Source: Giesbergeria anulus (lineage in GTDB: Bacteria; Pseudomonadota; Gammaproteobacteria; Burkholderiales; Burkholderiaceae_C). Taken from it: 64,000 nt of DNA. Of the stretch, positions 1 through 64,000 are shown piece after piece. The notes below the pieces were generated by a model. That model was not told the origin of the DNA and did no database searches. It saw only the letters and a list, made by a program, of their open reading frames with translations. Both the position numbers and the translations under genes were made by a program. The DNA is taken from the NCBI RefSeq assembly GCF_900111115.1, contig NZ_FOGD01000001.1, forward strand, positions 552,910 through 616,909. Reading direction: 5' to 3'. The stretch's first letter is position 1; each line of letters begins with the position of its first letter.

Positions 1-1014
1 CAAGCCGTGCGCTTGCCCTTCATGCCCAACGATCCGCGCGTGGTGGACTCCACTGGCGCGCTGGCGCTGGCGGGCGTGCCCAAAAAGATGCTCATCGTCG
101 GCGGTGGCATCATTGGTTTGGAAATGGGCACCGTCTATTCCACACTGGGCGCACGCTTGGATGTGGTCGAGATGATGGATGGCCTGATGCAAGGTGCCGA
201 CCGCGATTTGGTCAAAATCTGGCAAAAGATGAACGCCAAGCGCTTTGACAACATCCTGCTCAAAACCAAAACCGTCGGTGCCGAAGCCACCCCCGAAGGC
301 ATCAAGGTGCAGTTTGAAGGCTTGGATGGCACCAAATCCGAAGGCGTGTACGACCTCGTGTTGCAAGCCGTGGGCCGTACGCCCAACGGTAAAAAGCTGG
401 CTGCCGACAAGGCCGGAGTAGCGGTGACGGATCGCGGCTTTATTGACGTCGATATCCAGATGCGCACCAATGTGCCGCACATTTTTGCCATTGGCGATAT
501 CGTCGGCCAGCCCATGTTGGCGCACAAGGCCGTGCATGAAGCCCATGTGGCGGCGGAAGTCATCGCCGGAGAATTGCAAGGCAACAAGGAACTGGCCGCC
601 AGCGCCTTCAATGCCCGCGTGATCCCTAGCGTGGCCTACACCGACCCCGAAGTGGCTTGGGTCGGACTGACCGAAGACCAAGCCAAAGCGCAAGGCATCA
701 AGGTGAAAAAGGGCTTGTTCCCTTGGACAGCCTCGGGCCGCGCTATTGCCAATGGTCGCGACGAAGGCGTGACCAAGCTGCTGTTTGATGATTCTCCCGA
801 GGCCCACGGCCACGGTAAAATCTTGGGCGGCGGCATGGTCGGCACCCATGCGGGTGACATGATCGGCGAGATTGCCTTGGCGATTGAAATGGGCGCGGAT
901 GCCGTCGATATCGGCAAGACCATCCACCCACACCCCACGCTGGGCGAAAGCATTGGCATGGCGGCAGAAGTGGCGCACGGGTCTTGCACGGATTTGCCGC
1001 CGAGCAAGAAGTAA
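1..1014 (+). CDS. lpdA: Dihydrolipoyl dehydrogenase, C-terminal part (5' end off window)
   Basis: This is the E3 flavoprotein that reoxidises lipoyl groups of 2-oxoacid dehydrogenase complexes with NAD+. The reading frame is open from base 1, so the FAD-binding N-terminus and the redox CxxxxC disulfide lie upstream of the window. Visible parts are the NAD-binding Rossmann motif GGGIIGLEMG, the second FAD contact FAIGDIV, and the dimer-interface active-site motif HPHPTLGE (His and Glu of the HxxxxE pair). The protein ends PSKK at a TAA. A strong hairpin follows, so it is the last gene of its operon, presumably after the 2-oxoglutarate or pyruvate dehydrogenase genes. A degraded duplicate of its 3' end lies about 4.7 kb downstream. 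Family assignment is secure. Confidence 0.93.
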   Translation, partial: QAVRLPFMPNDPRVVDSTGALALAGVPKKMLIVGGGIIGLEMGTVYSTLGARLDVVEMMDGLMQGADRDLVKIWQKMNAKRFDNILLKTKTVGAEATPEGIKVQFEGLDGTKSEGVYDLVLQAVGRTPNGKKLAADKAGVAVTDRGFIDVDIQMRTNVPHIFAIGDIVGQPMLAHKAVHEAHVAAEVIAGELQGNKELAASAFNARVIPSVAYTDPEVAWVGLTEDQAKAQGIKVKKGLFPWTASGRAIANGRDEGVTKLLFDDSPEAHGHGKILGGGMVGTHAGDMIGEIALAIEMGADAVDIGKTIHPHPTLGESIGMAAEVAHGSCTDLPPSKK

Positions 1015-1034
1015 ACTCTTTCACGCACACCTTT

Positions 1035-1067
1035 AAAAAGCCCGAACTGGCAACGATTCGGGCTTTT
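1035..1067 (+). terminator. Rho-independent terminator of lpdA
   Basis: Inverted repeat AAAAGCCCGAA / TTCGGGCTTTT with a ten-base loop, ending in a T-run, 21 bases after the lpdA stop. It is A-rich on the other side and could also stop the convergent minus-strand gene. Confidence 0.85.
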
Positions 1068-1082
1068 CTGCTGGTGAACCAG

Positions 1083-4000
1083 TCACTGCCTTTTCGCTGC
1101 TTCGTCGAGCCATTCGTCCATACCATTAACGCCAAGGGCAAGAAGTTTGTCTTGAACTGAAATAACACGCTGAATCATTGCCCCATCGTCTGACTCTTCT
1201 AGCTCTTCTGCGTGGGCAAAAAGATGGGTTAGGAGTTGGGTTAGGTTGTTTTCATAGTCGTAAAGATAAGGTCTCGTCCGCTCTACGAAGTTCAGATAAA
1301 TCTCTGTAGCTGCCAGCGCTTCTTGTGGCGCATATTGTGAAGTGGCATTAAGCCAAGCATCGAAGCCATAAATATCGCAACGATTAGATTTAGCATCTAT
1401 CTCTAGCAGCTCAAAGCATCGTTTTAGAGTATCTTCGGGAATGACTGTCAATGGCTCTATATGGCGTAATAGCTTTTTGAATTGGCATGAAACAGTCACG
1501 GCATGAGGGTTATCGGTGGACATGGCTGCTACGAATGCTGCAAGACAATAATTTCGGTGATGTAGGTAATTATCTGAATGACTCCAAACAATTGCAGCCC
1601 CCCGCCAAGCTTCAGCATTATTAATATCCCTGAGCTGATGAAGCAGCTCGTTAATATCTAATTTTCCGCTTAGCGTCGCAAGCGCAGCAATACGACCCCA
1701 TACTTCCAAGTCTTTGCCGCTACCAGTAGTGGCCAACTGCGCAAGCCATGCTTTGACTATCTCAAAATTTTGATAATATGCAAAATAGAGGCAACGCTCG
1801 GCTATCGCCCAGAGTCCTGGGGCAGTTTTTTGCATGGTAAGGTCAAACAATCGCCAACCTAATTCAGGAGCCATACTCTGTAAATAGGGCAAGCGCCGCA
1901 ACATGACTGCCCGAACAGCGGGGTGTGCATCGTTTGAAAAACTGCATAGAGCGACATCCAGAATTTCAGGAAACGGCGCATTTTTTTCCAAAAAATTAAT
2001 GGCGAGAACCATTAAAGCATCTGCAGCCTTTCCTTTTGCCATGTTGATGCCGATAGTTAATAAGTCAGTAGAGTTATCTGAAATAGGGCTTTGTTCAGAA
2101 AAATCTAAGAATTTATTGACCAAGTGCACCACGCGTTCTGCCATTTTGGCTTCTTGTATCACATGCGAACAGGCTTCTAAGGCTTTGGCTGCTTCTCGAC
2201 TGTGATGCCAGTGTTCTGGGTAATTCTCCAAGATATTTAGTGTATCTCGAACCAATTGGGCTGCATCGGCTTCTTCGACAGGCACCCAATTCCCATTAGG
2301 CTGTAAATTTCCGTGGCGAGTAGCAAGGTAGGTTGCTACCCCATCTATGATGTCATCACGAAATGTTTTTGGAATTTTTTCCCAGTGGTGCAATAAAATT
2401 GCAATGAATCGACTTGGGTGACGGGAAGTGGCTTCTTGAAGTTGAGCGCCAACCTCTCTCTCTCCACCAATCAAAAAATCATCAAATGAATTTTTTTGGT
2501 GCCCATCGTAGTGACTAACTAATAAAAGTACGGCTGAATCACTGCAATTTAAGAAAACTTCAAAAGAAAACGGGGGTGAAACTATTCCGCCACGAGAGCA
2601 AATATTGGCCTGCCTCACAAATGGCCACACCCACTGCTCGACCTTATTAAGGATTGCTTGATTTGCCAAAGAGCGCTGATGACACGAAATCGGTAGAATT
2701 AATTGGGCTTGCTGGCACAATTTCCAAGCAACATTTCCTGTATCATTAACTTCTTCCGAATATAGGTTCAAAATTTTCATTTGAATTGCATCTTGGGTGG
2801 CAGAATCCAATTCTATGAAAGCAGTTTTGATCAGCACTCCTAGCTCAAATGATAAATCTGATTTAAGCAAATCTACATCGCACAACATATGGCCAATCAC
2901 ATCCAGATTCGTGACCGACGCTACTATGCAGGCTTGGACAGAAAAATACCGCAAGGCTCCCTCGGCATTGAAACACAGTCGTTGACGGTTCAGTTGCCAC
3001 CACTCGGAATTGATATTAGCATGGTGAACAACAGCTCCCTCAATAGCGTCCATCAAAATGCGTACGCTATCCACGTGCCTGAGGTCAGTTTGGCTGTGAA
3101 CATCTTCATAAGATGTTTCACGTAGAAAGCCACTCCAATAGCTTCGATCTTCACCGTATTGTGATGATTTGATTTGACTCCATTTTTCTAAGGTATCCAC
3201 TGCCAAATTGAGAAAAGATATAGAATCCTGCATGCGATATTTTAAAAAATGGTCATTTTCATCACCAAATTCATGTGGCTCACAATGCAATTTATTATTG
3301 AAATTGTACCTAATTACATCTTCATCACTGATTTCATATGCAATATACCTCCACAGTAGCACATCGTCCAGCCCCCCAGCAGTGACACAACGTGCCAAAA
3401 CTCTCCCGAGAAAACTGTGCTCTCCTCTTGGCATATTCAGCAATGTTTTTAACAGAGGAGATAGCAGGCCTGCGTGAATCTCATCCATGTTTGAGATGGC
3501 AATAGTCAATTGCTCACCCAAGTGCGTCTGATCAATCCAATCTGTAGCCAGCACTTCCGTCCAGAAGCCAATTACCCCCGCCGCATCATCGTTTTGCCAA
3601 ACCGAGATGCGATGAACGTGCCTTTTCATGCCCTCACTATCCTGTTGTTGTTTCAGCATTGGCACCAAATACTTCATCCAAAAGTGGTGCCACTCCAGCC
3701 GAACAGCTTGGGCGTAAATAACCTGAAAAACTTCTGGGTATTTGTCTTGTAAATCGCGAATTAGGGGCCAGTCCTCATCCTGAGGTATTTGCTCGGCGAA
3801 GCATTCCGCCACTAAGCGACGGATGTGAAATGCATGTTGATTGGTGAGTACGGTACGTAGTTGGCTGCGAAATGTTTTTCTGTCCCCAGTAGCCAATTGG
3901 GCCACGAAGCTGCGGATGCTGGGGCGCACAAAAGGTACAGGTGGCAAGCCCTGAATGAATGCATGCAGTGTCTTCCCCTGCCGTAGGGCGTCGCTGATGA

Positions 4001-5660
4001 CCAAAACATCCAGCAAGGTTTGGTGTCCAAATGTTATTTTTCCATCTTGGGTTTTTTGCAATATCTTGTGACTGAGCAGCGAACGTCGGATCACATCAGA
4101 AGTTGTCAACCGTTGCGGTGGTACTGACAGGCTGCGCAACTTCAGCATTTCAGTGGCAACGGCCTCGATGGCCTGCATAGCAGCACTGCCCAGTGTGTCA
4201 TCAGCTTGAACAATGGTGTCCAGATATTTTTGGGCTAATGCCTGACTGGTCACTACATTGAAGCTTCCGCCTTGGCGGGCCAGTTCTACGTACAAAACCA
4301 ATTCACGTGGATTTTTAATTAGTTGCCGGGTGGTAGTATCCATGCCGGATATATCTATGCCTTGTCTAGTCAGCAGAGGTGCAATATCTGTTTCCCAGTT
4401 CAACGGTTGGCATTTGAATTCGTTGCTCCACTTTCGTTGAGCGATACTTCTTTCATATTGGCGGTCAAAGTCGCGGCAGGCGGTGATGACCGTGATATTG
4501 GACAGCCTCAGTAGGCGATTCATTTGCGCTAGAAAATAATCCAGCACCTTGTGTTCGCGGGCGATGGAGAGCACATCCAGCGAGTCAATGACCACCACCA
4601 CATGGACTGTTTCGGCCATACGTGCCGCACGTTCTACCCAGTCTTGCGGCAGCCCTTGTGCCTGGCGGTCTTGCGCGGTATCCAAATCCGCAAATTCGCG
4701 AGATTGGATAAAGATGGGAAACCGATCTGACCGAGACTTGGTTTGCTGCTCAAGTGCTTCTTGCAAGGCAAGCATCACGCATGTTTTGCCAGAGCCAGGC
4801 TGGCCGGTGAGCAAAATCGAAGAAGGTTTGGTTTCAATAGCGGTCAGGATCTCAGCCACCAGCGGAATTGACATGGTTTCGCCAGCGATGTCTCTGCACC
4901 AATCTCTGCCAATGGATGAGGTGCTTTCAAATGAGGAGCGAACTTCCACCATATTCATAGGCGGAGCCAGCACAGAACCTGCCGCATGAAGAATGGATTT
5001 CAGATCAGCTTTGGTCAGTCGGTGTTGTATAGCTACGTCTTGTCCATTTTGGCTGTCAGCACGCATACCGAGAAGGTCAAGGCGCGTCCAAAGGGCATTG
5101 AAAGCAGCATCAGGACTGCTTACCAATCGACGCAGGCGTTCGCGCAACAATCTTTCCATATGATCCAGCTCTGGACTGGGTTCAAACGTGGTACGACGCA
5201 TGAAGTCGTAGGTTGAAAGTGTTGGGATGTGATGCGCAATCTGGGTTTTCAGTTGGGTATCTGTCGTCGCAGTCGCCCTTCCCAAGTTAGCTTGGTAGCT
5301 GGCCTCGTCGGGATATGTGGTGCTGTACTCCCGCAAAGTTGCCAATTCACCGAAGGGACTGCGGGAGTAGAAACGTACGGATGCCATCGGGTCGTTGGCA
5401 AGCAATTGACCCGCTTTTTTAAGCTCGTCAGCAAGATCGGTTACTGACCATGAGTGGTGCAATTTTTGGTTTTTTTTGCATTGGCAGCAAATTTTGGAGC
5501 CATCTGTTTTACCTATCACCATGTCATCAACTGGCAGTGTTGAGGCGTCCACTTCAAGCCATTCATAGGTTGGATCATCAAGAACGAAAAGTGCCCAATC
5601 AAAGGCCACCAACGTCTGATAGCCATCACCTCGGTTGGATTGAATACCTGCTTTGCTCAT
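1083..5660 (-). CDS. Large Cap4-like nuclease / STAND NTPase (Avs-like, candidate antiphage sensor-effector)
   Basis: A 1525-residue protein, not assigned to a named gene. I chose the ATG at 5660 because AGGAAG lies seven bases upstream and the protein then begins MSKAGIQ. Residues 1-85 look like a DUF4297/Cap4-type PD-(D/E)xK endonuclease: a GDGYQ segment, E36/D38, D45-D46, then Q60-C-K62 followed by HSWSVTDL. Residues 280-500 form a P-loop NTPase of STAND/NACHT type: Walker A GQPGSGKT (286-293), Walker B VVVVIDSLD (354-362) and a sensor-like TACRDFD. About 900 further residues are mostly helical and HEAT/TPR-like, the usual target-sensing part. This nuclease-NTPase-helical order matches AVAST (Avs) proteins, which recognise phage proteins and then cut DNA. 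Antiphage function is inferred. The gene stands alone, is A+T-rich compared with its neighbours, and is flanked by an lpdA scar, which suggests acquisition by transfer. Confidence 0.72.
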   Translation of the reverse strand: MSKAGIQSNRGDGYQTLVAFDWALFVLDDPTYEWLEVDASTLPVDDMVIGKTDGSKICCQCKKNQKLHHSWSVTDLADELKKAGQLLANDPMASVRFYSRSPFGELATLREYSTTYPDEASYQANLGRATATTDTQLKTQIAHHIPTLSTYDFMRRTTFEPSPELDHMERLLRERLRRLVSSPDAAFNALWTRLDLLGMRADSQNGQDVAIQHRLTKADLKSILHAAGSVLAPPMNMVEVRSSFESTSSIGRDWCRDIAGETMSIPLVAEILTAIETKPSSILLTGQPGSGKTCVMLALQEALEQQTKSRSDRFPIFIQSREFADLDTAQDRQAQGLPQDWVERAARMAETVHVVVVIDSLDVLSIAREHKVLDYFLAQMNRLLRLSNITVITACRDFDRQYERSIAQRKWSNEFKCQPLNWETDIAPLLTRQGIDISGMDTTTRQLIKNPRELVLYVELARQGGSFNVVTSQALAQKYLDTIVQADDTLGSAAMQAIEAVATEMLKLRSLSVPPQRLTTSDVIRRSLLSHKILQKTQDGKITFGHQTLLDVLVISDALRQGKTLHAFIQGLPPVPFVRPSIRSFVAQLATGDRKTFRSQLRTVLTNQHAFHIRRLVAECFAEQIPQDEDWPLIRDLQDKYPEVFQVIYAQAVRLEWHHFWMKYLVPMLKQQQDSEGMKRHVHRISVWQNDDAAGVIGFWTEVLATDWIDQTHLGEQLTIAISNMDEIHAGLLSPLLKTLLNMPRGEHSFLGRVLARCVTAGGLDDVLLWRYIAYEISDEDVIRYNFNNKLHCEPHEFGDENDHFLKYRMQDSISFLNLAVDTLEKWSQIKSSQYGEDRSYWSGFLRETSYEDVHSQTDLRHVDSVRILMDAIEGAVVHHANINSEWWQLNRQRLCFNAEGALRYFSVQACIVASVTNLDVIGHMLCDVDLLKSDLSFELGVLIKTAFIELDSATQDAIQMKILNLYSEEVNDTGNVAWKLCQQAQLILPISCHQRSLANQAILNKVEQWVWPFVRQANICSRGGIVSPPFSFEVFLNCSDSAVLLLVSHYDGHQKNSFDDFLIGGEREVGAQLQEATSRHPSRFIAILLHHWEKIPKTFRDDIIDGVATYLATRHGNLQPNGNWVPVEEADAAQLVRDTLNILENYPEHWHHSREAAKALEACSHVIQEAKMAERVVHLVNKFLDFSEQSPISDNSTDLLTIGINMAKGKAADALMVLAINFLEKNAPFPEILDVALCSFSNDAHPAVRAVMLRRLPYLQSMAPELGWRLFDLTMQKTAPGLWAIAERCLYFAYYQNFEIVKAWLAQLATTGSGKDLEVWGRIAALATLSGKLDINELLHQLRDINNAEAWRGAAIVWSHSDNYLHHRNYCLAAFVAAMSTDNPHAVTVSCQFKKLLRHIEPLTVIPEDTLKRCFELLEIDAKSNRCDIYGFDAWLNATSQYAPQEALAATEIYLNFVERTRPYLYDYENNLTQLLTHLFAHAEELEESDDGAMIQRVISVQDKLLALGVNGMDEWLDEAAKRQ

Positions 5661-5727
5661 GAAGGGCTTCCTATTGCGCGTTGTTTTTCTTGCAACTCTG
5701 CCGGATGGCGGGGGATTTCCCATTGTC

Positions 5728-5931
5728 GCTGCCGACAAGACTATGAGTGCTGTCACCGATCAAGGACTCATCAACGTCGATATCCAGATGCACACCAACG
5801 TGCCGCACATCTTTGCTATTGGCAATATCGTCGGTGAGCCCATGCTGACACGCAAATCGGTGCATAAACCCCATGTAGTAGCGGAGGTAGCACATAGCAT
5901 CTACACCGATTTTTCACAACAGAAAGAGTGA
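5728..5931 (+). pseudogene. Decayed duplicate of the lpdA 3' end
   Basis: The frame reads AADKTMSAVTDQG... and aligns with lpdA residues around AADKAGVAVTDRG. Over 47 aligned residues, 35 are identical, including NVPHIFAIG. The homology then jumps from the VAEV segment straight to the last residues of lpdA (AHSIYTDF versus AHGSCTDL), so an internal stretch of about 130 codons is missing. It has no proper start and lies only about 70 bases from the start of the large NTPase gene on the opposite strand. It looks like the displaced 3' end left when that gene was inserted next to lpdA, or a remnant from a related genome. Confidence 0.88.
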
Positions 5932-5960
5932 TACTGGAATAAAAACCTCTGCTGGCCAAG

Positions 5961-5986
5961 CAAAAAAGGCAGCCAAGGCTGCCTTT
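5961..5986 (-). terminator. Terminator of the mmsB operon
   Basis: Inverted repeat AAAGGCAGC / GCTGCCTTT with a CAAG loop. Read on the minus strand it is followed by a T-run. It lies about 40 bases beyond the mmsB stop. Confidence 0.75.
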
Positions 5987-6023
5987 ACTCTGTACAGTTG
6001 CGCCAGAAACTCTGGCACTTTTT

Positions 6024-6920
6024 TTAGTCCTTCTTGCCCACCATCTGGATGATGCTAGAAAAGTCCAGCCCCCCCTGCCCAGCAATGCTATGCATGGCAT
6101 ACAGGTTGCGCGCCAAGCCACCCAGCGGGGTCGATGCCTTAACGGCGGTGGCATTTTCTTGCGACAGGCCCAAATCTTTCAGCATCAAATCGGTGCCAAA
6201 GCCACCAGCATAGCCTTTGCTGGCTGGTGCGTTTTCATGCACACCGGGGCAGGGGTTGTATTTTTCCAGCGCCCAGTTGCCGCCAGAGCTGCGGCGCATG
6301 ATTTCCGAGAGCACCTTGGGATCGAGCCCATTGGCGACGCCCAAAGCGATGGCCTCAGAGGTGCCGATCATCAAAATGCCCAGCAGCATGTTGTTGCAGA
6401 TTTTGGCAGTTTGGCCTGCTCCCACAGCACCAGCGTGGAAAATATTAGCCCCCATTTTTTCCAGCAGTGGACGGGCGCGTTCCAGCACAGCAGCATCGCC
6501 ACCAACCATAAAAGTCAGCGTACCAGCAATGGCACCGCCGGTGCCACCCGACACCGGGGCATCAATAAACTGCACGCCTTGGGCCTGCGCGGCGTCGGCC
6601 ACTTTACGTGCGCTGGCGGCAGCGATAGTGGAGCAGTCAATCACCAGTGCGCCCGCTGGCAGCAGGGGCAACACGCCAGCCTGCGTGCCGTTGCCCAAGA
6701 ACAGCGCTTCTACGTGGGCGCTGGCGGGCAACATGCTAATCACCACTTCAGCGCCTTGCACAGCAGCAGCGGCATCGGTGGCAATGGCTACGCCTTCGGC
6801 GGCCAGTTTCTCGCAGGCGCTGGTGGACAGATCAAACGCTTGGACGGTGTGGCCGGCCTTGTGCAGGTTCAGGGCCATTGGGCCGCCCATATTGCCTAGG
6901 CCGATAAATGCGATATTCAT
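6024..6920 (-). CDS. mmsB: 3-hydroxyisobutyrate dehydrogenase
   Basis: A 298-residue NAD-dependent enzyme that oxidises 3-hydroxyisobutyrate to methylmalonate semialdehyde in valine breakdown. The N-terminal Rossmann loop GLGNMG is at residues 7-12, the substrate-binding DAPVSGG at 120-126, and the catalytic lysine K173 sits in GAGQTAKICNN. Length is normal for the family. It is the last gene of a three-gene minus-strand cluster with the acyl-CoA dehydrogenase (36 bases upstream) and mmsA, whose product takes the semialdehyde onward, so the pathway context supports the precise assignment. Confidence 0.92.
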   Translation of the reverse strand: MNIAFIGLGNMGGPMALNLHKAGHTVQAFDLSTSACEKLAAEGVAIATDAAAAVQGAEVVISMLPASAHVEALFLGNGTQAGVLPLLPAGALVIDCSTIAAASARKVADAAQAQGVQFIDAPVSGGTGGAIAGTLTFMVGGDAAVLERARPLLEKMGANIFHAGAVGAGQTAKICNNMLLGILMIGTSEAIALGVANGLDPKVLSEIMRRSSGGNWALEKYNPCPGVHENAPASKGYAGGFGTDLMLKDLGLSQENATAVKASTPLGGLARNLYAMHSIAGQGGLDFSSIIQMVGKKD

Positions 6921-6956
6921 AGTGTTGTCTCCGGTGTGGTGTTGTTGGGGGTGGCT

Positions 6957-8129
6957 TTAGCGGATGGCGTCCGGGGCGTCGGAGTCGAGCATACGGCGCG
7001 CAATGATGACGCGCATGATCTCGTTGGTGCCTTCTAAAATCTGGTGTACGCGGGCATCGCGCAGCAGGCGCTCTAAGGGGTATTCGCGGATATAGCCATA
7101 GCCGCCATGCAGTTGCAGTGCTTCGTTGCAAACAGTAAAGCCCGCATCGGTGGCAAAACGCTTGGCCATCGCGCAGTAGGTGCTGGCATCAGGGGCACCG
7201 GCATCGAGTTTGCTGGCAGCCAGACGCACCATTTGCCGCGCTGCCACCAGTTCGGTAGCCATATCAGCCAACTTGAACTGCAAGGCTTGGAAGCTGGCCA
7301 AGGTTTTGCCAAACTGCTTGCGCTCTTGCATATAGCTTTGCGCTTGTGTCAATGCGCCTTGGGCGGCCCCCACGGAGCAGGTGGCAATGTTGATGCGCCC
7401 GCCATCCAAGCCCTTCATGGCAATTTTGAAGCCCTCGCCCTCGTGGCCGAGCAGGTGGTCATGTGGGATGCACACGTTGTCAAAACTGATGGTGCGCGTG
7501 GGCTGGCTGTTCCAGCCCATTTTTTCTTCTTTTTTGCCATAGCTGATGCCGGGGGTATCGGCAGGCACAACAAAAGCAGAAATGCCTTTAGCACCATCTT
7601 CGGTGCTGCCGGTGCGCGCCATCAAGATCAGCACTTTGGTACTGCCAGCACCAGAGATAAACGCCTTGGCCCCGTTGATAACATAGCCATCATCGGTGCG
7701 CTGGGCACGGGTTTTGATAGAACCGGCATCAGAACCGGCACCGGGTTCGGTCAGGCAGTAACTGGCGAGCTTTTGGCCGGTGGTGAGCGCTTCGCCCCAC
7801 GTGGCGCGCACGGCATCAGTGGCCCAAGTGCCCAGCATCCACGTAGCCATATTGTGGATGGTGATAAAGGCAGTGGTGGAGGGGTCTACCGCCGCCAGCT
7901 CTTCAAACACCATCGTGGCATCGAGCCGGGGCAAAGCCAAACCGCCCGCGTTCTCAGGGGTATACAGGCCGCAAAAACCCAGCTCGCCCGCTTTGGCAAT
8001 GGCCTCACGCGGAAAGATGCCTTCAGCATCCCAGTGCGCGGCATGGGGGGCCAATTCGGCTTGGGCAAAATCGCGCGCCGTCTGGGCAAAAGCGCGTTGT
8101 TCTTCGGTCAGCTCAAAATCCATAGACAA
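6957..8129 (-). CDS. Acyl-CoA dehydrogenase, probably isobutyryl-CoA dehydrogenase
   Basis: A 390-residue FAD enzyme of the short-chain acyl-CoA dehydrogenase family. It shows the FAD-binding stretch YCLTEPGAGSDAGS, the LHGGYGY segment, and the ILEGTNEIMR motif whose first Glu (about residue 366) is the expected catalytic base that removes the alpha proton. Its position between mmsA and mmsB points to isobutyryl-CoA as substrate (the ACAD8 type step of valine catabolism). The sequence alone cannot exclude butyryl- or 2-methylbutyryl-CoA. No enoyl-CoA hydratase or 3-hydroxyisobutyryl-CoA hydrolase is present in the cluster; these would have to be encoded elsewhere. Confidence 0.88.
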   Translation of the reverse strand: MSMDFELTEEQRAFAQTARDFAQAELAPHAAHWDAEGIFPREAIAKAGELGFCGLYTPENAGGLALPRLDATMVFEELAAVDPSTTAFITIHNMATWMLGTWATDAVRATWGEALTTGQKLASYCLTEPGAGSDAGSIKTRAQRTDDGYVINGAKAFISGAGSTKVLILMARTGSTEDGAKGISAFVVPADTPGISYGKKEEKMGWNSQPTRTISFDNVCIPHDHLLGHEGEGFKIAMKGLDGGRINIATCSVGAAQGALTQAQSYMQERKQFGKTLASFQALQFKLADMATELVAARQMVRLAASKLDAGAPDASTYCAMAKRFATDAGFTVCNEALQLHGGYGYIREYPLERLLRDARVHQILEGTNEIMRVIIARRMLDSDAPDAIR

Positions 8130-8206
8130 AAGTCTCCAGCAGGGTTCTGGGAGGTTGCAGGATTATTGGGGCAACGGCAGACCCGCTGCACGCTGCCCCG
8201 TGGGCC

Positions 8207-9706
8207 TTATTTCAGGCTGATGGTGGTGTTAACACCTTGGTTGGTGGTGCTATCGTCAAACCAGCGCGCCGTGACGGTCTTGGTTTGGGTATAGAACATC
8301 ACCACTTGCTTGCCGTAGGGGCCGAGATCCCCCAGCTTAGAAGCACGCGAACCGGTGAACGAGAAGATTGGTACTGGCACGGGGATTGGCACGTTGATAC
8401 CCACTTGGCCGACATCAATTTCTTCTTGGAACTTGCGTGCTGCTGCGCCCGACTGGGTGAAGATGGCGGTGCCGTTGCCGTTGGGGTTGGCGTTGATAAA
8501 TTCGATGGCTTCGTCCAAGTCTTTGGCAGCCACCAAGCTGAGCACGGGGCCAAAAATTTCTTGGTCATACACGGCCATACCGGGTTGCACGCCGGAGAAA
8601 ATGGTCGGGCCGACAAAGTTACCGTCTTCAAAACCGGGCACTACAGGCTTGCGGCCATCGAGTTCGAGGGTGGCACCATCGGCCACACCGCGCTCAATCA
8701 GGCCCTCAATGCGACTCAGGGCAGCACGGGAGATCACTGGGCCGACATCGGTGCCCTTTTCTGTACCACCACTGACCTTGAGGGTCTGGGCCTTGGCTAC
8801 CAGTTCCGCTGTCCATTGCTGGCTCTCGCCCACCAAAATCACCACAGGCAGAGCCATGCAGCGCTGACCAGCGGCACCGAAGGCGGCACCGGCAATCGCA
8901 TTGAGCGTTTGCTCTTTGTTGGCATCGGGCAGCACAATGGCGTGGTTCTTAGCACCCATCATGCACTGGGCGCGCTTGCCCGCCAAAGTGGCGCGGTTGT
9001 AAACGTGTGTGCCCACCTTGGTAGAACCCACAAACGACACCGCCTTGATGTCTTTGTGGTCGCAGATGGCGTTAACGGCATCTTCACCACCGTGAATGAC
9101 GTTGAGCACACCGGCAGGAATGCCCGCTTCCAGCGCCAGCTCGACCAAGCGCATCGTCACCAGTGGGTCTTGCTCAGACGGCTTGAGCACGAAGGTATTG
9201 CCAGTAGCAATCGCCATCGGGAACATCCACAGCGGAATCATGGCTGGGAAGTTGAACGGAGTGATACCAGCGCACACGCCCAAGGGTTGCAGAATGGTGT
9301 AAGTATCGACACCACCGGCCACATTGTTAGCCAGCTCGCCCAGTTGCAGATTGCCGATGCTGGCGGCGTGCTCTACCACCTCAAGGCCACGGAACACATC
9401 GCCTTCGGCGTCGGGCAGGGTTTTTCCTTGTTCTGAGGTGAGCAGGGCGGCCAGTTCACCCATGTTTTCGCGGATGAGCTGCTGCAACTTCAAGAAGATG
9501 CGGGCGCGGGTGCCGATGGGGGTTTTCTTCCAAGTCTTGAAGGCTTCCTTGGCTGCGGCCACGGCGGCGTCAATTTCTGCGGGCGTGGCAAAGGGCACGC
9601 GAGCCAGCACCTGCTGCGTGGCGGGATTGACGACATCGCGCCATTGGGTGGTCTGGGATTCGACGAATTGGCCGTTAATCAGCAGTTTGACGGAAGGTAC
9701 AGTCAT
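8207..9706 (-). CDS. mmsA: Methylmalonate-semialdehyde dehydrogenase (CoA-acylating)
   Basis: A 499-residue aldehyde dehydrogenase that converts methylmalonate semialdehyde, NAD+ and CoA to propionyl-CoA. The catalytic cysteine is C283 in GQRCMAL, and the oxyanion Asn is N152 in FNFP. The usual ALDH general-base Glu near residue 250 is absent (the sequence there is QCMMGAKNH), which is the hallmark of the CoA-acylating MMSDH family. It is first in the minus-strand cluster, with a GGAGACACC ribosome site. It is separated by 143 bases from a divergent LysR gene that probably controls it. The propionyl-CoA it makes links functionally to prpE-type metabolism further along. Confidence 0.94.
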
Positions 9707-9813
9707 CAGTGGTGTCTCCTAGAAATGGGGCTGTGCCGGGACTATGCGCCCGAAGCACTGCATCGTAGCTGTGCGGTTTTATTCAGACAATAGGTAATTT
9801 CGCGCAATTGATC

Positions 9814-9825
9814 TGCAAAAATGCA
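9814..9825. promoter_or_regulatory. Possible LysR operator between mmsA and the LysR gene
   Basis: Inverted repeat TGCA-AAAA-TGCA in the divergent intergenic region, compatible with the loose T-N11-A pattern bound by LysR proteins. Only position and symmetry support it. Confidence 0.3.
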
Positions 9826-9849
9826 CATCTTTTGCTTGGCTGTCATGCG

Positions 9850-10749
9850 ATGGACTGGAATCATTTACGCTACTTTTTACAACTAGCCCGTGCGGGCACC
9901 TTGGTGGGGGCAGCGCGGCATTTGGGCGTAGACCACACCACGGTGGCGCGGCATATTCAGGCGCTAGAAAAGCAGATGGGCGCTGCCTTGTTTGCCCGCG
10001 AGGCCGGAGGCCACCGTCTGACGGAATTGGGCCGCCAGTTGCTACCCGCTGTGGAGGCGATGGAATCGGCGGTGATGGGGGTCGAGCGCGTGTTGCCAGC
10101 GGCGGGCAGTGGCCCCGCCGGGCTGGTGCGTGTAGGGGCTACCGAAGGTTTTGGCACCTTGATTTTGGCACCCCAACTGGCCCGGCTAACGCAGCGCCAT
10201 CCGCAGCTGTCGATTGATTTGCTAGCGCTGCCGCGTATGGTGCATTTGTCACGCCGCGAGGCCGATATCGTGATTTCGCTAGAGCGGCCCACGCGCGGCT
10301 CGGTCATCGTCAGTAAATTGGCCGACTACACCTTGCACCTGTACGGCCAGCGCGAATACTTGGCCCGCCGCCCACTGGTCACGCAGCGCGAGGATTTGCG
10401 CCACCATGCTTTTGTCAGCTATGTCGATGATCTGCTCTTTACCAAAGAACTGCAATTTCTCGATGCCCTGCACCAACCTGAACGCTTTGCCTTTCGCAGC
10501 ACCAGCATCACGGCACAACACGAGGCCGTGCGCGCCGGGGCCGGACTGGCGGTGCTACCCGCTTTTCTGGCCGACCGCGACCCGCTGTTGATGCGCGTGC
10601 TCCCAGAAGAAGCCCGCTTCACCCGCGTCTTTTGGATGAGTATGCCTGCCGAGTCCAAACACCTGGCCCGGATGCAAGCGGTGTGGCGGTTTTTGAAAGA
10701 AGTGGTGCGTGAGCAAGGAGACCGGTTGGTATCCACAAAGGCAACGTGA
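9850..10749 (+). CDS. LysR-family transcriptional regulator
   Basis: A 299-residue regulator. The start at 9850 (MDWNHLRYFLQ) is chosen because it matches the family's N-terminus; an upstream alternative start would add 14 non-conserved residues. The winged helix-turn-helix occupies about residues 1-60 (TLVGAARHLGVDHTTVARHIQALE), followed by the effector-binding domain. It is divergent from mmsA, the common arrangement for a LysR protein controlling its neighbour. It is therefore a candidate regulator of valine degradation, responding to an unknown pathway intermediate. Confidence 0.85.
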   Translation: MDWNHLRYFLQLARAGTLVGAARHLGVDHTTVARHIQALEKQMGAALFAREAGGHRLTELGRQLLPAVEAMESAVMGVERVLPAAGSGPAGLVRVGATEGFGTLILAPQLARLTQRHPQLSIDLLALPRMVHLSRREADIVISLERPTRGSVIVSKLADYTLHLYGQREYLARRPLVTQREDLRHHAFVSYVDDLLFTKELQFLDALHQPERFAFRSTSITAQHEAVRAGAGLAVLPAFLADRDPLLMRVLPEEARFTRVFWMSMPAESKHLARMQAVWRFLKEVVREQGDRLVSTKAT

Positions 10750-10896
10750 GGGTGCATAAGAAAACCGGGGGTAGATTTCAAAGGATCAAGGCTTTCTTCT
10801 TGTGCTGACGCACAAAACAGCCCAAAAGACCCTTCGGCACCGCCTTGGATGTTCTGTCTTGGCCCGCACTTCGTTAAGATGGTAGTTGATCGTCGC

Positions 10897-10914
10897 TGAC
10901 ATGGTCTGATGTCA
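10897..10914. promoter_or_regulatory. Operator-like palindrome upstream of the ElaB-type gene
   Basis: Perfect inverted repeat TGACAT-GGTCTG-ATGTCA, 38 bases before the start of the DUF883 gene. The rest of the 10,750-10,951 gap shows nothing recognisable. A regulator binding site is possible but unproven. Confidence 0.25.
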
Positions 10915-10951
10915 TGGTAGCGAGCTTCTTCCCTCTCACGAAAGGCTGATA

Positions 10952-11263
10952 ATGACCCATTCTGTCTCTGAAACCATCTCTAGCACCCAAACCGAACTGG
11001 AAAAACTGGTGGCTGACTTGCGTGGCCTGATTTCCAGCAAAGACCTCGACAACGTGCCTGAAATCAAGATCCTGCGCCAGCGTCTGGACGATGGCATGCA
11101 CAACGTGCGTGACGCCGCCGTCCATGCCGCCCAAGAAGCGGCTCGCCAAGCCAAAGATGCCGCCCGTGCTGCCGACCGTTACGCCCACGATGAACCTTGG
11201 CGCGTGGCCGGTGCTGCACTGGCCGTGGGTGCCGTGGTCGGCTTTTTGCTCTCGCGCCGCTAA
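10952..11263 (+). CDS. DUF883 / ElaB-YqjD family membrane-anchored protein
   Basis: A 103-residue protein with a long, charged, Ala-rich amphipathic helix (residues about 10-80) and one C-terminal membrane anchor (PWRVAGAALAVGAVVGFLLSRR-type ending). That is the signature of the ElaB/YqjD/YgaM family of inner-membrane, ribosome-associated stress proteins. A GAAAGG ribosome site precedes the ATG. It begins a three-gene unit with YqjE- and YqjK-like genes, the same trio as yqjD-yqjE-yqjK in enterobacteria. The function is known only in outline (stationary phase, ribosome tethering). Confidence 0.85.
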   Translation: MTHSVSETISSTQTELEKLVADLRGLISSKDLDNVPEIKILRQRLDDGMHNVRDAAVHAAQEAARQAKDAARAADRYAHDEPWRVAGAALAVGAVVGFLLSRR

Positions 11264-11326
11264 GCCCTTGTTGGCTTTGCAAACTGTGCCTAGTGCAAGC
11301 TACCCCAGACTGTGCCGGTACGCGAC

Positions 11327-11722
11327 ATGAATTTGATCGCTTTACTCGGCCTTGATGCTTGGCTGGCGCGCTGGCGCACCTTGATCGCCGAAGGTGCCAA
11401 CGCCGCTGAAGACCGCCTCGAACTGGCCCGGCTGGAGTGGTTGGAGCAAAAGCGCCGCCTGCGCCAAGTGCTGTTGCTAGGGCTGGTGGTCGTGGCCGTC
11501 ACGGTGGTAGCGCTGCTGTTGCTATCGTTGGCCTTGCTAGTGCAGTTTTGGGATACCCCACAGCGCAGTTTGGTCGCTTGGCTGCTGGCCGCAGGCTGGT
11601 GTTTGGTCTGGCTGGGCACGGTGGTCGGTTTCTTCTCGGCGCTGCGTGGCATGGGCCCCGCCTTTGCCCTAACCCGGCAAGAATTGCGCAAAGACTGGCA
11701 CGCGGTCAAGGAGCATCTGTGA
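11327..11722 (+). CDS. yqjE: YqjE / phage-holin-family (DUF1469) inner-membrane protein
   Basis: 131 residues starting MNLIALLGL. An N-terminal amphipathic region is followed by two strong membrane spans (around VLLLGLVVVAVTVVALLLLS and SLVAWLLAAGWCLVWLGTVV). The family is often labelled putative Actinobacteriophage holin, but here it is an ordinary chromosomal gene and not a prophage trace. The start at 11327 is preferred over the in-frame GTG at 11312. Its TGA overlaps the GTG start of the next gene, showing translational coupling. Confidence 0.8.
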   Translation: MNLIALLGLDAWLARWRTLIAEGANAAEDRLELARLEWLEQKRRLRQVLLLGLVVVAVTVVALLLLSLALLVQFWDTPQRSLVAWLLAAGWCLVWLGTVVGFFSALRGMGPAFALTRQELRKDWHAVKEHL

Positions 11723-12030
11723 ACCAACCTCCTACCCCCGCCATCATGCCAGTGCCCACCACAGCGCAACAGTTGGTGCTAAACCGCATTGCCATGCAAC
11801 GAGGCCGCTTGGCCTTGCTATGTGCAGAGCGGCAACAGCGCCAAGCCACTGCCGGCACTGGTTGGGCCGCGTTGCTTTCTACGCCCCTGCTATACCAAGC
11901 CGTGTACGTGGCGCGCCAACACCCACTGGCCGTGACTGCCTTGGTGGCTGGGGCGGTAGCTGCTGGCCCCAAGCGCTTGGCCCGTTGGGCCGGGGTGTTG
12001 CTGCCGTTGCTGATTCGGCTACGTGCCTAA
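11719..12030 (+). CDS. YqjK-like protein
   Basis: 103 residues from a GTG start that overlaps the upstream stop codon (GTGA). It is rich in Ala, Arg and Gln, with a segment of moderate hydrophobicity near the C-terminus. Position after yqjD- and yqjE-like genes is the main reason for the name. The longer open frame from 11437 is only an overlap with yqjE and is not used. Confidence 0.65.
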   Translation: MNQPPTPAIMPVPTTAQQLVLNRIAMQRGRLALLCAERQQRQATAGTGWAALLSTPLLYQAVYVARQHPLAVTALVAGAVAAGPKRLARWAGVLLPLLIRLRA

Positions 12031-12045
12031 ACATTACCAGAAAAA

Positions 12046-12065
12046 AAGGGGGCTGTGGCCCCCTT
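12046..12065. terminator. Bidirectional terminator between the yqj trio and pyrD
   Basis: Perfect eight-base stem AAGGGGGC / GCCCCCTT with a TGTG loop, with an A-run on the left and T-rich sequence on the right. It serves both convergent units. Confidence 0.85.
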
Positions 12066-12071
12066 AGTGTT

Positions 12072-13142
12072 TTAGCGCATCGCTTTTTTGATGGCACGTG
12101 CGGCACTGCTGGGCAGCCCCGGCCCAGCATAAATCAAACCGGTATAAATTTGCACCACATCGGCCCCCGCACGGATTTTGCTCACCGCATCTTCGGCGCT
12201 CATAATACCGCCGACACCAATGATGGGAAATTGCCGCCCCAAAGCTGCACGCAATTGTGCAATCACCCGGTTGCTGGCCTCTAACACTGGCGCACCGCTC
12301 AAACCTCCAGTTTCTTGGGCGTGGGGCAAGCCCTGCACGGCATCGCGGCTGATGGTAGTGTTGGTGGCAATAACACCATCCATGCCGTGGCGTTGTAAAG
12401 TGGCGGCAATCACCGACACTTGGGCGGCATCCAAATCTGGGGCAATCTTGACAAAGATAGGGACGCGCCGCGCCTTACCACTGGGGCCGGGCTGGCGGGC
12501 CAACACCTCACGGCGCTCGGCAATGGCTCCCAACAGGGCATCCAAAGCCTCATCGCTTTGCAAGCTGCGCAGGTTTTGTGTGTTGGGCGAGCTGATATTC
12601 ACCGTCACATAGTCGGCATGGGGATACACGCCGTCCAGACAAGTCAGGTAGTCGCGGGTGGCCTCTTCAATCGGTGTGGTGGCATTCTTGCCAATGTTCA
12701 GACCCAGCAGCATCGGGTGGCGGCGTTTTTGCTGGCGAAACTTGGCCTGCTGCACATTGCGAATAAAGGCATCCAAGCCATCGTTGTTAAAACCAAGCCG
12801 GTTAATCAGTGCTTGGGCCTTGGGCAGGCGGAACATGCGCGGCTTGGGGTTACCAGGCTGGGGTTTGGGCGTCACGGTGCCCACCTCGACAAAGCCAAAA
12901 CCCATCGCCCCCAAGGCATCAATGCAGCGGGCGTTTTTGTCCAGCCCAGCGGCCATACCGACACGGTTAGGAAAGGTGAGGCCCGCCAATTCAATTGGAT
13001 CATCCACGGTGTCATGGCACCAAGCCCATTGCAGGGGGGTACCTTGACCACGGGTCAGCATATCCATCGTCAGATCGTGGGCAGCTTCGGCATCCATGCC
13101 AAACAGAAACGGGCGGGTAAGGGCGTAAGGAATCAAGGACAT
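12072..13142 (-). CDS. pyrD: Dihydroorotate dehydrogenase (quinone), class 2
   Basis: A 356-residue membrane-associated FMN enzyme that oxidises dihydroorotate to orotate with quinone in pyrimidine synthesis. It has an N-terminal helical extension ([19 protein letters not shown]), the FMN and substrate segments [12 protein letters not shown] and [17 protein letters not shown], and the catalytic serine loop VNISSPNT that marks class 2 rather than class 1 enzymes (which use Cys). Length fits the class. It is monocistronic here, ending in a shared terminator. Confidence 0.95.
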
Positions 13143-13198
13143 GGTGAGAGTGTGTTGAGATAAACCACACAGGTGGTAAAAAACCGATTTGGCAAGAA

Positions 13199-13228
13199 AA
13201 AAGGCCCGGAGGTGAATCCGGGCCTTTT
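13199..13228 (-). terminator. Terminator of ssrA
   Basis: Twelve-base inverted repeat AAAAGGCCCGGA / TCCGGGCCTTTT with a six-base loop, just after the mature 3' end of tmRNA on the minus strand. Confidence 0.9.
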
Positions 13229-13234
13229 GGTAGG

Positions 13235-13612
13235 TGGTGGAGCTGGCGGGAATTGAACCCGCGTCCGCAAGCCTTCTTTGGGCAGATCTACATGTTTAGC
13301 GGTCTGATTTGAGTCTTACGCCCAGTGCCGCGCAGTCGCACGCTGCACTGGATGCCAGCACCCTAAAATCTTGTTCTGCACCAAGGTACCCGATGCAGAA
13401 CCAGCTAATGTAAATTACCTTGCAGCCTGGAAGTCTTGCGACCCCCTTGCCCAGCCCATCAGCGTGCTGTTGCAAGGCTCACCGGATTTAAGCGGCGAGT
13501 GCGAAACGTTCGTCGTTTGCAGTTAGTTTGTTGAATGCAGATTTACGAGCGCCAATCAAGCTCGACATGCACCACACCAATTCCGAACCCACGTCGAAAC
13601 CAGGGCAGCCCC
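13235..13612 (-). ncRNA. ssrA: tmRNA (trans-translation RNA)
   Basis: The RNA begins GGGGCTGCC and ends AGCTCCACCA, forming the tRNA-Ala-like acceptor stem with an encoded CCA; a T-arm GGTTCAATTCCC is visible. The internal reading frame at 13520-13488 encodes the degradation tag ANDERFALAA followed by TAA, typical of betaproteobacteria. At 378 bases it has normal length. It rescues stalled ribosomes together with SmpB, which is not in the window. Confidence 0.96.
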
Positions 13613-13624
13613 TTAGTACCTATT

Positions 13625-14302
13625 TTAGGCCAGATTGAGGTATTGCAATAGCGCTTGTGGAGAATTAACCACGGCATGGGCTCCCCACTGCTTGGCATCA
13701 GCCTGCGCACCTAAATAGCCATAGGTGGCAGCCACCGTGCCCATGCCTGCGGCCAGCCCGGCCACGATGTCACGCTCATCGTCACCTACATAGACGCAAT
13801 CGCCCGCTGGCACATTCAGCTGCTGCGCTGCATAGAGCAAAGGTGCCGGATGCGGCTTGGCATGGGCCGTGGTGTCGCCGCTGACCACAGTGGCGGCACT
13901 CTGAAACAAAGGCAGGGCCTGCACCAGCGGGTCAGTAAAGCGGGCCATTTTGTTGGTGACCACACCCCAAGGCAGTTGGCGGGCCTGTAATTGGGCAATC
14001 AACTCTGGCACGCCAACAAAAACCGTTGTACTTTGCGTCAGGCGTGCCGCATAATTTTGGAAAAATTCTTCGCGCATCTGCGCAAAATCGGCATGGTCTG
14101 GCGTCATGCCAAACGCCTCGGCCAGCAAGCCACGCGCCCCAGCGCCAGCCATAGGCCGATAACGCTGTGCGGGCAACGAGGGCAAACCCCGATCCGTGCG
14201 CATTTTGTCGGCGGCGGCCCCCAAATCGGGGGCGCTATCAATCAAAGTGCCGTCCAAATCAAACAGTACGGCGCGAATGTTCTTGAACATAGCTGCTGGC
14301 AT
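13625..14302 (-). CDS. gph: Phosphoglycolate phosphatase (HAD family)
   Basis: About 225 residues. The HAD motif I is FDLDGTLID with nucleophile D15 and acid D17. Motif II lies in VVTNKMARFTD and motif IV in VGDDERDI. The enzyme removes phosphate from 2-phosphoglycolate formed during DNA repair or oxygenation reactions. The ATG at 14302 shares one base with the ubiG stop (TGATG), so the two genes are translationally coupled; an internal ATG at 14290 is the alternative start. The ubiG-gph pairing is common in proteobacteria and supports gph over other HAD phosphatases. Confidence 0.88.
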   Translation of the reverse strand: MPAAMFKNIRAVLFDLDGTLIDSAPDLGAAADKMRTDRGLPSLPAQRYRPMAGAGARGLLAEAFGMTPDHADFAQMREEFFQNYAARLTQSTTVFVGVPELIAQLQARQLPWGVVTNKMARFTDPLVQALPLFQSAATVVSGDTTAHAKPHPAPLLYAAQQLNVPAGDCVYVGDDERDIVAGLAAGMGTVAATYGYLGAQADAKQWGAHAVVNSPQALLQYLNLA

Positions 14303-15015
14303 CAACCTACCCGGCGGGTAGCAAAAAGATAATTGACGCTGGTGTCATCGCTGAGCCAATAGCGCTGCGTCAGGGGGTTGTATTGCAGGCCACGGGTGTG
14401 CAAGACCTCTAGCTGTGCAGCGCGGCAGTGGCCGGCCAGCTCGCTGGGGCGGATAAATTTGGCGTATTCGTGCGTGCCTTTGGGTAGCATATTGAGCACA
14501 TATTCTGCGCCCACAATGGCCAGCAAAAATGCCTTGGCATTGCGGTTGATGGTGGAAAAAAACACCCAGCCACCCGGCTTGACCAGCTGCGCACAGGCGC
14601 GCACGATGGACGCCGGATCGGGCACATGCTCCATCATTTCCATGCAGGTCACGACATCAAAACTGCCCGGCTCTTGCTCGGCCAAGGCTTCAGCACTGAT
14701 TTCTTGGTAGCTCACATTGGGGGTTTGCGCTTCCAGCGCGTGCAGTTGTGCCACGCGCAGCGATTTGGTGGCCAGATCAATGCCCAGCACTTCAGCCCCC
14801 TTGCGCGCCATAGCGTCGGCCAAAATGCCACCGCCACAGCCCACATCTAGCACCCGTTGGCCTTGCAAAGAGACCAGGCCATGGATCCAGTCTAGGCGCA
14901 GTGGATTGATTTGGTGCAGCGGACGAAATTCACTTTCTGTATCCCACCAGCGGTGGGCCAAATCAGAAAATTTGGCCAATTCGGCCAGATCAACGTTCTC
15001 GGTGTGGTGGTTCAT
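14302..15015 (-). CDS. ubiG: Ubiquinone biosynthesis O-methyltransferase
   Basis: A 237-residue SAM-dependent methyltransferase that catalyses both O-methylations of the ubiquinone head group. It shows the SAM-binding motif [10 protein letters not shown], the [11 protein letters not shown]-terminal signature of UbiG, and the [14 protein letters not shown]-like post-motif. The start at 15015 ([10 protein letters not shown]) is chosen because the preceding 51 codons of open frame are unlike the family and read across the ompA terminator region. It lies just upstream of and is coupled to gph. Confidence 0.93.
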
Positions 15016-15065
15016 GGCGTGATTTTCTAGCAAAGTGGGGCAGCACTTTGCTGCCGACCATAAAA

Positions 15066-15087
15066 AAAGCCCCGTTGCCGGGGCTTT
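15066..15087 (-). terminator. Terminator of the ompA-like gene
   Basis: Inverted repeat AAAGCCCCG / CGGGGCTTT with a four-base loop, flanked by an A-run that becomes a T-run on the minus strand, 20 bases after the ompA-like stop. Confidence 0.85.
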
Positions 15088-15106
15088 GTGACAGCAATCG
15101 TGAAGA

Positions 15107-15754
15107 TTACTGAGCGGCGCGAGTACCGACCACTTCGATTTCCACGCGGCGGTTCTTGGCGCGGCCATCTTTGGTCTTGTTGTCGGCCACGGGTTGCTTT
15201 TCGCCCTTGCCTTCAGTGTAGACGCGGTTCTTTTCGATGCCCTTAGACACCAAATAAGCCTTCACGGCAGCCGAGCGGCGCAGCGACAGCTTTTGGTTGT
15301 AAGCATCAGAGCCGACGGAGTCGGTGTGACCCACAGCAATGATGACTTCCAAGTTCACGCCCTTGACCTTGGCGATCAGCTCGTCCAACTTGGCCTTACC
15401 AGCGGGCTTGAGCACAGCCTTGTCAAAGTCAAAGAATGCGTCAGCAGCGTAAGTGACCTTGCTGGCCACGGCTGGAGCGGGCTGCACGGCAGGAGCAGGA
15501 GTAACAGCCGCAGGAGCGGGTGCAGGGGCTACGGCAGGAATGGCAGCGGGCGCAGGAGCAGCCAAAGCGCCATCGCAGCCAGGAGCGGCGGTAGCGGGTG
15601 TCCAGTTGGCATCGCGCCAGCACAGTTCATTGGTGCCGTTCTTCCAAACCAGATCACCGGTGCCGTTTTTCCAGTTGTCTACAGTTTGTGCGCCAGCTGC
15701 GGTTGCAAGCGCTGCAGAGGCAAACAACATCGCCACTTTGTTCAATTTTTTCAT
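15107..15754 (-). CDS. OmpA-family outer-membrane lipoprotein-like protein
   Basis: 215 residues from MKKLNK, with GGAGA just upstream. A cleavable signal peptide (about 1-22, ending AGA) is followed by a short region with two NGT-W repeats, a Pro-Ala-rich linker (about residues 65-95), and a C-terminal OmpA peptidoglycan-binding domain ([44 protein letters not shown]). There is no eight-strand barrel of full OmpA length, so it is the short Burkholderiales form that ties the outer membrane to peptidoglycan. Divergent from gyrA. Confidence 0.88.
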
Positions 15755-15977
15755 GGTTCTCCTCTTGGGGAAAAAGCCGCAGCCGCGCTGCGTATCAATG
15801 ACGTCGTCGGTGACCACCACCAAAAACGTTATTTTGATTGTGCCATACGCAACCGGACAGAATCGCCCCGACAGCCCAGTGACCGCAGTGCGAGCGTGCA
15901 TTTGAATGCATGTGTTGCGCAGTTGCTACAACGGCTTGGGCCTAAAATGGGTGTCCATTGCTGTCCTTGCCCCTGTC

Positions 15978-18632
15978 ATGACCCAGTTTGCCAAAGAAAC
16001 CCTGCCCATTAGCCTAGAAGAAGAAATGCGGCGCAGCTATCTCGATTACGCCATGAGCGTGATTGTGGGTCGGGCCTTGCCAGACGCACGCGATGGCCTC
16101 AAGCCGGTACACCGCCGCGTGCTGTTTGCCATGCACGAACTCAACAACGACTGGAACCGGCCCTACAAAAAGTCGGCCCGTATTGTCGGGGATGTGATTG
16201 GTAAGTACCACCCCCACGGCGACAGTGCTGTCTATGACACCATCGTGCGTATGGCGCAAGATTTTTCCTTGCGCCACATGCTGGTCGATGGCCAAGGCAA
16301 CTTTGGCTCCGTCGATGGCGACAGTGCGGCGGCCATGCGCTACACCGAAATCCGCCTGTCCAAAATCGCCCACGAAATGCTGGGTGATATTGACCGCGAA
16401 ACGGTCGATTTCGGCCCCAACTACGACGGCAGCGAACAAGAGCCGTTGGTGTTGCCCAGCAAGTTGCCCAATTTGCTGGTCAATGGCTCATCAGGCATTG
16501 CCGTGGGTATGGCTACCAACATTCCGCCGCACAACCTCAATGAGGTGGTGGATGGTTGCTTGCACCTGCTGGCCCACCCGCAAGCGTCGATTGATGAGCT
16601 GATGGAGATTATTCCTGCGCCCGACTTTCCAACCGCAGGCATCATCTATGGCATCAACGGCGTGAAAGATGGCTACCGCACTGGGCGGGGCCGCATCGTC
16701 ATGCGCGCCAAATGCCATTTTGAAGAGATTGACCGGGGCCAGCGCCAAGCCATCATCGTTGATGAGCTGCCCTACCAAGTCAACAAAAAGACGCTGCAAG
16801 AGCGCATGGCGGAACTGGTACACGAAAAGAAAATCGAGGGTATCAGCCACATCCAAGACGAATCCGACAAATCCGGGATGCGCTTGGTGATTGAGCTTAA
16901 ACGCGGTGAAGTGCCCGAAGTGGTGCTGAACAACCTGTACAAGCAAACGCAGTTGCAAGACACCTTTGGCATGAACATGGTGGCGCTGATTGATGGTCAA
17001 CCGCGCCTGTGCAACCTCAAGGATTTGATCCGCGTCTTCTTGCAACACCGCCGCGAAGTGGTAACACGCCGCACGGTGTTTGAACTGCGCAAGGCGCGTG
17101 AACGCGGCCATGTGCTAGAAGGCTTGGCCGTAGCGCTGGCCAATGTGGACGAGTTTATTACCATCATCCGCAATGCCCCAACGCCCCCGGTAGCCAAGGC
17201 GGCCTTGATGGCCCGCACGTGGGATAGCGCCCTCGTGCGCGGCATGCTGACACGCACACGCACCGATGGCGCGCTGGTTAATGCCCAAGACTACCGCCCC
17301 GAAGCACTAGATGCCGAGTTTGGTATGCAAGCCGATGCGCTGTACCGCCTGTCCGAGACGCAAACCCAAGAAATTTTGCAAATGCGCCTGCAACGCCTGA
17401 CCGGGCTGGAGCAGGACAAAATTGTGGCCGAATACAAAGAGGTGATGGCGCACATCGATGATCTGCTGCACATCTTAGCCACCCCTGAGCGCGTCTCCAC
17501 CATCATTGGTGATGAGCTGAACAGCATCAAGGCCGAGTTTGGTCAGAGCAAACTGGGTACACGCCGCAGCCAAGTCGAATACAGCGCCCAAGACCTCTCC
17601 ACTGAAGATCTGATTACGCCCACCGACATGGTGGTCACCCTCAGCCATTCGGGCTATATCAAGAGCCAACCTTTGTCTGAATACCGCGCACAAAAGCGCG
17701 GCGGGCGCGGCAAGCAAGCCACCGCCACCAAAGAAGACGACTGGATCGACCAGCTCTTTATTGCCAACACGCACGATTACATCCTGTGCTTCTCTAACCG
17801 GGGCCGCCTGTACTGGCTCAAGGTTTGGGAAGTGCCCGCCGGTTCACGTGGCTCGCGCGGTCGCCCCATCGTCAACATGTTCCCGCTGCAAGAGGGCGAG
17901 AAAATCAATGTGGTGCTGGCCCTGACCGGTGAGATGCGCAGCTTCCCAGCAGACCACTATGTCTTTATGGCCACAGCCGCTGGCACAGTGAAGAAAACGG
18001 CACTGCAAGAATTTAGCAACCCGCGCAAAATCGGCATCATTGCTATCAAGCTCGATGAAGGTGACCAATTGATTGGTGCCGCTGTCACGGATGGCAAGCA
18101 TGATGTCATGCTGTTCTCCGATGGCGGCAAGGCCGTACGCTTTGACGAGGATGATGTCCGCGCCTTGGGCCGAGACACCCGTGGCGTGCGCGGCATGAAC
18201 TTGGAAGAAGGCCAAAGCGTGATTGCCATGTTGGTGGCCGAAGACGAAACCCAATCTGTGCTCACCGCCACCGAAAACGGTTATGGCAAGCGCACCAGCA
18301 TTGCCGAGCACACGCGCCACGGCAGAGGCACCAAAGGCATGATTGCCATCCAGCAATCCGAGCGCAATGGCAAAGTGGTCGCTGCCACCTTGGTACGGCC
18401 AGATGACGAGATCATGCTGATTACCGACAAGGGCGTGCTGGTGCGCACCCGCGTCAGTGAGATTCGGGAGTTGGGGCGTGCCACCCAAGGCGTGACCTTG
18501 ATCGCCTTGGACGAAGGCTCCAAACTCAGTGGTTTGCAGCGCATTGTCGAAAACGATGCCAATGCGGGAGACGTAGCCGACACCGATGCGGATGCAGATA
18601 CCGATACTTCGTCTGCGCCAGTGCAGGCTTGA
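15978..18632 (+). CDS. gyrA: DNA gyrase subunit A
   Basis: An 884-residue type II topoisomerase subunit. The start MTQFAKE at 15978 gives the family N-terminus; the active-site tyrosine is Y122 (RYTEIRLS) and the quinolone-determining positions are S83 and D87, both the sensitive wild-type residues and at Escherichia coli numbering. The GyrA box QKRGGRGK begins the C-terminal DNA-wrapping beta-pinwheel. The tail is acidic (repeated DADADT). It is the first of a chain of plus-strand genes, 38 bases before serC. Confidence 0.97.
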
Positions 18633-18670
18633 TGCCCTATCGCCGTAGCCTTATTTTTGGATTTTGATAT

Positions 18671-19783
18671 ATGAATCAACGCCCTTATAACTTCTCTGCT
18701 GGCCCAGCCACCATCCCAGTGGAAGTGCTAGAACAGGCCGCCGCCGACATGCTCAACTGGCAAGGCAGTGGCATGGGAGTGATGGAAATGAGCCACCGTG
18801 GCAAAGAATTCATTTCTATTTACGAACAGGCCGAAGCAGACTTTCGCGAGTTGCTGGCCATTCCGATGGACTTTGAGATTTTGTTCATGCAGGGCGGTGG
18901 CCTAGGGCAAAACGCCATCGTGCCACTGAACCTCTCGCGCGGTGGCACGGTCGATTTTGTCGTCACCGGCAGTTGGAGCCAAAAGTCGTGCCACGAGGCA
19001 GAAAAATATGCCGCTGAAGTCAATTTGGCTGCCTCTGGCGAGAGCAGCGACTTCACCACCGTGCCCGATCCGGCCAGTTGGCAACTGAGCCGGGGGGCCA
19101 GCTACCTGCACCTTTGCAGCAACGAAACCATCCACGGCGTCGAGTTCCAAAAGCTTCCCGACCTGAAAGCCTTGGGCAGTGATGCGCCGCTGGTGATTGA
19201 TTTTTCTTCGCACGTTGCGTCGCGCACAGTGGATTGGTCGCGGGTTGGGCTGGCTTTTGCGGGTGCGCAAAAGAACTTGGGGCCAGCGGGTCTGACGGTA
19301 GCGGTGGTGCGCGAAGACCTGCTCGGCCAAGCCTTGCTGGCCTGCCCCAGTGCCTTCAATTACCAGATTGTGGCCGACCACCAATCCATGTACAACACCC
19401 CACCCACTTGGGGCATTTACATCGCGGGCCTGACCTTTGATTGGCTCAAGCGCCAACGCGAGGGCGATTTGACGGGCATTGCCGCCATTGAGCAACGCAA
19501 CATCACCAAAGCCCAGTTGCTCTACGACACCATTGACCAATCCCAGTTCTACGTCAACAAGGTGGCCCCCCATTACCGCTCGCGCATGAACATTCCGTTC
19601 TTCTTGCGCGATGAGTCGCGCAACGATGCCTTCTTGGCCGGTGCCAAAGAGCGTGGCCTGTTGCAGCTCAAGGGCCACAAATCGGTGGGCGGGATGCGTG
19701 CCAGCCTGTACAACGCCATGCCGCTCGAAGGGGTGCAAGCCTTGGTAGCCTATCTGCAAGAATTTGAACGCCAATCTGCATGA
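18671..19783 (+). CDS. serC: Phosphoserine aminotransferase
   Basis: A 370-residue PLP enzyme that makes 3-phosphoserine (serine) and also acts in pyridoxal phosphate synthesis. The N-terminus [11 protein letters not shown], the PLP lysine in [10 protein letters not shown] and the [15 protein letters not shown]-terminal motif are typical. It overlaps pheA by four bases (ATGA), part of the serC-pheA-tyrA-aroA block. Confidence 0.97.
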
Positions 19784-20904
19784 CCTCCGAATCATCTTCT
19801 CCTTCTCCTGCCATTGTGCAAGCCTCGCCCGATCTGGCCGATCTGCGTGTACAAATTGACAGCCTCGACCGGCAACTGCTGACCCTGCTCAACCAGCGCG
19901 CCTTGGTGGCCGAGCAAGTCGGTGAAGTCAAAAAGCGCGAAGGCACGCCGTTTTTCCGACCCGACCGCGTGGCCCAAGTGATTGACAAAATCACCACCGC
20001 CAACCCCGGCCCGCTAAAAAGTGCCCATGTCGCAGCCATCTGGCGCGAGATCATGTCAGCCTGCTTAGCGCTGGAGTCGCCCCAGCGCGTGGCCGTGTTG
20101 GGGCCAGAAGGCACCTTCTGCGAGCAAGCAGCCGTCGAGTATTTTGGCGGTGCTGCCGACTTGATGTACTGTGCCAATTTTGACGAAGTGTTCCACGCTA
20201 CGGCGGCAGGCAGTGCCCAATATGGCGTGGTGGGCGTAGAAAACTCCACCGAAGGCGTAGTCACGCGCTCGCTGGATATGTTCTTGCACACGCCTTGCCA
20301 TGTGGTGGGCGAGGTCAGTTTGCTGATCCGGCACAACCTGCTGCGCCAAACCAACTCTTTGGATGGCATCGAGGCCGTGCTGGCACATCCGCAGGCGTTG
20401 GCCCAGTGCCAAGGCTGGCTGTCTAAGCACCTGCCTCATGCCGAGCGCCGCCCAGTATCAAGCAATGCCGAAGGTGCCCGTTTGGCTGCCACCAACCCGG
20501 CTTGGGCTGGGCTGTCAAGTGAGCGCGCCGCGCAGCAGTTTGGCCTGCACATTGTGGCCCATGCCATCCAAGATGATGCCTACAACCGCACCCGGTTTGC
20601 CATCATCTGCCTGCCACATACGCTGCAAACACCGCCACCCTCTGGCAAAGATTGCACCAGCCTGATTGTCTCAGTGCCCAACCAGCCGGGGGCGGTGCAT
20701 GATTTGCTGGTGCCGCTCAAGCAGCATGGCGTCTCCATGACGCGCTTTGAGTCGCGTCCGGCGCGCACCGGCCAGTGGGAATATTATTTCTACATTGATC
20801 TCGACGGCCACCCCAGCCAGCCACATGTCGCCGCTGCGCTGGCAGCACTGCGTGGCCTGTGTGCTTTTTATAAGGTGCTGGGCACGTACCCGGTGGCTTC
20901 CTAA
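19780..20904 (+). CDS. pheA: Bifunctional chorismate mutase / prephenate dehydratase
   Basis: A 374-residue P-protein for phenylalanine synthesis. Residues about 20-100 form the AroQ chorismate mutase ([20 protein letters not shown]). The prephenate dehydratase domain follows ([19 protein letters not shown], catalytic TRF in YNRTRFAII). A C-terminal ACT domain with the phenylalanine-binding ESRP motif (MTRFESRP) indicates feedback inhibition. Translationally coupled to serC. Confidence 0.97.
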
Positions 20905-20913
20905 GGAAACGGC

Positions 20914-21795
20914 ATGTTTGAACAACTGGGGCTCATCGGCTGCGGCCTGATGGGCGGATCGTTTGCGCTGGCACTCAAGCGTGCCGGGCTGGTAAAACGG
21001 GTCGTGGGCTACAGCAAATCACCCTCTACTACCGACCGCGCCCGCCAAATGGGGGTGATTGATGTCGAGGCTCCTTCGGCCCTGCTCGCCGTGGCAGGGG
21101 CCGATATTGTGCTGCTGGCCGTGCCGGTGTCGGCCACCGAAGCCTCCCTCAAAGCCATCAAGCATTTGGTCACGCCCCAGATGTTGATTATGGATGTCGG
21201 CTCCACCAAGGCCGATGTGGTCAAGGCCGCGCGCAGCGCCTTGGGTGACAAGGCGGGGCCGTTTGTGCCGGCCCATCCCATCACCGGGCGCGAAGTGGCC
21301 GGGGTAGAACACGCCGATGCTGATTTGTACGTGGGCCGCCAAGTCATCCTGACCCCAATTGAGCGCACCCTGACTGCACAAATCCGCCAAGCCGAAGAAG
21401 TCTGGAAAGCGCTGGGCTGCCGCGTCACCAGTATGTCGCCCGAATCGCATGATGAGGCCTTTGCTGCCGTCAGCCATTTGCCGCACTTGCTCGCTTTTGC
21501 CTTTATCAACGGGCTGGCCGGTCAACCCCAATCCGACACCTTTTTCTCGCTGGCTGGGCCGGGGTTTCGCGATTTCAGCCGCATTGCCGGGGGTGATCCC
21601 AAAATCTGGCGCGATATTTTCTTGTCTAACCGCAATGAGGTCTTGGCGCAGTCTGAATTGTTCCGCCAAGCGCTGCTGCAACTAGAACAATTGATCCGCA
21701 GCGGTAACACCCAAGGCTTAGAAGACCTGATTACGCTGGCCAGTGAAACCCGCACCCATTGGCGTATGGGCGGACAACGCAGCAAAGGCCACTGA
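20914..21795 (+). CDS. tyrA: Prephenate dehydrogenase
   Basis: A 293-residue NAD(P)-dependent enzyme producing 4-hydroxyphenylpyruvate for tyrosine. It shows the nucleotide-binding GCGLMGGSFA, the DVGSTK loop and the catalytic histidine segment PAHPITGRE. No chorismate mutase or ACT domain is attached, so it is the single-domain form. It sits nine bases after pheA and directly abuts the aroA-cmk start. Confidence 0.95.
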   Translation: MFEQLGLIGCGLMGGSFALALKRAGLVKRVVGYSKSPSTTDRARQMGVIDVEAPSALLAVAGADIVLLAVPVSATEASLKAIKHLVTPQMLIMDVGSTKADVVKAARSALGDKAGPFVPAHPITGREVAGVEHADADLYVGRQVILTPIERTLTAQIRQAEEVWKALGCRVTSMSPESHDEAFAAVSHLPHLLAFAFINGLAGQPQSDTFFSLAGPGFRDFSRIAGGDPKIWRDIFLSNRNEVLAQSELFRQALLQLEQLIRSGNTQGLEDLITLASETRTHWRMGGQRSKGH

Positions 21796-23817
21796 ATGTT
21801 TGCTATCCCATTTCTTGATCTGCCGTCGCTGCACCATGCCGCAGGCAGCGTACACCTGCCCGGCTCTAAAAGCATTTCCAACCGTGTCTTGCTGCTGGCA
21901 GCCCTGAGTGCAGGCACCACGGTGGTTGAAGACCTGTTAGCCTCTGACGATACCCGTGTCATGCTCGACGCCCTGCGCCAATTGGGTTGCGGCGTCGAAG
22001 AAAACGGCACCCAAGCGCGCATCACCGGCTTGGGCGGGCGCACACCCCAATCCACTGCCAAGCTATTCTTAGGCAATGCGGGCACCGCCATGCGCCCACT
22101 CACGGCAGCCTTGGCGCTGCTGGGTGGCGAGTATGAGCTGGGCGGCATTCCCCGGATGCACGAACGCCCCATTGGCGATTTGGTCGATGCCCTGCGCCAA
22201 CTGGGCTGTCACATCGACTATCTGGGCCAAGACGGCTACCCACCGCTGCGTATTGCCCAAGCCGATGGCGTCCCGGCGCTGTCGCTGGACAAGCCGATCC
22301 CTGTGCGCGGCGATGTCTCTAGCCAATTTTTAACCGCCTTGCTCATGGCCTTGCCGCTAGCGGCCACGACCCAAGACGTGGTGATTGAAGTGGTGGGCGA
22401 GCTGATCTCCAAGCCCTATATCCACATCACGCTAGAACTACTGGCACGCTTTGGCATTGCTGTGCGCCACGAGCAATGGCAGCGCTTTACCATCCCAGCA
22501 GGCAGCCGTTACCAATCGCCCGGCACCATCCATGTCGAGGCCGATGCCTCCTCAGCCAGCTACTTTATTGCTGCCGGGGCCATTGCAGGCAGTGGGCAAG
22601 GCGTGCAGGTGCTGGGCGTGGGGCTAGACTCCATCCAAGGCGATATCCGCTTTGTCGAGGCGGCACGATTGATGGGGGCGCAGATCAGCGGCGGCCCCAA
22701 CCATTTGCACATTCAGCGTGGCGCTTGGCCCCTGAAGGCGATTGATCTCGATTGCAACCATATCCCCGATGCCGCCATGACGCTGGCAGTGATGGCCCTG
22801 TACGCCGATGGCACCACCACCTTGCGCAACATTGCCAGCTGGCGCGTGAAAGAGACCGACCGTATTGCCGCAATGGCTACCGAGTTGCGCAAACTCGGTG
22901 CCACAGTAGAAGAGGGCGCGGACTTTATCCGCGTTACCCCCCCGGCTGCTGATGCGGATTGGCGTGCCGCCAGCATCCACACCTACGACGATCATCGGGT
23001 GGCGATGTGCTTTTCCTTAGCGACCTTCAATCCAGCGGGCCTGCCCGTACGCATTGAAGACCCCAAATGCGTCGCAAAAACCTTTCCCGATTATTTTGAA
23101 GCCCTATTCTCGGTGGCTCAAACCGCCGAAAAAGCCATTCCGGTGATCTGTCTGGATGGCCCGACTGCCTCCGGCAAAGGCACCGTGGCGGCAGCCTTAG
23201 CGCAACAGTTGGGCTATGCCTTTCTGGATTCTGGGGCGCTCTACCGCATCACCGCATTGGCAGCCACCCGTGCAGGTCTGGCGCTCGATACCAGTGGCGA
23301 AGCCGCTATTGCCGCGCTGGCACAAGGCCTAGACATCCGTTTTGAAGGCGAGCGCGTCTGGCTTGCAGGCGAAGACATCACCACGGCTATCCGCACCGAA
23401 GAAGCAGGCATAAATGCCTCGCACGTCTCCAGCTTGCCTGCGGTGCGCACGGCGCTGGTGGCCTTGCAGCACAGCTTTCGCCAGTTGCCCGGACTGGTGG
23501 CAGATGGCCGCGATATGGGCACCGTGATCTTCCCTGATGCTACGCTCAAGGTTTTTCTCACGGCCAGTGCGCAAATACGTGCGCAAAGGCGCTATGACCA
23601 GTTGCTTGCCAAGGGCGATTCGGCTAATATGTCCGACCTCCTTGACGACTTGCAGGCGCGCGATGCACGGGATATGTCCCGCAGCGTGGCTCCCTTGCAG
23701 CCTGCACAGGACGCGCTACTGCTAGACAGCACTTCTTGCACCGCCGCACAGGCCGTGCAGCAGGTGCTTGGCTGGTGGCAGCAACGCCAGCCTTTTGTGC
23801 CCAGCACCCAAGGCTGA
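21796..23817 (+). CDS. aroA-cmk: Fused EPSP synthase / cytidylate kinase
   Basis: A single 673-residue polypeptide. Residues 1 to about 440 are 3-phosphoshikimate 1-carboxyvinyltransferase of the shikimate pathway ([39 protein letters not shown]). A short linker around AQTAEKAIP leads into CMP/dCMP kinase, residues about 450-673 (P-loop [30 protein letters not shown]). The reading frame is continuous with no stop or frameshift, so the fusion is real in this sequence. The same fusion is known from annotated Comamonadaceae genomes. The ATG follows the tyrA stop with no gap. Confidence 0.95.
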
Positions 23818-23992
23818 AAAATGGGGCCATGTTGGCCCTATCGGCCCACCTTGGCTAGCGCAGTGTTGCGCGGGCTGTGTGGTTCTTTGTCAACTTAACC
23901 TGCGGCTTATGGCCGCATAGCAAACCACCACTGGCGGCCTTTGAAACTGCGGCAATCGGGCTGTGGTCAACCTGTCAGTGGTAAGGAAATAC

Positions 23993-25678
23993 ATGTCTGA
24001 ATCTTTTGCCGCCCTTTTTGAAGAATCCCTACAGCGTACCGAAATGCGTCCGGGCGAAGTTATCACCGCCGAAGTCGTGCGCGTGGAGCACAACTTTGTC
24101 GTCGTGAACGCTGGCCTCAAGTCTGAGTCCTACGTACCGCTGGAAGAGTTCAAGAACGATCAGGGCGAAGTCGAAGTCCAAGTGGGCGATTTTGTCTCCG
24201 TGGCTATCGGCTCGATTGAAAACGGCTACGGCGACACCATCCTGTCGCGCGATACCGCCAAGCGTCTGGCTTCGTGGCTGGCCCTGGAAAAGGCACTGGA
24301 ATCTGGCGAATTCGTCACCGGCACCACCAGCGGCAAGGTCAAGGGCGGCCTGACCGTGCTGGTCAATGGCATCCGCGCCTTCCTGCCCGGCTCCTTGATC
24401 GACACCCGTCCGATCAAAGACCTGACTCCCTACGAAAACAAGACCATGGAGTTCAAGGTCATCAAGCTCGATCGCAAGCGCAACAACGTGGTGCTCAGCC
24501 GCCGCGCTGTGGTCGAAGCCTCGATGGGCGAAGAACGCGCCAAGCTGATGGAAACCCTGAAAGAAGGCTCCATCGTTCAAGGCGTGGTCAAGAACATCAC
24601 CGAATACGGTGCATTTGTGGACTTGGGCGGTATCGACGGCCTGCTGCACATCACCGACATGGCATGGCGTCGTGTTCGTCACCCCTCCGAAGTGGTCACG
24701 GCTGGTCAAGAAATCACTGCCAAGATCCTCAAGTTCGACACCGACAAAAACCGTGTCTCGCTGGGTCTCAAGCAAATGGGTGATGATCCTTGGATGGGCG
24801 TGTCGCGTCGCTACCCACAAAGCACCCGCTTGTTCGGCAAGATCACCAACATCGCTGACTACGGCGCATTTGTTGAACTCGAACCCGGCATCGAAGGCTT
24901 GGTGCACGTCTCCGAAATGGACTGGACGAACAAGAACATCGCTCCTTCCAAGCTGGTCACGCTGGGCGACGAAGTCGAAGTCATGGTCTTGGAAATCGAC
25001 GAAGACAAGCGTCGTATCAGCCTGGGCATGAAGCAATGCAAGGCCAATCCTTGGCAAGAATTTGCACAAAACACCAAGCGCGGCGACCGCGTCAAGGGCC
25101 CGATCAAGTCGATCACCGACTTTGGCGTGTTCGTGGGTCTGGCTGCCGGTATCGACGGTCTGGTGCATTTGTCTGACCTGTCTTGGAACGAAGCTGGCGA
25201 AGCCGCTGTGCGCAACTACAAGAAGGGTCAAGAAGTTGACGCCATCGTGTTGGCTGTGGACGTGGACCGCGAACGCATCTCCTTGGGCATCAAGCAGCTC
25301 GACGGCGACCCGTTCACCACCTTCGTCACTGTCAACGACAAGGGCCAAACCGTCACTGGTAAGGTCAAGACCGTGGACGCCCGTGGCGCTGAAATCGATC
25401 TGGGTGAAGACATCATCGGCTACCTGCGCGCCTCTGAAATCTCCCGCGACCGCGTGGAAGATGCCCGCAACGTGCTCAAGGAAGGTGATGAAGTCACCGC
25501 CGTGGTGGTCAATGTCGATCGCAAGACCCGCAACATCCAGTTGTCGATCAAGCAAAAAGACATGGCTGATGAGCAAGGCGCGATGGCTAACCTGAGCCAA
25601 CAAGCCAGCCGCGAAAGCGCCGGTACCACCAGCCTGGGCGCTCTGCTGCGCGCTAAGCTGGACAATTCCGAGAAGTAA
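23993..25678 (+). CDS. rpsA: 30S ribosomal protein S1
   Basis: 561 residues from [13 protein letters not shown]. Six S1 (OB-fold) repeats are visible by their recurring GAFVDLGG / [15 protein letters not shown] type strands. It binds mRNA leaders and unfolds them for initiation. The 175-base gap after aroA-cmk probably holds its own promoter and an autoregulatory leader, with AAGGAA before the ATG. Codon use is strongly biased (ggt/ctg/aag), as expected for a highly expressed gene. Confidence 0.98.
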
Positions 25679-25706
25679 AATCTCATTGGCCTAAGGGCTG
25701 AGTAGA

Positions 25707-25746
25707 GGCCGGGCTTGTGTACCCACACAGGCCCGGCCCTTTTTTC
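25707..25746 (+). terminator. Strong terminator of rpsA
   Basis: Fourteen-base nearly perfect stem beginning GGCCGGGC and closing GCCCGGCC around an ACCC loop, followed by six T. Confidence 0.92.
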
Positions 25747-25759
25747 ATGAGGATGGCTG

Positions 25760-26101
25760 ATGAGCTTGCAAAATTCCATGACCCGATCAGAGCTGGTGGC
25801 CGCCTTAGAGCTCCAGTTTACGCAGTTAAGCCACCGCGACGCAGAAGCTGTGGTCAAAACCATGCTGGACGCGATGGGCCACACCTTGGGGCAAGGGGGG
25901 CGCATTGAAATCCGAGGCTTTGGTAGCTTTTCGGTGCATGAACGCCCACCGCGCATGGGGCGCAATCCGCGCACTGGCGAGGCCGTGGCGATTGCCGCCA
26001 AGCGGGTACCCCATTTCAAGGCAGGTAAAGCGCTGCGCGAAGCAGTAGATGCCAGCACCAGCAGCCCTAGCGATGCCAGCATCGCGTCTGCACCGCTTTA
26101 G
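25760..26101 (+). CDS. ihfB: Integration host factor subunit beta
   Basis: 113 residues of the HU/IHF DNA-bending family. The IEIRGFGSF strand, the proline-containing arm MGRNPRTGE and the VPHFKAGKALRE C-terminal helix are all present. It heterodimerises with IhfA (not here) to bend DNA. A GAGG ribosome site lies upstream. It follows rpsA as in most proteobacteria and precedes lapA. Confidence 0.95.
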   Translation: MSLQNSMTRSELVAALELQFTQLSHRDAEAVVKTMLDAMGHTLGQGGRIEIRGFGSFSVHERPPRMGRNPRTGEAVAIAAKRVPHFKAGKALREAVDASTSSPSDASIASAPL

Positions 26102-26135
26102 AATCTCCCGTTCACCCAAAGGATGGGATTGCGCA

Positions 26136-26444
26136 ATGAAATACCTCCTGTGGCTGCTCAAAGCAGCCATTTTTTTTACCCTGTTTGCTTTTGCTCTGAA
26201 TAACCAGCAGGATGCAACGGTGTATTTTTTCTTTGGCACACAATGGCGTGCGCCCATGGTGTTGCTGGTGCTCAGTGCCTTTGCCATTGGCATGGTGGTA
26301 GGGGTGCTGGGCATGGTGCCGCGCTGGTGGATGCACCGTTGTGCCGCCCGGCGTCAGCAAGCTGCGCCGGTGGCTGATGCTCCCGCTACGCCACCCCCTT
26401 CTGCCTCGGCTACGGCCCCCGACAGTACACCCCATGGAATTTGA
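26136..26444 (+). CDS. lapA: LapA (DUF1049) inner-membrane protein
   Basis: 102 residues with two membrane spans (LLKAAIFFTLFAFAL and MVLLVLSAFAIGMVVGVLG) separated by NNQQDATVYFFFG, and a Pro/Ala-rich cytoplasmic tail. It works with LapB in controlling LpxC stability and lipopolysaccharide synthesis. The ATG at 26136 is chosen; GGATG upstream may be the ribosome site. The 3' end overlaps lapB by 11 bases. Confidence 0.85.
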   Translation: MKYLLWLLKAAIFFTLFAFALNNQQDATVYFFFGTQWRAPMVLLVLSAFAIGMVVGVLGMVPRWWMHRCAARRQQAAPVADAPATPPPSASATAPDSTPHGI

Positions 26445-27591
26445 TCTTGGCTGGATTTTGCTGGGCTTGCCCCTGGCCTTTATGCTGGGCTGGCTGGCCT
26501 CGCGCTTTGACCTGCGCCAGTTGCGCGCAGAAAACCGCCGTGTGCCCAAGGCGTATTTCAAGGGGCTGAACTACCTGCTCAACGAGCAGCAGGATCAGGC
26601 CATTGATGCCTTTATCGAGGCCGTGCAAAACGACCCCGACACCTCAGAACTGCATTTTGCGCTGGGCAATTTGTTCCGCCGCCGAGGGGAATATGACCGC
26701 GCCGTGCGCGTGCATGAGCATTTGCTCTCGCGCGGCGACTTGGACGGCAAAGACCGCGACCGGGCGCAGTATGCGCTGGCACTTGATTTTCTCAAGGCTG
26801 GTTTGCTCGACCGGGCCGAAGCAGCCCTGCACAAACTCGAAGGCACCGCCTTTGAAGCACAGGCCCGGCTGGCCCTATTGGCTATCCATGAGCGCTCGCG
26901 CGATTGGGTACAAGCTACAGCCATCGCCCAAACCATGCAAGCCGCCGATCAGGGCGATTTCAGTACCCGTCAGGCGCATTTTTTGTGTGAGCAGGCCCAA
27001 GCCTTGATAGTCAGTGAGCAGTGGCCCCAAGCCAAGCAACTGCTAGAGCAAGCCATGCAGATTGCTCCAGAAGCCCCGCGCCCGCGCATCATGCTAGCGC
27101 AGATGCAACTGCGTTTAGAGCAAGCCCCACAAGCCTTAGCCACACTCACTACTTTGGGCCAAGAGGTGCCCCAAGCCTTGCCTTTGGTGGCCCCCTTGCT
27201 AGCGCAAGCAGCCAAAGCCTGCGGCCAAGAGCAACAAACCTTAGCGCTGTTACAAAAGCACTACCAAGAGTCTCCGTCCTTAGATATTCTCGATAGCATG
27301 GTGGACTTGGAGGTGGCCGCAGGCCAACTGCCAGCGCAAGCAGCGGTACGTTATGCCCACCATCTGGAAAAAGAACCCTCTTTGCTGGCCGCAGCCAAAT
27401 GGCTCCACCATGAAACGCTGGGGCATCCGCAGTGGCAGCCTGGGGTGCAGCGGGCGTTAAACCATGCTGCCCAGCCCTTAACACGCTACCGCTGTGCCGC
27501 CTGTGGCTTTGAGGCGCGCCAGCATTTTTGGCAATGTCCGGGCTGCCAAAGTTGGGACAGCTACCCAGCCAGGCGTATTGAGGAGCTTTGA
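26434..27591 (+). CDS. lapB: LPS assembly protein LapB (TPR protein)
   Basis: 385 residues. An N-terminal membrane anchor (LGWILLGLPLAFMLGWLAS) is followed by about nine TPR units and a C-terminal rubredoxin-like zinc knuckle (CAACGFE ... CPGCQSW). In enterobacteria LapB recruits LpxC to the FtsH protease and is coupled to LPS assembly; ftsH is also in this window, about 21 kb away. Its 3' end overlaps a convergent LysR gene by about 30 bases. Confidence 0.92.
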   Translation: MEFDLGWILLGLPLAFMLGWLASRFDLRQLRAENRRVPKAYFKGLNYLLNEQQDQAIDAFIEAVQNDPDTSELHFALGNLFRRRGEYDRAVRVHEHLLSRGDLDGKDRDRAQYALALDFLKAGLLDRAEAALHKLEGTAFEAQARLALLAIHERSRDWVQATAIAQTMQAADQGDFSTRQAHFLCEQAQALIVSEQWPQAKQLLEQAMQIAPEAPRPRIMLAQMQLRLEQAPQALATLTTLGQEVPQALPLVAPLLAQAAKACGQEQQTLALLQKHYQESPSLDILDSMVDLEVAAGQLPAQAAVRYAHHLEKEPSLLAAAKWLHHETLGHPQWQPGVQRALNHAAQPLTRYRCAACGFEARQHFWQCPGCQSWDSYPARRIEEL

Positions 27592-28487
27592 TCCCACGGG
27601 GCGGTGAGCCCCGCAAACCGTTGGGCCAGAAAATCTACCAGCAGGCGCAAAGCCAAGGGTTGGTACTGGCGGGAAAGATAAATGGCATGGATGCCCAGAA
27701 CCTCTGGGGCATAGTCTGGCAACAGCCGAACCAGACGCCCGGCCTGCAAATCATCACCCACATAGTAGGTGGGCAACATACCGATGCCTGCACCAGCAAG
27801 CGCTGCCCGGCGCAAAACTGCTGTTTCGTTGGTATGAAAGCTCCAATGCACCGGCACCTCTATCGTCTGCCCTTGGTGTGTAAAGCGGTATTGCTTGCCA
27901 ATACCAAAGGCATGGGCAATACAGCGGTGGTGCTGCAAATCATCGGCATGGTGGGGCATCCCTTGGCGTTCTAGGTACTGGGGGGACGCGCACAGCACAG
28001 AGTGGCATAGGGCCAAAGGCCGGGCAATCATGGCCGGGTCTAGGGTATTGGTGATGCGCACCGCCAAATCAACACGCTCGGCCACCAAATCTGTGGCTTT
28101 GTCGGAGACAGACAGCACCACTTCAACCTGTGGATGCAAGCGCTGGAAATCCACCAGCGCCGCCGTAAGCTGTGCCTCGGCAAAGGAGCTGGCCGTGGTG
28201 ACGCGCAACACCCCAGCAGGCATACGGTTGGGAGCCGCCACAAGGTGTTGCACATCTTGTGCCATATCCAGCAGTTGCCGACAGGCAGGCAGTGCCGCCA
28301 GCCCAGCATCGGTCAGGCTGATCTTTCGCGTCGTGCGGTGCAGCAGCCGGGCGTTAAACCAAGCCTCCACCGCAGCAAGGTAGCGGCTGACCATGGCGGC
28401 AGACATCTCCAGCGCTTGGGCCGCCTGCGTGAGGCTACCGCGATCCACCACCTCTACAAAAACACGAACAGCAGTAAGGCGATCCAT
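27561..28487 (-). CDS. LysR-family transcriptional regulator
   Basis: 308 residues starting MDRLTAVRVFVEVVDRGSLTQAA, with the usual N-terminal winged HTH and a C-terminal substrate-binding domain containing DLAVRITNTLDPAMIARPL. The sub-family with this N-terminus (one gene next to a small secreted or redox enzyme) commonly regulates its divergent neighbour. Here that is the MBL-fold gene at 28598, 110 bases away. Ligand unknown. Confidence 0.87.
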   Translation of the reverse strand: MDRLTAVRVFVEVVDRGSLTQAAQALEMSAAMVSRYLAAVEAWFNARLLHRTTRKISLTDAGLAALPACRQLLDMAQDVQHLVAAPNRMPAGVLRVTTASSFAEAQLTAALVDFQRLHPQVEVVLSVSDKATDLVAERVDLAVRITNTLDPAMIARPLALCHSVLCASPQYLERQGMPHHADDLQHHRCIAHAFGIGKQYRFTHQGQTIEVPVHWSFHTNETAVLRRAALAGAGIGMLPTYYVGDDLQAGRLVRLLPDYAPEVLGIHAIYLSRQYQPLALRLLVDFLAQRFAGLTAPWDQSSSIRLAG

Positions 28488-28597
28488 TTCATCGATTCAT
28501 GCAATAAACAATCAACAGATCAGCACTTTATCAAGATTGATGCAAAAAATATAGTTCACACCACTGCAACCCCCTCTACCCTTCAAAGGAAATCACC

Positions 28598-29491
28598 ATG
28601 TCTTATCGCAATCGGCTCACACGTTTCATGTTCCCTGCCCTGATGACGTTGGGCATCATGGCCAGCACCGGGGTGTCTGCGCAAACGTCTGCGCCCTTGA
28701 CCCTGAAGGTCTACAACGCCGATAGCCAAAGCTTTCATGTCAATGCGGTGGTGGTCAGTGGCAAGACCGAAGCCGTGGTGATTGACAGCGGTTTTACCCG
28801 TGCAGATGCCTTGCGTGTGGCGGCCCATGTGCTCGACAGCGGCAAGCAGCTCAAAACCATTTTTATCAGCAATGCTGACCCAGACTTTTATTTTGGGGCG
28901 GAAGTGCTCAAAGGCTTGTTCCCAGAGGCACAGGTGCTGACCACCCCCGCCGTGCGCGCCAAAATACAGGCCAAAATGGCGGGCAAGGTGGCTTTTTGGG
29001 CACCCAAAATGGGGGCTAATGCGCCACAACAGCCCATCGTGCCCGAACTGCTCCAAGGCACCCGTTTGATGGTGGATGGCGAAGCCCTTGAGGTGCGCGG
29101 CACCACCGGCGCGTTAGCCCATCGGCCTTACGTTTGGATTCCCTCCATCCAGACCATTGCGGGCAATATCGCCATCTTTGGCAATCTGCATGTGTGGACA
29201 GCAGACACCCAAAAGCCTAGCGAACGCAAGGCTTGGCTGGCGCAGTTGGACGAGATCGAAGCCCTCCAGCCCGCCACTGTAGTGCCCGGCCACATGGCGG
29301 CTGGCACAGCACTGGATATGGGGGCGGTACGTTATACCCGCGATTACCTGTTACGCTTTGATACCGAAGCCGCCCAAGCCCAAAGCGGAGCCGATTTGAT
29401 CGAGCGCATGAAAAAAGCCTACCCACAGGCGGGTTTGGGCCTCGCCTTGGAGATCGGGGCGAAGGTGAACAAGGGCGAGATGCCGTGGTAA
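28598..29491 (+). CDS. Secreted MBL-fold protein with an altered metal-binding motif
   Basis: 297 residues with a signal peptide (about 1-28, ending VSAQ) and a metallo-beta-lactamase fold (AVVIDSGFT, PGHMAAG). The canonical HxHxDH is replaced: at the matching place it reads SNADPDFYFG, so the His residues expected to bind zinc are Asn, Asp and Phe. The later VVPGHM histidine is kept. It belongs to the Vmh/YflN-like branch, whose members often deviate here, so activity may be lost or metal use changed. AAGGAAATC precedes the ATG. Probably controlled by the divergent LysR protein. Confidence 0.8.
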   Translation: MSYRNRLTRFMFPALMTLGIMASTGVSAQTSAPLTLKVYNADSQSFHVNAVVVSGKTEAVVIDSGFTRADALRVAAHVLDSGKQLKTIFISNADPDFYFGAEVLKGLFPEAQVLTTPAVRAKIQAKMAGKVAFWAPKMGANAPQQPIVPELLQGTRLMVDGEALEVRGTTGALAHRPYVWIPSIQTIAGNIAIFGNLHVWTADTQKPSERKAWLAQLDEIEALQPATVVPGHMAAGTALDMGAVRYTRDYLLRFDTEAAQAQSGADLIERMKKAYPQAGLGLALEIGAKVNKGEMPW

Positions 29492-29603
29492 CGGGATTGG
29501 CGTATCTGCATTGAGCGCACGGCTGCTGGTGCTGGGTATGGAGTCATGGGTCACTCGGCATCTGCTGCTACCACGTAGGCCGAGAAAATATCAGCGCTGG
29601 ATG

Positions 29604-29639
29604 CCACAGTAATCCTGTCGGACAGCAGGGTTTCTGTGG
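29604..29639. repeat. Imperfect hairpin at the left edge of the cassette array
   Basis: Outer arms CCACAG / CTGTGG enclose CCTGTC / GACAG, with bulged bases. It could be a terminator of the MBL gene (no T-run) or a worn attC core. The remaining 29,492-29,650 sequence shows nothing else. Confidence 0.4.
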
Positions 29640-29649
29640 AGTGGGCCAA

Positions 29650-29708
29650 TGCTAACGAAACAAGGTAAGTGGCAGCTGGAAGCTGTCCGCTTGAGCACCA
29701 TATTAGAG
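29650..29708 (-). repeat. attC site 1 (59 bp)
   Basis: Minus-strand R'' CTCTAAT and R' GTTAGCA. The core pairs AAGCGGACAGCT with AGCTGCCACTT around TTCC, with an extrahelical base. Its 26-base core is identical to that of attC site 5. R'' is the least conserved of the six. Confidence 0.85.
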
Positions 29709-30173
29709 CTGCCCACGTTGCCCTCGCGAGTTGAAGACAGGAGCGTGCTTTTTGACAATCTTTTCCTCAACCTCTTTTCGCCCGATAGCCACTGGAGTAA
29801 GAGCTACTCGGATGTTTGACTCCATGTATTCTGTAAGCCGTAACTCGACATCAAACGGGAATTTTGTTTTGGCGTTGGCCTCCGAAACTCCGACGACACC
29901 AGAAAACTGACGCTTTCCCAGCGATCTACGAAATGAATGATTCACAGTGCGAAAAATATCTTTCATCCGCGCCTTGAGAGAGCCAGTTTCACCGACGTAA
30001 ATTACTACCTCACGTTCAAAGATGCAGTAGACACCCGGTTTGTCTGGAAACGATGCTGTACGTATCAGCGGAACTGAATTAATTGGATTGACTAAATTTT
30101 CTACAAGTTGCTCGATGTAACGAGACAATTTGTCGGCATCTTGCTTTTCAAGCAGCGAAGAAAAAATGTTCAT
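29703..30173 (-). CDS. GIY-YIG domain protein (integron cassette 1)
   Basis: 156 residues. The start at 30173 (MNIFSSLLEK) is chosen because the longer frame (GTG at 30203) would begin inside attC site 2. It has the GIY-YIG nuclease fold signature, GVYCIFE (G47-Y49) with IYVGETGSLKARM (Y59-G61, R69). This family cuts DNA in repair, restriction and homing enzymes. A later EVELRL-like helix carries a Glu that could bind the metal. The stop is just before R'' of attC1. Biological role unknown; a cassette-borne nuclease may be defensive. Confidence 0.75.
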   Translation of the reverse strand: MNIFSSLLEKQDADKLSRYIEQLVENLVNPINSVPLIRTASFPDKPGVYCIFEREVVIYVGETGSLKARMKDIFRTVNHSFRRSLGKRQFSGVVGVSEANAKTKFPFDVELRLTEYMESNIRVALTPVAIGRKEVEEKIVKKHAPVFNSRGQRGQL

Positions 30174-30184
30174 TGGATAGAGGG

Positions 30185-30251
30185 CTTTAATGTTTGAATT
30201 CACCGGCCTGCGCGGCTTTTAGCGCAGGTCTGATGGAATGATGGGTTGGGC
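30185..30251 (-). repeat. attC site 2 (67 bp)
   Basis: Minus-strand R'' GCCCAAC, inner stem CCTGCGC / GCGCAGG, R' ATTAAAG. R'' complements the GTTGGGC R' of attC3, confirming a single cassette between them. Confidence 0.85.
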
Positions 30252-30290
30252 CTTGATGACTCACAGGGGACGGCGTTACCGGGATACCAA

Positions 30291-30662
30291 CTAGACAGCG
30301 TAGTGAGCAAAGGCCCGAACGACTTTATTGTCCGTGCCGAAGTGAAAGACCTCGGCGGCAAGGCGACCCCGAGCCCCTTTGTAGTAGAGGGTAATGGAAT
30401 TGACGCCAACAAGAACTGAAAGAAGTTCAAATTGGAGGTCTGGAATTAGCCCCAGTGCCTTTTTCCAATACGCGCCAACGGCAGTTTTGTCTCGGAGTGT
30501 ACCGGATGATTCACCGGTGACTTGAATAATCACAGGCGACGACATTTCGAAATCGTCAGCGTAGTGCGACAGAATTCTTTCTAGGTCATGAGCATTCCAC
30601 GAGGCGATCCAGTCCGCCGCAAAATTTTCAACAAATGCTTTATCCATCTTCAATTGCTCCAT
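30291..30662 (-). CDS. NTF2/SnoaL-like protein (integron cassette 2)
   Basis: 123 residues from ATG 30662 (an alternative at 30647 has GGAG nine bases upstream). The pattern FAADWIASWNAHDLERILSHYADDFEM, then GLIPDLQFELLSVLVG and a GRLAAEVFHFG strand is that of the alpha+beta cone of the NTF2/SnoaL superfamily: small ligand-binding or isomerase-like proteins. The catalytic pocket cannot be predicted. Such genes are frequent in environmental integron cassettes. Confidence 0.75.
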   Translation of the reverse strand: MEQLKMDKAFVENFAADWIASWNAHDLERILSHYADDFEMSSPVIIQVTGESSGTLRDKTAVGAYWKKALGLIPDLQFELLSVLVGVNSITLYYKGARGRLAAEVFHFGTDNKVVRAFAHYAV

Positions 30663-30686
30663 TGGTGAGTGGTTGTCGGATGAGAG

Positions 30687-30780
30687 GCCCAACGCCCGCG
30701 GTAAGCCGCACCGGAGTGCGAAGCACGGAGGGTACCAACAAGCGGAGCTTGTTGGTGTCGGCTTGACCAAACAGTTAGGC
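30687..30780 (-). repeat. attC site 3 (94 bp)
   Basis: Minus-strand R'' GCCTAAC and R' GTTGGGC, with a long imperfect palindrome that includes ACCAACAAGC / GCTTGTTGGT. R'' matches the TTAGGC start of the next cassette. Confidence 0.9.
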
Positions 30781-30816
30781 CTGTAGCCAAGTGAGAATTT
30801 TGCTGGCAGAACATAA

Positions 30817-31461
30817 CTAGATGTGCAGTTTTTCTGCGCAGGTAATAGCGAAGACTGTATGACGCCCAAAGAACTGCATTCCCCAAATACCACTGCCATC
30901 TTCGCCAACATGGCCTCTGTAGAGAAATGTTCCCTTGTTCAGGGGGCGCAGTGGCAAACTGTGCATCACCTCCATAATGCTTTTGGCCAGTGCAGCATCT
31001 AGGCTATCCCCTGACAAGACGGTGGTCTTTAGCTCTGCATTTTGGGCTTCACCTGTCTCCATCCAGTGTAGCGCCTTGACGATCCTTGTGATGACGCGCT
31101 CATACTTCGTGCGATCAAATGTAATTGCTACAGCAGGTTCCAATATTGCACTATTGAGCTTTGCATAAACATTCCTCTTGGTTTCGAAAATGTTATTTGC
31201 GATTTTTTGATTGCCACTGATGGTTCTTGCTAGTGAATTAATAACCCTGTCCTGCGCAATTTGATGCTCGCCTGTTGTGATGCCAATAAATACTTTGAAC
31301 TCTTCATCGTCAGTTGATGCGCCGTTGTTGCATTCCTTGCATGCCGGAACTGTATTGAGGTTGATATCGTTGTCGCGTGGCTTTGGATACAAGCTTTGCG
31401 GAGGAATGTGGTCGCTCGTAACCGCTGGGTTAACGCCGCAAATTGCGCACAGTTTTTTCAT
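30817..31461 (-). CDS. HNH endonuclease family protein (integron cassette 3)
   Basis: 214 residues. The N-terminus is a zinc-bound HNH unit: CAICG (CxxC), SDHIPPQSLYP with the catalytic His, LNTVPACKECNNGAS with the second CxxC and Asn. The remainder is of unknown fold and is acidic and helical. HNH proteins are nickases, restriction or homing enzymes. The leader is only 28 bases from the cassette start, a usual layout for cassette genes that rely on an upstream promoter. A+T-rich compared with the core genome. Confidence 0.82.
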   Translation of the reverse strand: MKKLCAICGVNPAVTSDHIPPQSLYPKPRDNDINLNTVPACKECNNGASTDDEEFKVFIGITTGEHQIAQDRVINSLARTISGNQKIANNIFETKRNVYAKLNSAILEPAVAITFDRTKYERVITRIVKALHWMETGEAQNAELKTTVLSGDSLDAALAKSIMEVMHSLPLRPLNKGTFLYRGHVGEDGSGIWGMQFFGRHTVFAITCAEKLHI

Positions 31462-31483
31462 TGTCCGTCTTTGAGGTGAAGTG

Positions 31484-31571
31484 GCCTAACGTAGAGATCA
31501 CCAGACAAACCCACAAACGACCGCTAAAGGCGGGCAATTGTGGGTTTTTCTGGTGCATCGACCTGTTATAT
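31484..31571 (-). repeat. attC site 4 (88 bp)
   Basis: Minus-strand R'' ATATAAC, long stem CACCAG...ACCCACAA / TTGTGGGT...CTGGTG around TTTA, and R' GTTAGGC. This is the best-formed site of the array. Confidence 0.93.
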
Positions 31572-31598
31572 TATGCTTTTGACAAAGTGTGAACTGAT

Positions 31599-32477
31599 TT
31601 ATTTATCATGGGTAAGCCATTCTAGTAGTTTTGTTTTGGAAACATTTAATTTTCTACCGCAAAGAAAAGTTTCTGAATCTGCTATTATTCGGTCGCATTG
31701 ATCAGATAGCGAAGATAACTTACGCGCCTGTTTTCTAATTTCTTGTCGAAGGTATGGTTTTATTTTATTTATTCCATTATATTTGTTTGCAATAGCAGTT
31801 ATCATTCGTTCTCTTAGAGAATTACGCTCATGAGAAGAGCAAAGTGCTCTAACAACAAGATAGAGTGCATTTAAATAAATTTCTTCGACTCGTTGAAGTA
31901 TAAAATTTGAATGTTCAATTGGAGGTAAAACTTTTTTTGTTTTAAATAGATTTTTGTAGAATTTCGCCATATTATCTTCCAGTGTCCCTGCTGATATTGC
32001 ACCGGTATATGATAAGCAAAAGTAAAAAGGGGAAGGGATGTGGAAATCTCGTATATTGTATGGGCCTAAGCCATTGCAGCATGCGAAAATAATACCGAGT
32101 CCGCATTTACTTTTTTCATTTATTTTTCTAAAGATGGCAAATAATTCTTCATGAGTTATTTTTTCATGTGCATCACCTATCTCTATAAGCTGGCCATCTC
32201 CATGGCATTCAATATGAACAATGCCATTCCAATGTGAATTAACGATACTGAGTAATTTTTCTAGTCTTGCTAGAAATTCATCCCTTGTTGTTATTTTTTC
32301 TAAATTAATTTCTAAGCGGTTGACGTTCTCTGCAATTTTGCCAGGGTCTATATTTTTCAAGTCGAGCAGAAAATTGTAAGTTGATCTTGCTGTTTGGAGT
32401 TCATCCGAACGTAAGCAGTCAAGAATTAAAACTTCCGATAAATAGAATTCTGAATAAAAATCTAATCTATTGGTCAT
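31599..32477 (-). CDS. Caspase-like (CHAT/C14) protein, integron cassette 4
   Basis: 292 residues, unnamed. Residues 84-93 read NGIVHIECHG and residues 127-136 GLGIIFACCNG. This is the caspase-fold pattern of a hydrophobic strand ending in the catalytic His-Gly (H92), followed by a strand ending in the catalytic Cys (C133 or C134). The N-terminal 80 residues and the C-terminal 100 (basic, helical, ending KLLEWLTHDK) are of unknown fold. Caspase-like proteases in bacteria act in cell suicide and antiphage defence, often with a second component; none is evident here. The gene is very A+T-rich, unlike the core genes, which indicates transfer. The start ATG at 32477 is 44 bases into the cassette. 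Confidence 0.65.
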   Translation of the reverse strand: MTNRLDFYSEFYLSEVLILDCLRSDELQTARSTYNFLLDLKNIDPGKIAENVNRLEINLEKITTRDEFLARLEKLLSIVNSHWNGIVHIECHGDGQLIEIGDAHEKITHEELFAIFRKINEKSKCGLGIIFACCNGLGPYNIRDFHIPSPFYFCLSYTGAISAGTLEDNMAKFYKNLFKTKKVLPPIEHSNFILQRVEEIYLNALYLVVRALCSSHERNSLRERMITAIANKYNGINKIKPYLRQEIRKQARKLSSLSDQCDRIIADSETFLCGRKLNVSKTKLLEWLTHDK

Positions 32478-32515
32478 GTGAGCACAGGTTGGGAAATAAA
32501 ATGATAGCGTATTTT

Positions 32516-32574
32516 ATATAACGAACTAAGGTAAGCGGCAGCTGGAAGCTGTCCGCTTGAGCGACTTGTTAGGC
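32516..32574 (-). repeat. attC site 5 (59 bp)
   Basis: Minus-strand R'' GCCTAAC (overlapping the TAA stop of the upstream gene) and R' GTTATAT. The core stem is the same as in attC1, differing at one base in the arm. Confidence 0.9.
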
Positions 32575-33435
32575 CGCATTCTCGACAAGCTCCAGTAGCT
32601 GGCTCGACGAATCATTGATCGCCTGTATGAGTAGCTCCAATAGACGCTGGTAGTCATCGACGGAGCCGCCAAGCTTCGCTGCCACGTTCTTGATCATGTC
32701 TTCGGACATCGAATGATCTGCCCAGAGCCTCAGGTCATAAAGGCAAAAGAACGGAGCTATAAGGTTGCTCTTGTCGTGCAGAACTGCGTCGTATACAGCG
32801 GCAAGTAGCTTATTGCCCTTGCTTCCGGATTGCGTTGTCACCCCTTTCGCATCAAGAAGTCTCCTGAGCTCCGGGTTATTGGCGTTCTCATTGATGATCT
32901 CGTTGAGCTCACTCACGAACCTCTTGAAGTCGTCCACGTTGTTCAAGAGGAGCCTCTTATACCTGCGAGTCTCTTCTACGCGCTCTTCGATCGAACGTTC
33001 GTGATACAGGTGAACGCCGAACTTCTTGTGAAACCCTGCGTTTAGCTTCGAAAGCGCGTTCAGCGCACGGATGATGGCAGGTGGTTCAGTGAACTTGGCA
33101 TTCACCTGGGCATCGTAGAACTCGGATTTCGCGTCGCCTTCAGGATCCTTGTTCTCAACAAGCCAATAGAAGCACTCACGTACTGGGAGCGACTGAAGGT
33201 CTCCCAGCCACGCGAGCACAGAGCCATTGGCATTGATCCCAAACGAAATATAAAAATCATCGCCATGAACAGTGCCGTAGGTCTCACTTGCGAAATCGCA
33301 CGTGAAACGTGAGTCGTAAAGATAACGCACTAAAACCTGTCGGTTGAAATAGACAGGAGTGAGAAATACATCGCCTCCGAGCGACTCAGCGGGATTCCAT
33401 TGAAAAGTGAGAACGTTTCGTTGTGGCTGGTTCAT
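32569..33435 (-). CDS. Unknown protein (integron cassette 5)
   Basis: 288 residues from ATG 33435 (MNQPQRNVLTF). I do not recognise the family. It appears soluble: an N-terminal beta-rich half with aromatic residues (YLYDSRFTCDFASETYG, DDFYISFGIN, GSVLAWLGDL) and a helical C-terminal half (VDDFKRFVSELNEIINENA). There are no membrane spans or catalytic motifs. Base composition is closer to the core genome than cassette 4. The TAA stop lies inside R'' of attC5, so the cassette is cut tightly. Confidence 0.7.
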   Translation of the reverse strand: MNQPQRNVLTFQWNPAESLGGDVFLTPVYFNRQVLVRYLYDSRFTCDFASETYGTVHGDDFYISFGINANGSVLAWLGDLQSLPVRECFYWLVENKDPEGDAKSEFYDAQVNAKFTEPPAIIRALNALSKLNAGFHKKFGVHLYHERSIEERVEETRRYKRLLLNNVDDFKRFVSELNEIINENANNPELRRLLDAKGVTTQSGSKGNKLLAAVYDAVLHDKSNLIAPFFCLYDLRLWADHSMSEDMIKNVAAKLGGSVDDYQRLLELLIQAINDSSSQLLELVENAA

Positions 33436-33472
33436 ATGCGGTGATATCGAAGATGCTCGCGACTTCAATGCG

Positions 33473-33527
33473 GCCTAACGCCTGAATTCACGGGCGGCTG
33501 GCCGTCCCGTGCAATGAATTGTTAGGC
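33473..33527 (-). repeat. attC site 6 (55 bp)
   Basis: R'' GCCTAAC and R' GTTAGGC, with inner stem CACGGGACGGCC / GGCCGCCCGTG in imperfect form. Shortest site in the array. Confidence 0.92.
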
Positions 33528-33548
33528 TTTTGAATTGAAAGACCATGT

Positions 33549-33824
33549 ATGAAATATGAAGAGTTAAAACTCAGGTGGGAAATGTGCCTTGAGAAAATAG
33601 AGGAACAAGAATCCGAAATTGACAGGCTAGTGGGCGAATTAAAACGCACACTATCTGCATTGACCCTCATATCAGAGGGGTTGACTGTACTTGACATAAT
33701 GGCGACTGTGGCGCGGCCTAGTGAATTTGAGATTCTGTTCAAAGATTACGCCCCTTTCAGCAACATCATGGCGACATACTTCCCAAAGCCAAAGAAAGAG
33801 CGCAAACGGAAGCAGCCTAACTAG
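33549..33824 (+). CDS. Small coiled-coil protein in reverse orientation (integron cassette 6)
   Basis: 91 residues on the plus strand, opposite to the other cassette genes. An N-terminal charged coiled coil (MKYEELKLRWEMCLEKIEEQESEIDRL) leads to a hydrophobic middle and a very basic tail ending KKERKRKQPN. Its last codons overlap the GCCTAAC box that bounds the cassette (33815-33821). Function unknown. It could be a small DNA-binding or structural protein, or a chance reading frame, though codon use and a GAAAGACC ribosome site favour a gene. Confidence 0.55.
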   Translation: MKYEELKLRWEMCLEKIEEQESEIDRLVGELKRTLSALTLISEGLTVLDIMATVARPSEFEILFKDYAPFSNIMATYFPKPKKERKRKQPN

Positions 33825-33960
33825 GATTAGACGACAGCCCCACGCAGGCTAGCAGTCGGATAAATTTTTCCATCCTACTGCATCCATAGGAAAATGCCAA
33901 GAGTTTACTGTTTAGACAAACCTAAATTTTTGTAGATGCCAACATCCGCCCCCAGAACCG

Positions 33961-33977
33961 ATATTTGTAACAAATAT
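33961..33977. promoter_or_regulatory. Operator-like palindrome upstream of uvrB
   Basis: Perfect repeat ATATTTGT-A-ACAAATAT, about 125 bases before the uvrB start. It does not match the LexA box consensus. The rest of the 33,825-34,101 gap shows no gene. Confidence 0.35.
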
Positions 33978-34101
33978 TAAACGCCTCTGTCCTTGATTGA
34001 ACTCCTGTGGTGTGGGGTGGCCCTCCGCCTGTTGCAGAATCGGTACGACATTCGCACCCTGCCAAAACTTTAGGGCCATACTTATCTGGCCCCCAGCCAC
34101 C

Positions 34102-36165
34102 ATGCCCACACCCCCAGGCCAGTTCCTCACCTTCCCCGGCTCACCGTTTGAGCTGTTCCAACCCTACCCCCCCGCCGGAGACCAGCCTACGGCCATCACC
34201 CAGTTGGTCGAGGGCGTGCAGGATGGCGAGGTCTTCCAAACCCTGCTGGGTGTGACCGGCTCAGGCAAGACCTTCACCATGGCCAATGTCATCGCCCAGT
34301 TGGGGCGCGCGGCCATCGTTTTTGCCCCGAACAAAACGCTGGCCGCGCAGTTGTACAGCGAGTTCCGCGAGTTCTTCCCCAAGAATGCGGTGGAATACTT
34401 TGTCAGCTATTACGACTACTACCAGCCCGAAGCCTATGTGCCGCAGCGCGATTTGTTTATCGAGAAAGACAGCGCCATCAACGAGCACATTGAGCAAATG
34501 CGCCTGTCTTGTACCAAAAGCCTATTAGAGCGGCGCGATGTAGTCATCGTGGCCACGGTGTCGGCCATCTACGGCATTGGCAACCCCGAAAGCTACCACC
34601 GCATGGTGATGACGCTGCGCGTGGGCGATACGCTAGGCCAGCGTGATGCCATCGGCCAATTGGTGCGGATGCAGTACCAGCGCAACGATACGGATTTTTC
34701 ACGCGGCAATTTTCGGGTTCGGGGTGACACCATTGATGTGTTTCCTGCCGAGCATTCTGAGTTGGCGCTGCGCATTGAGCTGTTTGATGACGAAATCGAG
34801 AGCCTGCAACTGTTCGACCCGCTTACTGGGCGGGTGCGCCAAAGCATTCCGCGCTTTACCGTCTATCCGGGCAGCCACTACGTCACGCCACGCGATCAGG
34901 TGTTGCTAGCGGTAGAGGCCATCAAAACCGAGCTGGCCGAGCGTTTACAACAACTGGTGGCAGACGGCAAACTGGTCGAGGCGCAACGGCTGGAGCAGCG
35001 CACCCGCTTTGATCTCGAAATGCTCACTGAAGTCGGGCACTGCAAGGGCATTGAAAACTACTCGCGCCACCTGTCCAGCACCGCAGCGGGTGAGCCACCC
35101 AGCACGCTCACCGATTACCTGCCCAAAGATGCGCTGATGTTTCTGGACGAAAGCCACCAGATGATCGGTCAATTGAGCGCCATGTATAACGGCGACCGCT
35201 CGCGCAAAACCACGCTGGTCGAATATGGCTTTCGCCTGCCCAGTGCCTTAGACAACCGCCCGCTCAAGCTGGAAGAATTTGAGCAGCGCATGCGGCAGGT
35301 GATTTTTGTCTCTGCTACCCCGGCAGACTACGAAAAAACCCATGCCAGCAAAGTGGTAGAGCAACTGGTGCGGCCCACCGGGTTAGTCGATCCCGCCGTC
35401 GAGGTGCGCCCGGCCAGCAGCCAAGTGGACGATGTGTTGCAAGAAATCCGCCTGCGCGTCGAACGCCAAGAGCGCGTGCTCATCACCACACTCACCAAGC
35501 GCATGGCCGAGCAGCTCACCGACTATCTGAGCGACAACGGCGTGCAAGTGCGCTACCTGCACAGCGATATTGACACCGTGGAGCGCGTCGAGATCATCCG
35601 GGATTTGCGTCTGGGCACTTTTGATGTGTTGGTGGGCATCAATCTGCTGCGCGAGGGCTTAGACCTGCCGGAGGTGTCGCTGGTAGCGATTTTGGATGCT
35701 GACAAAGAGGGTTTTTTGCGCTCCGAGCGCAGTTTGATCCAAACCATAGGCCGCGCTGCGCGCAATCTGCACGGCCAAGCCATCCTGTATGCCGACCGCA
35801 TCACCGCATCAATGAAAAAAGCCATCGACGAAACGGAACGTCGGCGCGAAAAACAACTCCAACACAATTCAATGCAAGGAATTACGCCGCGCAGCATTGT
35901 CAAGCAGGTGAAAGACCTGATTGACGGCGTGTACAGCGAAAAATCGGGCAAAGAAGCTGAAAAACTGGCGCAAGCGGTACTAGAACGGGCCAAAGTGGAG
36001 TCGATGTCACCGAAAGAGGTGGCCCAAGAAATCAAGCGCCTAGAAAAGCTGATGCTGGGCCACGCCAAGAATCTGGAGTTTGAGCAGGCCGCACGGGTGC
36101 GTGACCAATTGACCCAGCTCAAAAACCAAGCATTTGGCGGCCCCGGTGATGTGGTAGCCCCCTGA
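34102..36165 (+). CDS. uvrB: Excinuclease ABC subunit B
   Basis: 687 residues of the nucleotide-excision repair helicase-like protein that verifies damage and holds UvrC. Walker [13 protein letters not shown], the beta-hairpin region AYVPQRD...[15 protein letters not shown] box FLDESHQM, and motifs V/VI (IGRAARN) are present. The C-terminal UVR motif ([11 protein letters not shown]) binds UvrC. The ATG at 34102 is chosen over an upstream frame extension. Monocistronic. Confidence 0.97.
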
Positions 36166-36218
36166 TCGCCCCATAAGTGTTGCCCTTACGCCTTGTTAAT
36201 GACCACCAACTTACTTAT

Positions 36219-36249
36219 CCGACAAATTTAATGGGAATTGTGCTATACT
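36219..36249 (+). promoter_or_regulatory. Promoter of the iscR operon
   Basis: An extended -10 box (TGTGCTATACT, TATACT at 36244-36249) is preceded at about 18 bases by CGACAA as a weak -35. The CCGACAAATTTAATGGG segment between them could be a degenerate IscR type 1 site for autorepression; this is inference. Confidence 0.5.
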
Positions 36250-36283
36250 GGGGTGAAACACTCAACAACTACCCCGATGAAGA

Positions 36284-36306
36284 CGCCTTGCAACCCTTGC
36301 AAGGCG
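36284..36306 (+). promoter_or_regulatory. Perfect hairpin in the iscR leader
   Basis: Ten-base stem CGCCTTGCAA / TTGCAAGGCG with a CCC loop and no T-run, about 40 bases after the predicted promoter and 80 before iscR. Possibly a protein or RNA binding site in the leader. Confidence 0.4.
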
Positions 36307-36388
36307 ATGGGGATGAGACGTTGCCCCCCAGTGCGCGATCCGCCACGAGGGCCGTTTCATGAACCCACCAGCGAAGAAGGAGCTTGCC

Positions 36389-36925
36389 ATGCGTCTTACT
36401 ACCAAAGGCCGTTTTGCGGTCACTGCCATGATTGATCTGGCCTTGCGCCAAAACAATGGCCCCGTTACCTTGGCCGCCATCAGCCAGCGCCAGCGCATCT
36501 CCTTGTCGTACTTGGAGCAACTTTTTGGCAAGCTGCGCCGCCACGAGTTGGTCGAATCCACCCGTGGCCCCGGCGGCGGTTACACCTTGGCCCGCAAGGC
36601 CGCCGATATCACCGTGGCCGACATCATCGTGTCGGTCGATGAGCCCATTGATTCCACCCAATGCGGTGGCAAAGAAAACTGCTTGGGCGAGTCAGGCCGC
36701 TGCATGACGCACGATCTGTGGTCGTCGCTCAACCAGCGCATGGTTGAATTTTTGGATGCCGTCACGCTGCAAAAGCTGGTGGACGACCAATTAGCCAAGG
36801 GCGTGCTGGTAGAAAACAAGCCTGCCGTGCGCCGCGCTATCTCTACCACCCCGGTGGTCAAGCCCATTCGCGTCAATGCACCCAACTCGGTGTTTGCGCT
36901 GGGCAACGTTTTCGCCAAGTCCTGA
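36389..36925 (+). CDS. iscR: Fe-S cluster regulator IscR
   Basis: 178 residues of the Rrf2 family. The winged helix includes MRLTTKGRFAVTAMIDLAL, and the cluster ligands are C92, C98, C105 and H108, with one more residue between the last two cysteines than in E. coli. It senses [2Fe-2S] status and represses its own operon. The start at 36389 has AAGGAG ideally spaced. It is first of the isc operon. Confidence 0.95.
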   Translation: MRLTTKGRFAVTAMIDLALRQNNGPVTLAAISQRQRISLSYLEQLFGKLRRHELVESTRGPGGGYTLARKAADITVADIIVSVDEPIDSTQCGGKENCLGESGRCMTHDLWSSLNQRMVEFLDAVTLQKLVDDQLAKGVLVENKPAVRRAISTTPVVKPIRVNAPNSVFALGNVFAKS

Positions 36926-37026
36926 TTTTTACGCCGGGCCAGCCCGCTGACCTGCACAGGTCAGCTTTGCCCTGCCCGTCAACAGTTTCTCGCCCGCCAA
37001 AACCCTTCATTGAGTAAGCCAGCCCT

Positions 37027-38241
37027 ATGACCCCGCACTTTCCTATCTACATGGACTACGGCGCCACCACGCCGTGTGACCCGCGCGTGGTAGATGCCAT
37101 GATTCCTTGGTTGCGCGAACATTTTGGCAACCCCGCTTCCCGCAGCCACGCTTGGGGCTGGGAGGCCGAGGCCGCCGTCGAAAAAGCCCGCGAGCAAGTG
37201 GCCGAGTTGATCCATGCCGATCCACGTGAGATCGTCTGGACAAGCGGTGCCACCGAATCGAACAATCTGGCCATCAAAGGTGCAGCGCATTTTTACCAAG
37301 GCAAAGGCAAGCACCTGATTACGGTCAAGACCGAGCACAAAGCAGTGCTGGACGTGATGCGTGAGCTAGAGCGCCAAGGCTTTGAAGTCACCTATCTGGA
37401 TGTGCAAGACAACGGCTTGCTGGATTTTGAGGCCCTCAAGGCCGCCATCCGCCCCGACACCATCTTGATTAGCGTGATGTTCGTGAACAACGAAATCGGC
37501 GTGATCCAAGACATTCCGGCCATTGGTGCTCTGTGCCGCGAAAAAGGGATCATCTTTCATGTCGATGCTGCCCAAGCCACCGGCAAGATCGAGATTGATT
37601 TGCAAACCCTGCCCGTCGATCTGATGAGCTTGGCTTCGCACAAGACCTACGGCCCCAAGGGCATTGGTGCGCTGTATGTGCGCCGCAAGCCCCGGGTGCG
37701 CCTAGAGGCACAAATGCACGGCGGCGGCCACGAGCGTGGTATGCGTTCGGGCACCCTGCCCACACACCAATGTGTCGGCATGGGCGAAGCCTTTCGCATT
37801 GCCAAAGAGGAAATGGCGCAAGACAATGCCAAGGCTCTGGCCTTGCAACAACGCCTGCTCAAGGGTTTGCAAGACATCGAACAGGTGTTCATCAATGGCG
37901 ACTTGGAGCACCGGGTGCCGCACAACCTGAACATCAGCTTCAATTATGTTGAAGGTGAATCGCTCATCATGGGCATCAAGGGGCTGGCGGTGTCGTCTGG
38001 CTCTGCCTGTACCTCGGCCAGCTTAGAACCCAGCTATGTATTGCGCGCCTTGGGCCGCAGCGACGAGCTGGCGCACAGCAGCCTGCGCATGACCTTAGGC
38101 CGCTTCACCACCGAAGCAGAAATCGACTACGCGATTGACACCATTCGCGTCAACGTGGCCCGGCTACGCGAACTCAGCCCCCTGTGGGATATGTACAAAG
38201 ACGGCATTGATATCTCAGCGATTCAATGGGCCGCGCACTAA
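37027..38241 (+). CDS. iscS: Cysteine desulfurase
   Basis: 404 residues. The PLP-binding lysine is K206 (SHKTYGPKG) and the mobile-loop catalytic cysteine C328 (SSGSACTS); both give the persulfide that supplies sulfur to IscU. It has the group I enzyme length and lies 15 bases before iscU. Confidence 0.97.
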
Positions 38242-38256
38242 TCAAGGAGATTCACC

Positions 38257-38664
38257 ATGGCTTACTCTGACAAAGTGATCGACCACTACGAAAACCCGCG
38301 CAACGTAGGCTCGTTTGACAAAGGCGACGACACCGTGGGCACCGGCATGGTGGGCGCACCCGCCTGTGGCGATGTGATGAAGTTGCAAATCAAGGTCAAC
38401 CCCGACACCGGCGTGATCGAAGATGCGCGCTTTAAAACCTATGGCTGCGGCTCGGCCATTGCGTCCAGCTCGCTGGTGACCGAATGGGTCAAGGGCAAAA
38501 CGCTGGACGAAGCAGCAGCTCTGAAAAACAGCCAAATTGCCGAAGAACTAGCGTTGCCGCCGGTCAAAATCCACTGCTCCATCTTGGCCGAAGACGCCAT
38601 CAAGGCCGCAGTGAACGACTACAAGACCCGCCACGGCGGCAACAGCAGCGCTACGGCTGCTTGA
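38257..38664 (+). CDS. iscU: Fe-S cluster scaffold protein
   Basis: 135 residues. The three cluster ligands C37, C64 and C107 and the key D39 ([10 protein letters not shown]) are intact. Its LPPVKIHCS loop is the HscA recognition motif (LPPVK). An AAGGAG site precedes the ATG. Confidence 0.97.
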
Positions 38665-38674
38665 GAGATCAGAC

Positions 38675-38998
38675 ATGGCCATCTCGCTGACCGAAGCCGC
38701 TGCGCGGCATGTCACCCGTTACCTGAGCCGCCGGGGGCAGGGGCTGGGCGTGCGGCTGGGGGTAAAAACCAGCGGCTGCTCAGGCTTGGCCTACAAGCTC
38801 GAATATGTCGATGAAATGGCCCCCGAAGACCTAGTGTTTGAAAACCACGGCGTCAAGGTCATCATCGACCCCAAAAGCCTGGCCTATATTGACGGCACCG
38901 AACTCGATTTCGTGCGTGAGGGCCTGAACGAGGGCTTTCGCTTTAACAACCCCAATGAGCGCGACCGCTGCGGCTGCGGAGAGAGCTTCCGCGTCTAG
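38675..38998 (+). CDS. iscA: Fe-S assembly A-type carrier protein
   Basis: 107 residues with the three A-type cysteines C35 (TSGCSG), C99 and C101 (RCGCGES). It carries iron or preformed clusters. The TAG overlaps the last four bases of the convergent tnpB frame. It is the last gene before the IS element. Confidence 0.95.
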
Positions 38999-40143
38999 CG
39001 CTTCCTGCTGGCCCCTTGCTGCAAAACCGCCACCGCGCAGCGTGCTGGCGGTTTTTTTTTGACATCCTCCCCTCCCAAAAGGAAGGGAATTCCCACTACT
39101 GGCGTGTCATGCCCGACACGGAAACTTAATTGGTTCAAGATGTTTTTAGCCGCATTCACATCACGATCATGCACACCGCCACACTCCGAACAAATCCAGT
39201 TTCTTATTCCAAGACCGGCGATACCTTTCGGCCTCGAATCGGGCAACGCGCCGCAATCCGAGCAGGTCTGGGTGCTATAGCTTTCGTTCACTTCTTCAAA
39301 CCATGCGCCATGCTTAACAGCCTTGTACGCCAGTTGAGTTCTGAAGGACGTCCAACCTGCATCCAAAACAGACTTCGCCATGCTGGTCTTGGCGAGTCCG
39401 GCGGCGCACACGTTGCCGACCGCAATGTAATCAAACTCACGCACGATGCGGGTGCTGAGTTGGTGGTGAAAGTCGTTGCGCCGGTTCGCGATTTGTGCAT
39501 GAATGACCTTCACCCGACGTTTTTTATGGGCACGTTGTGCCACGGCCAAAGCTTGCTCTGCACCACGGTAAATGCGCTGCGCTTCTATCTTTTCTCCGGT
39601 GGACAGGGTCGCAAATTCTTTCAGACCCAAGTCGATACCCACACCTTTGACGGGCTGGCGGACACCCATCGCCACAACCTCGACATCAATCACGATGTTC
39701 AGAAACCAGTTGCCCCGACTGTCTCTGGAGAAGTTGGTGCCGTCTTTGATTTTGCCCACAGGCAGCACCCGGCTGTTGAAGACGCGAAACGTATGGCCTG
39801 CAAAGCGAAACGCATCGCCTTCACGCTTCAACTCGCGGCCTTTGAGTGGAACCCAGCCCAAGGACTTTTTACCCCGGTAGCGCAGGTAGGGGCGTTTCTT
39901 TTGACTGCGCGATTTGGCGTACTGCTCGCAAACGGCGTTGACCGTGCCCGAATGCAGGCCCAGCTCTTTGCTGCTGCCCGTCGTGAGCTTGTTCAGATCG
40001 AACCCAGTGTGCCAAGGCCGGCCAAAGCGCAAAGCATCTTTTTGCCGGTCGTTACAAAAATTCCAGACGAAGTTAACCGCTCGCGCCTGCTGGTTCAGCA
40101 AGCCATTGAGCGACTTCACCCGGTACCTGTAAACAAGGATCAT
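38995..40143 (-). CDS. tnpB: TnpB, RNA-guided nuclease of an IS605-type element
   Basis: 382 residues, with a RuvC-like core: first Asp in [12 protein letters not shown] and last Asp in [11 protein letters not shown] zinc finger (CSDCG ... CSECG) lies between them. The usual second RuvC acid (the Glu of an iEdL motif) is not at the expected place, which reads YIAVGNV; a nearby [11 protein letters not shown] may supply a rearranged Glu, as reported for some TnpB lineages. TnpB uses an omega RNA to cut DNA and favours retention of its element. The ATG overlaps the small RHH gene stop (ATGA). The natural C-terminus seems to be near GGEDVK; the last 21 residues are read from host sequence. Confidence 0.9.
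39023..39060 (+). terminator. Terminator after iscA
   Basis: AAAACCGCCA / TGGCGGTTTT with a 13-base spacer, followed by nine or more T. The IS element begins immediately after the T-run. Confidence 0.82.
39061..39200 (-). ncRNA. Candidate omega RNA (guide scaffold) at the element's right end
   Basis: TnpB guide RNAs are made from the 3' end of tnpB through the right end of the element and into the flank. Here this part overlaps the tnpB coding sequence and ends in the hairpin GGGAATTCCC, then GGGAGG...GGATGTC. If so, the guide would begin with the host bases just beyond 39061 (A-run and CCGCC of the iscA terminator). Only structure and known biology support it. Confidence 0.35.
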
Positions 40144-40271
40144 TTTTGTTTTTTCAGGAAGTCTTCGACAGCGCGACGGATCAGCTCAGAGACGGAAACA
40201 TCAAGCTTTTTAGAAAGCTCCTGCAACCGCTCAAAGGCTGGATCAGGAAGAAAAAAGTGTGTGCGTTTCAT
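40140..40271 (-). CDS. Small ribbon-helix-helix (CopG-type) protein of the IS element
   Basis: A 43-residue frame starting MKRTHFFLPD. It has the ribbon-helix-helix pattern: a beta strand (RTHFFLP), then helices PAFERLQELSKKL and SVSELIRRAVEDFLKK. Its stop overlaps the tnpB start, so the two are co-translated. Such tiny RHH genes accompany some TnpB elements and probably bind the element's promoter to control tnpB. Easily missed because of its size. Confidence 0.65.
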   Translation of the reverse strand: MKRTHFFLPDPAFERLQELSKKLDVSVSELIRRAVEDFLKKQK

Positions 40272-40343
40272 TCACACATTTTACAGCAATCCAATGGACT
40301 AAAAAATGCAAACCCAACAGCCCGACCACTTTGCGGTCGCCCT

Positions 40344-40378
40344 CTACCTCCCCGGCCTGAAGGCCGAGATTTCTCGGG
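40344..40378. repeat. Second IS605-like end structure before hscB
   Basis: TACCTCCCCGGCCTGAAGGCC followed by GAGATTTCTCGGG has the same layout (CCTCCCC, short hairpin, then a stem with TT) as the right end at 39061-39096. It lies outside the apparent left end and may be the remnant of another element. Confidence 0.4.
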
Positions 40379-40388
40379 AAAACCACCG

Positions 40389-40907
40389 ATGAACTTGCAA
40401 TCGAATGATTTTGAACTGTTTGACCTGCCCCGGCGCTTTGCGCAAGAGCGCAGCACCATCGACAACCGCTGGAAAGAGCTGCAACGCGAAGCCCACCCCG
40501 ACCGCTTTGCCGCCCAAGGGGCCGCTGCCCAACGCATTGCCATGCAATGGTCAGTACGCATCAATGAGGCCTACCAGCGCCTGAAAGACCCCCAGCGCCG
40601 CGCCGCCTACCTGTGCGAACTGCACGGCGTACCTATCCGCGCCGAAGACAACACCGCCATGCCCGCCGCATTTCTGATGCAGCAAATGGAATGGCGCGAA
40701 GCCCTTGAAGAAGCCAAAACCCTTGCAGAAATCGACGCCCTAGAGCGCGAAGTGCGCCAAGCGCAAAAAGCCGGGCTAGAGCGCTGCGCCACGCTGATCG
40801 ACACGCAACAAGACTTTGCGGCTGCGGCCCAGCAAGTCAGAACCCTTATGTTCATTGCGCGTTTTGCCCACGACGTAGGGCAGCGCCAAGATCAACTGGG
40901 ACAATAA
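40389..40907 (+). CDS. hscB: Fe-S cluster co-chaperone HscB
   Basis: 172 residues from MNLQSNDFELF. The J-domain carries HPD (REAHPDRF), which stimulates HscA ATPase, and a C-terminal helical part binds IscU. The upstream open frame from 40146 runs through the IS end and is not used. Separated from iscA by the IS element, but otherwise in the normal isc order. Confidence 0.93.
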   Translation: MNLQSNDFELFDLPRRFAQERSTIDNRWKELQREAHPDRFAAQGAAAQRIAMQWSVRINEAYQRLKDPQRRAAYLCELHGVPIRAEDNTAMPAAFLMQQMEWREALEEAKTLAEIDALEREVRQAQKAGLERCATLIDTQQDFAAAAQQVRTLMFIARFAHDVGQRQDQLGQ

Positions 40908-40940
40908 GGCCCTCTCCGTATCCCACAAAAGAAAAAATTC

Positions 40941-42818
40941 ATGGCGCTGTTGCAGATTTCCGAACCCGGCCAATCCCCCAACCCCCACCAACGGCGCATT
41001 GCCGTAGGCATTGATCTGGGCACCACCCATTCGCTGGTGGCTGCCGTGCGCAATGGCGTCGCTGAATGCCTGCCCGACGATGAGGGCCGGGTGCTGTTGC
41101 CCTCTATCGTGCGCTACCTAGCAGGTGGCAAGCGCCAGATTGGCCATGCCGCTGCCGCCGCACAGGCCGACGATGCCAGCAATACCATTGCCTCGGTCAA
41201 GCGCTTTATGGGCCGGGGGCTGGCCGACATCACCCAGCCAGACAAGCTGCCCTATACGCTGGTGGGTGCCGATGGGGGCGCAGCCACCACAACCGGCATG
41301 GTGCATCTGGCTACTGCCGGGGGCGTGAAATCGCCGGTAGAAATCAGCGCCGACATTCTGGCTACGCTGCGTTACCGCGCTGAAGACACCTTCAACGACG
41401 ACCTGTATGGGGCCGTGATTACCGTCCCTGCCTACTTTGACGACGCCCAACGCCAAGCCACCAAAGATGCAGCCCAATTGGCCGGTATCCACCTGCTGCG
41501 CCTGATCAACGAACCCACCGCCGCCGCCATTGCCTACGGCTTAGACAACGCCAGCGAGGGCGTCTATGCCGTGTATGACCTCGGTGGCGGCACGTTCGAT
41601 ATTTCCATCCTGCGCCTGACGCAAGGCGTGTTTGAAGTCATTGCCACCGGGGGCGACTCGGCACTCGGCGGTGACGACTACGACGCCGCACTGGCCGATG
41701 CGGTGCTGGCCCCCTTGGGCGTCGCCTTGCACACCCCGGCTGACAAAACAGCCGCCCGCTTGGCCGCCCGTGCCTGCAAAGAAGCCCTGACCGCCCACGA
41801 CAGCGCGCTGTTCAGTGCTACGCTGGCCGGAACCACCATCGCGCAAACGGTGCAGCGCAACGATTTTGAAGCCGCCACCGCCCACCTTACCGCCCGCTCC
41901 TTGGCCGCTGTGCGCCGTGCGCTGCGCGATGCCCAACTGGCAGTGGACGAAGTACAAGGCATGGTCATGGTCGGTGGCTCTACCCGGATGCCGCACATTC
42001 AGCAAGCGGTGGGCGCATTTTTTGGCCGCACGCCCCTAACCAACCTCAACCCCGACGAAGTAGTCGCCTTGGGCGCGGCCATCCAAGCCAACCAATTGGC
42101 AGGCAACAACACCGCAGGCGATTTGCTGCTGTTGGATGTGATTCCGCTGTCACTGGGCATTGAAACGATGGGCGGCTTGGTCGAGCGCATTGTCTCGCGC
42201 AACGAAACCATCCCCACCGCCAAAGCGCAAGACTTCACCACCTACAAAGACGGCCAAACCGCGCTGGCGCTGCACGTCGTGCAAGGCGAGCGCGATTTGG
42301 TGCAAGATTGCCGCAGCTTGGCCCGTTTTGAGCTGCGCGGCATTCCACCGATGGCCGCTGGGGCAGCACGTATCCGCGTCACCTTTACCGTGGATGCTGA
42401 TGGCCTGCTGTCGGTCAGTGCCAAAGAGCAAATCAGCGGCGTCGAGGCCCGTATCGACGTCAAACCGTCGTATGGCCTGAGCGATGAGCAAATCGCCACC
42501 ATGTTGCAAGAGGGCTTTGCTACCGCTGCCCAAGACATCCAAGCGCGTGCGCTGGTAGAAGCCCGCGTCGATGCCGACCGCATGTTGCTGGCGACACAAA
42601 GCGCTTTGGACATCGACAGCCATCTGCTACAAAACGACGAACGCACCACCATTGACGCCTTAATGGCTGCCCTGCGCCAGCAAAAAGACAGCGATGATGC
42701 CGCCGCCATTGAGGCCGCCACCCAAGCGCTGGCTAAAGGCACCGAGAGCTTTGCCGCCCAACGCATGAACCAAGGCATTCGCCAAGCGCTGGCCGGTAAA
42801 AACGTCCAAAGCCTGTAA
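40941..42818 (+). CDS. hscA: Fe-S assembly Hsp70 chaperone HscA
   Basis: 625 residues. The ATPase domain begins [14 protein letters not shown] and contains [14 protein letters not shown] and [10 protein letters not shown]. The substrate-binding domain follows (residues about 400-520). It promotes cluster transfer from IscU in an ATP- and HscB-dependent way. It lies 33 bases after hscB and 17 before fdx. Confidence 0.96.
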
Positions 42819-42835
42819 ATTGACCCCCACACCTT

Positions 42836-43174
42836 ATGCCAGTCATCAAAATCCTGCCCCACGCCGAATTCTGCCCCCAAGGCACTGAAATCAACGCCCC
42901 TGCGGGCACTTCCATTTGTGAAGCCCTGCTAGAAAACCATATCGCCATTGAGCACGCCTGTGACATGAGCTGTGCCTGTACCACCTGCCACGTCATCGTG
43001 CGCGAAGGCTATGCCTCACTCAATGCGGCAGAGGAAGAGGAAGAAGACCTGCTCGACCGGGCTTGGGGCTTAGAGCCACAATCGCGCCTGAGCTGTCAGG
43101 CCATTGTGGGCGCACAAAATCTGACGGTAGAAATCCCCAAATACACCATCAACCACGCCCGAGAAAACCACTGA
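42836..43174 (+). CDS. fdx: Adrenodoxin-type [2Fe-2S] ferredoxin
   Basis: 112 residues. The cluster ligands are seen in HACDMSCACTTCHV (C-x5-C-x2-C pattern) and a distal RLSCQAIV. It supplies electrons for cluster building in the ISC pathway. The acidic stretch EEEEEDLLD is where reductase docks. Its stop is one base before dnaQ. Confidence 0.96.
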   Translation: MPVIKILPHAEFCPQGTEINAPAGTSICEALLENHIAIEHACDMSCACTTCHVIVREGYASLNAAEEEEEDLLDRAWGLEPQSRLSCQAIVGAQNLTVEIPKYTINHARENH

Positions 43175-43175
43175 G

Positions 43176-43889
43176 ATGCTGCGCCAGATCATCCTCGACA
43201 CCGAAACCACTGGCCTGTCGGCAGACAACGGCGACCGCATCATTGAAATCGGCTGCGTCGAGCTGGTGGCCCGCAAGCTCACGGGCAACAACAAGCATTT
43301 TTACCTCAATCCGGGGCGCGATAGCCACCCGGATGCCCTGCGCATCCACGGTATCAGCAACGATTTTTTGAAAGACAAACCCAAGTTCGAGGCCGTGGTG
43401 GAGGATCTGCTGGCGTATTTGCAAGATGCCCAGCTCATCATCCACAACGCACCGTTCGATATCGGCTTTTTGAACAAAGAGCTAGAACTAACGGGCCGCC
43501 CGCCCCTGCGCCACTTTGTCGGTGAGATCACCGACACGCTGGTCATGGCCAAGGAGATGTACCCCGGTAAGCGCAACTCGCTTGATGCGCTGTGCGACCG
43601 CTTGGGCGTGGACAACTCCGGGCGCACCCTGCACGGCGCGCTGCTCGATGCCGAGCTGCTGGCCGATGTGTATATCAACCTCACCCGCGGCCAAGATGCC
43701 CTGCTGGTGATAGAGGAAGACGCCCAAAACACCGGCAGCAGCCAGCACATTGCCCTCGACTTGCAGAGCATCCAACTGCCCATTATGTTTGCCACCGAGC
43801 AAGAACAGGCGGCCCACAAAGCCGTGCTGACCCAGATCGACAAAGCCAGTGGTGGCAAAACGGTTTGGCGCACGCAGCAAAACGGCTAA
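43176..43889 (+). CDS. dnaQ: DNA polymerase III epsilon subunit (3'-5' exonuclease)
   Basis: 237 residues. DEDDh exonuclease motifs: ExoI DTETTGL, ExoII HNAPFDIGF, ExoIII with HGALLDAELL. It proofreads replication errors in the Pol III core. It is immediately downstream of fdx rather than beside rnhA (a common partner of dnaQ), and is probably co-transcribed with the end of the isc operon. Confidence 0.95.
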   Translation: MLRQIILDTETTGLSADNGDRIIEIGCVELVARKLTGNNKHFYLNPGRDSHPDALRIHGISNDFLKDKPKFEAVVEDLLAYLQDAQLIIHNAPFDIGFLNKELELTGRPPLRHFVGEITDTLVMAKEMYPGKRNSLDALCDRLGVDNSGRTLHGALLDAELLADVYINLTRGQDALLVIEEDAQNTGSSQHIALDLQSIQLPIMFATEQEQAAHKAVLTQIDKASGGKTVWRTQQNG

Positions 43890-43925
43890 AAACTGTGCGA
43901 TAATATTGGTCTTGTCATTAAGACA

Positions 43926-44000
43926 GGGTGATTAGCTCAGCGGTAGAGCACTGCCTTCACACGGCAGGGGTCACATGTTCGATCCATGTATCACCCACCA
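43926..44000 (+). tRNA. tRNA-Val (anticodon CAC), copy 1
   Basis: GGGTGAT acceptor pairs with ATCACCC, followed by encoded ACCA. The anticodon stem CTGCC / GGCAG holds loop TTCACAC, anticodon CAC (valine, GUG). T-loop GTTCGATCC. 75 bases with CCA. Confidence 0.95.
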
Positions 44001-44036
44001 CAATTTGCGGCTTTGGTTTTCCCGATCAAAGCCATT

Positions 44037-44111
44037 GGGTGATTAGCTCAGCGGTAGAGCACTGCCTTCACACGGCAGGGGTCACATGTTCGATCCATGT
44101 ATCACCCACCA
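44037..44111 (+). tRNA. tRNA-Val (anticodon CAC), copy 2
   Basis: Identical in all 75 bases to copy 1, which starts 111 bases upstream. The spacer is unrelated apart from the bases next to CCA. Probably one transcript processed into two tRNAs. Confidence 0.95.
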
Positions 44112-44128
44112 CAAAATTGAAAGAAATC

Positions 44129-44160
44129 AAGGACTTGTCCATTAGGCCAAGTCCTTTTTC
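44129..44160 (+). terminator. Terminator after the tRNA-Val pair
   Basis: AAGGACTTG / CAAGTCCTT with a ten-base loop, then a T-run. Confidence 0.85.
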
Positions 44161-44280
44161 TTTGCCCCATCCATTCAGATCACAGCACGGCCAGCCCAAC
44201 CGTCAGCTTCCCGCAAGCACAGCCTGAATAATTATGAATTCAAAATTGCCACGACTGTGCGCCCCTCTCGGAGACATTGC

Positions 44281-46176
44281 ATGACCAGCTACGCCGACTT
44301 CCACCAACGCTCCATTACCGAGCGCGATGCCTTTTGGGCCGAGCAGGCCCGCCTGATTGACTGGTACACGCCCCCAGAACAAATTTGCGACTACAACAAC
44401 CCGCCCTTTGCGCGCTGGTTTGTAGGCGGTACCACCAACCTGTGCCACAACGCCGTCGATCGCCACTTGGCCGAGCGTGCCGATCAAGCCGCGCTGGTAG
44501 CCATCTCCACCGAGACCAACACCGAGCGCAGCTACAGCTTTGCCGAACTGCACCAAGAAGTGCAACGCATGGCCGCCAGCCTGCAAGCATTGGGCGTAAA
44601 AAAGGGCGACCGTGTCCTGATTTACATGCCCATGATTGCCGAGGCCGCTTTTGCCATGCTGGCCTGCGTGCGTATTGGCGCACTGCATTCGGTAGTGTTC
44701 GGTGGTTTTGCTGCCGGTTCTTTGGCTTCGCGCATTGAAGACGCCCAACCTGTGGCCGTAGTCAGTGCCGATGCAGGTTCGCGCGGCGGTAAGGTCGTGC
44801 CTTACAAGCCGCTGCTGGACGAAGCGATTAGCCTGTCTAGCCACAAGCCTGCCGCCGTGCTGATGGTCAACCGTGGTTTGGCCCCGATGGACTGGGTACA
44901 AGGCCGTGACCACGATTGGGCCACCTTGCGCCAGCAGCAAATCGATACCCAAGTGCCTTGCGAATGGCTGCAAGCCACCGACCCCAGCTACACCCTGTAT
45001 ACCAGCGGCACCACGGGCAAGCCCAAGGGCGTGCAACGTGACACCGGCGGCTACACCGTGGCACTGGCGTCCAGCATGAAGCACATTTTTGATGCCAAAG
45101 CAGGTGATACCTTCTTTGCCACCAGCGATATCGGCTGGGTGGTGGGCCACAGCTACATCATCTATGGCCCCCTGATTGCTGGCATGACCACCATCATGTA
45201 CGAAGGCTTGCCCACCCGCCCCGATGCTGGCATCTGGTGGAGCATTGTTGAGAAGTACAAAGTCACGCACATGTTCTCGGCCCCCACCGCAGTGCGCGTG
45301 CTCAAAAAGCAAGACCCTGCCTATCTGGCTAAATACAACCTGTCCAGCCTCAAGGCCTTGTGGTTGGCCGGTGAGCCGCTCGATGAGCCCACAGCCCAAT
45401 GGATCAGCAGTTCGCTCAATGTGCCCATCATTGACAACTACTGGCAAACCGAAACCGGCTGGCCTATCCTCTCGCTGTGCAACGGCGTCGAGCAGCAAGT
45501 CACCCGCTTTGGCAGCCCCGGCAAGGCAGTGTATGGCTACAACGTCAAACTGATTGACGAATCCACCGGTGAGGAACTCACCACCCCCAACCAAAAGGGC
45601 GTGGTAGCCATTGAAGGCCCCTTGCCCCCCGGCTGTATGCAAACCGTCTGGCGCGACGACGACCGCTTTGTCAACACCTACTGGAAGAGCATTCCGGGCC
45701 GTTTGGTCTACAGCACCTTTGACTGGGGCATCCGCGATGCCGACGGTTATTACTTCATTCTGGGCCGCACCGACGACGTGATTAACGTGGCTGGGCACCG
45801 TTTGGGCACCCGCGAAATCGAAGAATGTATTGCTTCGCACTCCAACATTGCCGAAGTGGCTGTGGTGGGTGTAGCCGACAGCCTCAAGGGCCAAGTGGCC
45901 TTGGCCTTTGCCGTACCCCGCGATGCCACCACCTTGGGCGATGATGCTGCGCGCAAAGCGCTAGAAGCCGAAGTGATGCACTTGGTCGATCACAGTCTGG
46001 GCGCTGTGGCACGTCCATCGCGGGTTTATCTGGTCGGGCTGCTGCCCAAGACCCGCAGCGGCAAGCTCTTGCGCCGCGCCCTGCAAGCCGTGGCCGAAAA
46101 ACGCGATCCGGGCGATTTGACGACAATGGAAGACCCCGCCGTGCTGCAACAAGTGCGCGATTTGGTCGGTTCCTGA
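44281..46176 (+). CDS. prpE: Propionyl-CoA synthetase (acyl-CoA ligase)
   Basis: 631 residues of the ANL adenylate-forming superfamily, closest in layout to PrpE/AcsA. The P-loop-like motif YTSGTTGKPKG, the hinge/adenylation region DNYWQTETGWP, and the catalytic lysine loop KTRSGKLLRR are present. The N-terminus (SYADFHQRSI) and its length favour propionate over acetate, and the gene would feed the same propionyl-CoA pool as mmsA. Substrate is inferred. Monocistronic between the tRNA terminator and its own hairpin. Confidence 0.9.
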   Translation: MTSYADFHQRSITERDAFWAEQARLIDWYTPPEQICDYNNPPFARWFVGGTTNLCHNAVDRHLAERADQAALVAISTETNTERSYSFAELHQEVQRMAASLQALGVKKGDRVLIYMPMIAEAAFAMLACVRIGALHSVVFGGFAAGSLASRIEDAQPVAVVSADAGSRGGKVVPYKPLLDEAISLSSHKPAAVLMVNRGLAPMDWVQGRDHDWATLRQQQIDTQVPCEWLQATDPSYTLYTSGTTGKPKGVQRDTGGYTVALASSMKHIFDAKAGDTFFATSDIGWVVGHSYIIYGPLIAGMTTIMYEGLPTRPDAGIWWSIVEKYKVTHMFSAPTAVRVLKKQDPAYLAKYNLSSLKALWLAGEPLDEPTAQWISSSLNVPIIDNYWQTETGWPILSLCNGVEQQVTRFGSPGKAVYGYNVKLIDESTGEELTTPNQKGVVAIEGPLPPGCMQTVWRDDDRFVNTYWKSIPGRLVYSTFDWGIRDADGYYFILGRTDDVINVAGHRLGTREIEECIASHSNIAEVAVVGVADSLKGQVALAFAVPRDATTLGDDAARKALEAEVMHLVDHSLGAVARPSRVYLVGLLPKTRSGKLLRRALQAVAEKRDPGDLTTMEDPAVLQQVRDLVGS

Positions 46177-46199
46177 TTCGGTTCCCGTAGGGCTATATG

Positions 46200-46234
46200 A
46201 GCCGCAATGCCTTATCGGGCATTGCGGCTTTTTT
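46200..46234 (+). terminator. Terminator of prpE
   Basis: Perfect 12-base stem AGCCGCAATGCC / GGCATTGCGGCT around a TTATCG-type loop, then six T. Shared with the convergent minus-strand gene. Confidence 0.92.
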
Positions 46235-46244
46235 ATGGCTCGGC

Positions 46245-47045
46245 TCAATGCCCGGTAAACACTGGCTTGCGCCGCTCGGCAAAAGCACGGCGGCCTTCGG
46301 CAAAATCTTCGCTTTCAGACGTCAGGGCTTCGCGCTCGCGCATGGCGGGCCAATTGGCTTGGCCGGTAGCAATCTCATTGATAGATTGCTTGGTGGCCCG
46401 CACAGCCAGCGGTGCCAGCGCCGACACATCTTGCACCAAGGCCGCCAACGTGGCCTCCATCGCCGCGACATCGGGCACTACGGCCTCTAGGCACCCGGTG
46501 TTCCAGAGCATTTGCGCCGTAAAAGGTCGTGCCGTCAAAAAAGCCCGTTTGGCCGCCGACACCCCCAACCGCGCCACATAGCGCTGCAAACCACTGGGGT
46601 AGTAGTGCAAGCCCAGCGCCGTGGCGGGCATACGGAACTCAATGCCATCCAAAGCCACGCGCAAATCACAGGCCAAAACCAAATCGGTAGCGCCGCCATA
46701 GACGCTGCCATTGAGGGCGCAGATCGTTACCGGGTGCAACACCGCCAGCGCATCGGCCACGCGCTCAAACAATGCCGATCCGCTCTCATCTTCGCCACCA
46801 AAACCACCAATATGGTAGCCCGCACAAAACACCGGCTTGGGCTGGTCTGCGGTGTTAGCTGTCAGCACCACGACACGGATACTGGGATCGGCATCAATTT
46901 GGGCAAACAGGTACAACAGGGCTTTCAGATCGGCATTTTCTAGCCGGTTGCGGTGGGCGGGGCGGTTCAGCGTGATGGTAGCCACACCGCCATCAGCAAG
47001 GGTCAATACAGGGGTGGAAGGTGAAGAAAAAACAGACTCAGACAT
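46245..47045 (-). CDS. Enoyl-CoA hydratase/isomerase family protein
   Basis: 266 residues from MSESVFSS. Crotonase-fold features are the oxyanion-hole segments FCAGYHIGGF and ALNGSVYGGATDLVLACD. The two catalytic Glu residues of true hydratases are not both visible (the second site reads PATALGLHYYPSGL), so it may be an isomerase or another crotonase branch. Substrate unknown. The start at 47045 is preferred over a 58-codon upstream extension that overlaps the divergent thioesterase. Confidence 0.82.
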   Translation of the reverse strand: MSESVFSSPSTPVLTLADGGVATITLNRPAHRNRLENADLKALLYLFAQIDADPSIRVVVLTANTADQPKPVFCAGYHIGGFGGEDESGSALFERVADALAVLHPVTICALNGSVYGGATDLVLACDLRVALDGIEFRMPATALGLHYYPSGLQRYVARLGVSAAKRAFLTARPFTAQMLWNTGCLEAVVPDVAAMEATLAALVQDVSALAPLAVRATKQSINEIATGQANWPAMREREALTSESEDFAEGRRAFAERRKPVFTGH

Positions 47046-47132
47046 AAGGAGGGTTTGCTTCCAATCGGAAGCGCAGCATAGACAAAAGCGCAAGAATACC
47101 CGTGTTGCAATTCCTGCTACGCTCTCGCCCCC

Positions 47133-47561
47133 ATGAACCCATCCCATCCTATTCCGGCCAGCCTGCAAACCTTGTTGAGCCAAACCCCCGTGACCGATTT
47201 GCTTGGCCGGCACATCCAATTGCTAGACCTGCAAGCGGGCACCATCGTCGTGCAATACCAAGCCACAGAACAGTTTCTCAACCCGGCCCGTCAGGTGCAG
47301 GGCGGTATGCTCAGTTCCATGCTCGATGATGTGACCGCCGTACTGGTCACAGCCACGCTGGAGCCGGGAGCTTTTTGCGCTACCCTGAGCCTGAACACCT
47401 CGTTTCTGGCCTCGGCCAAAGCTGGAGCGCTGATAGGCAAAGCCCATTTTGAGCGCCGGGGCAAGAACATTTGCAATGTGCGCGGTGAACTCTGGCAGGG
47501 CGATACGCTGGTAGCCAGCGCCAGCGCGGTCTGCATGGTGCGCCGTCCGGCCAGCGCCTGA
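47133..47561 (+). CDS. PaaI-type hotdog thioesterase
   Basis: 142 residues with the hotdog fold pattern GGMLSSMLDDVTAVLV, then TLSLNTSFLASAKAGALIGKAHF. It hydrolyses an acyl-CoA or aromatic-CoA thioester. It is divergent from the crotonase gene, a pairing that suggests a shared fatty-acid or aromatic degradation route. Substrate not identifiable. Confidence 0.85.
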   Translation: MNPSHPIPASLQTLLSQTPVTDLLGRHIQLLDLQAGTIVVQYQATEQFLNPARQVQGGMLSSMLDDVTAVLVTATLEPGAFCATLSLNTSFLASAKAGALIGKAHFERRGKNICNVRGELWQGDTLVASASAVCMVRRPASA

Positions 47562-47568
47562 AAGTCCG

Positions 47569-48405
47569 TTATAAGGCCGGTTGGGCCGCCTGCCACACTT
47601 GCAGTGCTTGGGCGGTGGCGCGCACATCATGCACGCGCACAATGCGCGCCCCACGCTCCACCGCCAGCAGGGCAGCAGCCACACTGGGCACCATGCGCTG
47701 ATCTACCTCCAGCCCCGTCACCGCCCCAAGACAAGACTTGCGCGACCACCCAGCCAACACGGGGTAGCCCAGCGCCAGCAACTCCTGTTGGCGCGCCAGT
47801 AAAGTTAAGTTTTGCTCCACGGTTTTGCCAAAACCGATGCCGTAGTCCAGCACGATACGTTCGGGCTGCACCCCCAAGGCTTGCAAGTTTTGGGCGTTTT
47901 GCGCTAAAAATTGCACCACTTGCGCTACAGCATCACCAGCCATCGGGGCCTGCTGCATGGTTTGCGGATCGCGGTGCATGTGCATCAGGCAGATGCCGCA
48001 GGCGGGGTGCTGCGCCACTACCTGCGCCGCCCCCGGCTGGCGCAAGGCCCAAATATCGTTAATGATGTCAGCACCTAAATCCAACACCGCCTGCATCACC
48101 TCCGGCTTATAGGTGTCTACCGACACCGGCACGCCCAAGCGCACAGCCTCACGCACCACGGGCAAAACGCGGGCTAATTCTTCGACCAAAGGCACTGCTG
48201 GACTGCCGGGGCGCGTGGATTCGCCACCAATATCCAAAATATGCGCGCCGTCATGCAGCAACTGCTCGGCATGGCGCAAGATCGCTGCAATATCCGAAGG
48301 CTGACGCTGGCCGCCATCCGAAAACGAATCGGGGGTGACATTCACAATCCCCATGATTTGGGGCGAGGTCAGGTCAATACTGAAACGAGAAGTTTGCCAA
48401 AACAT
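47569..48405 (-). CDS. folP: Dihydropteroate synthase
   Basis: 278 residues from MFWQTSRF. Motifs IMGIVNVTPDSFSDGG, DIGGESTRPGS and the C-terminal RVHDVRATAQAL are those of DHPS (the sulfonamide target) in folate synthesis. It lies downstream of ftsH on the same strand, the usual ftsH-folP order of proteobacteria, but glmM, which often follows folP, is absent; instead the thioesterase gene is convergent. Confidence 0.95.
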   Translation of the reverse strand: MFWQTSRFSIDLTSPQIMGIVNVTPDSFSDGGQRQPSDIAAILRHAEQLLHDGAHILDIGGESTRPGSPAVPLVEELARVLPVVREAVRLGVPVSVDTYKPEVMQAVLDLGADIINDIWALRQPGAAQVVAQHPACGICLMHMHRDPQTMQQAPMAGDAVAQVVQFLAQNAQNLQALGVQPERIVLDYGIGFGKTVEQNLTLLARQQELLALGYPVLAGWSRKSCLGAVTGLEVDQRMVPSVAAALLAVERGARIVRVHDVRATAQALQVWQAAQPAL

Positions 48406-48433
48406 ATTTGCGTGGGCGCTATCACAGCACCAT

Positions 48434-48457
48434 GAAAAACGGGGCACTAGGCCCCGT
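48434..48457 (-). terminator. Hairpin between ftsH and folP
   Basis: ACGGGGC / GCCCCGT with a five-base loop, followed on the minus strand by TTTTT. It should stop part of the ftsH transcription before folP. Confidence 0.78.
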
Positions 48458-48486
48458 GTCAGAAAAAAGAAGGCGCTACTACTGCC

Positions 48487-50427
48487 TTAAACCACCGTGG
48501 GGGCGGCTGGGGCAGCGGCGGGGCCAGCGGCCACCGCAGGTAAACCACCACTGCCACTGTCCCCGCCCGAAGAGGCTGGGGGTGTGCGGGGCGTCCAATC
48601 CTTGGGTGGGCGTGGTGCCTTGCCCGCCATGATGTCATCGAGCTGCTCGGTATCAATGGTTTCCCATTCCAGCAGGGCCTTGGCCATGGCGTGCATCTTG
48701 TCGCTGTGCTCTTCAATCAGGCCACGCGCCAAGGAGTATTGCTCGTCAATGATGCGGCGCACCTCGTTGTCCACCTTTTGCATGGTGGACTCACTCATGG
48801 TAGTGGTTTTGGTCACGGAACGGCCCAAGAACACCTCGCCCTCATTCTCGGCATAAACCATCGGCCCCAAGGCGTCGGTCATGCCGTAACGGGTCACCAT
48901 GTCACGGGCAATGTGCGTGGCACGTTCAAAGTCGTTGCTGGCACCCGTGGTCATTTGGTGCATAAACACTTCTTCAGCGATACGGCCCCCAAACAACATG
49001 CTGATTTGGTTCAGCATATAGTCTTTGTCGTAGCTGTAGCGGTCTTGCGCGGGCAGGCTCATGGTCACGCCCAAGGCCCGGCCACGCGGAATGATGGTTA
49101 CTTTATGAACCGGGTCGCACTTGGGCAGCAGCTTGCCAATCAGGGCATGACCTGCTTCGTGGTAGGCGGTGTTGCGGCGCTCTTCTTCGGGCATGACCAT
49201 GCTCTTGCGCTCAGGCCCCATCAAGATTTTGTCTTTGGCCTTTTCAAAATCTTGCATCTCTACCGTGCGGGCATTGCGGCGTGCTGCCATCAGCGCCGCC
49301 TCATTGCACAGGTTAGCCAAGTCGGCGCCAGACATACCGGGCGTGCCACGGGCAATGATGCCGGGATTCACATCTTGGCCCACCGGAATCTTGCGCATAT
49401 GCACATTCAGGATTTGCTCACGGCCCCGGATATCGGGCAGCGTGACATACACCTGACGGTCAAAACGGCCCGGACGCAGCAAGGCAGCATCCAGAATGTC
49501 GGGGCGGTTGGTGGCGGCCACCACGATCACACCGAGGTTGGTCTCAAAACCGTCCATCTCGACCAGCATCTGGTTGAGGGTTTGTTCGCGCTCGTCGTTG
49601 CCACCGCCCAAACCCGCACCACGTTGGCGGCCTACGGCGTCGATTTCATCAATAAAGATGATGCAAGGAGCATTCTTTTTGGCGTTTTCAAACATGTCGC
49701 GGACACGGGCCGCGCCCACGCCGACGAACATTTCCACAAAATCAGAACCAGAAATGCTGAAAAACGGCACCTTGGCTTCACCTGCAATAGATTTGGCCAA
49801 CAGGGTTTTACCGGTGCCCGGAGGGCCGACCAGCAGCAAACCACGCGGAATACGGCCACCCAGCTTTTGGAATTTTTGTGGGTCTTTCAGAAAATCGACC
49901 ACTTCCTTGACTTCTTCTTTGGCCTCATCGCAACCAGCGACATCGGCAAAAGTGACACCATTGTTGTTTTCATCCAACATACGCGCTTTGCTTTTGCCAA
50001 AGCTGAAAGCACCACCCTTGCCGCCGCCTTGCATCTGGCGCATGAAATACACCCAGACGCCAATCAGCAGCAGCATCGGCCCCCAGCTGACCAGCAAAGT
50101 CATCAGCAGCGAGCCTTCTTCGCGTGGTTTAACGTCAAACTTGACGTTGTTGTTCACCAGATCGCCCACCAAACCCCGGTCGAGGTAGGTGGCAGTGGTA
50201 CGGATACGGCGGTCATCGTTGGTGACGGCCACGATTTCGGTGCCGCCTTGGCCTTCTTGGATGGTGGCGCTCTTGATGCGGCTGTTGCGCACTTCGTCCA
50301 GAAACTCGGAATATCCGATGTAGCCAGCTGCCGCGCCTACCCGCGTATCAAACTGTTTGAATACGGTGAACAGCACCATGGCAATGACCAGCCAAACGGC
50401 GACTTTTGAAAACCACTGATTATTCAA
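48487..50427 (-). CDS. ftsH: ATP-dependent zinc metalloprotease FtsH
   Basis: 646 residues. I chose the TTG at 50427 ([15 protein letters not shown] after the initiator), with GGAG six bases upstream, because that matches the family N-terminus. Two membrane spans (about residues 5-25 and 100-122) flank a periplasmic domain. The AAA+ Walker A is [17 protein letters not shown]. The zinc motif is HEAGH. It degrades LpxC and other membrane and regulatory proteins and is functionally linked to lapB in this window. The C-terminal tail is Pro/Ala-rich. Confidence 0.95.
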
Positions 50428-50569
50428 GCGGGGCTCCAGAGAGAGTGCAAAGAGCAATAGACAAGGTAAGGGGCGATTTTAGGCGTTTCGAGACAGGCCG
50501 GAACAGCAATAGCCCCAGACGGCCACAGTTGGGGCGTGGATTTGACCCACCGCAGCCCAACGTATGGCT

Positions 50570-51232
50570 TTAGCCTTGGTTTTTAAGACCAATGCCGACC
50601 AAAAAGGTTTCGGATGATTTGTCGCGCGATGCCTTGGGTTTGACAGGCTTGACGATACGAAACGTCTCTTTGAACAAGGCCACCAGCGGCGCATAGGCAC
50701 CGCCATGAAACAATTTGGCCACCAACGCACCATCAGGATGCAGATGCTGGCGGGCAAAATCGACCGCCAACTCTACCAGCAGCTCAATGCGGGCAGCATC
50801 GGTAGCACCTATGCCAGACAGGTTAGGAGCCATGTCAGACACCACCACATCCACCGTACGGCCTTGCACTGCTGCTTCGAGTTGTGCCAGCACCTCAGGC
50901 TCACGGAAATCGCCTTGGATGTAGTGGACGCCCTCTACCGGCTCCATCGGCAACAAGTCCAAAGCGATGATGGTGCCATCGAGTGTGCCACTGGCCGCAC
51001 CACCGGGCGACAAGCGGCGGCGCACATACTGGCTCCAAGCACCGGGGGTGCAGCCCAAATCGACCACTACTTGGCCGGGGCGGATCAAGCCAAACTGCTC
51101 GTCGATCTCCTTGAGTTTGTAGGCGGCGCGGGCGCGGTAGCCCTCTTTGTGCGCCAGTTTGACGTAGGTGTCATTGACGTGGTCGTTCAACCAAGCCTTG
51201 TTCACCTTCTTACTTTGTGTTTTGACCTTCAT
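50570..51232 (-). CDS. rlmE: 23S rRNA 2'-O-methyltransferase RlmE (FtsJ)
   Basis: 220 residues. SAM-binding [14 protein letters not shown] and the K-D-K-E catalytic set (around [10 protein letters not shown] and VAKLFHGG) mark the FtsJ fold that methylates U2552 of 23S rRNA. It precedes ftsH, the usual order. Divergent from yhbY with a 32-base gap. Confidence 0.95.
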
Positions 51233-51264
51233 GATTCTCCTGTCCTGCCTCGATAATACGGCCC

Positions 51265-51741
51265 ATGCCCCAAATTGAACTTACTCCGGCCCAGCGCCGG
51301 GAACAACGCGCCGAAGCCCACCACCTGAACCCGGTGGTGCATATCGGCAACGATGGCCTTACCCCCGGTGTGCGCAAAGAGGTCGATGCCGCCCTCAATG
51401 CCCACGGCCTCATCAAAATTCGCGTCTTCAACGATGACCGTGCAGCCCGCGAACTGATGTACCAAGAGCTGGCCGCCGAACTCAACGCTGCACCCATCCA
51501 GCACATCGGCAAATTATTGGTGCTGTGGCGGCCCATGCCCGACAAAGAGCGTAGCGTCGATGAAGACCGGATGCCCGGCCCCAAAGACGTCAAGGTGCTC
51601 AAGTACAGCAAACGCGGCGGTCAACGCCCCGAAATCAAAACCCTGCGCGTGCTAGGCAACGAGCGCCTGACCTCTGGCGGCCAGATTAAACGCGCCAAAA
51701 AGCGCAAGCCCACTTCAGTGAAAAAACGCCAATCGGATTAA
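51265..51741 (+). CDS. yhbY: YhbY / CRS1-family RNA-binding protein
   Basis: 158 residues. The CRM domain (residues about 1-98) begins [25 protein letters not shown], includes the GxxG-like GNDGL, and associates with pre-50S ribosomal subunits. About 60 extra basic C-terminal residues ([15 protein letters not shown]) are unlike the short E. coli form. Confidence 0.93.
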
Positions 51742-51746
51742 GCACT

Positions 51747-52316
51747 GTGGCCTCCCTGTTTCTACACAATGTGCAACAGCAGCAAGCCTTGCTTGCCACG
51801 CTGCACACGCTGGATGAGGCAGTGTTGCAAGCGGGTCAACTGGCAGCCCAAGTGCTGCGCCAAGGTGGCAAACTGTTGTGGTGTGGCAACGGTGGCTCTG
51901 CCGCTGACAGCCAACACTTGGCCGCCGAGCTGACGGGGCGCTTTGTCCAAGACCGGCGGCCCCTTGCGGCGCTGGCCTTGTCCACCGACACCTCGGCCCT
52001 GACCTGCATCAGCAACGACTACTCTTTTGACGAAGTGTTTGCCCGTCAGGTGCAGGCGCTGGGGCGCCCTGGTGATTTGCTGATTGGTATTTCCACCTCT
52101 GGCAACTCGCGCAATGTGATCCGTGCTGTGCAAGAGGCCCAGCAGTTGGGCCTGCACACCTTGGGCCTGCTGGGGCGCGATGGCGGCGCACTGCGCCCGC
52201 TGTGCAGCCACAGTATCGTCGTTCCCAGCCAAACCACGGCGCGCATCCAAGAAGCCCATATCCTGATCGGACATACCCTGTGTGGTCTGATTGAACAAGA
52301 GTTAGGCTTGGCCTGA
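51747..52316 (+). CDS. gmhA: Phosphoheptose isomerase
   Basis: 189 residues from a GTG start. The SIS domain shows GNGGSAADSQHLAAELTGRF and the SGNSRNV phosphate loop. It converts sedoheptulose 7-phosphate to D-glycero-D-manno-heptose 7-phosphate, the first step of the LPS heptose pathway whose later genes follow directly. A DnaA-initiator-associating DiaA-like role is possible for this family but the context argues for GmhA. Confidence 0.9.
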   Translation: MASLFLHNVQQQQALLATLHTLDEAVLQAGQLAAQVLRQGGKLLWCGNGGSAADSQHLAAELTGRFVQDRRPLAALALSTDTSALTCISNDYSFDEVFARQVQALGRPGDLLIGISTSGNSRNVIRAVQEAQQLGLHTLGLLGRDGGALRPLCSHSIVVPSQTTARIQEAHILIGHTLCGLIEQELGLA

Positions 52317-53276
52317 ATGGGCCTAAGCCCCGTGTTGATGAAGCCTTTGTTACCTTCTCCTGAACACATTGCCCACTGCCGCATCTTGGTGGTGGGCGAT
52401 GTCATGCTTGACCGTTATTGGCATGGCGAAGTCACCCGCATTTCGCCCGAAGCCCCGGTGCCAGTCGTGCATATCCGGCGCGAAGAAAACCGCCTCGGTG
52501 GTGCTGCCAACGTCGCCTTAAACCTCAAAACCCTTGGTGCCCAAGTCACTTTGTTGAGCATGGTGGGGCAAGACGAGGCCGCCGAGCGCCTGCACGAGTT
52601 GCTCCAGCAGCACGGCATTTGTGCCGAGTTGGGCCGCGACCCGGACATGGACACCATCGTCAAGCTGCGCGTGATTGGCCGGGCGCAGCAAATGCTGCGC
52701 ATCGACTTTGAAAAAGAACCCGACCACGAAGTGCTGGCCAGCATGTTGGGGCATTTTTCTACGCTGCTGCAAGGGCACGATGTGGTACTGTTTTCCGACT
52801 ACGGCAAAGGCGGATTGGCGCATATCCCGCAAATGATCGACATGGCCCGGCGTGCGGGCAAGCCGGTGCTGATTGACCCCAAAGGCCACGATTACAGCCG
52901 GTATGCCGGAGCCACCGTGATCACGCCCAACCGCGCCGAATTTACCCAAGTGGTGGGCAGTTGGCACAGTGAGGAACAACTCCAGCACAAAGCCGAGGCT
53001 TTTTGCCAGCAACTGGGATTGCAAGCCCTGCTGCTGACCCGCTCTGAAGAGGGCATGACGCTGTTTCAGGCGGGCCAAGTGCATTCTGTGCCTGCGCAAG
53101 CGCGGGAAGTGGCCGACGTTACCGGAGCGGGCGATACCGTGATTGCCACCCTCGCCCTGTTGCTGGCCTGCGGCCTGCCCCTAGAGCAAGCCATGCACTG
53201 GGCCAACCATGCCGCTGGGCTGGTGGTGGCCAAATTTGGCACAGCCAGCCTGAGTTACGAAGAATTATCCGCATGA
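52317..53276 (+). CDS. rfaE1: Heptose 7-phosphate kinase (RfaE domain I)
   Basis: 319 residues of the PfkB kinase family: RLGGAANVALNLKTLG near the N-terminus and DVTGAGDTVIA with the catalytic Asp near the C-terminus. It phosphorylates D-glycero-beta-D-manno-heptose 7-phosphate at O-1. In many enterobacteria this domain is fused to the adenylyltransferase; here it ends and the other half is in the next gene, overlapping by four bases (ATGA). Confidence 0.94.
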   Translation: MGLSPVLMKPLLPSPEHIAHCRILVVGDVMLDRYWHGEVTRISPEAPVPVVHIRREENRLGGAANVALNLKTLGAQVTLLSMVGQDEAAERLHELLQQHGICAELGRDPDMDTIVKLRVIGRAQQMLRIDFEKEPDHEVLASMLGHFSTLLQGHDVVLFSDYGKGGLAHIPQMIDMARRAGKPVLIDPKGHDYSRYAGATVITPNRAEFTQVVGSWHSEEQLQHKAEAFCQQLGLQALLLTRSEEGMTLFQAGQVHSVPAQAREVADVTGAGDTVIATLALLLACGLPLEQAMHWANHAAGLVVAKFGTASLSYEELSA

Positions 53277-54307
53277 GTAACCCTGCCGAGAAAATCTGTC
53301 CGCCAGACCAACTAGCCGCCCGGCTGCCAGCCTTGGCGCGGCCATTAGTCATGACCAATGGGGTGTTTGACGTGTTGCACCGTGGGCACGTCAGTTACCT
53401 GCACCGCGCCGCTGAGTTGGGCGGCTCGTTGCTGGTGGCCCTCAACACCGACCGCTCGGCCAAAATGCTGGGCAAAGGCCCAGACCGGCCCCTGCACAGC
53501 GATGTAGATCGGGCCTATGTGCTGGCTGGTTTGGGCTGCGTTGATTTGGTCACGTTTTTTGACACCCGCACCCCGGTAGAGTTGATTCGCGCCCTGCGCC
53601 CCGACATCTACGTCAAGGGCGGTGACTACGATATGGAAACCCTAGAAGAAACCCAAGTGGTGCGCAGTTGGGGTGGGCAATCGCTGGCGCTGCCTTTTGT
53701 CGAGGGTTTTTCCACCACCGCACTGGTGCAGCGCATTCGCACCCCCTTGCGCAAGGCCGCTTTTTTAGACCGCGATGGCGTAATTAACCGCGACCGGGCC
53801 TATGTCCATCGCTGGCAAGATTTTGAGTTCATGCCCGGTGCCATCGAGGGGATGCGCCGTTTGCAGCAAGCGGGTTACGCACTGGTGGTAGTCACCAACC
53901 AATCAGGCTTGGCACGCGGCTACTACACCGAAGCAGAGTACCAAGCCCTGAGCAGCGCCATGCGCCAAGAGCTGGCGCGCCAAGGCGTAGAGCTGGCAGG
54001 TATCTACCACTGCCCACACCACCCAGCCGGGGCAGTAGCAGATTTGGCTATAGCCTGTGACTGCCGCAAACCCGCCCCCGGCTTGCTGTTGCAGGCTGCG
54101 CAAGAGCTGCAACTCTCGCTCACAGATTCACTCTTGATTGGCGACAAACCCAGCGACATCGAGGCCGCACGCGCCGCAGGCGTAGGCCATGCCTATCTGG
54201 TCGATTCGGACAACCCCGAATCTGGCACCGCACCCCATTTGGCAGACGGCCATTTTGCCGATTTGCTTACCTGTACCACCGCGCTGCTGGGTGCAGCAAC
54301 ACTGTAA
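53273..54307 (+). CDS. rfaE2-gmhB: Fused heptose 1-phosphate adenylyltransferase / heptose bisphosphate phosphatase
   Basis: 344 residues in one uninterrupted frame. Residues about 1-155 are the RfaE2 nucleotidyltransferase ([15 protein letters not shown] with the HxGH motif; KGGDYD). Residues about 160-344 are GmhB, a HAD phosphatase ([11 protein letters not shown] with the DxD pair, [10 protein letters not shown], zinc ligands in CPHHP and [16 protein letters not shown]). The two act on either side of the kinase product: GmhB removes the 7-phosphate, then RfaE2 makes ADP-heptose. The usual fusion in enterobacteria is RfaE1-RfaE2, so this pairing is less common. It is coupled to rfaE1. Confidence 0.92.
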
Positions 54308-54320
54308 AAGAGAAGCACTT

Positions 54321-55268
54321 ATGATTATTGTGACTGGCGGTGCTGGCTTTATTGGCAGCAACCTTGTGCAGGGGCTCAATGCCCGTGGCATTTCGGATAT
54401 TTTGGTGGTCGATGATTTGAGCGATGGCCACAAATGCCTGAACCTCGCAGACGCCCACATCCGCGATTACTTGGACAAAGACGATTTTCTACAGCGCATC
54501 CAATCGGGCCAACACTTGGGGCCGGTAGAGGCGGTGTTTCACCAAGGAGCCTGCTCCTCCACCACCGAGTGGGATGGCCGCTTTGTTATGCGCGTCAACT
54601 ACGAATACACCAAAGCACTACTGGGCTGGACAACGGAGAAACGGGTGCCGTTTTACTATGCCTCCTCGGCCTCGGTGTACGGCAATGGCACGGTGTTTAA
54701 AGAGTCCCGCGAGCACGAGCGCCCTCTCAATGCCTATGCCTTCTCCAAATTTTTGTTTGACGTGCATCTGCGACCCTTACTGGCAGGTATCGACAGCCCA
54801 GTAGTAGGCCTGCGTTATTTCAATGTGTATGGCCCGCGTGAACAGCACAAGGGCAGCATGGCCAGCGTGGCCTACCATATGCGCCAGCAACTGCACACGG
54901 GCAACACCGTGCGCCTGTTTGAGGGCTGCGATGGCTATGGCCCCGGCGAGCAGCAACGCGACTTTATCCATGTCGATGATGTGGTGGCAGTCAATCTGTG
55001 GCTGCTGGACAACCCACAGGTGCGCGGCATTTTTAACTGTGGCACGGGCCGGGCGCAGAGCTTTAACGAAGTGGCCCAAGCTGTGATTGCACACCACCAG
55101 CGTGGTCAGCTCGAATACATCGCTTTTCCAGAGCACCTCAAGGGCCGCTACCAAAGCTACACCCAAGCCGATATGGGAGCGCTGCGCCAAGCAGGTTACG
55201 AGGCCCCATTCCTGAGCGTAGAGCAGGGCGTACAGCGTTACATGGCATGGCTGGATCAGCGGGCCTAA
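54321..55268 (+). CDS. rfaD: ADP-heptose 6-epimerase
   Basis: 315 residues from ATG 54321. Short-chain dehydrogenase fold: [14 protein letters not shown], catalytic Tyr-Lys in [11 protein letters not shown], and the [11 protein letters not shown] region typical of HldD. It epimerises ADP-D-glycero- to ADP-L-glycero-D-manno-heptose, the sugar donor for WaaC and WaaF. It is ten codons upstream of waaF. Confidence 0.96.
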
Positions 55269-55276
55269 AATTTTCC

Positions 55277-56299
55277 ATGACAACTGCGCAGCAGATTTTG
55301 GTGGTCGGCCCCTCTTGGGTGGGCGACATGGTTATGGCGCAAAGCCTGTTCATGGTGCTGCACACCCAGCATCCGGGAGTGTGCATTGATGTGCTGGCAC
55401 CGCAGTGGTCACTGCCCATTTTGGCGCGTATGCCCCAAGTGCGCCAAGGCATTGCCATGCCGCTGGGGCACGGTCAGTTGGATTTGCGCACGCGCTGGCA
55501 ACTGGGGCGGTCGCTGGCAGCCAAGGGCTACGATCAGGCCATTGTGCTGCCCGGCTCGCTCAAATCAGCATTGGTGCCTTGGTTTGCAGGCATACCCACG
55601 CGCACTGGCTTTGTGGGCGAGATGCGCTATGGCCTGCTCAATGACCGGCGTCGCTTGGATAAGCAAGCCCTGCCCATGACCGTGCAGCGGTTTGTGGCGC
55701 TGGGCCTGCCAGCATCAGTGACACCAGCACCAGAAACACCCCAGCCCCGGCTCTTGGCCAATACCGATCACGCTACGCGCCTCAAACAACAACTGGGCCT
55801 GAGTGACGACCGCCCCGCCATAGCCTTGATGCCCGGTGCCGAATATGGCCCGGCCAAACAATGGCCGGCCAACCATTTTTCTCGCCTCGCCACGGCCTTG
55901 CTCGCCCAAGGCTATCAAGTCTGGATTTTGGGTTCCGCCAAAGACCGCCCAGTGGCCGATACCATCGCCCAAGGGGTATCAGGTAACGGTGTGCATAACC
56001 TCTGCGGCCAGACGCAACTGGCCGATGTGTGCGATTTGCTGTCGGTGTGTGCAGCGGCAGTCAGCAACGACTCCGGGCTGATGCACGTAGCCGCCGCCTT
56101 AGACAAGCCGGTGGTAGCCCTGTATGGTTCCTCTAATCCACACCATACACCGCCCTTAAGCCCCAAGGCGCAGATTCTGTATTTGGGGCTGGATTGTTCA
56201 CCCTGCTTCAAACGGCAATGCCCGCTAGGACACACGCGCTGCTTGGCCGATATCCAGCCTGAGCAAGTGCTACAAGCACTGGGGCTACCCTCTTTATGA
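55277..56299 (+). CDS. waaF: LPS heptosyltransferase II
   Basis: 340 residues of glycosyltransferase family 9: ILVVGPSWVGDMVMAQSLF at the N-terminus, GFVGEMRYGLLND, and the DSGLMHVAAALDKPVVALYGSS donor-binding motif. It adds the second heptose of the inner core. Overlaps the next gene by four bases. Confidence 0.93.
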   Translation: MTTAQQILVVGPSWVGDMVMAQSLFMVLHTQHPGVCIDVLAPQWSLPILARMPQVRQGIAMPLGHGQLDLRTRWQLGRSLAAKGYDQAIVLPGSLKSALVPWFAGIPTRTGFVGEMRYGLLNDRRRLDKQALPMTVQRFVALGLPASVTPAPETPQPRLLANTDHATRLKQQLGLSDDRPAIALMPGAEYGPAKQWPANHFSRLATALLAQGYQVWILGSAKDRPVADTIAQGVSGNGVHNLCGQTQLADVCDLLSVCAAAVSNDSGLMHVAAALDKPVVALYGSSNPHHTPPLSPKAQILYLGLDCSPCFKRQCPLGHTRCLADIQPEQVLQALGLPSL

Positions 56300-57051
56300 A
56301 CCGACCTACCCTGTCCGTCATCCTTATCACCAAAAACGAGGCCTTGTTGATCGACCAAGCACTGGCCTCGGTGCAATGGGCCGATGAGATCATCGTGGTC
56401 GATTCTGGCAGCACCGATGCCACGGTAGAAATCTGCCGCCGCTACACCGACAAAGTGACCGTCACCGACTGGCCGGGCTTTGGCGCACAAAAAAACCGCG
56501 CTTTGGCCCTAGCTACGGGTGAATGGGTGTTGTCGATAGATGCCGATGAGCAAGTGTCACCAGAACTAGCACAAGAAATTCGTGCCACGGTGCAAGATGC
56601 GGCATACCCGGTGTACAGCCTGCCCCGGCTGTCGAGTTTTATGGGCCGCCCCATACGGCACGGCGATTGGTGGCCGGATGAAATCCCGCGCCTGTTTCGG
56701 CGCACGCAAGCCCGGTTTTCAGATGATTTGGTACATGAACGCTTAGTATTTGAAGGTGCAGCAGGCCGATTGCAGCACCTGTTGTTGCACCAAAGCATCC
56801 GCTCCATCGAGCAGCTTTTGGGCAAAACCAACAGTTATACCACCGGTGGGGCCGTGCGTGTGCGCCAAGCGGGCAAGTCTTGTGGCATAGGCACAGCCAT
56901 CAGCCACGCCTTTTGGGCTTTTTTGCGCGGCTATGTGTTCAAACGCGGCTTTCTCGATGGCAAGGAAGGGTTCATCATTGCCTTGTCGGTGGCAGAGAAT
57001 TCTTTCTATAAATACGTCAAAGCCAGCTATCTACCACCCCGCCAGCCCTGA
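56296..57051 (+). CDS. Family 2 glycosyltransferase (WaaE/KdtX type)
   Basis: 251 residues. The GT-A fold shows LSVILITKNEALLIDQAL, the DxD metal site SIDADEQV and WWPDEIPRLFRR. A C-terminal hydrophobic helix (AFWAFLRGYVFKRG) probably attaches it to the membrane. The family adds glucose to heptose I in the LPS core. Placement between waaF and waaC agrees with that, though the sugar cannot be proved. Confidence 0.87.
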   Translation: MNRPTLSVILITKNEALLIDQALASVQWADEIIVVDSGSTDATVEICRRYTDKVTVTDWPGFGAQKNRALALATGEWVLSIDADEQVSPELAQEIRATVQDAAYPVYSLPRLSSFMGRPIRHGDWWPDEIPRLFRRTQARFSDDLVHERLVFEGAAGRLQHLLLHQSIRSIEQLLGKTNSYTTGGAVRVRQAGKSCGIGTAISHAFWAFLRGYVFKRGFLDGKEGFIIALSVAENSFYKYVKASYLPPRQP

Positions 57052-57092
57052 GTGGGCGCGCTGTGCAGCCGCTGCATTGGTAGCCCCCACAC

Positions 57093-58124
57093 ATGCATAT
57101 TCTGATTATCAAAACATCGTCACTGGGTGACATCATCCATATGTTGCCCGCCATTACCGATGCAGCACGGGCCATACCAGCCTTGCGCATTGATTGGCTG
57201 GTCGAAGAATCGTTTGCCGCTATTCCAGCTTGGCACCCGGCAGTGGGGCGCATCGTACCTATCGCCATGCGCCGCTGGAAAAAACAGCCCCTGTCTAGCC
57301 AAACGTGGAAAGAAATTGCCAACGCCCGCCAAGCATTGCGCACACAACGCTACGATTTGATCCTCGATAGCCAAGGCTTGCTCAAGAGTGCGCTGTGGTG
57401 CAAGATGGGCCTAGGCCCTAGCGTGGGTTACGACCACCATTCGGCCCGTGAGCCGCTGGCAGCCCGCTTTTACGACCGACCACTGCCCGTGGCACGCCAG
57501 CAGCACGCCATTGCGCGCAATCGGCAACTGCTGGCAGCGGCGCTGGGCTATAGCCTCGATCAGCCAGAGCCTGACTATGGGCTGTCAAATTTGGCAAAGC
57601 GCTTGCCTGTCCTCGACCTTCAGTTGCCCCTCGGCAGCGTTGTGGGCCTGCATGGCACCAGCCGCGCTGACAAACTGTGGCCGGTAGAACACTGGAAAGC
57701 GTTGGCGCTGCATTTGCAGCAACAGGGCACCCATCTGGTACTGCCTTGGGGCAATGCACCAGAACAGGCCCGCGCCCAAGCACTGGCAGAAAATAGGAGC
57801 CATGTGATCGTCCTGCCCAAGTTGGGGCTGGATGCGCTGGCGGGCATCATTACCCAAGCAGCCGCCGTAGTGGGCGTGGACACCGGTTTACTGCACTTGG
57901 CCGCTGGTCTGGGCAAACCCGGAGTGGCTCTTTATACCGCCACCCCACCAGCGCTGACCGGGGCGGTTTCTGACCGAAGCGCACCCACCACGCTGCGCAA
58001 CCTGTGCACCACACAAGAGTTACAAGCATCCACTGTGATAGCGGCGGTGGACGCCCTGCTACACAATCAGCGCCGTGCAGACGCCGACAAACGCCAGAGC
58101 AGCGCGCCAGCACACAGCCACTGA
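57093..58124 (+). CDS. waaC: LPS heptosyltransferase I
   Basis: 343 residues, family 9: ILIIKTSSLGDIIHMLPAI and GVDTGLLHLAAGLGKPGVALYTAT. It attaches the first heptose to Kdo. It is the last gene of the LPS operon. Its last 58 bases overlap the convergent DUF4149 gene. Confidence 0.95.
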   Translation: MHILIIKTSSLGDIIHMLPAITDAARAIPALRIDWLVEESFAAIPAWHPAVGRIVPIAMRRWKKQPLSSQTWKEIANARQALRTQRYDLILDSQGLLKSALWCKMGLGPSVGYDHHSAREPLAARFYDRPLPVARQQHAIARNRQLLAAALGYSLDQPEPDYGLSNLAKRLPVLDLQLPLGSVVGLHGTSRADKLWPVEHWKALALHLQQQGTHLVLPWGNAPEQARAQALAENRSHVIVLPKLGLDALAGIITQAAAVVGVDTGLLHLAAGLGKPGVALYTATPPALTGAVSDRSAPTTLRNLCTTQELQASTVIAAVDALLHNQRRADADKRQSSAPAHSH

Positions 58125-58489
58125 AGCACATACATCAGCGTGCCCACGCTGTGCCACAGGCGCAGGTCTTGGCGGGCCACAATGCGCGGTGCCACACCAA
58201 ACTGCACCAGCAGCGCCAACAGCATCCCGCCCAAAATAAACACCAGTGTGTTTTGCGCCCACGGTTGCAGCGTTGCGCTGCCCCTGTGCCGCGACAGCAG
58301 CAACAACACCAAGCAGCAAACCACCGACAGCCAAGTTTGCGCAGCAAACAAGCGGGCCGCCATATTGCCCGCCAATGCCGGGCTGGGCAGGTGAGCAAAC
58401 AGCAGCGGCACGGCCATAAAACCAATGGCACCCAAGCTGCCCCACCACAGGGCCGCTACCAACAACGGCAGGCGTTCTTGCACGCTCAA
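58067..58489 (-). CDS. DUF4149 inner-membrane protein
   Basis: 140 residues with about four membrane spans ([63 protein letters not shown]). Function unknown. It overlaps the greA stop by four bases, and the greA-DUF4149 pair is conserved in Burkholderiales, which suggests co-expression. Confidence 0.82.
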
Positions 58490-58962
58490 AGGTAGCGTAC
58501 CGCCACTACTTCGTAGCGGCGCACGCCACCGGGAGCTTGCACTTCGGCGGTGTCGCCTTCTTCTTTGCCGATCAGGGCACGGGCAATCGGGCTGCTGATG
58601 TTAATCAGGCCCTGCTTGAGGTCGGCCTCGTCTTCACCAACAATTTGGTAAGTGACGGCATCGCCGGTTTCTTCGTCTTCCAAATCGACGGTGGTGCCAA
58701 ATACCACCCGGCCCCCGGCATCTAGCGCCGAAGGATCAATGACTTGAGCAGCCGACAGCTTGCCTTCAACCTCTTGGATGCGGCCCTCGATAAAGCCTTG
58801 GCGGTCTTTGGCCGCTTCGTATTCAGCATTTTCGCTCAGGTCGCCTTGGGCGCGAGCTTCGGCAATCGCCGCGATCACGGAAGGGCGCTCAACGGTCTTG
58901 AGGCGGTGCAACTCGGCCTTGAGCAATTCAGCGCCGCGCTTAGTAATAGGAATGGTAGCCAT
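58486..58962 (-). CDS. greA: Transcript cleavage factor GreA
   Basis: 158 residues: an N-terminal coiled-coil hairpin ([24 protein letters not shown]) with the acidic tip ([15 protein letters not shown]), then a globular FKBP-like domain ([16 protein letters not shown]). It rescues backtracked RNA polymerase. In many Burkholderiales greA directly follows carB; here about 4.4 kb separates them. Confidence 0.96.
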
Positions 58963-58982
58963 TGTGTGTTCTCCAAAAGCAA

Positions 58983-59008
58983 ACCGCCGATCGTTCCCGG
59001 TCGGCGGT
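58983..59008 (-). promoter_or_regulatory. Hairpin in the greA leader
   Basis: ACCGCCGA / TCGGCGGT with a ten-base loop, followed on the minus strand by TTTGCTTTT and then GGAGAACACA before the greA ATG. It resembles the attenuator that yields GraL RNA in E. coli greA, or a terminator retained from an upstream gene. Confidence 0.55.
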
Positions 59009-59128
59009 GTGGGGCTGATTATGCCTCAAGCGTTTTGGGATGCAATCATTGCAGTACGAAAAAGGCCCCATGGAAATGCACATCCACTGCGGGGACGCAG
59101 ACCCATCAAACCATTCTCCTGAGAGGGA

Positions 59129-59147
59129 TAGATACAATTAGATACAA
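59129..59147. promoter_or_regulatory. Phased direct repeat upstream of the porin gene
   Basis: TAGATACAA occurs twice, starting ten bases apart, about 80 bases before the porin-like ATG. One-turn spacing is typical of activator half-sites. The remainder of the 58,963-59,226 gap shows no gene. Confidence 0.3.
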
Positions 59148-59226
59148 AGCAGCCTGTAATCTTCAATCCAAGGTCAACAATAGCGCATATTTGGTGCATA
59201 TTATCAACAAAAGAGGCTTTTGAACC

Positions 59227-60525
59227 ATGACCAAGCACCCATTGCACAAGCACGCACCCCACCGTGGGCGATGGCTGCTCTCTCTCATGATCGGTGTTGT
59301 TGTCTGGGGCAACCACATACCCAGTGTAGCTGTAGAGCGCCCCCAAGAATCGACAGAAACAGTGGCAGAGTCCTCGTTCACCCTACACGGCTTTGGTACC
59401 TTAGGCGTGGCACGGTCGTCCTCAGATCAGGCAGAGTTTGTGCGTGACCTGTCACAACCGCGCGGCATTTCCAACCATTGGTCTGGGCGTATTGATTCGG
59501 TCATGGGCTTGCAGGCTAACTGGCAAGCCACACGCGAGCTTGAGCTGGTGGGGCAAGTGGTCAGCCGTTACCAACACAACGAAAGCCGCGATCCAGAAGT
59601 AATGTGGGGCTTTGCCAAATGGGATATCGATGGCCGTTTGGAACTACGAGCCGGACGACTGGGGGCTGATTTCTTGATGGGTGCCGATTCTCGGCTGGTG
59701 GGCTATTCTTATTTGCCGGTGCGCCCTTCGGTGGACTATTTTGGCCCCCTGCTCTTTTCTTATTTTGATGGAGCTGATGCCAGCGCCACGTTTCCGCTGG
59801 CGGGTGGATTGCTACGCACCAAAGCCTATGCCGGTTTGAGCCGAGAAAAAGGCTCCTCTGGGGGCGTGGTCTGGGATGCCAGTGACTCCACCCTAAAAGG
59901 TCTGGTCTTTGATTATTTTACGGGCCCGTGGCAGGTACGTGCCAGTGCCACCCATGTCCGACTGTCGCGGGATATGCCCTTTGGGCCATTGCCCAGCAGC
60001 CTGCACACCGCAGGTACCGCATTGGGCATACCCCAGGCCATTGCTGCCGCCCACACGCTAGCGGTGGGTGGCAGCACTAGCCAGTTCATAACCGTAGGCA
60101 TGGTGTACGACGATGGCCCGCTACAGGTGCAGGGCATGGTCAATACCATCCGCCACGACACTGGGGCCTTTGAGAACTCGCAGGCAGGCTACTTGCTGAG
60201 TGCCTACCGTCTGGGAGCCATCACGCCCTATGTGGGCTATTCGTGGTGGAAAAGCAAATCCAAGCACCTTGCTACTGGCTTGCCCAACACAGGCGCGCTC
60301 ATCGCACTCAACCAAGGATTTGACAGCGTGCTACGCGACTCGGCCAGTGACCAAAAAACCTACACGCTGGGTGCCCGTTGGGACATCATGCCCGATGTAG
60401 CACTCAAAGCCCAATGGGATACCATAAACGGCAAACCCCGCTCCATTTTTCCCTATCGGGCCGAAAAACTGGGGTGGACTGGTCATACTGATGTTTTCAG
60501 CCTGACGCTTGATTTCGTCTTTTAA
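59227..60525 (+). CDS. Porin-like outer-membrane beta-barrel protein
   Basis: 432 residues. A long N-terminal signal segment (basic start, then WLLSLMIGVVVWG) leads to alternating hydrophobic/hydrophilic strands, an early FTLHGFGTLGVARSS strand and a C-terminal aromatic (FSLTLDFVF) as needed for BAM insertion. It resembles the barrels encoded next to GGDEF proteins and phosphate-binding-like proteins in other proteobacteria. Substrate unknown. First of a tight three-gene operon (gaps of three and four bases). Confidence 0.72.
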   Translation: MTKHPLHKHAPHRGRWLLSLMIGVVVWGNHIPSVAVERPQESTETVAESSFTLHGFGTLGVARSSSDQAEFVRDLSQPRGISNHWSGRIDSVMGLQANWQATRELELVGQVVSRYQHNESRDPEVMWGFAKWDIDGRLELRAGRLGADFLMGADSRLVGYSYLPVRPSVDYFGPLLFSYFDGADASATFPLAGGLLRTKAYAGLSREKGSSGGVVWDASDSTLKGLVFDYFTGPWQVRASATHVRLSRDMPFGPLPSSLHTAGTALGIPQAIAAAHTLAVGGSTSQFITVGMVYDDGPLQVQGMVNTIRHDTGAFENSQAGYLLSAYRLGAITPYVGYSWWKSKSKHLATGLPNTGALIALNQGFDSVLRDSASDQKTYTLGARWDIMPDVALKAQWDTINGKPRSIFPYRAEKLGWTGHTDVFSLTLDFVF

Positions 60526-60528
60526 ACA

Positions 60529-60957
60529 ATGCGCAGCCTACTCCAAAGACTGCTCATACTGCTTGCATTGTCGGCCACGCCTGTCATGGCAGCAGATTGG
60601 GTGCTGGTAGCTAATCCACAGTCAGGTATCAAAGCACTGTCACAGGATGAAGTGGTCAATATCTACCTAGGCCGCTATCGGCATCTGGCATCGGGCCTTA
60701 CCGCTGAACCCATAGACCAAGCCGCTGACACCCCCATCCGAGCGCGCTTTTACCGCCACTTGGTCAACAAAAATGTGGCGGAAATCAACGCCTATTGGTC
60801 ACGCTTGACCTTTTCTGGCAAAACCAAACCCCCACGGGTAGCCACGAGCAGTGAGCAAGCGCTCCAACTGGTAGCACACACCCAAGGAGCGCTGGCCTAT
60901 ATCGAGCGCTCTCAGGTTGATGCTCGTGTCGTGGTGGTTTTTGAATGGCCGGAATGA
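60529..60957 (+). CDS. Small PstS-like periplasmic protein
   Basis: 142 residues. Signal peptide of about 21 residues (LLILLALSATPVMA, then ADW). The mature part is a single lobe of the type II periplasmic binding fold (VVNIYLGRYRHLASG, RARFYRHLVNKNVAEINAYWSRLTFSG, GALAYIERSQ). It is half of the usual PstS length, so it probably senses rather than transports. It is positioned directly before a GGDEF-EAL protein with a periplasmic sensor, so it could signal to it. Confidence 0.75.
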   Translation: MRSLLQRLLILLALSATPVMAADWVLVANPQSGIKALSQDEVVNIYLGRYRHLASGLTAEPIDQAADTPIRARFYRHLVNKNVAEINAYWSRLTFSGKTKPPRVATSSEQALQLVAHTQGALAYIERSQVDARVVVVFEWPE

Positions 60958-60961
60958 TGCG

Positions 60962-63349
60962 ATGGCAAAACACAACAACACGATGTATTGGTGGAATGGT
61001 ATTGTTTTTCGCAGCTTGGCCGCCGTAACCCTACTGACAGCGCTGATCGGCGGTCTGTCTAGCCTGATGCTGCGCGAACAGGTGGTTGCCCGCGCCCACA
61101 CTGATGCCCAGCGACGCCTAGAAGAATTGCTCGACACGGTGGAAAACACCGCCAGCGTTGCTGCCTTTGCCAACGATGAGCAGTTGGCGCGTGAAGTGGT
61201 GCAAGGCCTGTTGCGCAACACCGAAGTGCGGCGCGTTAGCATCCACGGGGCAACGGCCCCATTGGCCGATGCCGACTCTTCTCAACCACAAAATACAAGG
61301 CACCCTCCGATACAGCGCCGTCTGATGTCACCATTCAAGCAAGGTGAGTACATTGGTGAAATCCGCTTAGAAGCCCATTGGAATGCCATCTACCGCCAAG
61401 TAGAGGCCGATGCCCAGCACGCCATGCTGCTGCTATCGGCCCAAACGTGGCTGATGATTTTTGGCACCGCAGGCATGGTTTTTTGGGTGGTGGTGCTGCC
61501 CATCAAGGTTATTTCTGACCGTCTGCACCACCTTGATGCCAGTGGCAGTGATGCACTGACCGTCCCTGAAGGCTACGACAAGACGGAGCTGGGGCGCTTG
61601 GTCGATGACATCAATGATCTCAAAGGCCGTCTTATCAGTACGCTCGACCAAGAGCGGGCGCTACGCTGGCAACAAAACATTGCCCAGCGCATGTACCAAG
61701 ACTTGTTTGACCACTCCACCTCCGGCATTTTTGTTGCTGATCTTCAGGGTCAGCTTCTGTCCTTTAACCCAGCGTTTGTGGAGCTGACTTGGCTGCCGCC
61801 GTTGCCCAGCGAACCAACAGACCGCCGTCTGGTCGATGCCCACTGGGATGAGGCGGGGCAACTGTTGCAGCTTATCGAGCACAGTACCCAGCAGCATGAA
61901 TCGTGCGCTGCCGATCTGCTGTTGCATGGCCCGCGCAGCGATGAGCGCTGGCTCAATATCGTGGTGCTGCCCTTGGGCGATGGCACCGTGCAGGGCACCG
62001 TTACCGACGTGACCGCACGCAAGCGTGAAGAAATGTCTGCACGCCGCCTTGCCGTGACAGACCCACTGACCGGCTTTGCCAACCGCGAAGGTTTGTTTCA
62101 GGCCCATGCCTGCCTCAATGCGGCCAGTGACGCCCCGTTTGCCGTGGTAATGATTGATCTCGAAGGGTTCAGACAAATCAACGATGCACTGGGGTTTAGC
62201 GTAGGAGATCAGGTACTGTTGATGGCAGCCAACCGCATTCGTGAAGCGGCCCACCCTGACTCTTTCTTAGCCAGAGTAGGGGGTGACGAGTTCGTCATCA
62301 TCCTGCGCAGCCTGGGAGAACATGACACCGTCGAAACCTGGATCAATAACCTGCAAACGCGGTTGAGCAAACCCTACAAAACCGATACCACGCCCATCTC
62401 TATGGGCTCCAGTGCTGGTATTGCCCTGTTTCCCCACGATGGCACAGATATACAAAATCTGCTGCATTGTGCCAAACTGGCATTGGGCAGCGCCCATGAC
62501 TCCCGCCACGGGGTGCAAACCAACCCATACCTGTTCTTCCATCCAGAATTGCTCAAACAGGCTGAATACCGTCGGCGCCTAGAAGACGATCTGCGTCTGG
62601 CTGTCGAGCAGCGGGAGTTGAAACTGGTATTTCAGCCGATTGTCGATCTGCGCACGGGCCTGCTGGCCGGTGCCGAGGCACTGTTGCGCTGGCAGCATCC
62701 TGAACGCGGTGCTATTTCGCCAGAAGTATTCATTCCACTGGCCGAACGTATTGGCCTGATTGGAGAAATTGGACGTCAGGTGCTGAACGAGGCTTGTCGC
62801 CAAGCGGCCCACTGGCGTCAAGATGGACTCGATATCTATGTTTCTGTCAATGTATCGGCCAGCCAGATTCCCGAAGAATTGCCCCCAGAATCCATCTTAG
62901 AAACTCTACGCCGCCACGGTCTGCCCAGTCAGGCCATTGCCCTCGAAATCACCGAAGGCGTTTTGATGGGCAATATCTCCGTGGTTCAAAATTGGATTGC
63001 ACAATTGCGCGCCGCTGGTCTGCGCATTTACTTGGATGATTTTGGTACCGGCTATTCGTCACTGTCGTATCTGAAGCGTTTTCCGATGGACACTGTCAAG
63101 GTCGATAAATCGTTCATCATGGACATGAGCGATGACCACACACTGGTAGACGCCATCATCACCATGACGGGCAGTTTGGGACTCACTGTGGTGGCAGAAG
63201 GGATTGAGGAAATTGAACAACTCGACCTGCTGCGTGCTATGGGCTGTGGTTACGGCCAAGGGTATCTTTTTTCGCGGCCGGTAGCCGCAGCCGACTTTAT
63301 GGCTACGGCCAGACGTATCAATACCGACATGGCCAGAAGCGCGGCATAG
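60962..63349 (+). CDS. Membrane GGDEF-EAL protein with a periplasmic sensor and PAS domain
   Basis: 795 residues from MAKHNNTMYW. Two membrane spans (about 10-33 and 150-178) enclose a CHASE8-like sensor; a HAMP-like segment and a PAS domain (about 243-350) follow. The diguanylate cyclase domain has an intact active site VGGDEF (about 438-443). The phosphodiesterase domain has AEALLRW (EAL at about 570-572) with DDFGTGYSSLSYLKRFP and the KVDKSF lysine, so both activities look possible. It makes or breaks c-di-GMP in response to a periplasmic signal, perhaps relayed by the preceding PstS-like protein, in the manner of YfiR-YfiN. Last gene of its operon. Confidence 0.88.
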   Translation: MAKHNNTMYWWNGIVFRSLAAVTLLTALIGGLSSLMLREQVVARAHTDAQRRLEELLDTVENTASVAAFANDEQLAREVVQGLLRNTEVRRVSIHGATAPLADADSSQPQNTRHPPIQRRLMSPFKQGEYIGEIRLEAHWNAIYRQVEADAQHAMLLLSAQTWLMIFGTAGMVFWVVVLPIKVISDRLHHLDASGSDALTVPEGYDKTELGRLVDDINDLKGRLISTLDQERALRWQQNIAQRMYQDLFDHSTSGIFVADLQGQLLSFNPAFVELTWLPPLPSEPTDRRLVDAHWDEAGQLLQLIEHSTQQHESCAADLLLHGPRSDERWLNIVVLPLGDGTVQGTVTDVTARKREEMSARRLAVTDPLTGFANREGLFQAHACLNAASDAPFAVVMIDLEGFRQINDALGFSVGDQVLLMAANRIREAAHPDSFLARVGGDEFVIILRSLGEHDTVETWINNLQTRLSKPYKTDTTPISMGSSAGIALFPHDGTDIQNLLHCAKLALGSAHDSRHGVQTNPYLFFHPELLKQAEYRRRLEDDLRLAVEQRELKLVFQPIVDLRTGLLAGAEALLRWQHPERGAISPEVFIPLAERIGLIGEIGRQVLNEACRQAAHWRQDGLDIYVSVNVSASQIPEELPPESILETLRRHGLPSQAIALEITEGVLMGNISVVQNWIAQLRAAGLRIYLDDFGTGYSSLSYLKRFPMDTVKVDKSFIMDMSDDHTLVDAIITMTGSLGLTVVAEGIEEIEQLDLLRAMGCGYGQGYLFSRPVAAADFMATARRINTDMARSAA

Positions 63350-63362
63350 CCATAAGAAAAAA

Positions 63363-63413
63363 GCCCCTGCTTATCAGGGCAGGGGCCTTGTGGTGGGCAC
63401 ACAGGCCCCTTTT
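63363..63413. terminator. Overlapping bidirectional terminator hairpins
   Basis: GCCCCTGC / GCAGGGGC (63363-63386) and AGGGGCC / GGCCCCT (63381-63413) share the AGGGGC strand, so only one can form at a time. The second ends in a T-run on the plus strand. They lie between the convergent GGDEF-EAL gene and carB. Confidence 0.7.
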
Positions 63414-63422
63414 TTCTGGCTA

Positions 63423-64000
63423 TCAGGCAGCGTGCAATTGCGCGTGCATTTCCTGCACCGAAATCACATCGAGTTGATCCATGTGCTTCATGCCCTCGAC
63501 GGCCGCCTCGGCACCAAAGATGGTGGTGAAAGTGGTGACGCGGGCCAACAGCGAACTGGTACGGATAGCACGCGAATCGGCAATGGCGTTGCGGCGCTCT
63601 TCTACCGTGTTAATGACCATAACAATGTCATTGTTCTTGATCATGTCCACGATATGTGGGCGGCCTTCGGCCACCTTGTTCACCACCTGCACCGGCACAC
63701 CGGCTTCGGCAATGGCGGCTGCGGTGCCCTTGGTAGCACACAGGGCAAAGCCCATAGCCACCAGTTCGCGGGCAATAGCCACGGCACGGGGCTTATCGTT
63801 GTTTTTCACGGTCAAGAAGACCTTGCCCGATGTAGGCAACTTGGTGCCTGCGCCCAGCTGACTCTTGACAAAAGCCTCGCCAAAGGTCTTGCCCACGCCC
63901 ATCACTTCGCCGGTAGACTTCATCTCAGGGCCAAGGATGGTATCAACACCAGGGAACTTGACAAACGGGAACACCGCTTCTTTGACGCTGAAATACGGCG
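63423..64000 (-). CDS. carB: Carbamoyl-phosphate synthase large subunit, C-terminal part (5' end off window)
   Basis: The frame stays open to the end of the window. The visible C-terminus has the FVKFPGVD and LGPEMKSTGEVMG strands that end the second synthetase half and the allosteric MGS-like domain (LPTSGKVFLTVKNNDK, VVNKVAEGRPHIVDMIKNND, SLLARVTTFTTI). It makes carbamoyl phosphate for arginine and pyrimidines. In relatives, greA follows carB closely; here the porin-GGDEF-EAL operon lies between them. Confidence 0.95.
   Translation of the reverse strand, partial: PYFSVKEAVFPFVKFPGVDTILGPEMKSTGEVMGVGKTFGEAFVKSQLGAGTKLPTSGKVFLTVKNNDKPRAVAIARELVAMGFALCATKGTAAAIAEAGVPVQVVNKVAEGRPHIVDMIKNNDIVMVINTVEERRNAIADSRAIRTSSLLARVTTFTTIFGAEAAVEGMKHMDQLDVISVQEMHAQLHAA

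Follow-up and report, generated by a model that had tools for sequence, protein, structure and literature searches.

In the window, the whole stretch of 64,000 nucleotides from Giesbergeria anulus analysed here, the minus strand from 5660 to 1083 holds a single intact frame of 1525 codons without internal stop, and the plus-strand reading of 1083-5660 is riddled with stops. The one 1525-residue protein and the coordinates of the original prediction were borne out by this uninterrupted minus-strand frame. The start residue is common to the window protein and its relatives, and a sequence like a ribosome-binding site precedes the ATG. The GC content of 1083..5660 is 0.467 versus 0.591 for 6024-13000, so that the gene looks acquired. 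A search of NCBIfam with the whole protein returned no model at its cut-off.

The convergent gene on the left we take, from its sequence, to be lpdA. On the right stands a broken lpdA copy, 78% identical at the nucleotide level over 5728-5888 (162 columns), whose frame closes with a stop after a C-terminal tail like that of lpdA. Homology to some congeneric lpdA copies extends to window position 1066, so the foreign segment seems to begin just past the hairpin that separates the convergent genes. The right flank, where eight frames were scanned, consists of metabolic and regulatory genes.

Table. Positions of the features in the window and at related loci.
Feature	Position	Strand	Basis
Nuclease-STAND-solenoid protein CDS, 1525 aa, stop codon included	1083..5660	-	open frame
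Cap4/LmuA-type PD-(D/E)xK nuclease effector, residues about 9-200 (E36, D45/D46, Q60-x-K62)	5061..5636	-	motifs, fold, relatives' HMMs
STAND-type P-loop NTPase and C-terminal helical/winged-helix-like region, residues about 231-560	3981..4970	-	Pfam, fold, conservation
All-helical HEAT-like solenoid, putative sensor, residues 561-1525	1086..3980	-	predicted model, Foldseek
Ribosome-binding-site-like AGGAAG ahead of ATG at 5660	5667..5672	-	by eye
lpdA, dihydrolipoamide dehydrogenase, cut by window edge; convergent neighbour, left border of insertion	1..1014	+	
Two-way terminator-like hairpin between convergent genes	1035..1067	.	by eye
lpdA copy, internally deleted and diverged; right border of insertion	5728..5931	+	
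3-hydroxyisobutyrate-dehydrogenase-like gene, first metabolic neighbour beyond insertion	6024..6920	-	
Caspase-fused relatives	L033:9098-14620, L034:8873-14020, L037:9203-13966, L040:5289-8015		
G375 lpdA-side AbiL region	L078:3343-6985		
G390 lpdA 3'-half copies	L080:1792-2394, L081:9270-9872, L082:8304-8906		
Prophage relative, member between endolysin and Q-like antiterminator genes	L041:5851-18514		

Residues 1-570 were modelled with AlphaFold2 from a 35-row alignment of N-terminal halves (mean pLDDT 86.6). The model runs from a helix (13-28) through strands 32-37, 47-51 and 56-62 to a second helix (77-89) and a strand (93-99), with D46 next to strand 2 and Q60-x-K62 as the end of strand 3. 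In this predicted model the order of the first 100 residues is the arrangement of a PD-(D/E)xK core, the fold that had been expected at the N-terminus.

Conservation of the nuclease was followed in 31 aligned rows free of the caspase-like fusion described below (the window protein and 30 relatives), one of which has no N-terminus. D46 and K62 are kept in all 30 rows having the region, Q60 and D45 in 29 of 30 each, and position 36 is E in 26 rows and Q in four. Conservation of D46, the later Asp in VDD, slightly exceeds that of D45, which had been named at first. Members found later in two further genomes (G529 and G571) likewise keep VDD and QAKKNQ. The core fold with a D ... (E/Q)xK active site, as in Cap4 and LmuA, is present to judge from the predicted model and the conserved residues. 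A further conservation profile took in 21 of the 35 rows.

The PADLOC model of LmuA, a nuclease of the Cap4 type from Lamassu, matched 30 of the 35 N-terminal halves, and Pfam Cap4_nuclease matched four (both at E<=0.01). The window protein as a whole matched LmuA weakly (9.1e-5); LmuA was not listed for its 570-residue piece at E<=0.01, and Cap4_nuclease was absent among the Pfam matches listed for it. The nuclease assignment therefore rests on the relatives, the motif and the fold. By these three the Cap4-like nuclease that had been proposed stands, but the window protein's own HMM match is weak.

The NTPase landmarks are Walker A (286-293), Walker B (354-362), a conserved ACR-FD (394-399) and H546. 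K292, T293, D359, D362 and R396 are kept in 35 of 35 rows. All the motifs reported earlier (E36, D38, D45, Q60-x-K62, GQPGSGKT at 286-293 and VVVVIDSLD at 354-362) were found at the positions given for them. That they are chance motifs is rejected by the near-invariance of the nuclease and NTPase residues among the relatives. Pfam AAA scored above its cut-off for the NTPase region, and Pfam NACHT was borderline, with 25.9 for the whole protein against a cut-off of 26.7 and 27.7, just over, for residues 1-570.

Foldseek comparison of residues 1-570 with solved structures placed Avs3 (8dgc, E 1.7e-14) and Avs4 (8dgf, 1.7e-13) on top. Among the best 50 rows these were followed by origin-recognition ATPases, Hachiman at rank 6 and, lower, NLRP1 and NOD2. 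The core is a STAND NTPase, as had been predicted. TM-scores to Avs3 and Avs4 were low (0.31, rmsd 18-20), so the likeness is one of domains and their order and not of a rigid whole. Such values are to be expected of domains that are placed differently, and would also fit a likeness confined to shared domains.

The remainder of the protein, residues about 560-1525, was predicted as all helix (mean pLDDT 84.7, pTM 0.55). The repeat region, first put at about 900 residues, is indeed helical, with no strands predicted, but its length is 965 residues. Its matches in the best 50 rows of Foldseek were karyopherins, CAND1 and other HEAT-repeat proteins, with E from 2.7e-6 to 2.9e-4 and low TM-scores, which limits the support to a HEAT-like solenoid. 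The best 50 rows held no Avs chain. PADLOC gave no match to the solenoids of 30 members at E<=0.04, with two stray ones at 0.04-0.05. Comparison of sensor profiles by hhalign covered Avs2, in the form of two Avs2-model proteins of genome G046, and found no relation (probability 0.2%, E 0.35). The recognition part, first described as unlike anything that could be named, is not wholly new, as the PDB has a full-length homologue, uninformatively named (see below).

Avs3 and Avs4 have an N-terminal nuclease, a central STAND NTPase and a long C-terminal repeat in one polypeptide. The window protein shows the same three-part build, and with it the Avs hallmark of an effector, a STAND NTPase and a C-terminal repeat sensor. 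Anatomy and fold matches thus sustain its comparison with AVAST proteins, while by profile it fell outside Avs1-5. In contrast to Avs3 and Avs4, its C-terminal part resembles HEAT/karyopherin solenoids, and PADLOC, run with the whole protein at E<=1, gave no Avs model among eight matching families. Avs2 also has this build in common with the window protein; its match to the NTPase by hhalign was weak (E 5.3e-4, probability 31%, 268 columns), the PADLOC Avs2 model matched one of the 35 N-terminal halves (1.9e-4; 25 of 29 families listed), and its sensor is unrelated by profile.

These N-terminal matches, with the best fold matches of the first 570 residues among them, would agree with a strictly defined new Avs subtype: the protein would then belong to the Avs clade, and its C-terminal region would have arisen from the sensor of an Avs protein and would bind terminase or portal. 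We regard this as rather unlikely, given the unrelated Avs2 sensors, the 30 solenoids without a PADLOC match at E<=0.04 and the lack of any Avs chain among the best 50 fold matches of the solenoid. Membership of Avs1-5 by profile is rejected, as PADLOC gave the window protein no Avs model and its sensor is not related to that of the two Avs2 proteins. STAND NTPases in general share a tripartite build, and the nucleases of Avs1-4 cut phage and host genomes upon recognising terminase, portal or Ksap1, as described in PMC12931631. Our verdict is that the window protein is Avs-like in build, not a demonstrated member of Avs1-5, and has a separate sensor.

The nuclease class is also common to LmuA of Lamassu, Cap4 of CBASS and the window family. 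Lamassu LmuA works with an SMC-like LmuB encoded alongside, and Cap4 of CBASS carries a C-terminal SAVED ligand-binding domain and has a cyclase nearby. Neither an SMC-like LmuB nor a cyclase was found among the eight flanking frames scanned on the right side of the gene, and no SAVED domain was matched in the window protein by PADLOC or among the Pfam matches listed. Lamassu is rejected because the right-hand flanking frames scanned are metabolic and regulatory, with no SMC, and CBASS because there is no SAVED domain and no cyclase in the flanking frames scanned. The bNACHT proteins have a NACHT-like NTPase between effector and sensor, as in the window protein; they differ in that the window protein's Pfam NACHT score straddles the cut-off. 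The window protein is, besides, larger than typical bNACHT proteins.

A 1523-aa homologue is present in the PDB as 9n00, 9n01 and 9yix, labelled merely "AAA family ATPase". Residues 1-1521 of the window protein align with 1-1520 of the 9n00-type chain (1866.9 bits), with 59% identity over the first 300 residues. It is a member of the same family from end to end, yet a different protein. None of the three entries was in the best 50 Foldseek rows for residues 1-570; as so close a chain should rank first, the structure library (to 2026-04-08) presumably does not include them. We found no paper naming 9N00 or 9N01 as a whole word and, among the matches listed, none on 9YIX; nor did a search by topic give, among the matches listed, an experimental paper recognisable as dealing with this protein. 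We also searched the PDB for partner chains. A lambda terminase and a prophage terminase had no match, and none of the matches of the T7 portal (14 rows) or a T7 terminase piece (2 rows) was the 9n00/9n01/9yix chain. The solved structures indicate that the family is studied elsewhere and that others may already have its target, so a claim of novelty needs care.

We compared the lpdA region with that of congeneric genomes. In G375 the arrangement is again convergent: lpdA, 94.6% identical, comes first, next are two genes with a GC content of 0.44, and a partial lpdA comes last. These two genes are AbiLi (PADLOC 8.6e-94) and AbiLii (2.2e-26; Pfam RloB 1.3e-36). The lpdA-side position therefore holds an abortive-infection AbiL pair in one genome and the nuclease-STAND protein in another. 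The outer flanks differ, with a TPR gene beyond the partial lpdA in G375 versus the dehydrogenase gene in the window; in G375 the dehydrogenase gene lies on a different contig and has one more lpdA remnant after it. The remaining congeneric genomes examined did not show lpdA beside that dehydrogenase gene; lpdA had other neighbours there. It is suggestive, from two cases and not statistically, that the 3' side of lpdA is a hotspot for the exchange of defence genes.

The genome G390 has three copies of the lpdA 3' half, each beside a 534-codon frame; the frame that was scanned, at L081, is an IS91-type (Y2) transposase. Carriage of an lpdA piece by an IS91-type transposon is one possible source of the fragments. 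As a separate observation, G372 has a gene for a tyrosine integrase (L075:7000-7908) some 0.2 kb away from the lpdA end, and sequence near it resembles, by eye, a tmRNA 3' end.

The surroundings of the relatives vary. One member lies in a prophage (L041), where six of six flanking ORFs scanned match phage families, its neighbours being terminase, endolysin, a Q-like antiterminator, a DnaC-like loader, an O-like replication protein and a repressor. At L042 and L044, one of two flanking ORFs each matched a phage family. Eight neighbour ORFs of relatives were scanned singly against PADLOC. Two matched at 1e-8: one, a Drt4/Drt6-like reverse transcriptase, lies near L030 and the other, a type II methyltransferase, near L038. 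The remaining six gave no match. A set of 105 neighbour ORFs, searched at 1e-15 and with no control set, matched 87 PADLOC families (25 listed). These 105 were selected from 186 ORFs of >=110 aa lying no more than 3.5 kb away, which in turn were drawn from the 340 within 6 kb, with the near-duplicate locus L025 left out. The DndA and SspA matches among them are probably one ordinary class-V aminotransferase. Among the 340 ORFs within 6 kb, no neighbour family recurred in more than three of 37 loci, and a conserved two-gene system is rejected on this ground. Several recurrent neighbours are shared between near relatives or belong to cyanobacterial caspase clusters.

The relatives are rare and scattered over several phyla. 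A scan of one genome per species yielded 33 relatives from 127 pattern matches, and viral contigs yielded four from 34; these numbers are lower bounds, set by the reach of the pattern. Whole-genome search of the class found the family in four of 369 genomes, namely the window's own and three with partial or stop-bearing matches. In the phylum it was found in three of 398, which are the window's own, one with a long match and one with a match split over two contigs. Relatives were present in 5 of 72,556 plasmid records and in none of 50,697 phage records. The alignment was made without L020, L021 and L030, whose frames are broken, and the tree took in 33 of its 35 rows, as L032 and L040 are too short. 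It intermixes Pseudomonadota, Nitrospirota, Thermodesulfobacteriota and Ignavibacteriota, and groups the window protein with a Rhodoferax protein (98/98); some of its joins carry a flag because long branches may have joined there falsely. Of the 37 loci scanned, five (L018, L020, L021, L030 and L036) have a gene with internal frame breaks or stops, and a Nostoc copy is interrupted by an IS630 transposase gene.

These results bear on whether the protein is a NACHT/STAND regulator outside defence, for example a transcriptional regulator like MalT. The Pfam NACHT and AAA matches are generic and would suit such a protein. However, the catalytic residues of its nuclease are conserved, the 25 of 26 Pfam matches listed include no DNA-binding output domain, the distribution is patchy (the two counts above each include the window's own genome), one relative is in a prophage, and an AbiL pair occupies the lpdA-side position. 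Nor are its nearest relatives non-defence NACHT proteins, because the top fold matches are Avs3 and Avs4 and the context is defence-like, although the genes adjoining it in the window are metabolic. We therefore consider a non-defence regulator very improbable.

Among the cyanobacterial members, the N-terminal effector varies and the switch and sensor are kept. Three members (L035, L036 and L039) and the L005 piece have the ordinary nuclease. L033 and L040 have an N-terminal caspase-like domain followed by a full-length nuclease in which D46 is changed to N. In L034 the caspase-like domain precedes a nuclease that is shortened, has N at both 45 and 46 and lacks K62, and in L037 it is joined almost straight to the STAND domain. 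The caspase label comes from the L007 homologue, which is annotated "caspase family protein", and from the motifs FFAGHG and LDCC, which all four share; the almost identical L006/L034 gene has the annotation "pentapeptide repeat-containing". The plasmid copies adjoin genes annotated as caspase and trypsin-like.

Compared with three nuclease-only relatives, L033 and L040 show 63-65% identity in the nuclease region and 75-79% in the NTPase region. Among these three relatives, nuclease and NTPase regions are both 69-81% identical. Such divergence would be as expected if the fused nuclease has left full constraint. The tree needs three changes for three fused rows (L040 being too short for it), and its starred branches force at least two; shuffled labels do likewise (mean 2.9; 500 of 500 as low), so forms with and without the fusion are mingled in the tree. 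Either exchange on several occasions or gain followed by loss would be compatible with this. Replacement of the nuclease looks stepwise, from the D46N fusion through the eroded fusion to the caspase-like domain alone. The series is the clearest evidence that the NTPase and solenoid form a conserved sensing unit and the N-terminus an exchangeable effector. Caspase effectors in bacterial immunity, including those with NLR-type proteins, are already known; PMC12799240 lists them and reports that a partner nuclease can be activated by caspases and trypsin-like proteases, a pairing which differs from the cyanobacterial fusions here.

In our view the window protein is probably a single-gene, Avs-like abortive-infection sensor that cuts DNA upon sensing a phage molecule. 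This reading is supported by the anatomy in three parts, the conservation of catalytic and nucleotide-binding residues, the likeness in fold to Avs3 and Avs4, the defence-type location and the exchange of effectors with switch and sensor retained; the role in defence we infer from anatomy and location. At rest, the NTPase core and solenoid would probably keep the protein inactive. When a phage infects, the HEAT-like solenoid would bind a molecule made by the phage, a conserved protein being the likeliest candidate. Binding of ATP by the STAND core may then drive oligomerisation, as it does in STAND proteins in general. The oligomer would gather the N-terminal PD-(D/E)xK domains and cut double-stranded DNA, which would stop phage and host together, by analogy with the Cap4/LmuA/Avs nuclease class.

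Rather than a direct receptor, the protein could be a guard or anti-plasmid device, with a solenoid that senses a host molecule or a non-phage invader such as a plasmid, conjugation or the damage done by another system. STAND immune proteins can sense indirectly, since DnaJ mediates phage sensing by bNACHT25 according to the title of PMC12169576, and the sensor has no relation to two Avs2 proteins, so that direct binding of terminase or portal cannot be transferred to it. Nothing points to a host partner, however, no neighbour gene being found in more than three of the 37 loci, and we judge such a device to be quite improbable.

A broader proposal is offered tentatively, as a possibility that we would not yet favour. 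The family would be a separate class of nuclease-STAND receptors in which the HEAT solenoid, similar to karyopherins, detects a signal unlike terminase and portal, coming from the phage or from host damage. Its sensor and switch would form a portable cassette that passes from genome to genome at a hotspot with broken lpdA, and its cyanobacterial members would have swapped nuclease for caspase by way of fusions whose nuclease loses D46 and erodes. If true, this would be a case of effector replacement preserved step by step in bacterial NLR-like proteins. If the signal of the sensor differs from terminase and portal, the set of phage patterns read by bacterial NLR-like proteins would grow. How a pattern-recognition receptor swaps its killing mechanism with the sensor kept becomes testable with the cyanobacterial intermediates, because they offer three effector states of one sensor (nuclease; caspase with D46N nuclease; caspase alone) for comparison under a single trigger. 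The results also suggest that the lpdA site is a practical place to seek more defence genes in the genus.

Elsewhere in the window, a second low-GC islet lies just ahead of a uvrB-like gene (29703-33468, minus strand). Judged by eye, the frame at 29703-30203 resembles a GIY-YIG nuclease, that at 30817-31461 an HNH protein and that at 31599-32477 a caspase/CHAT-like protein. Two tandem tRNA-Val(cac) genes with equal Rfam scores are located at 43926-44111.
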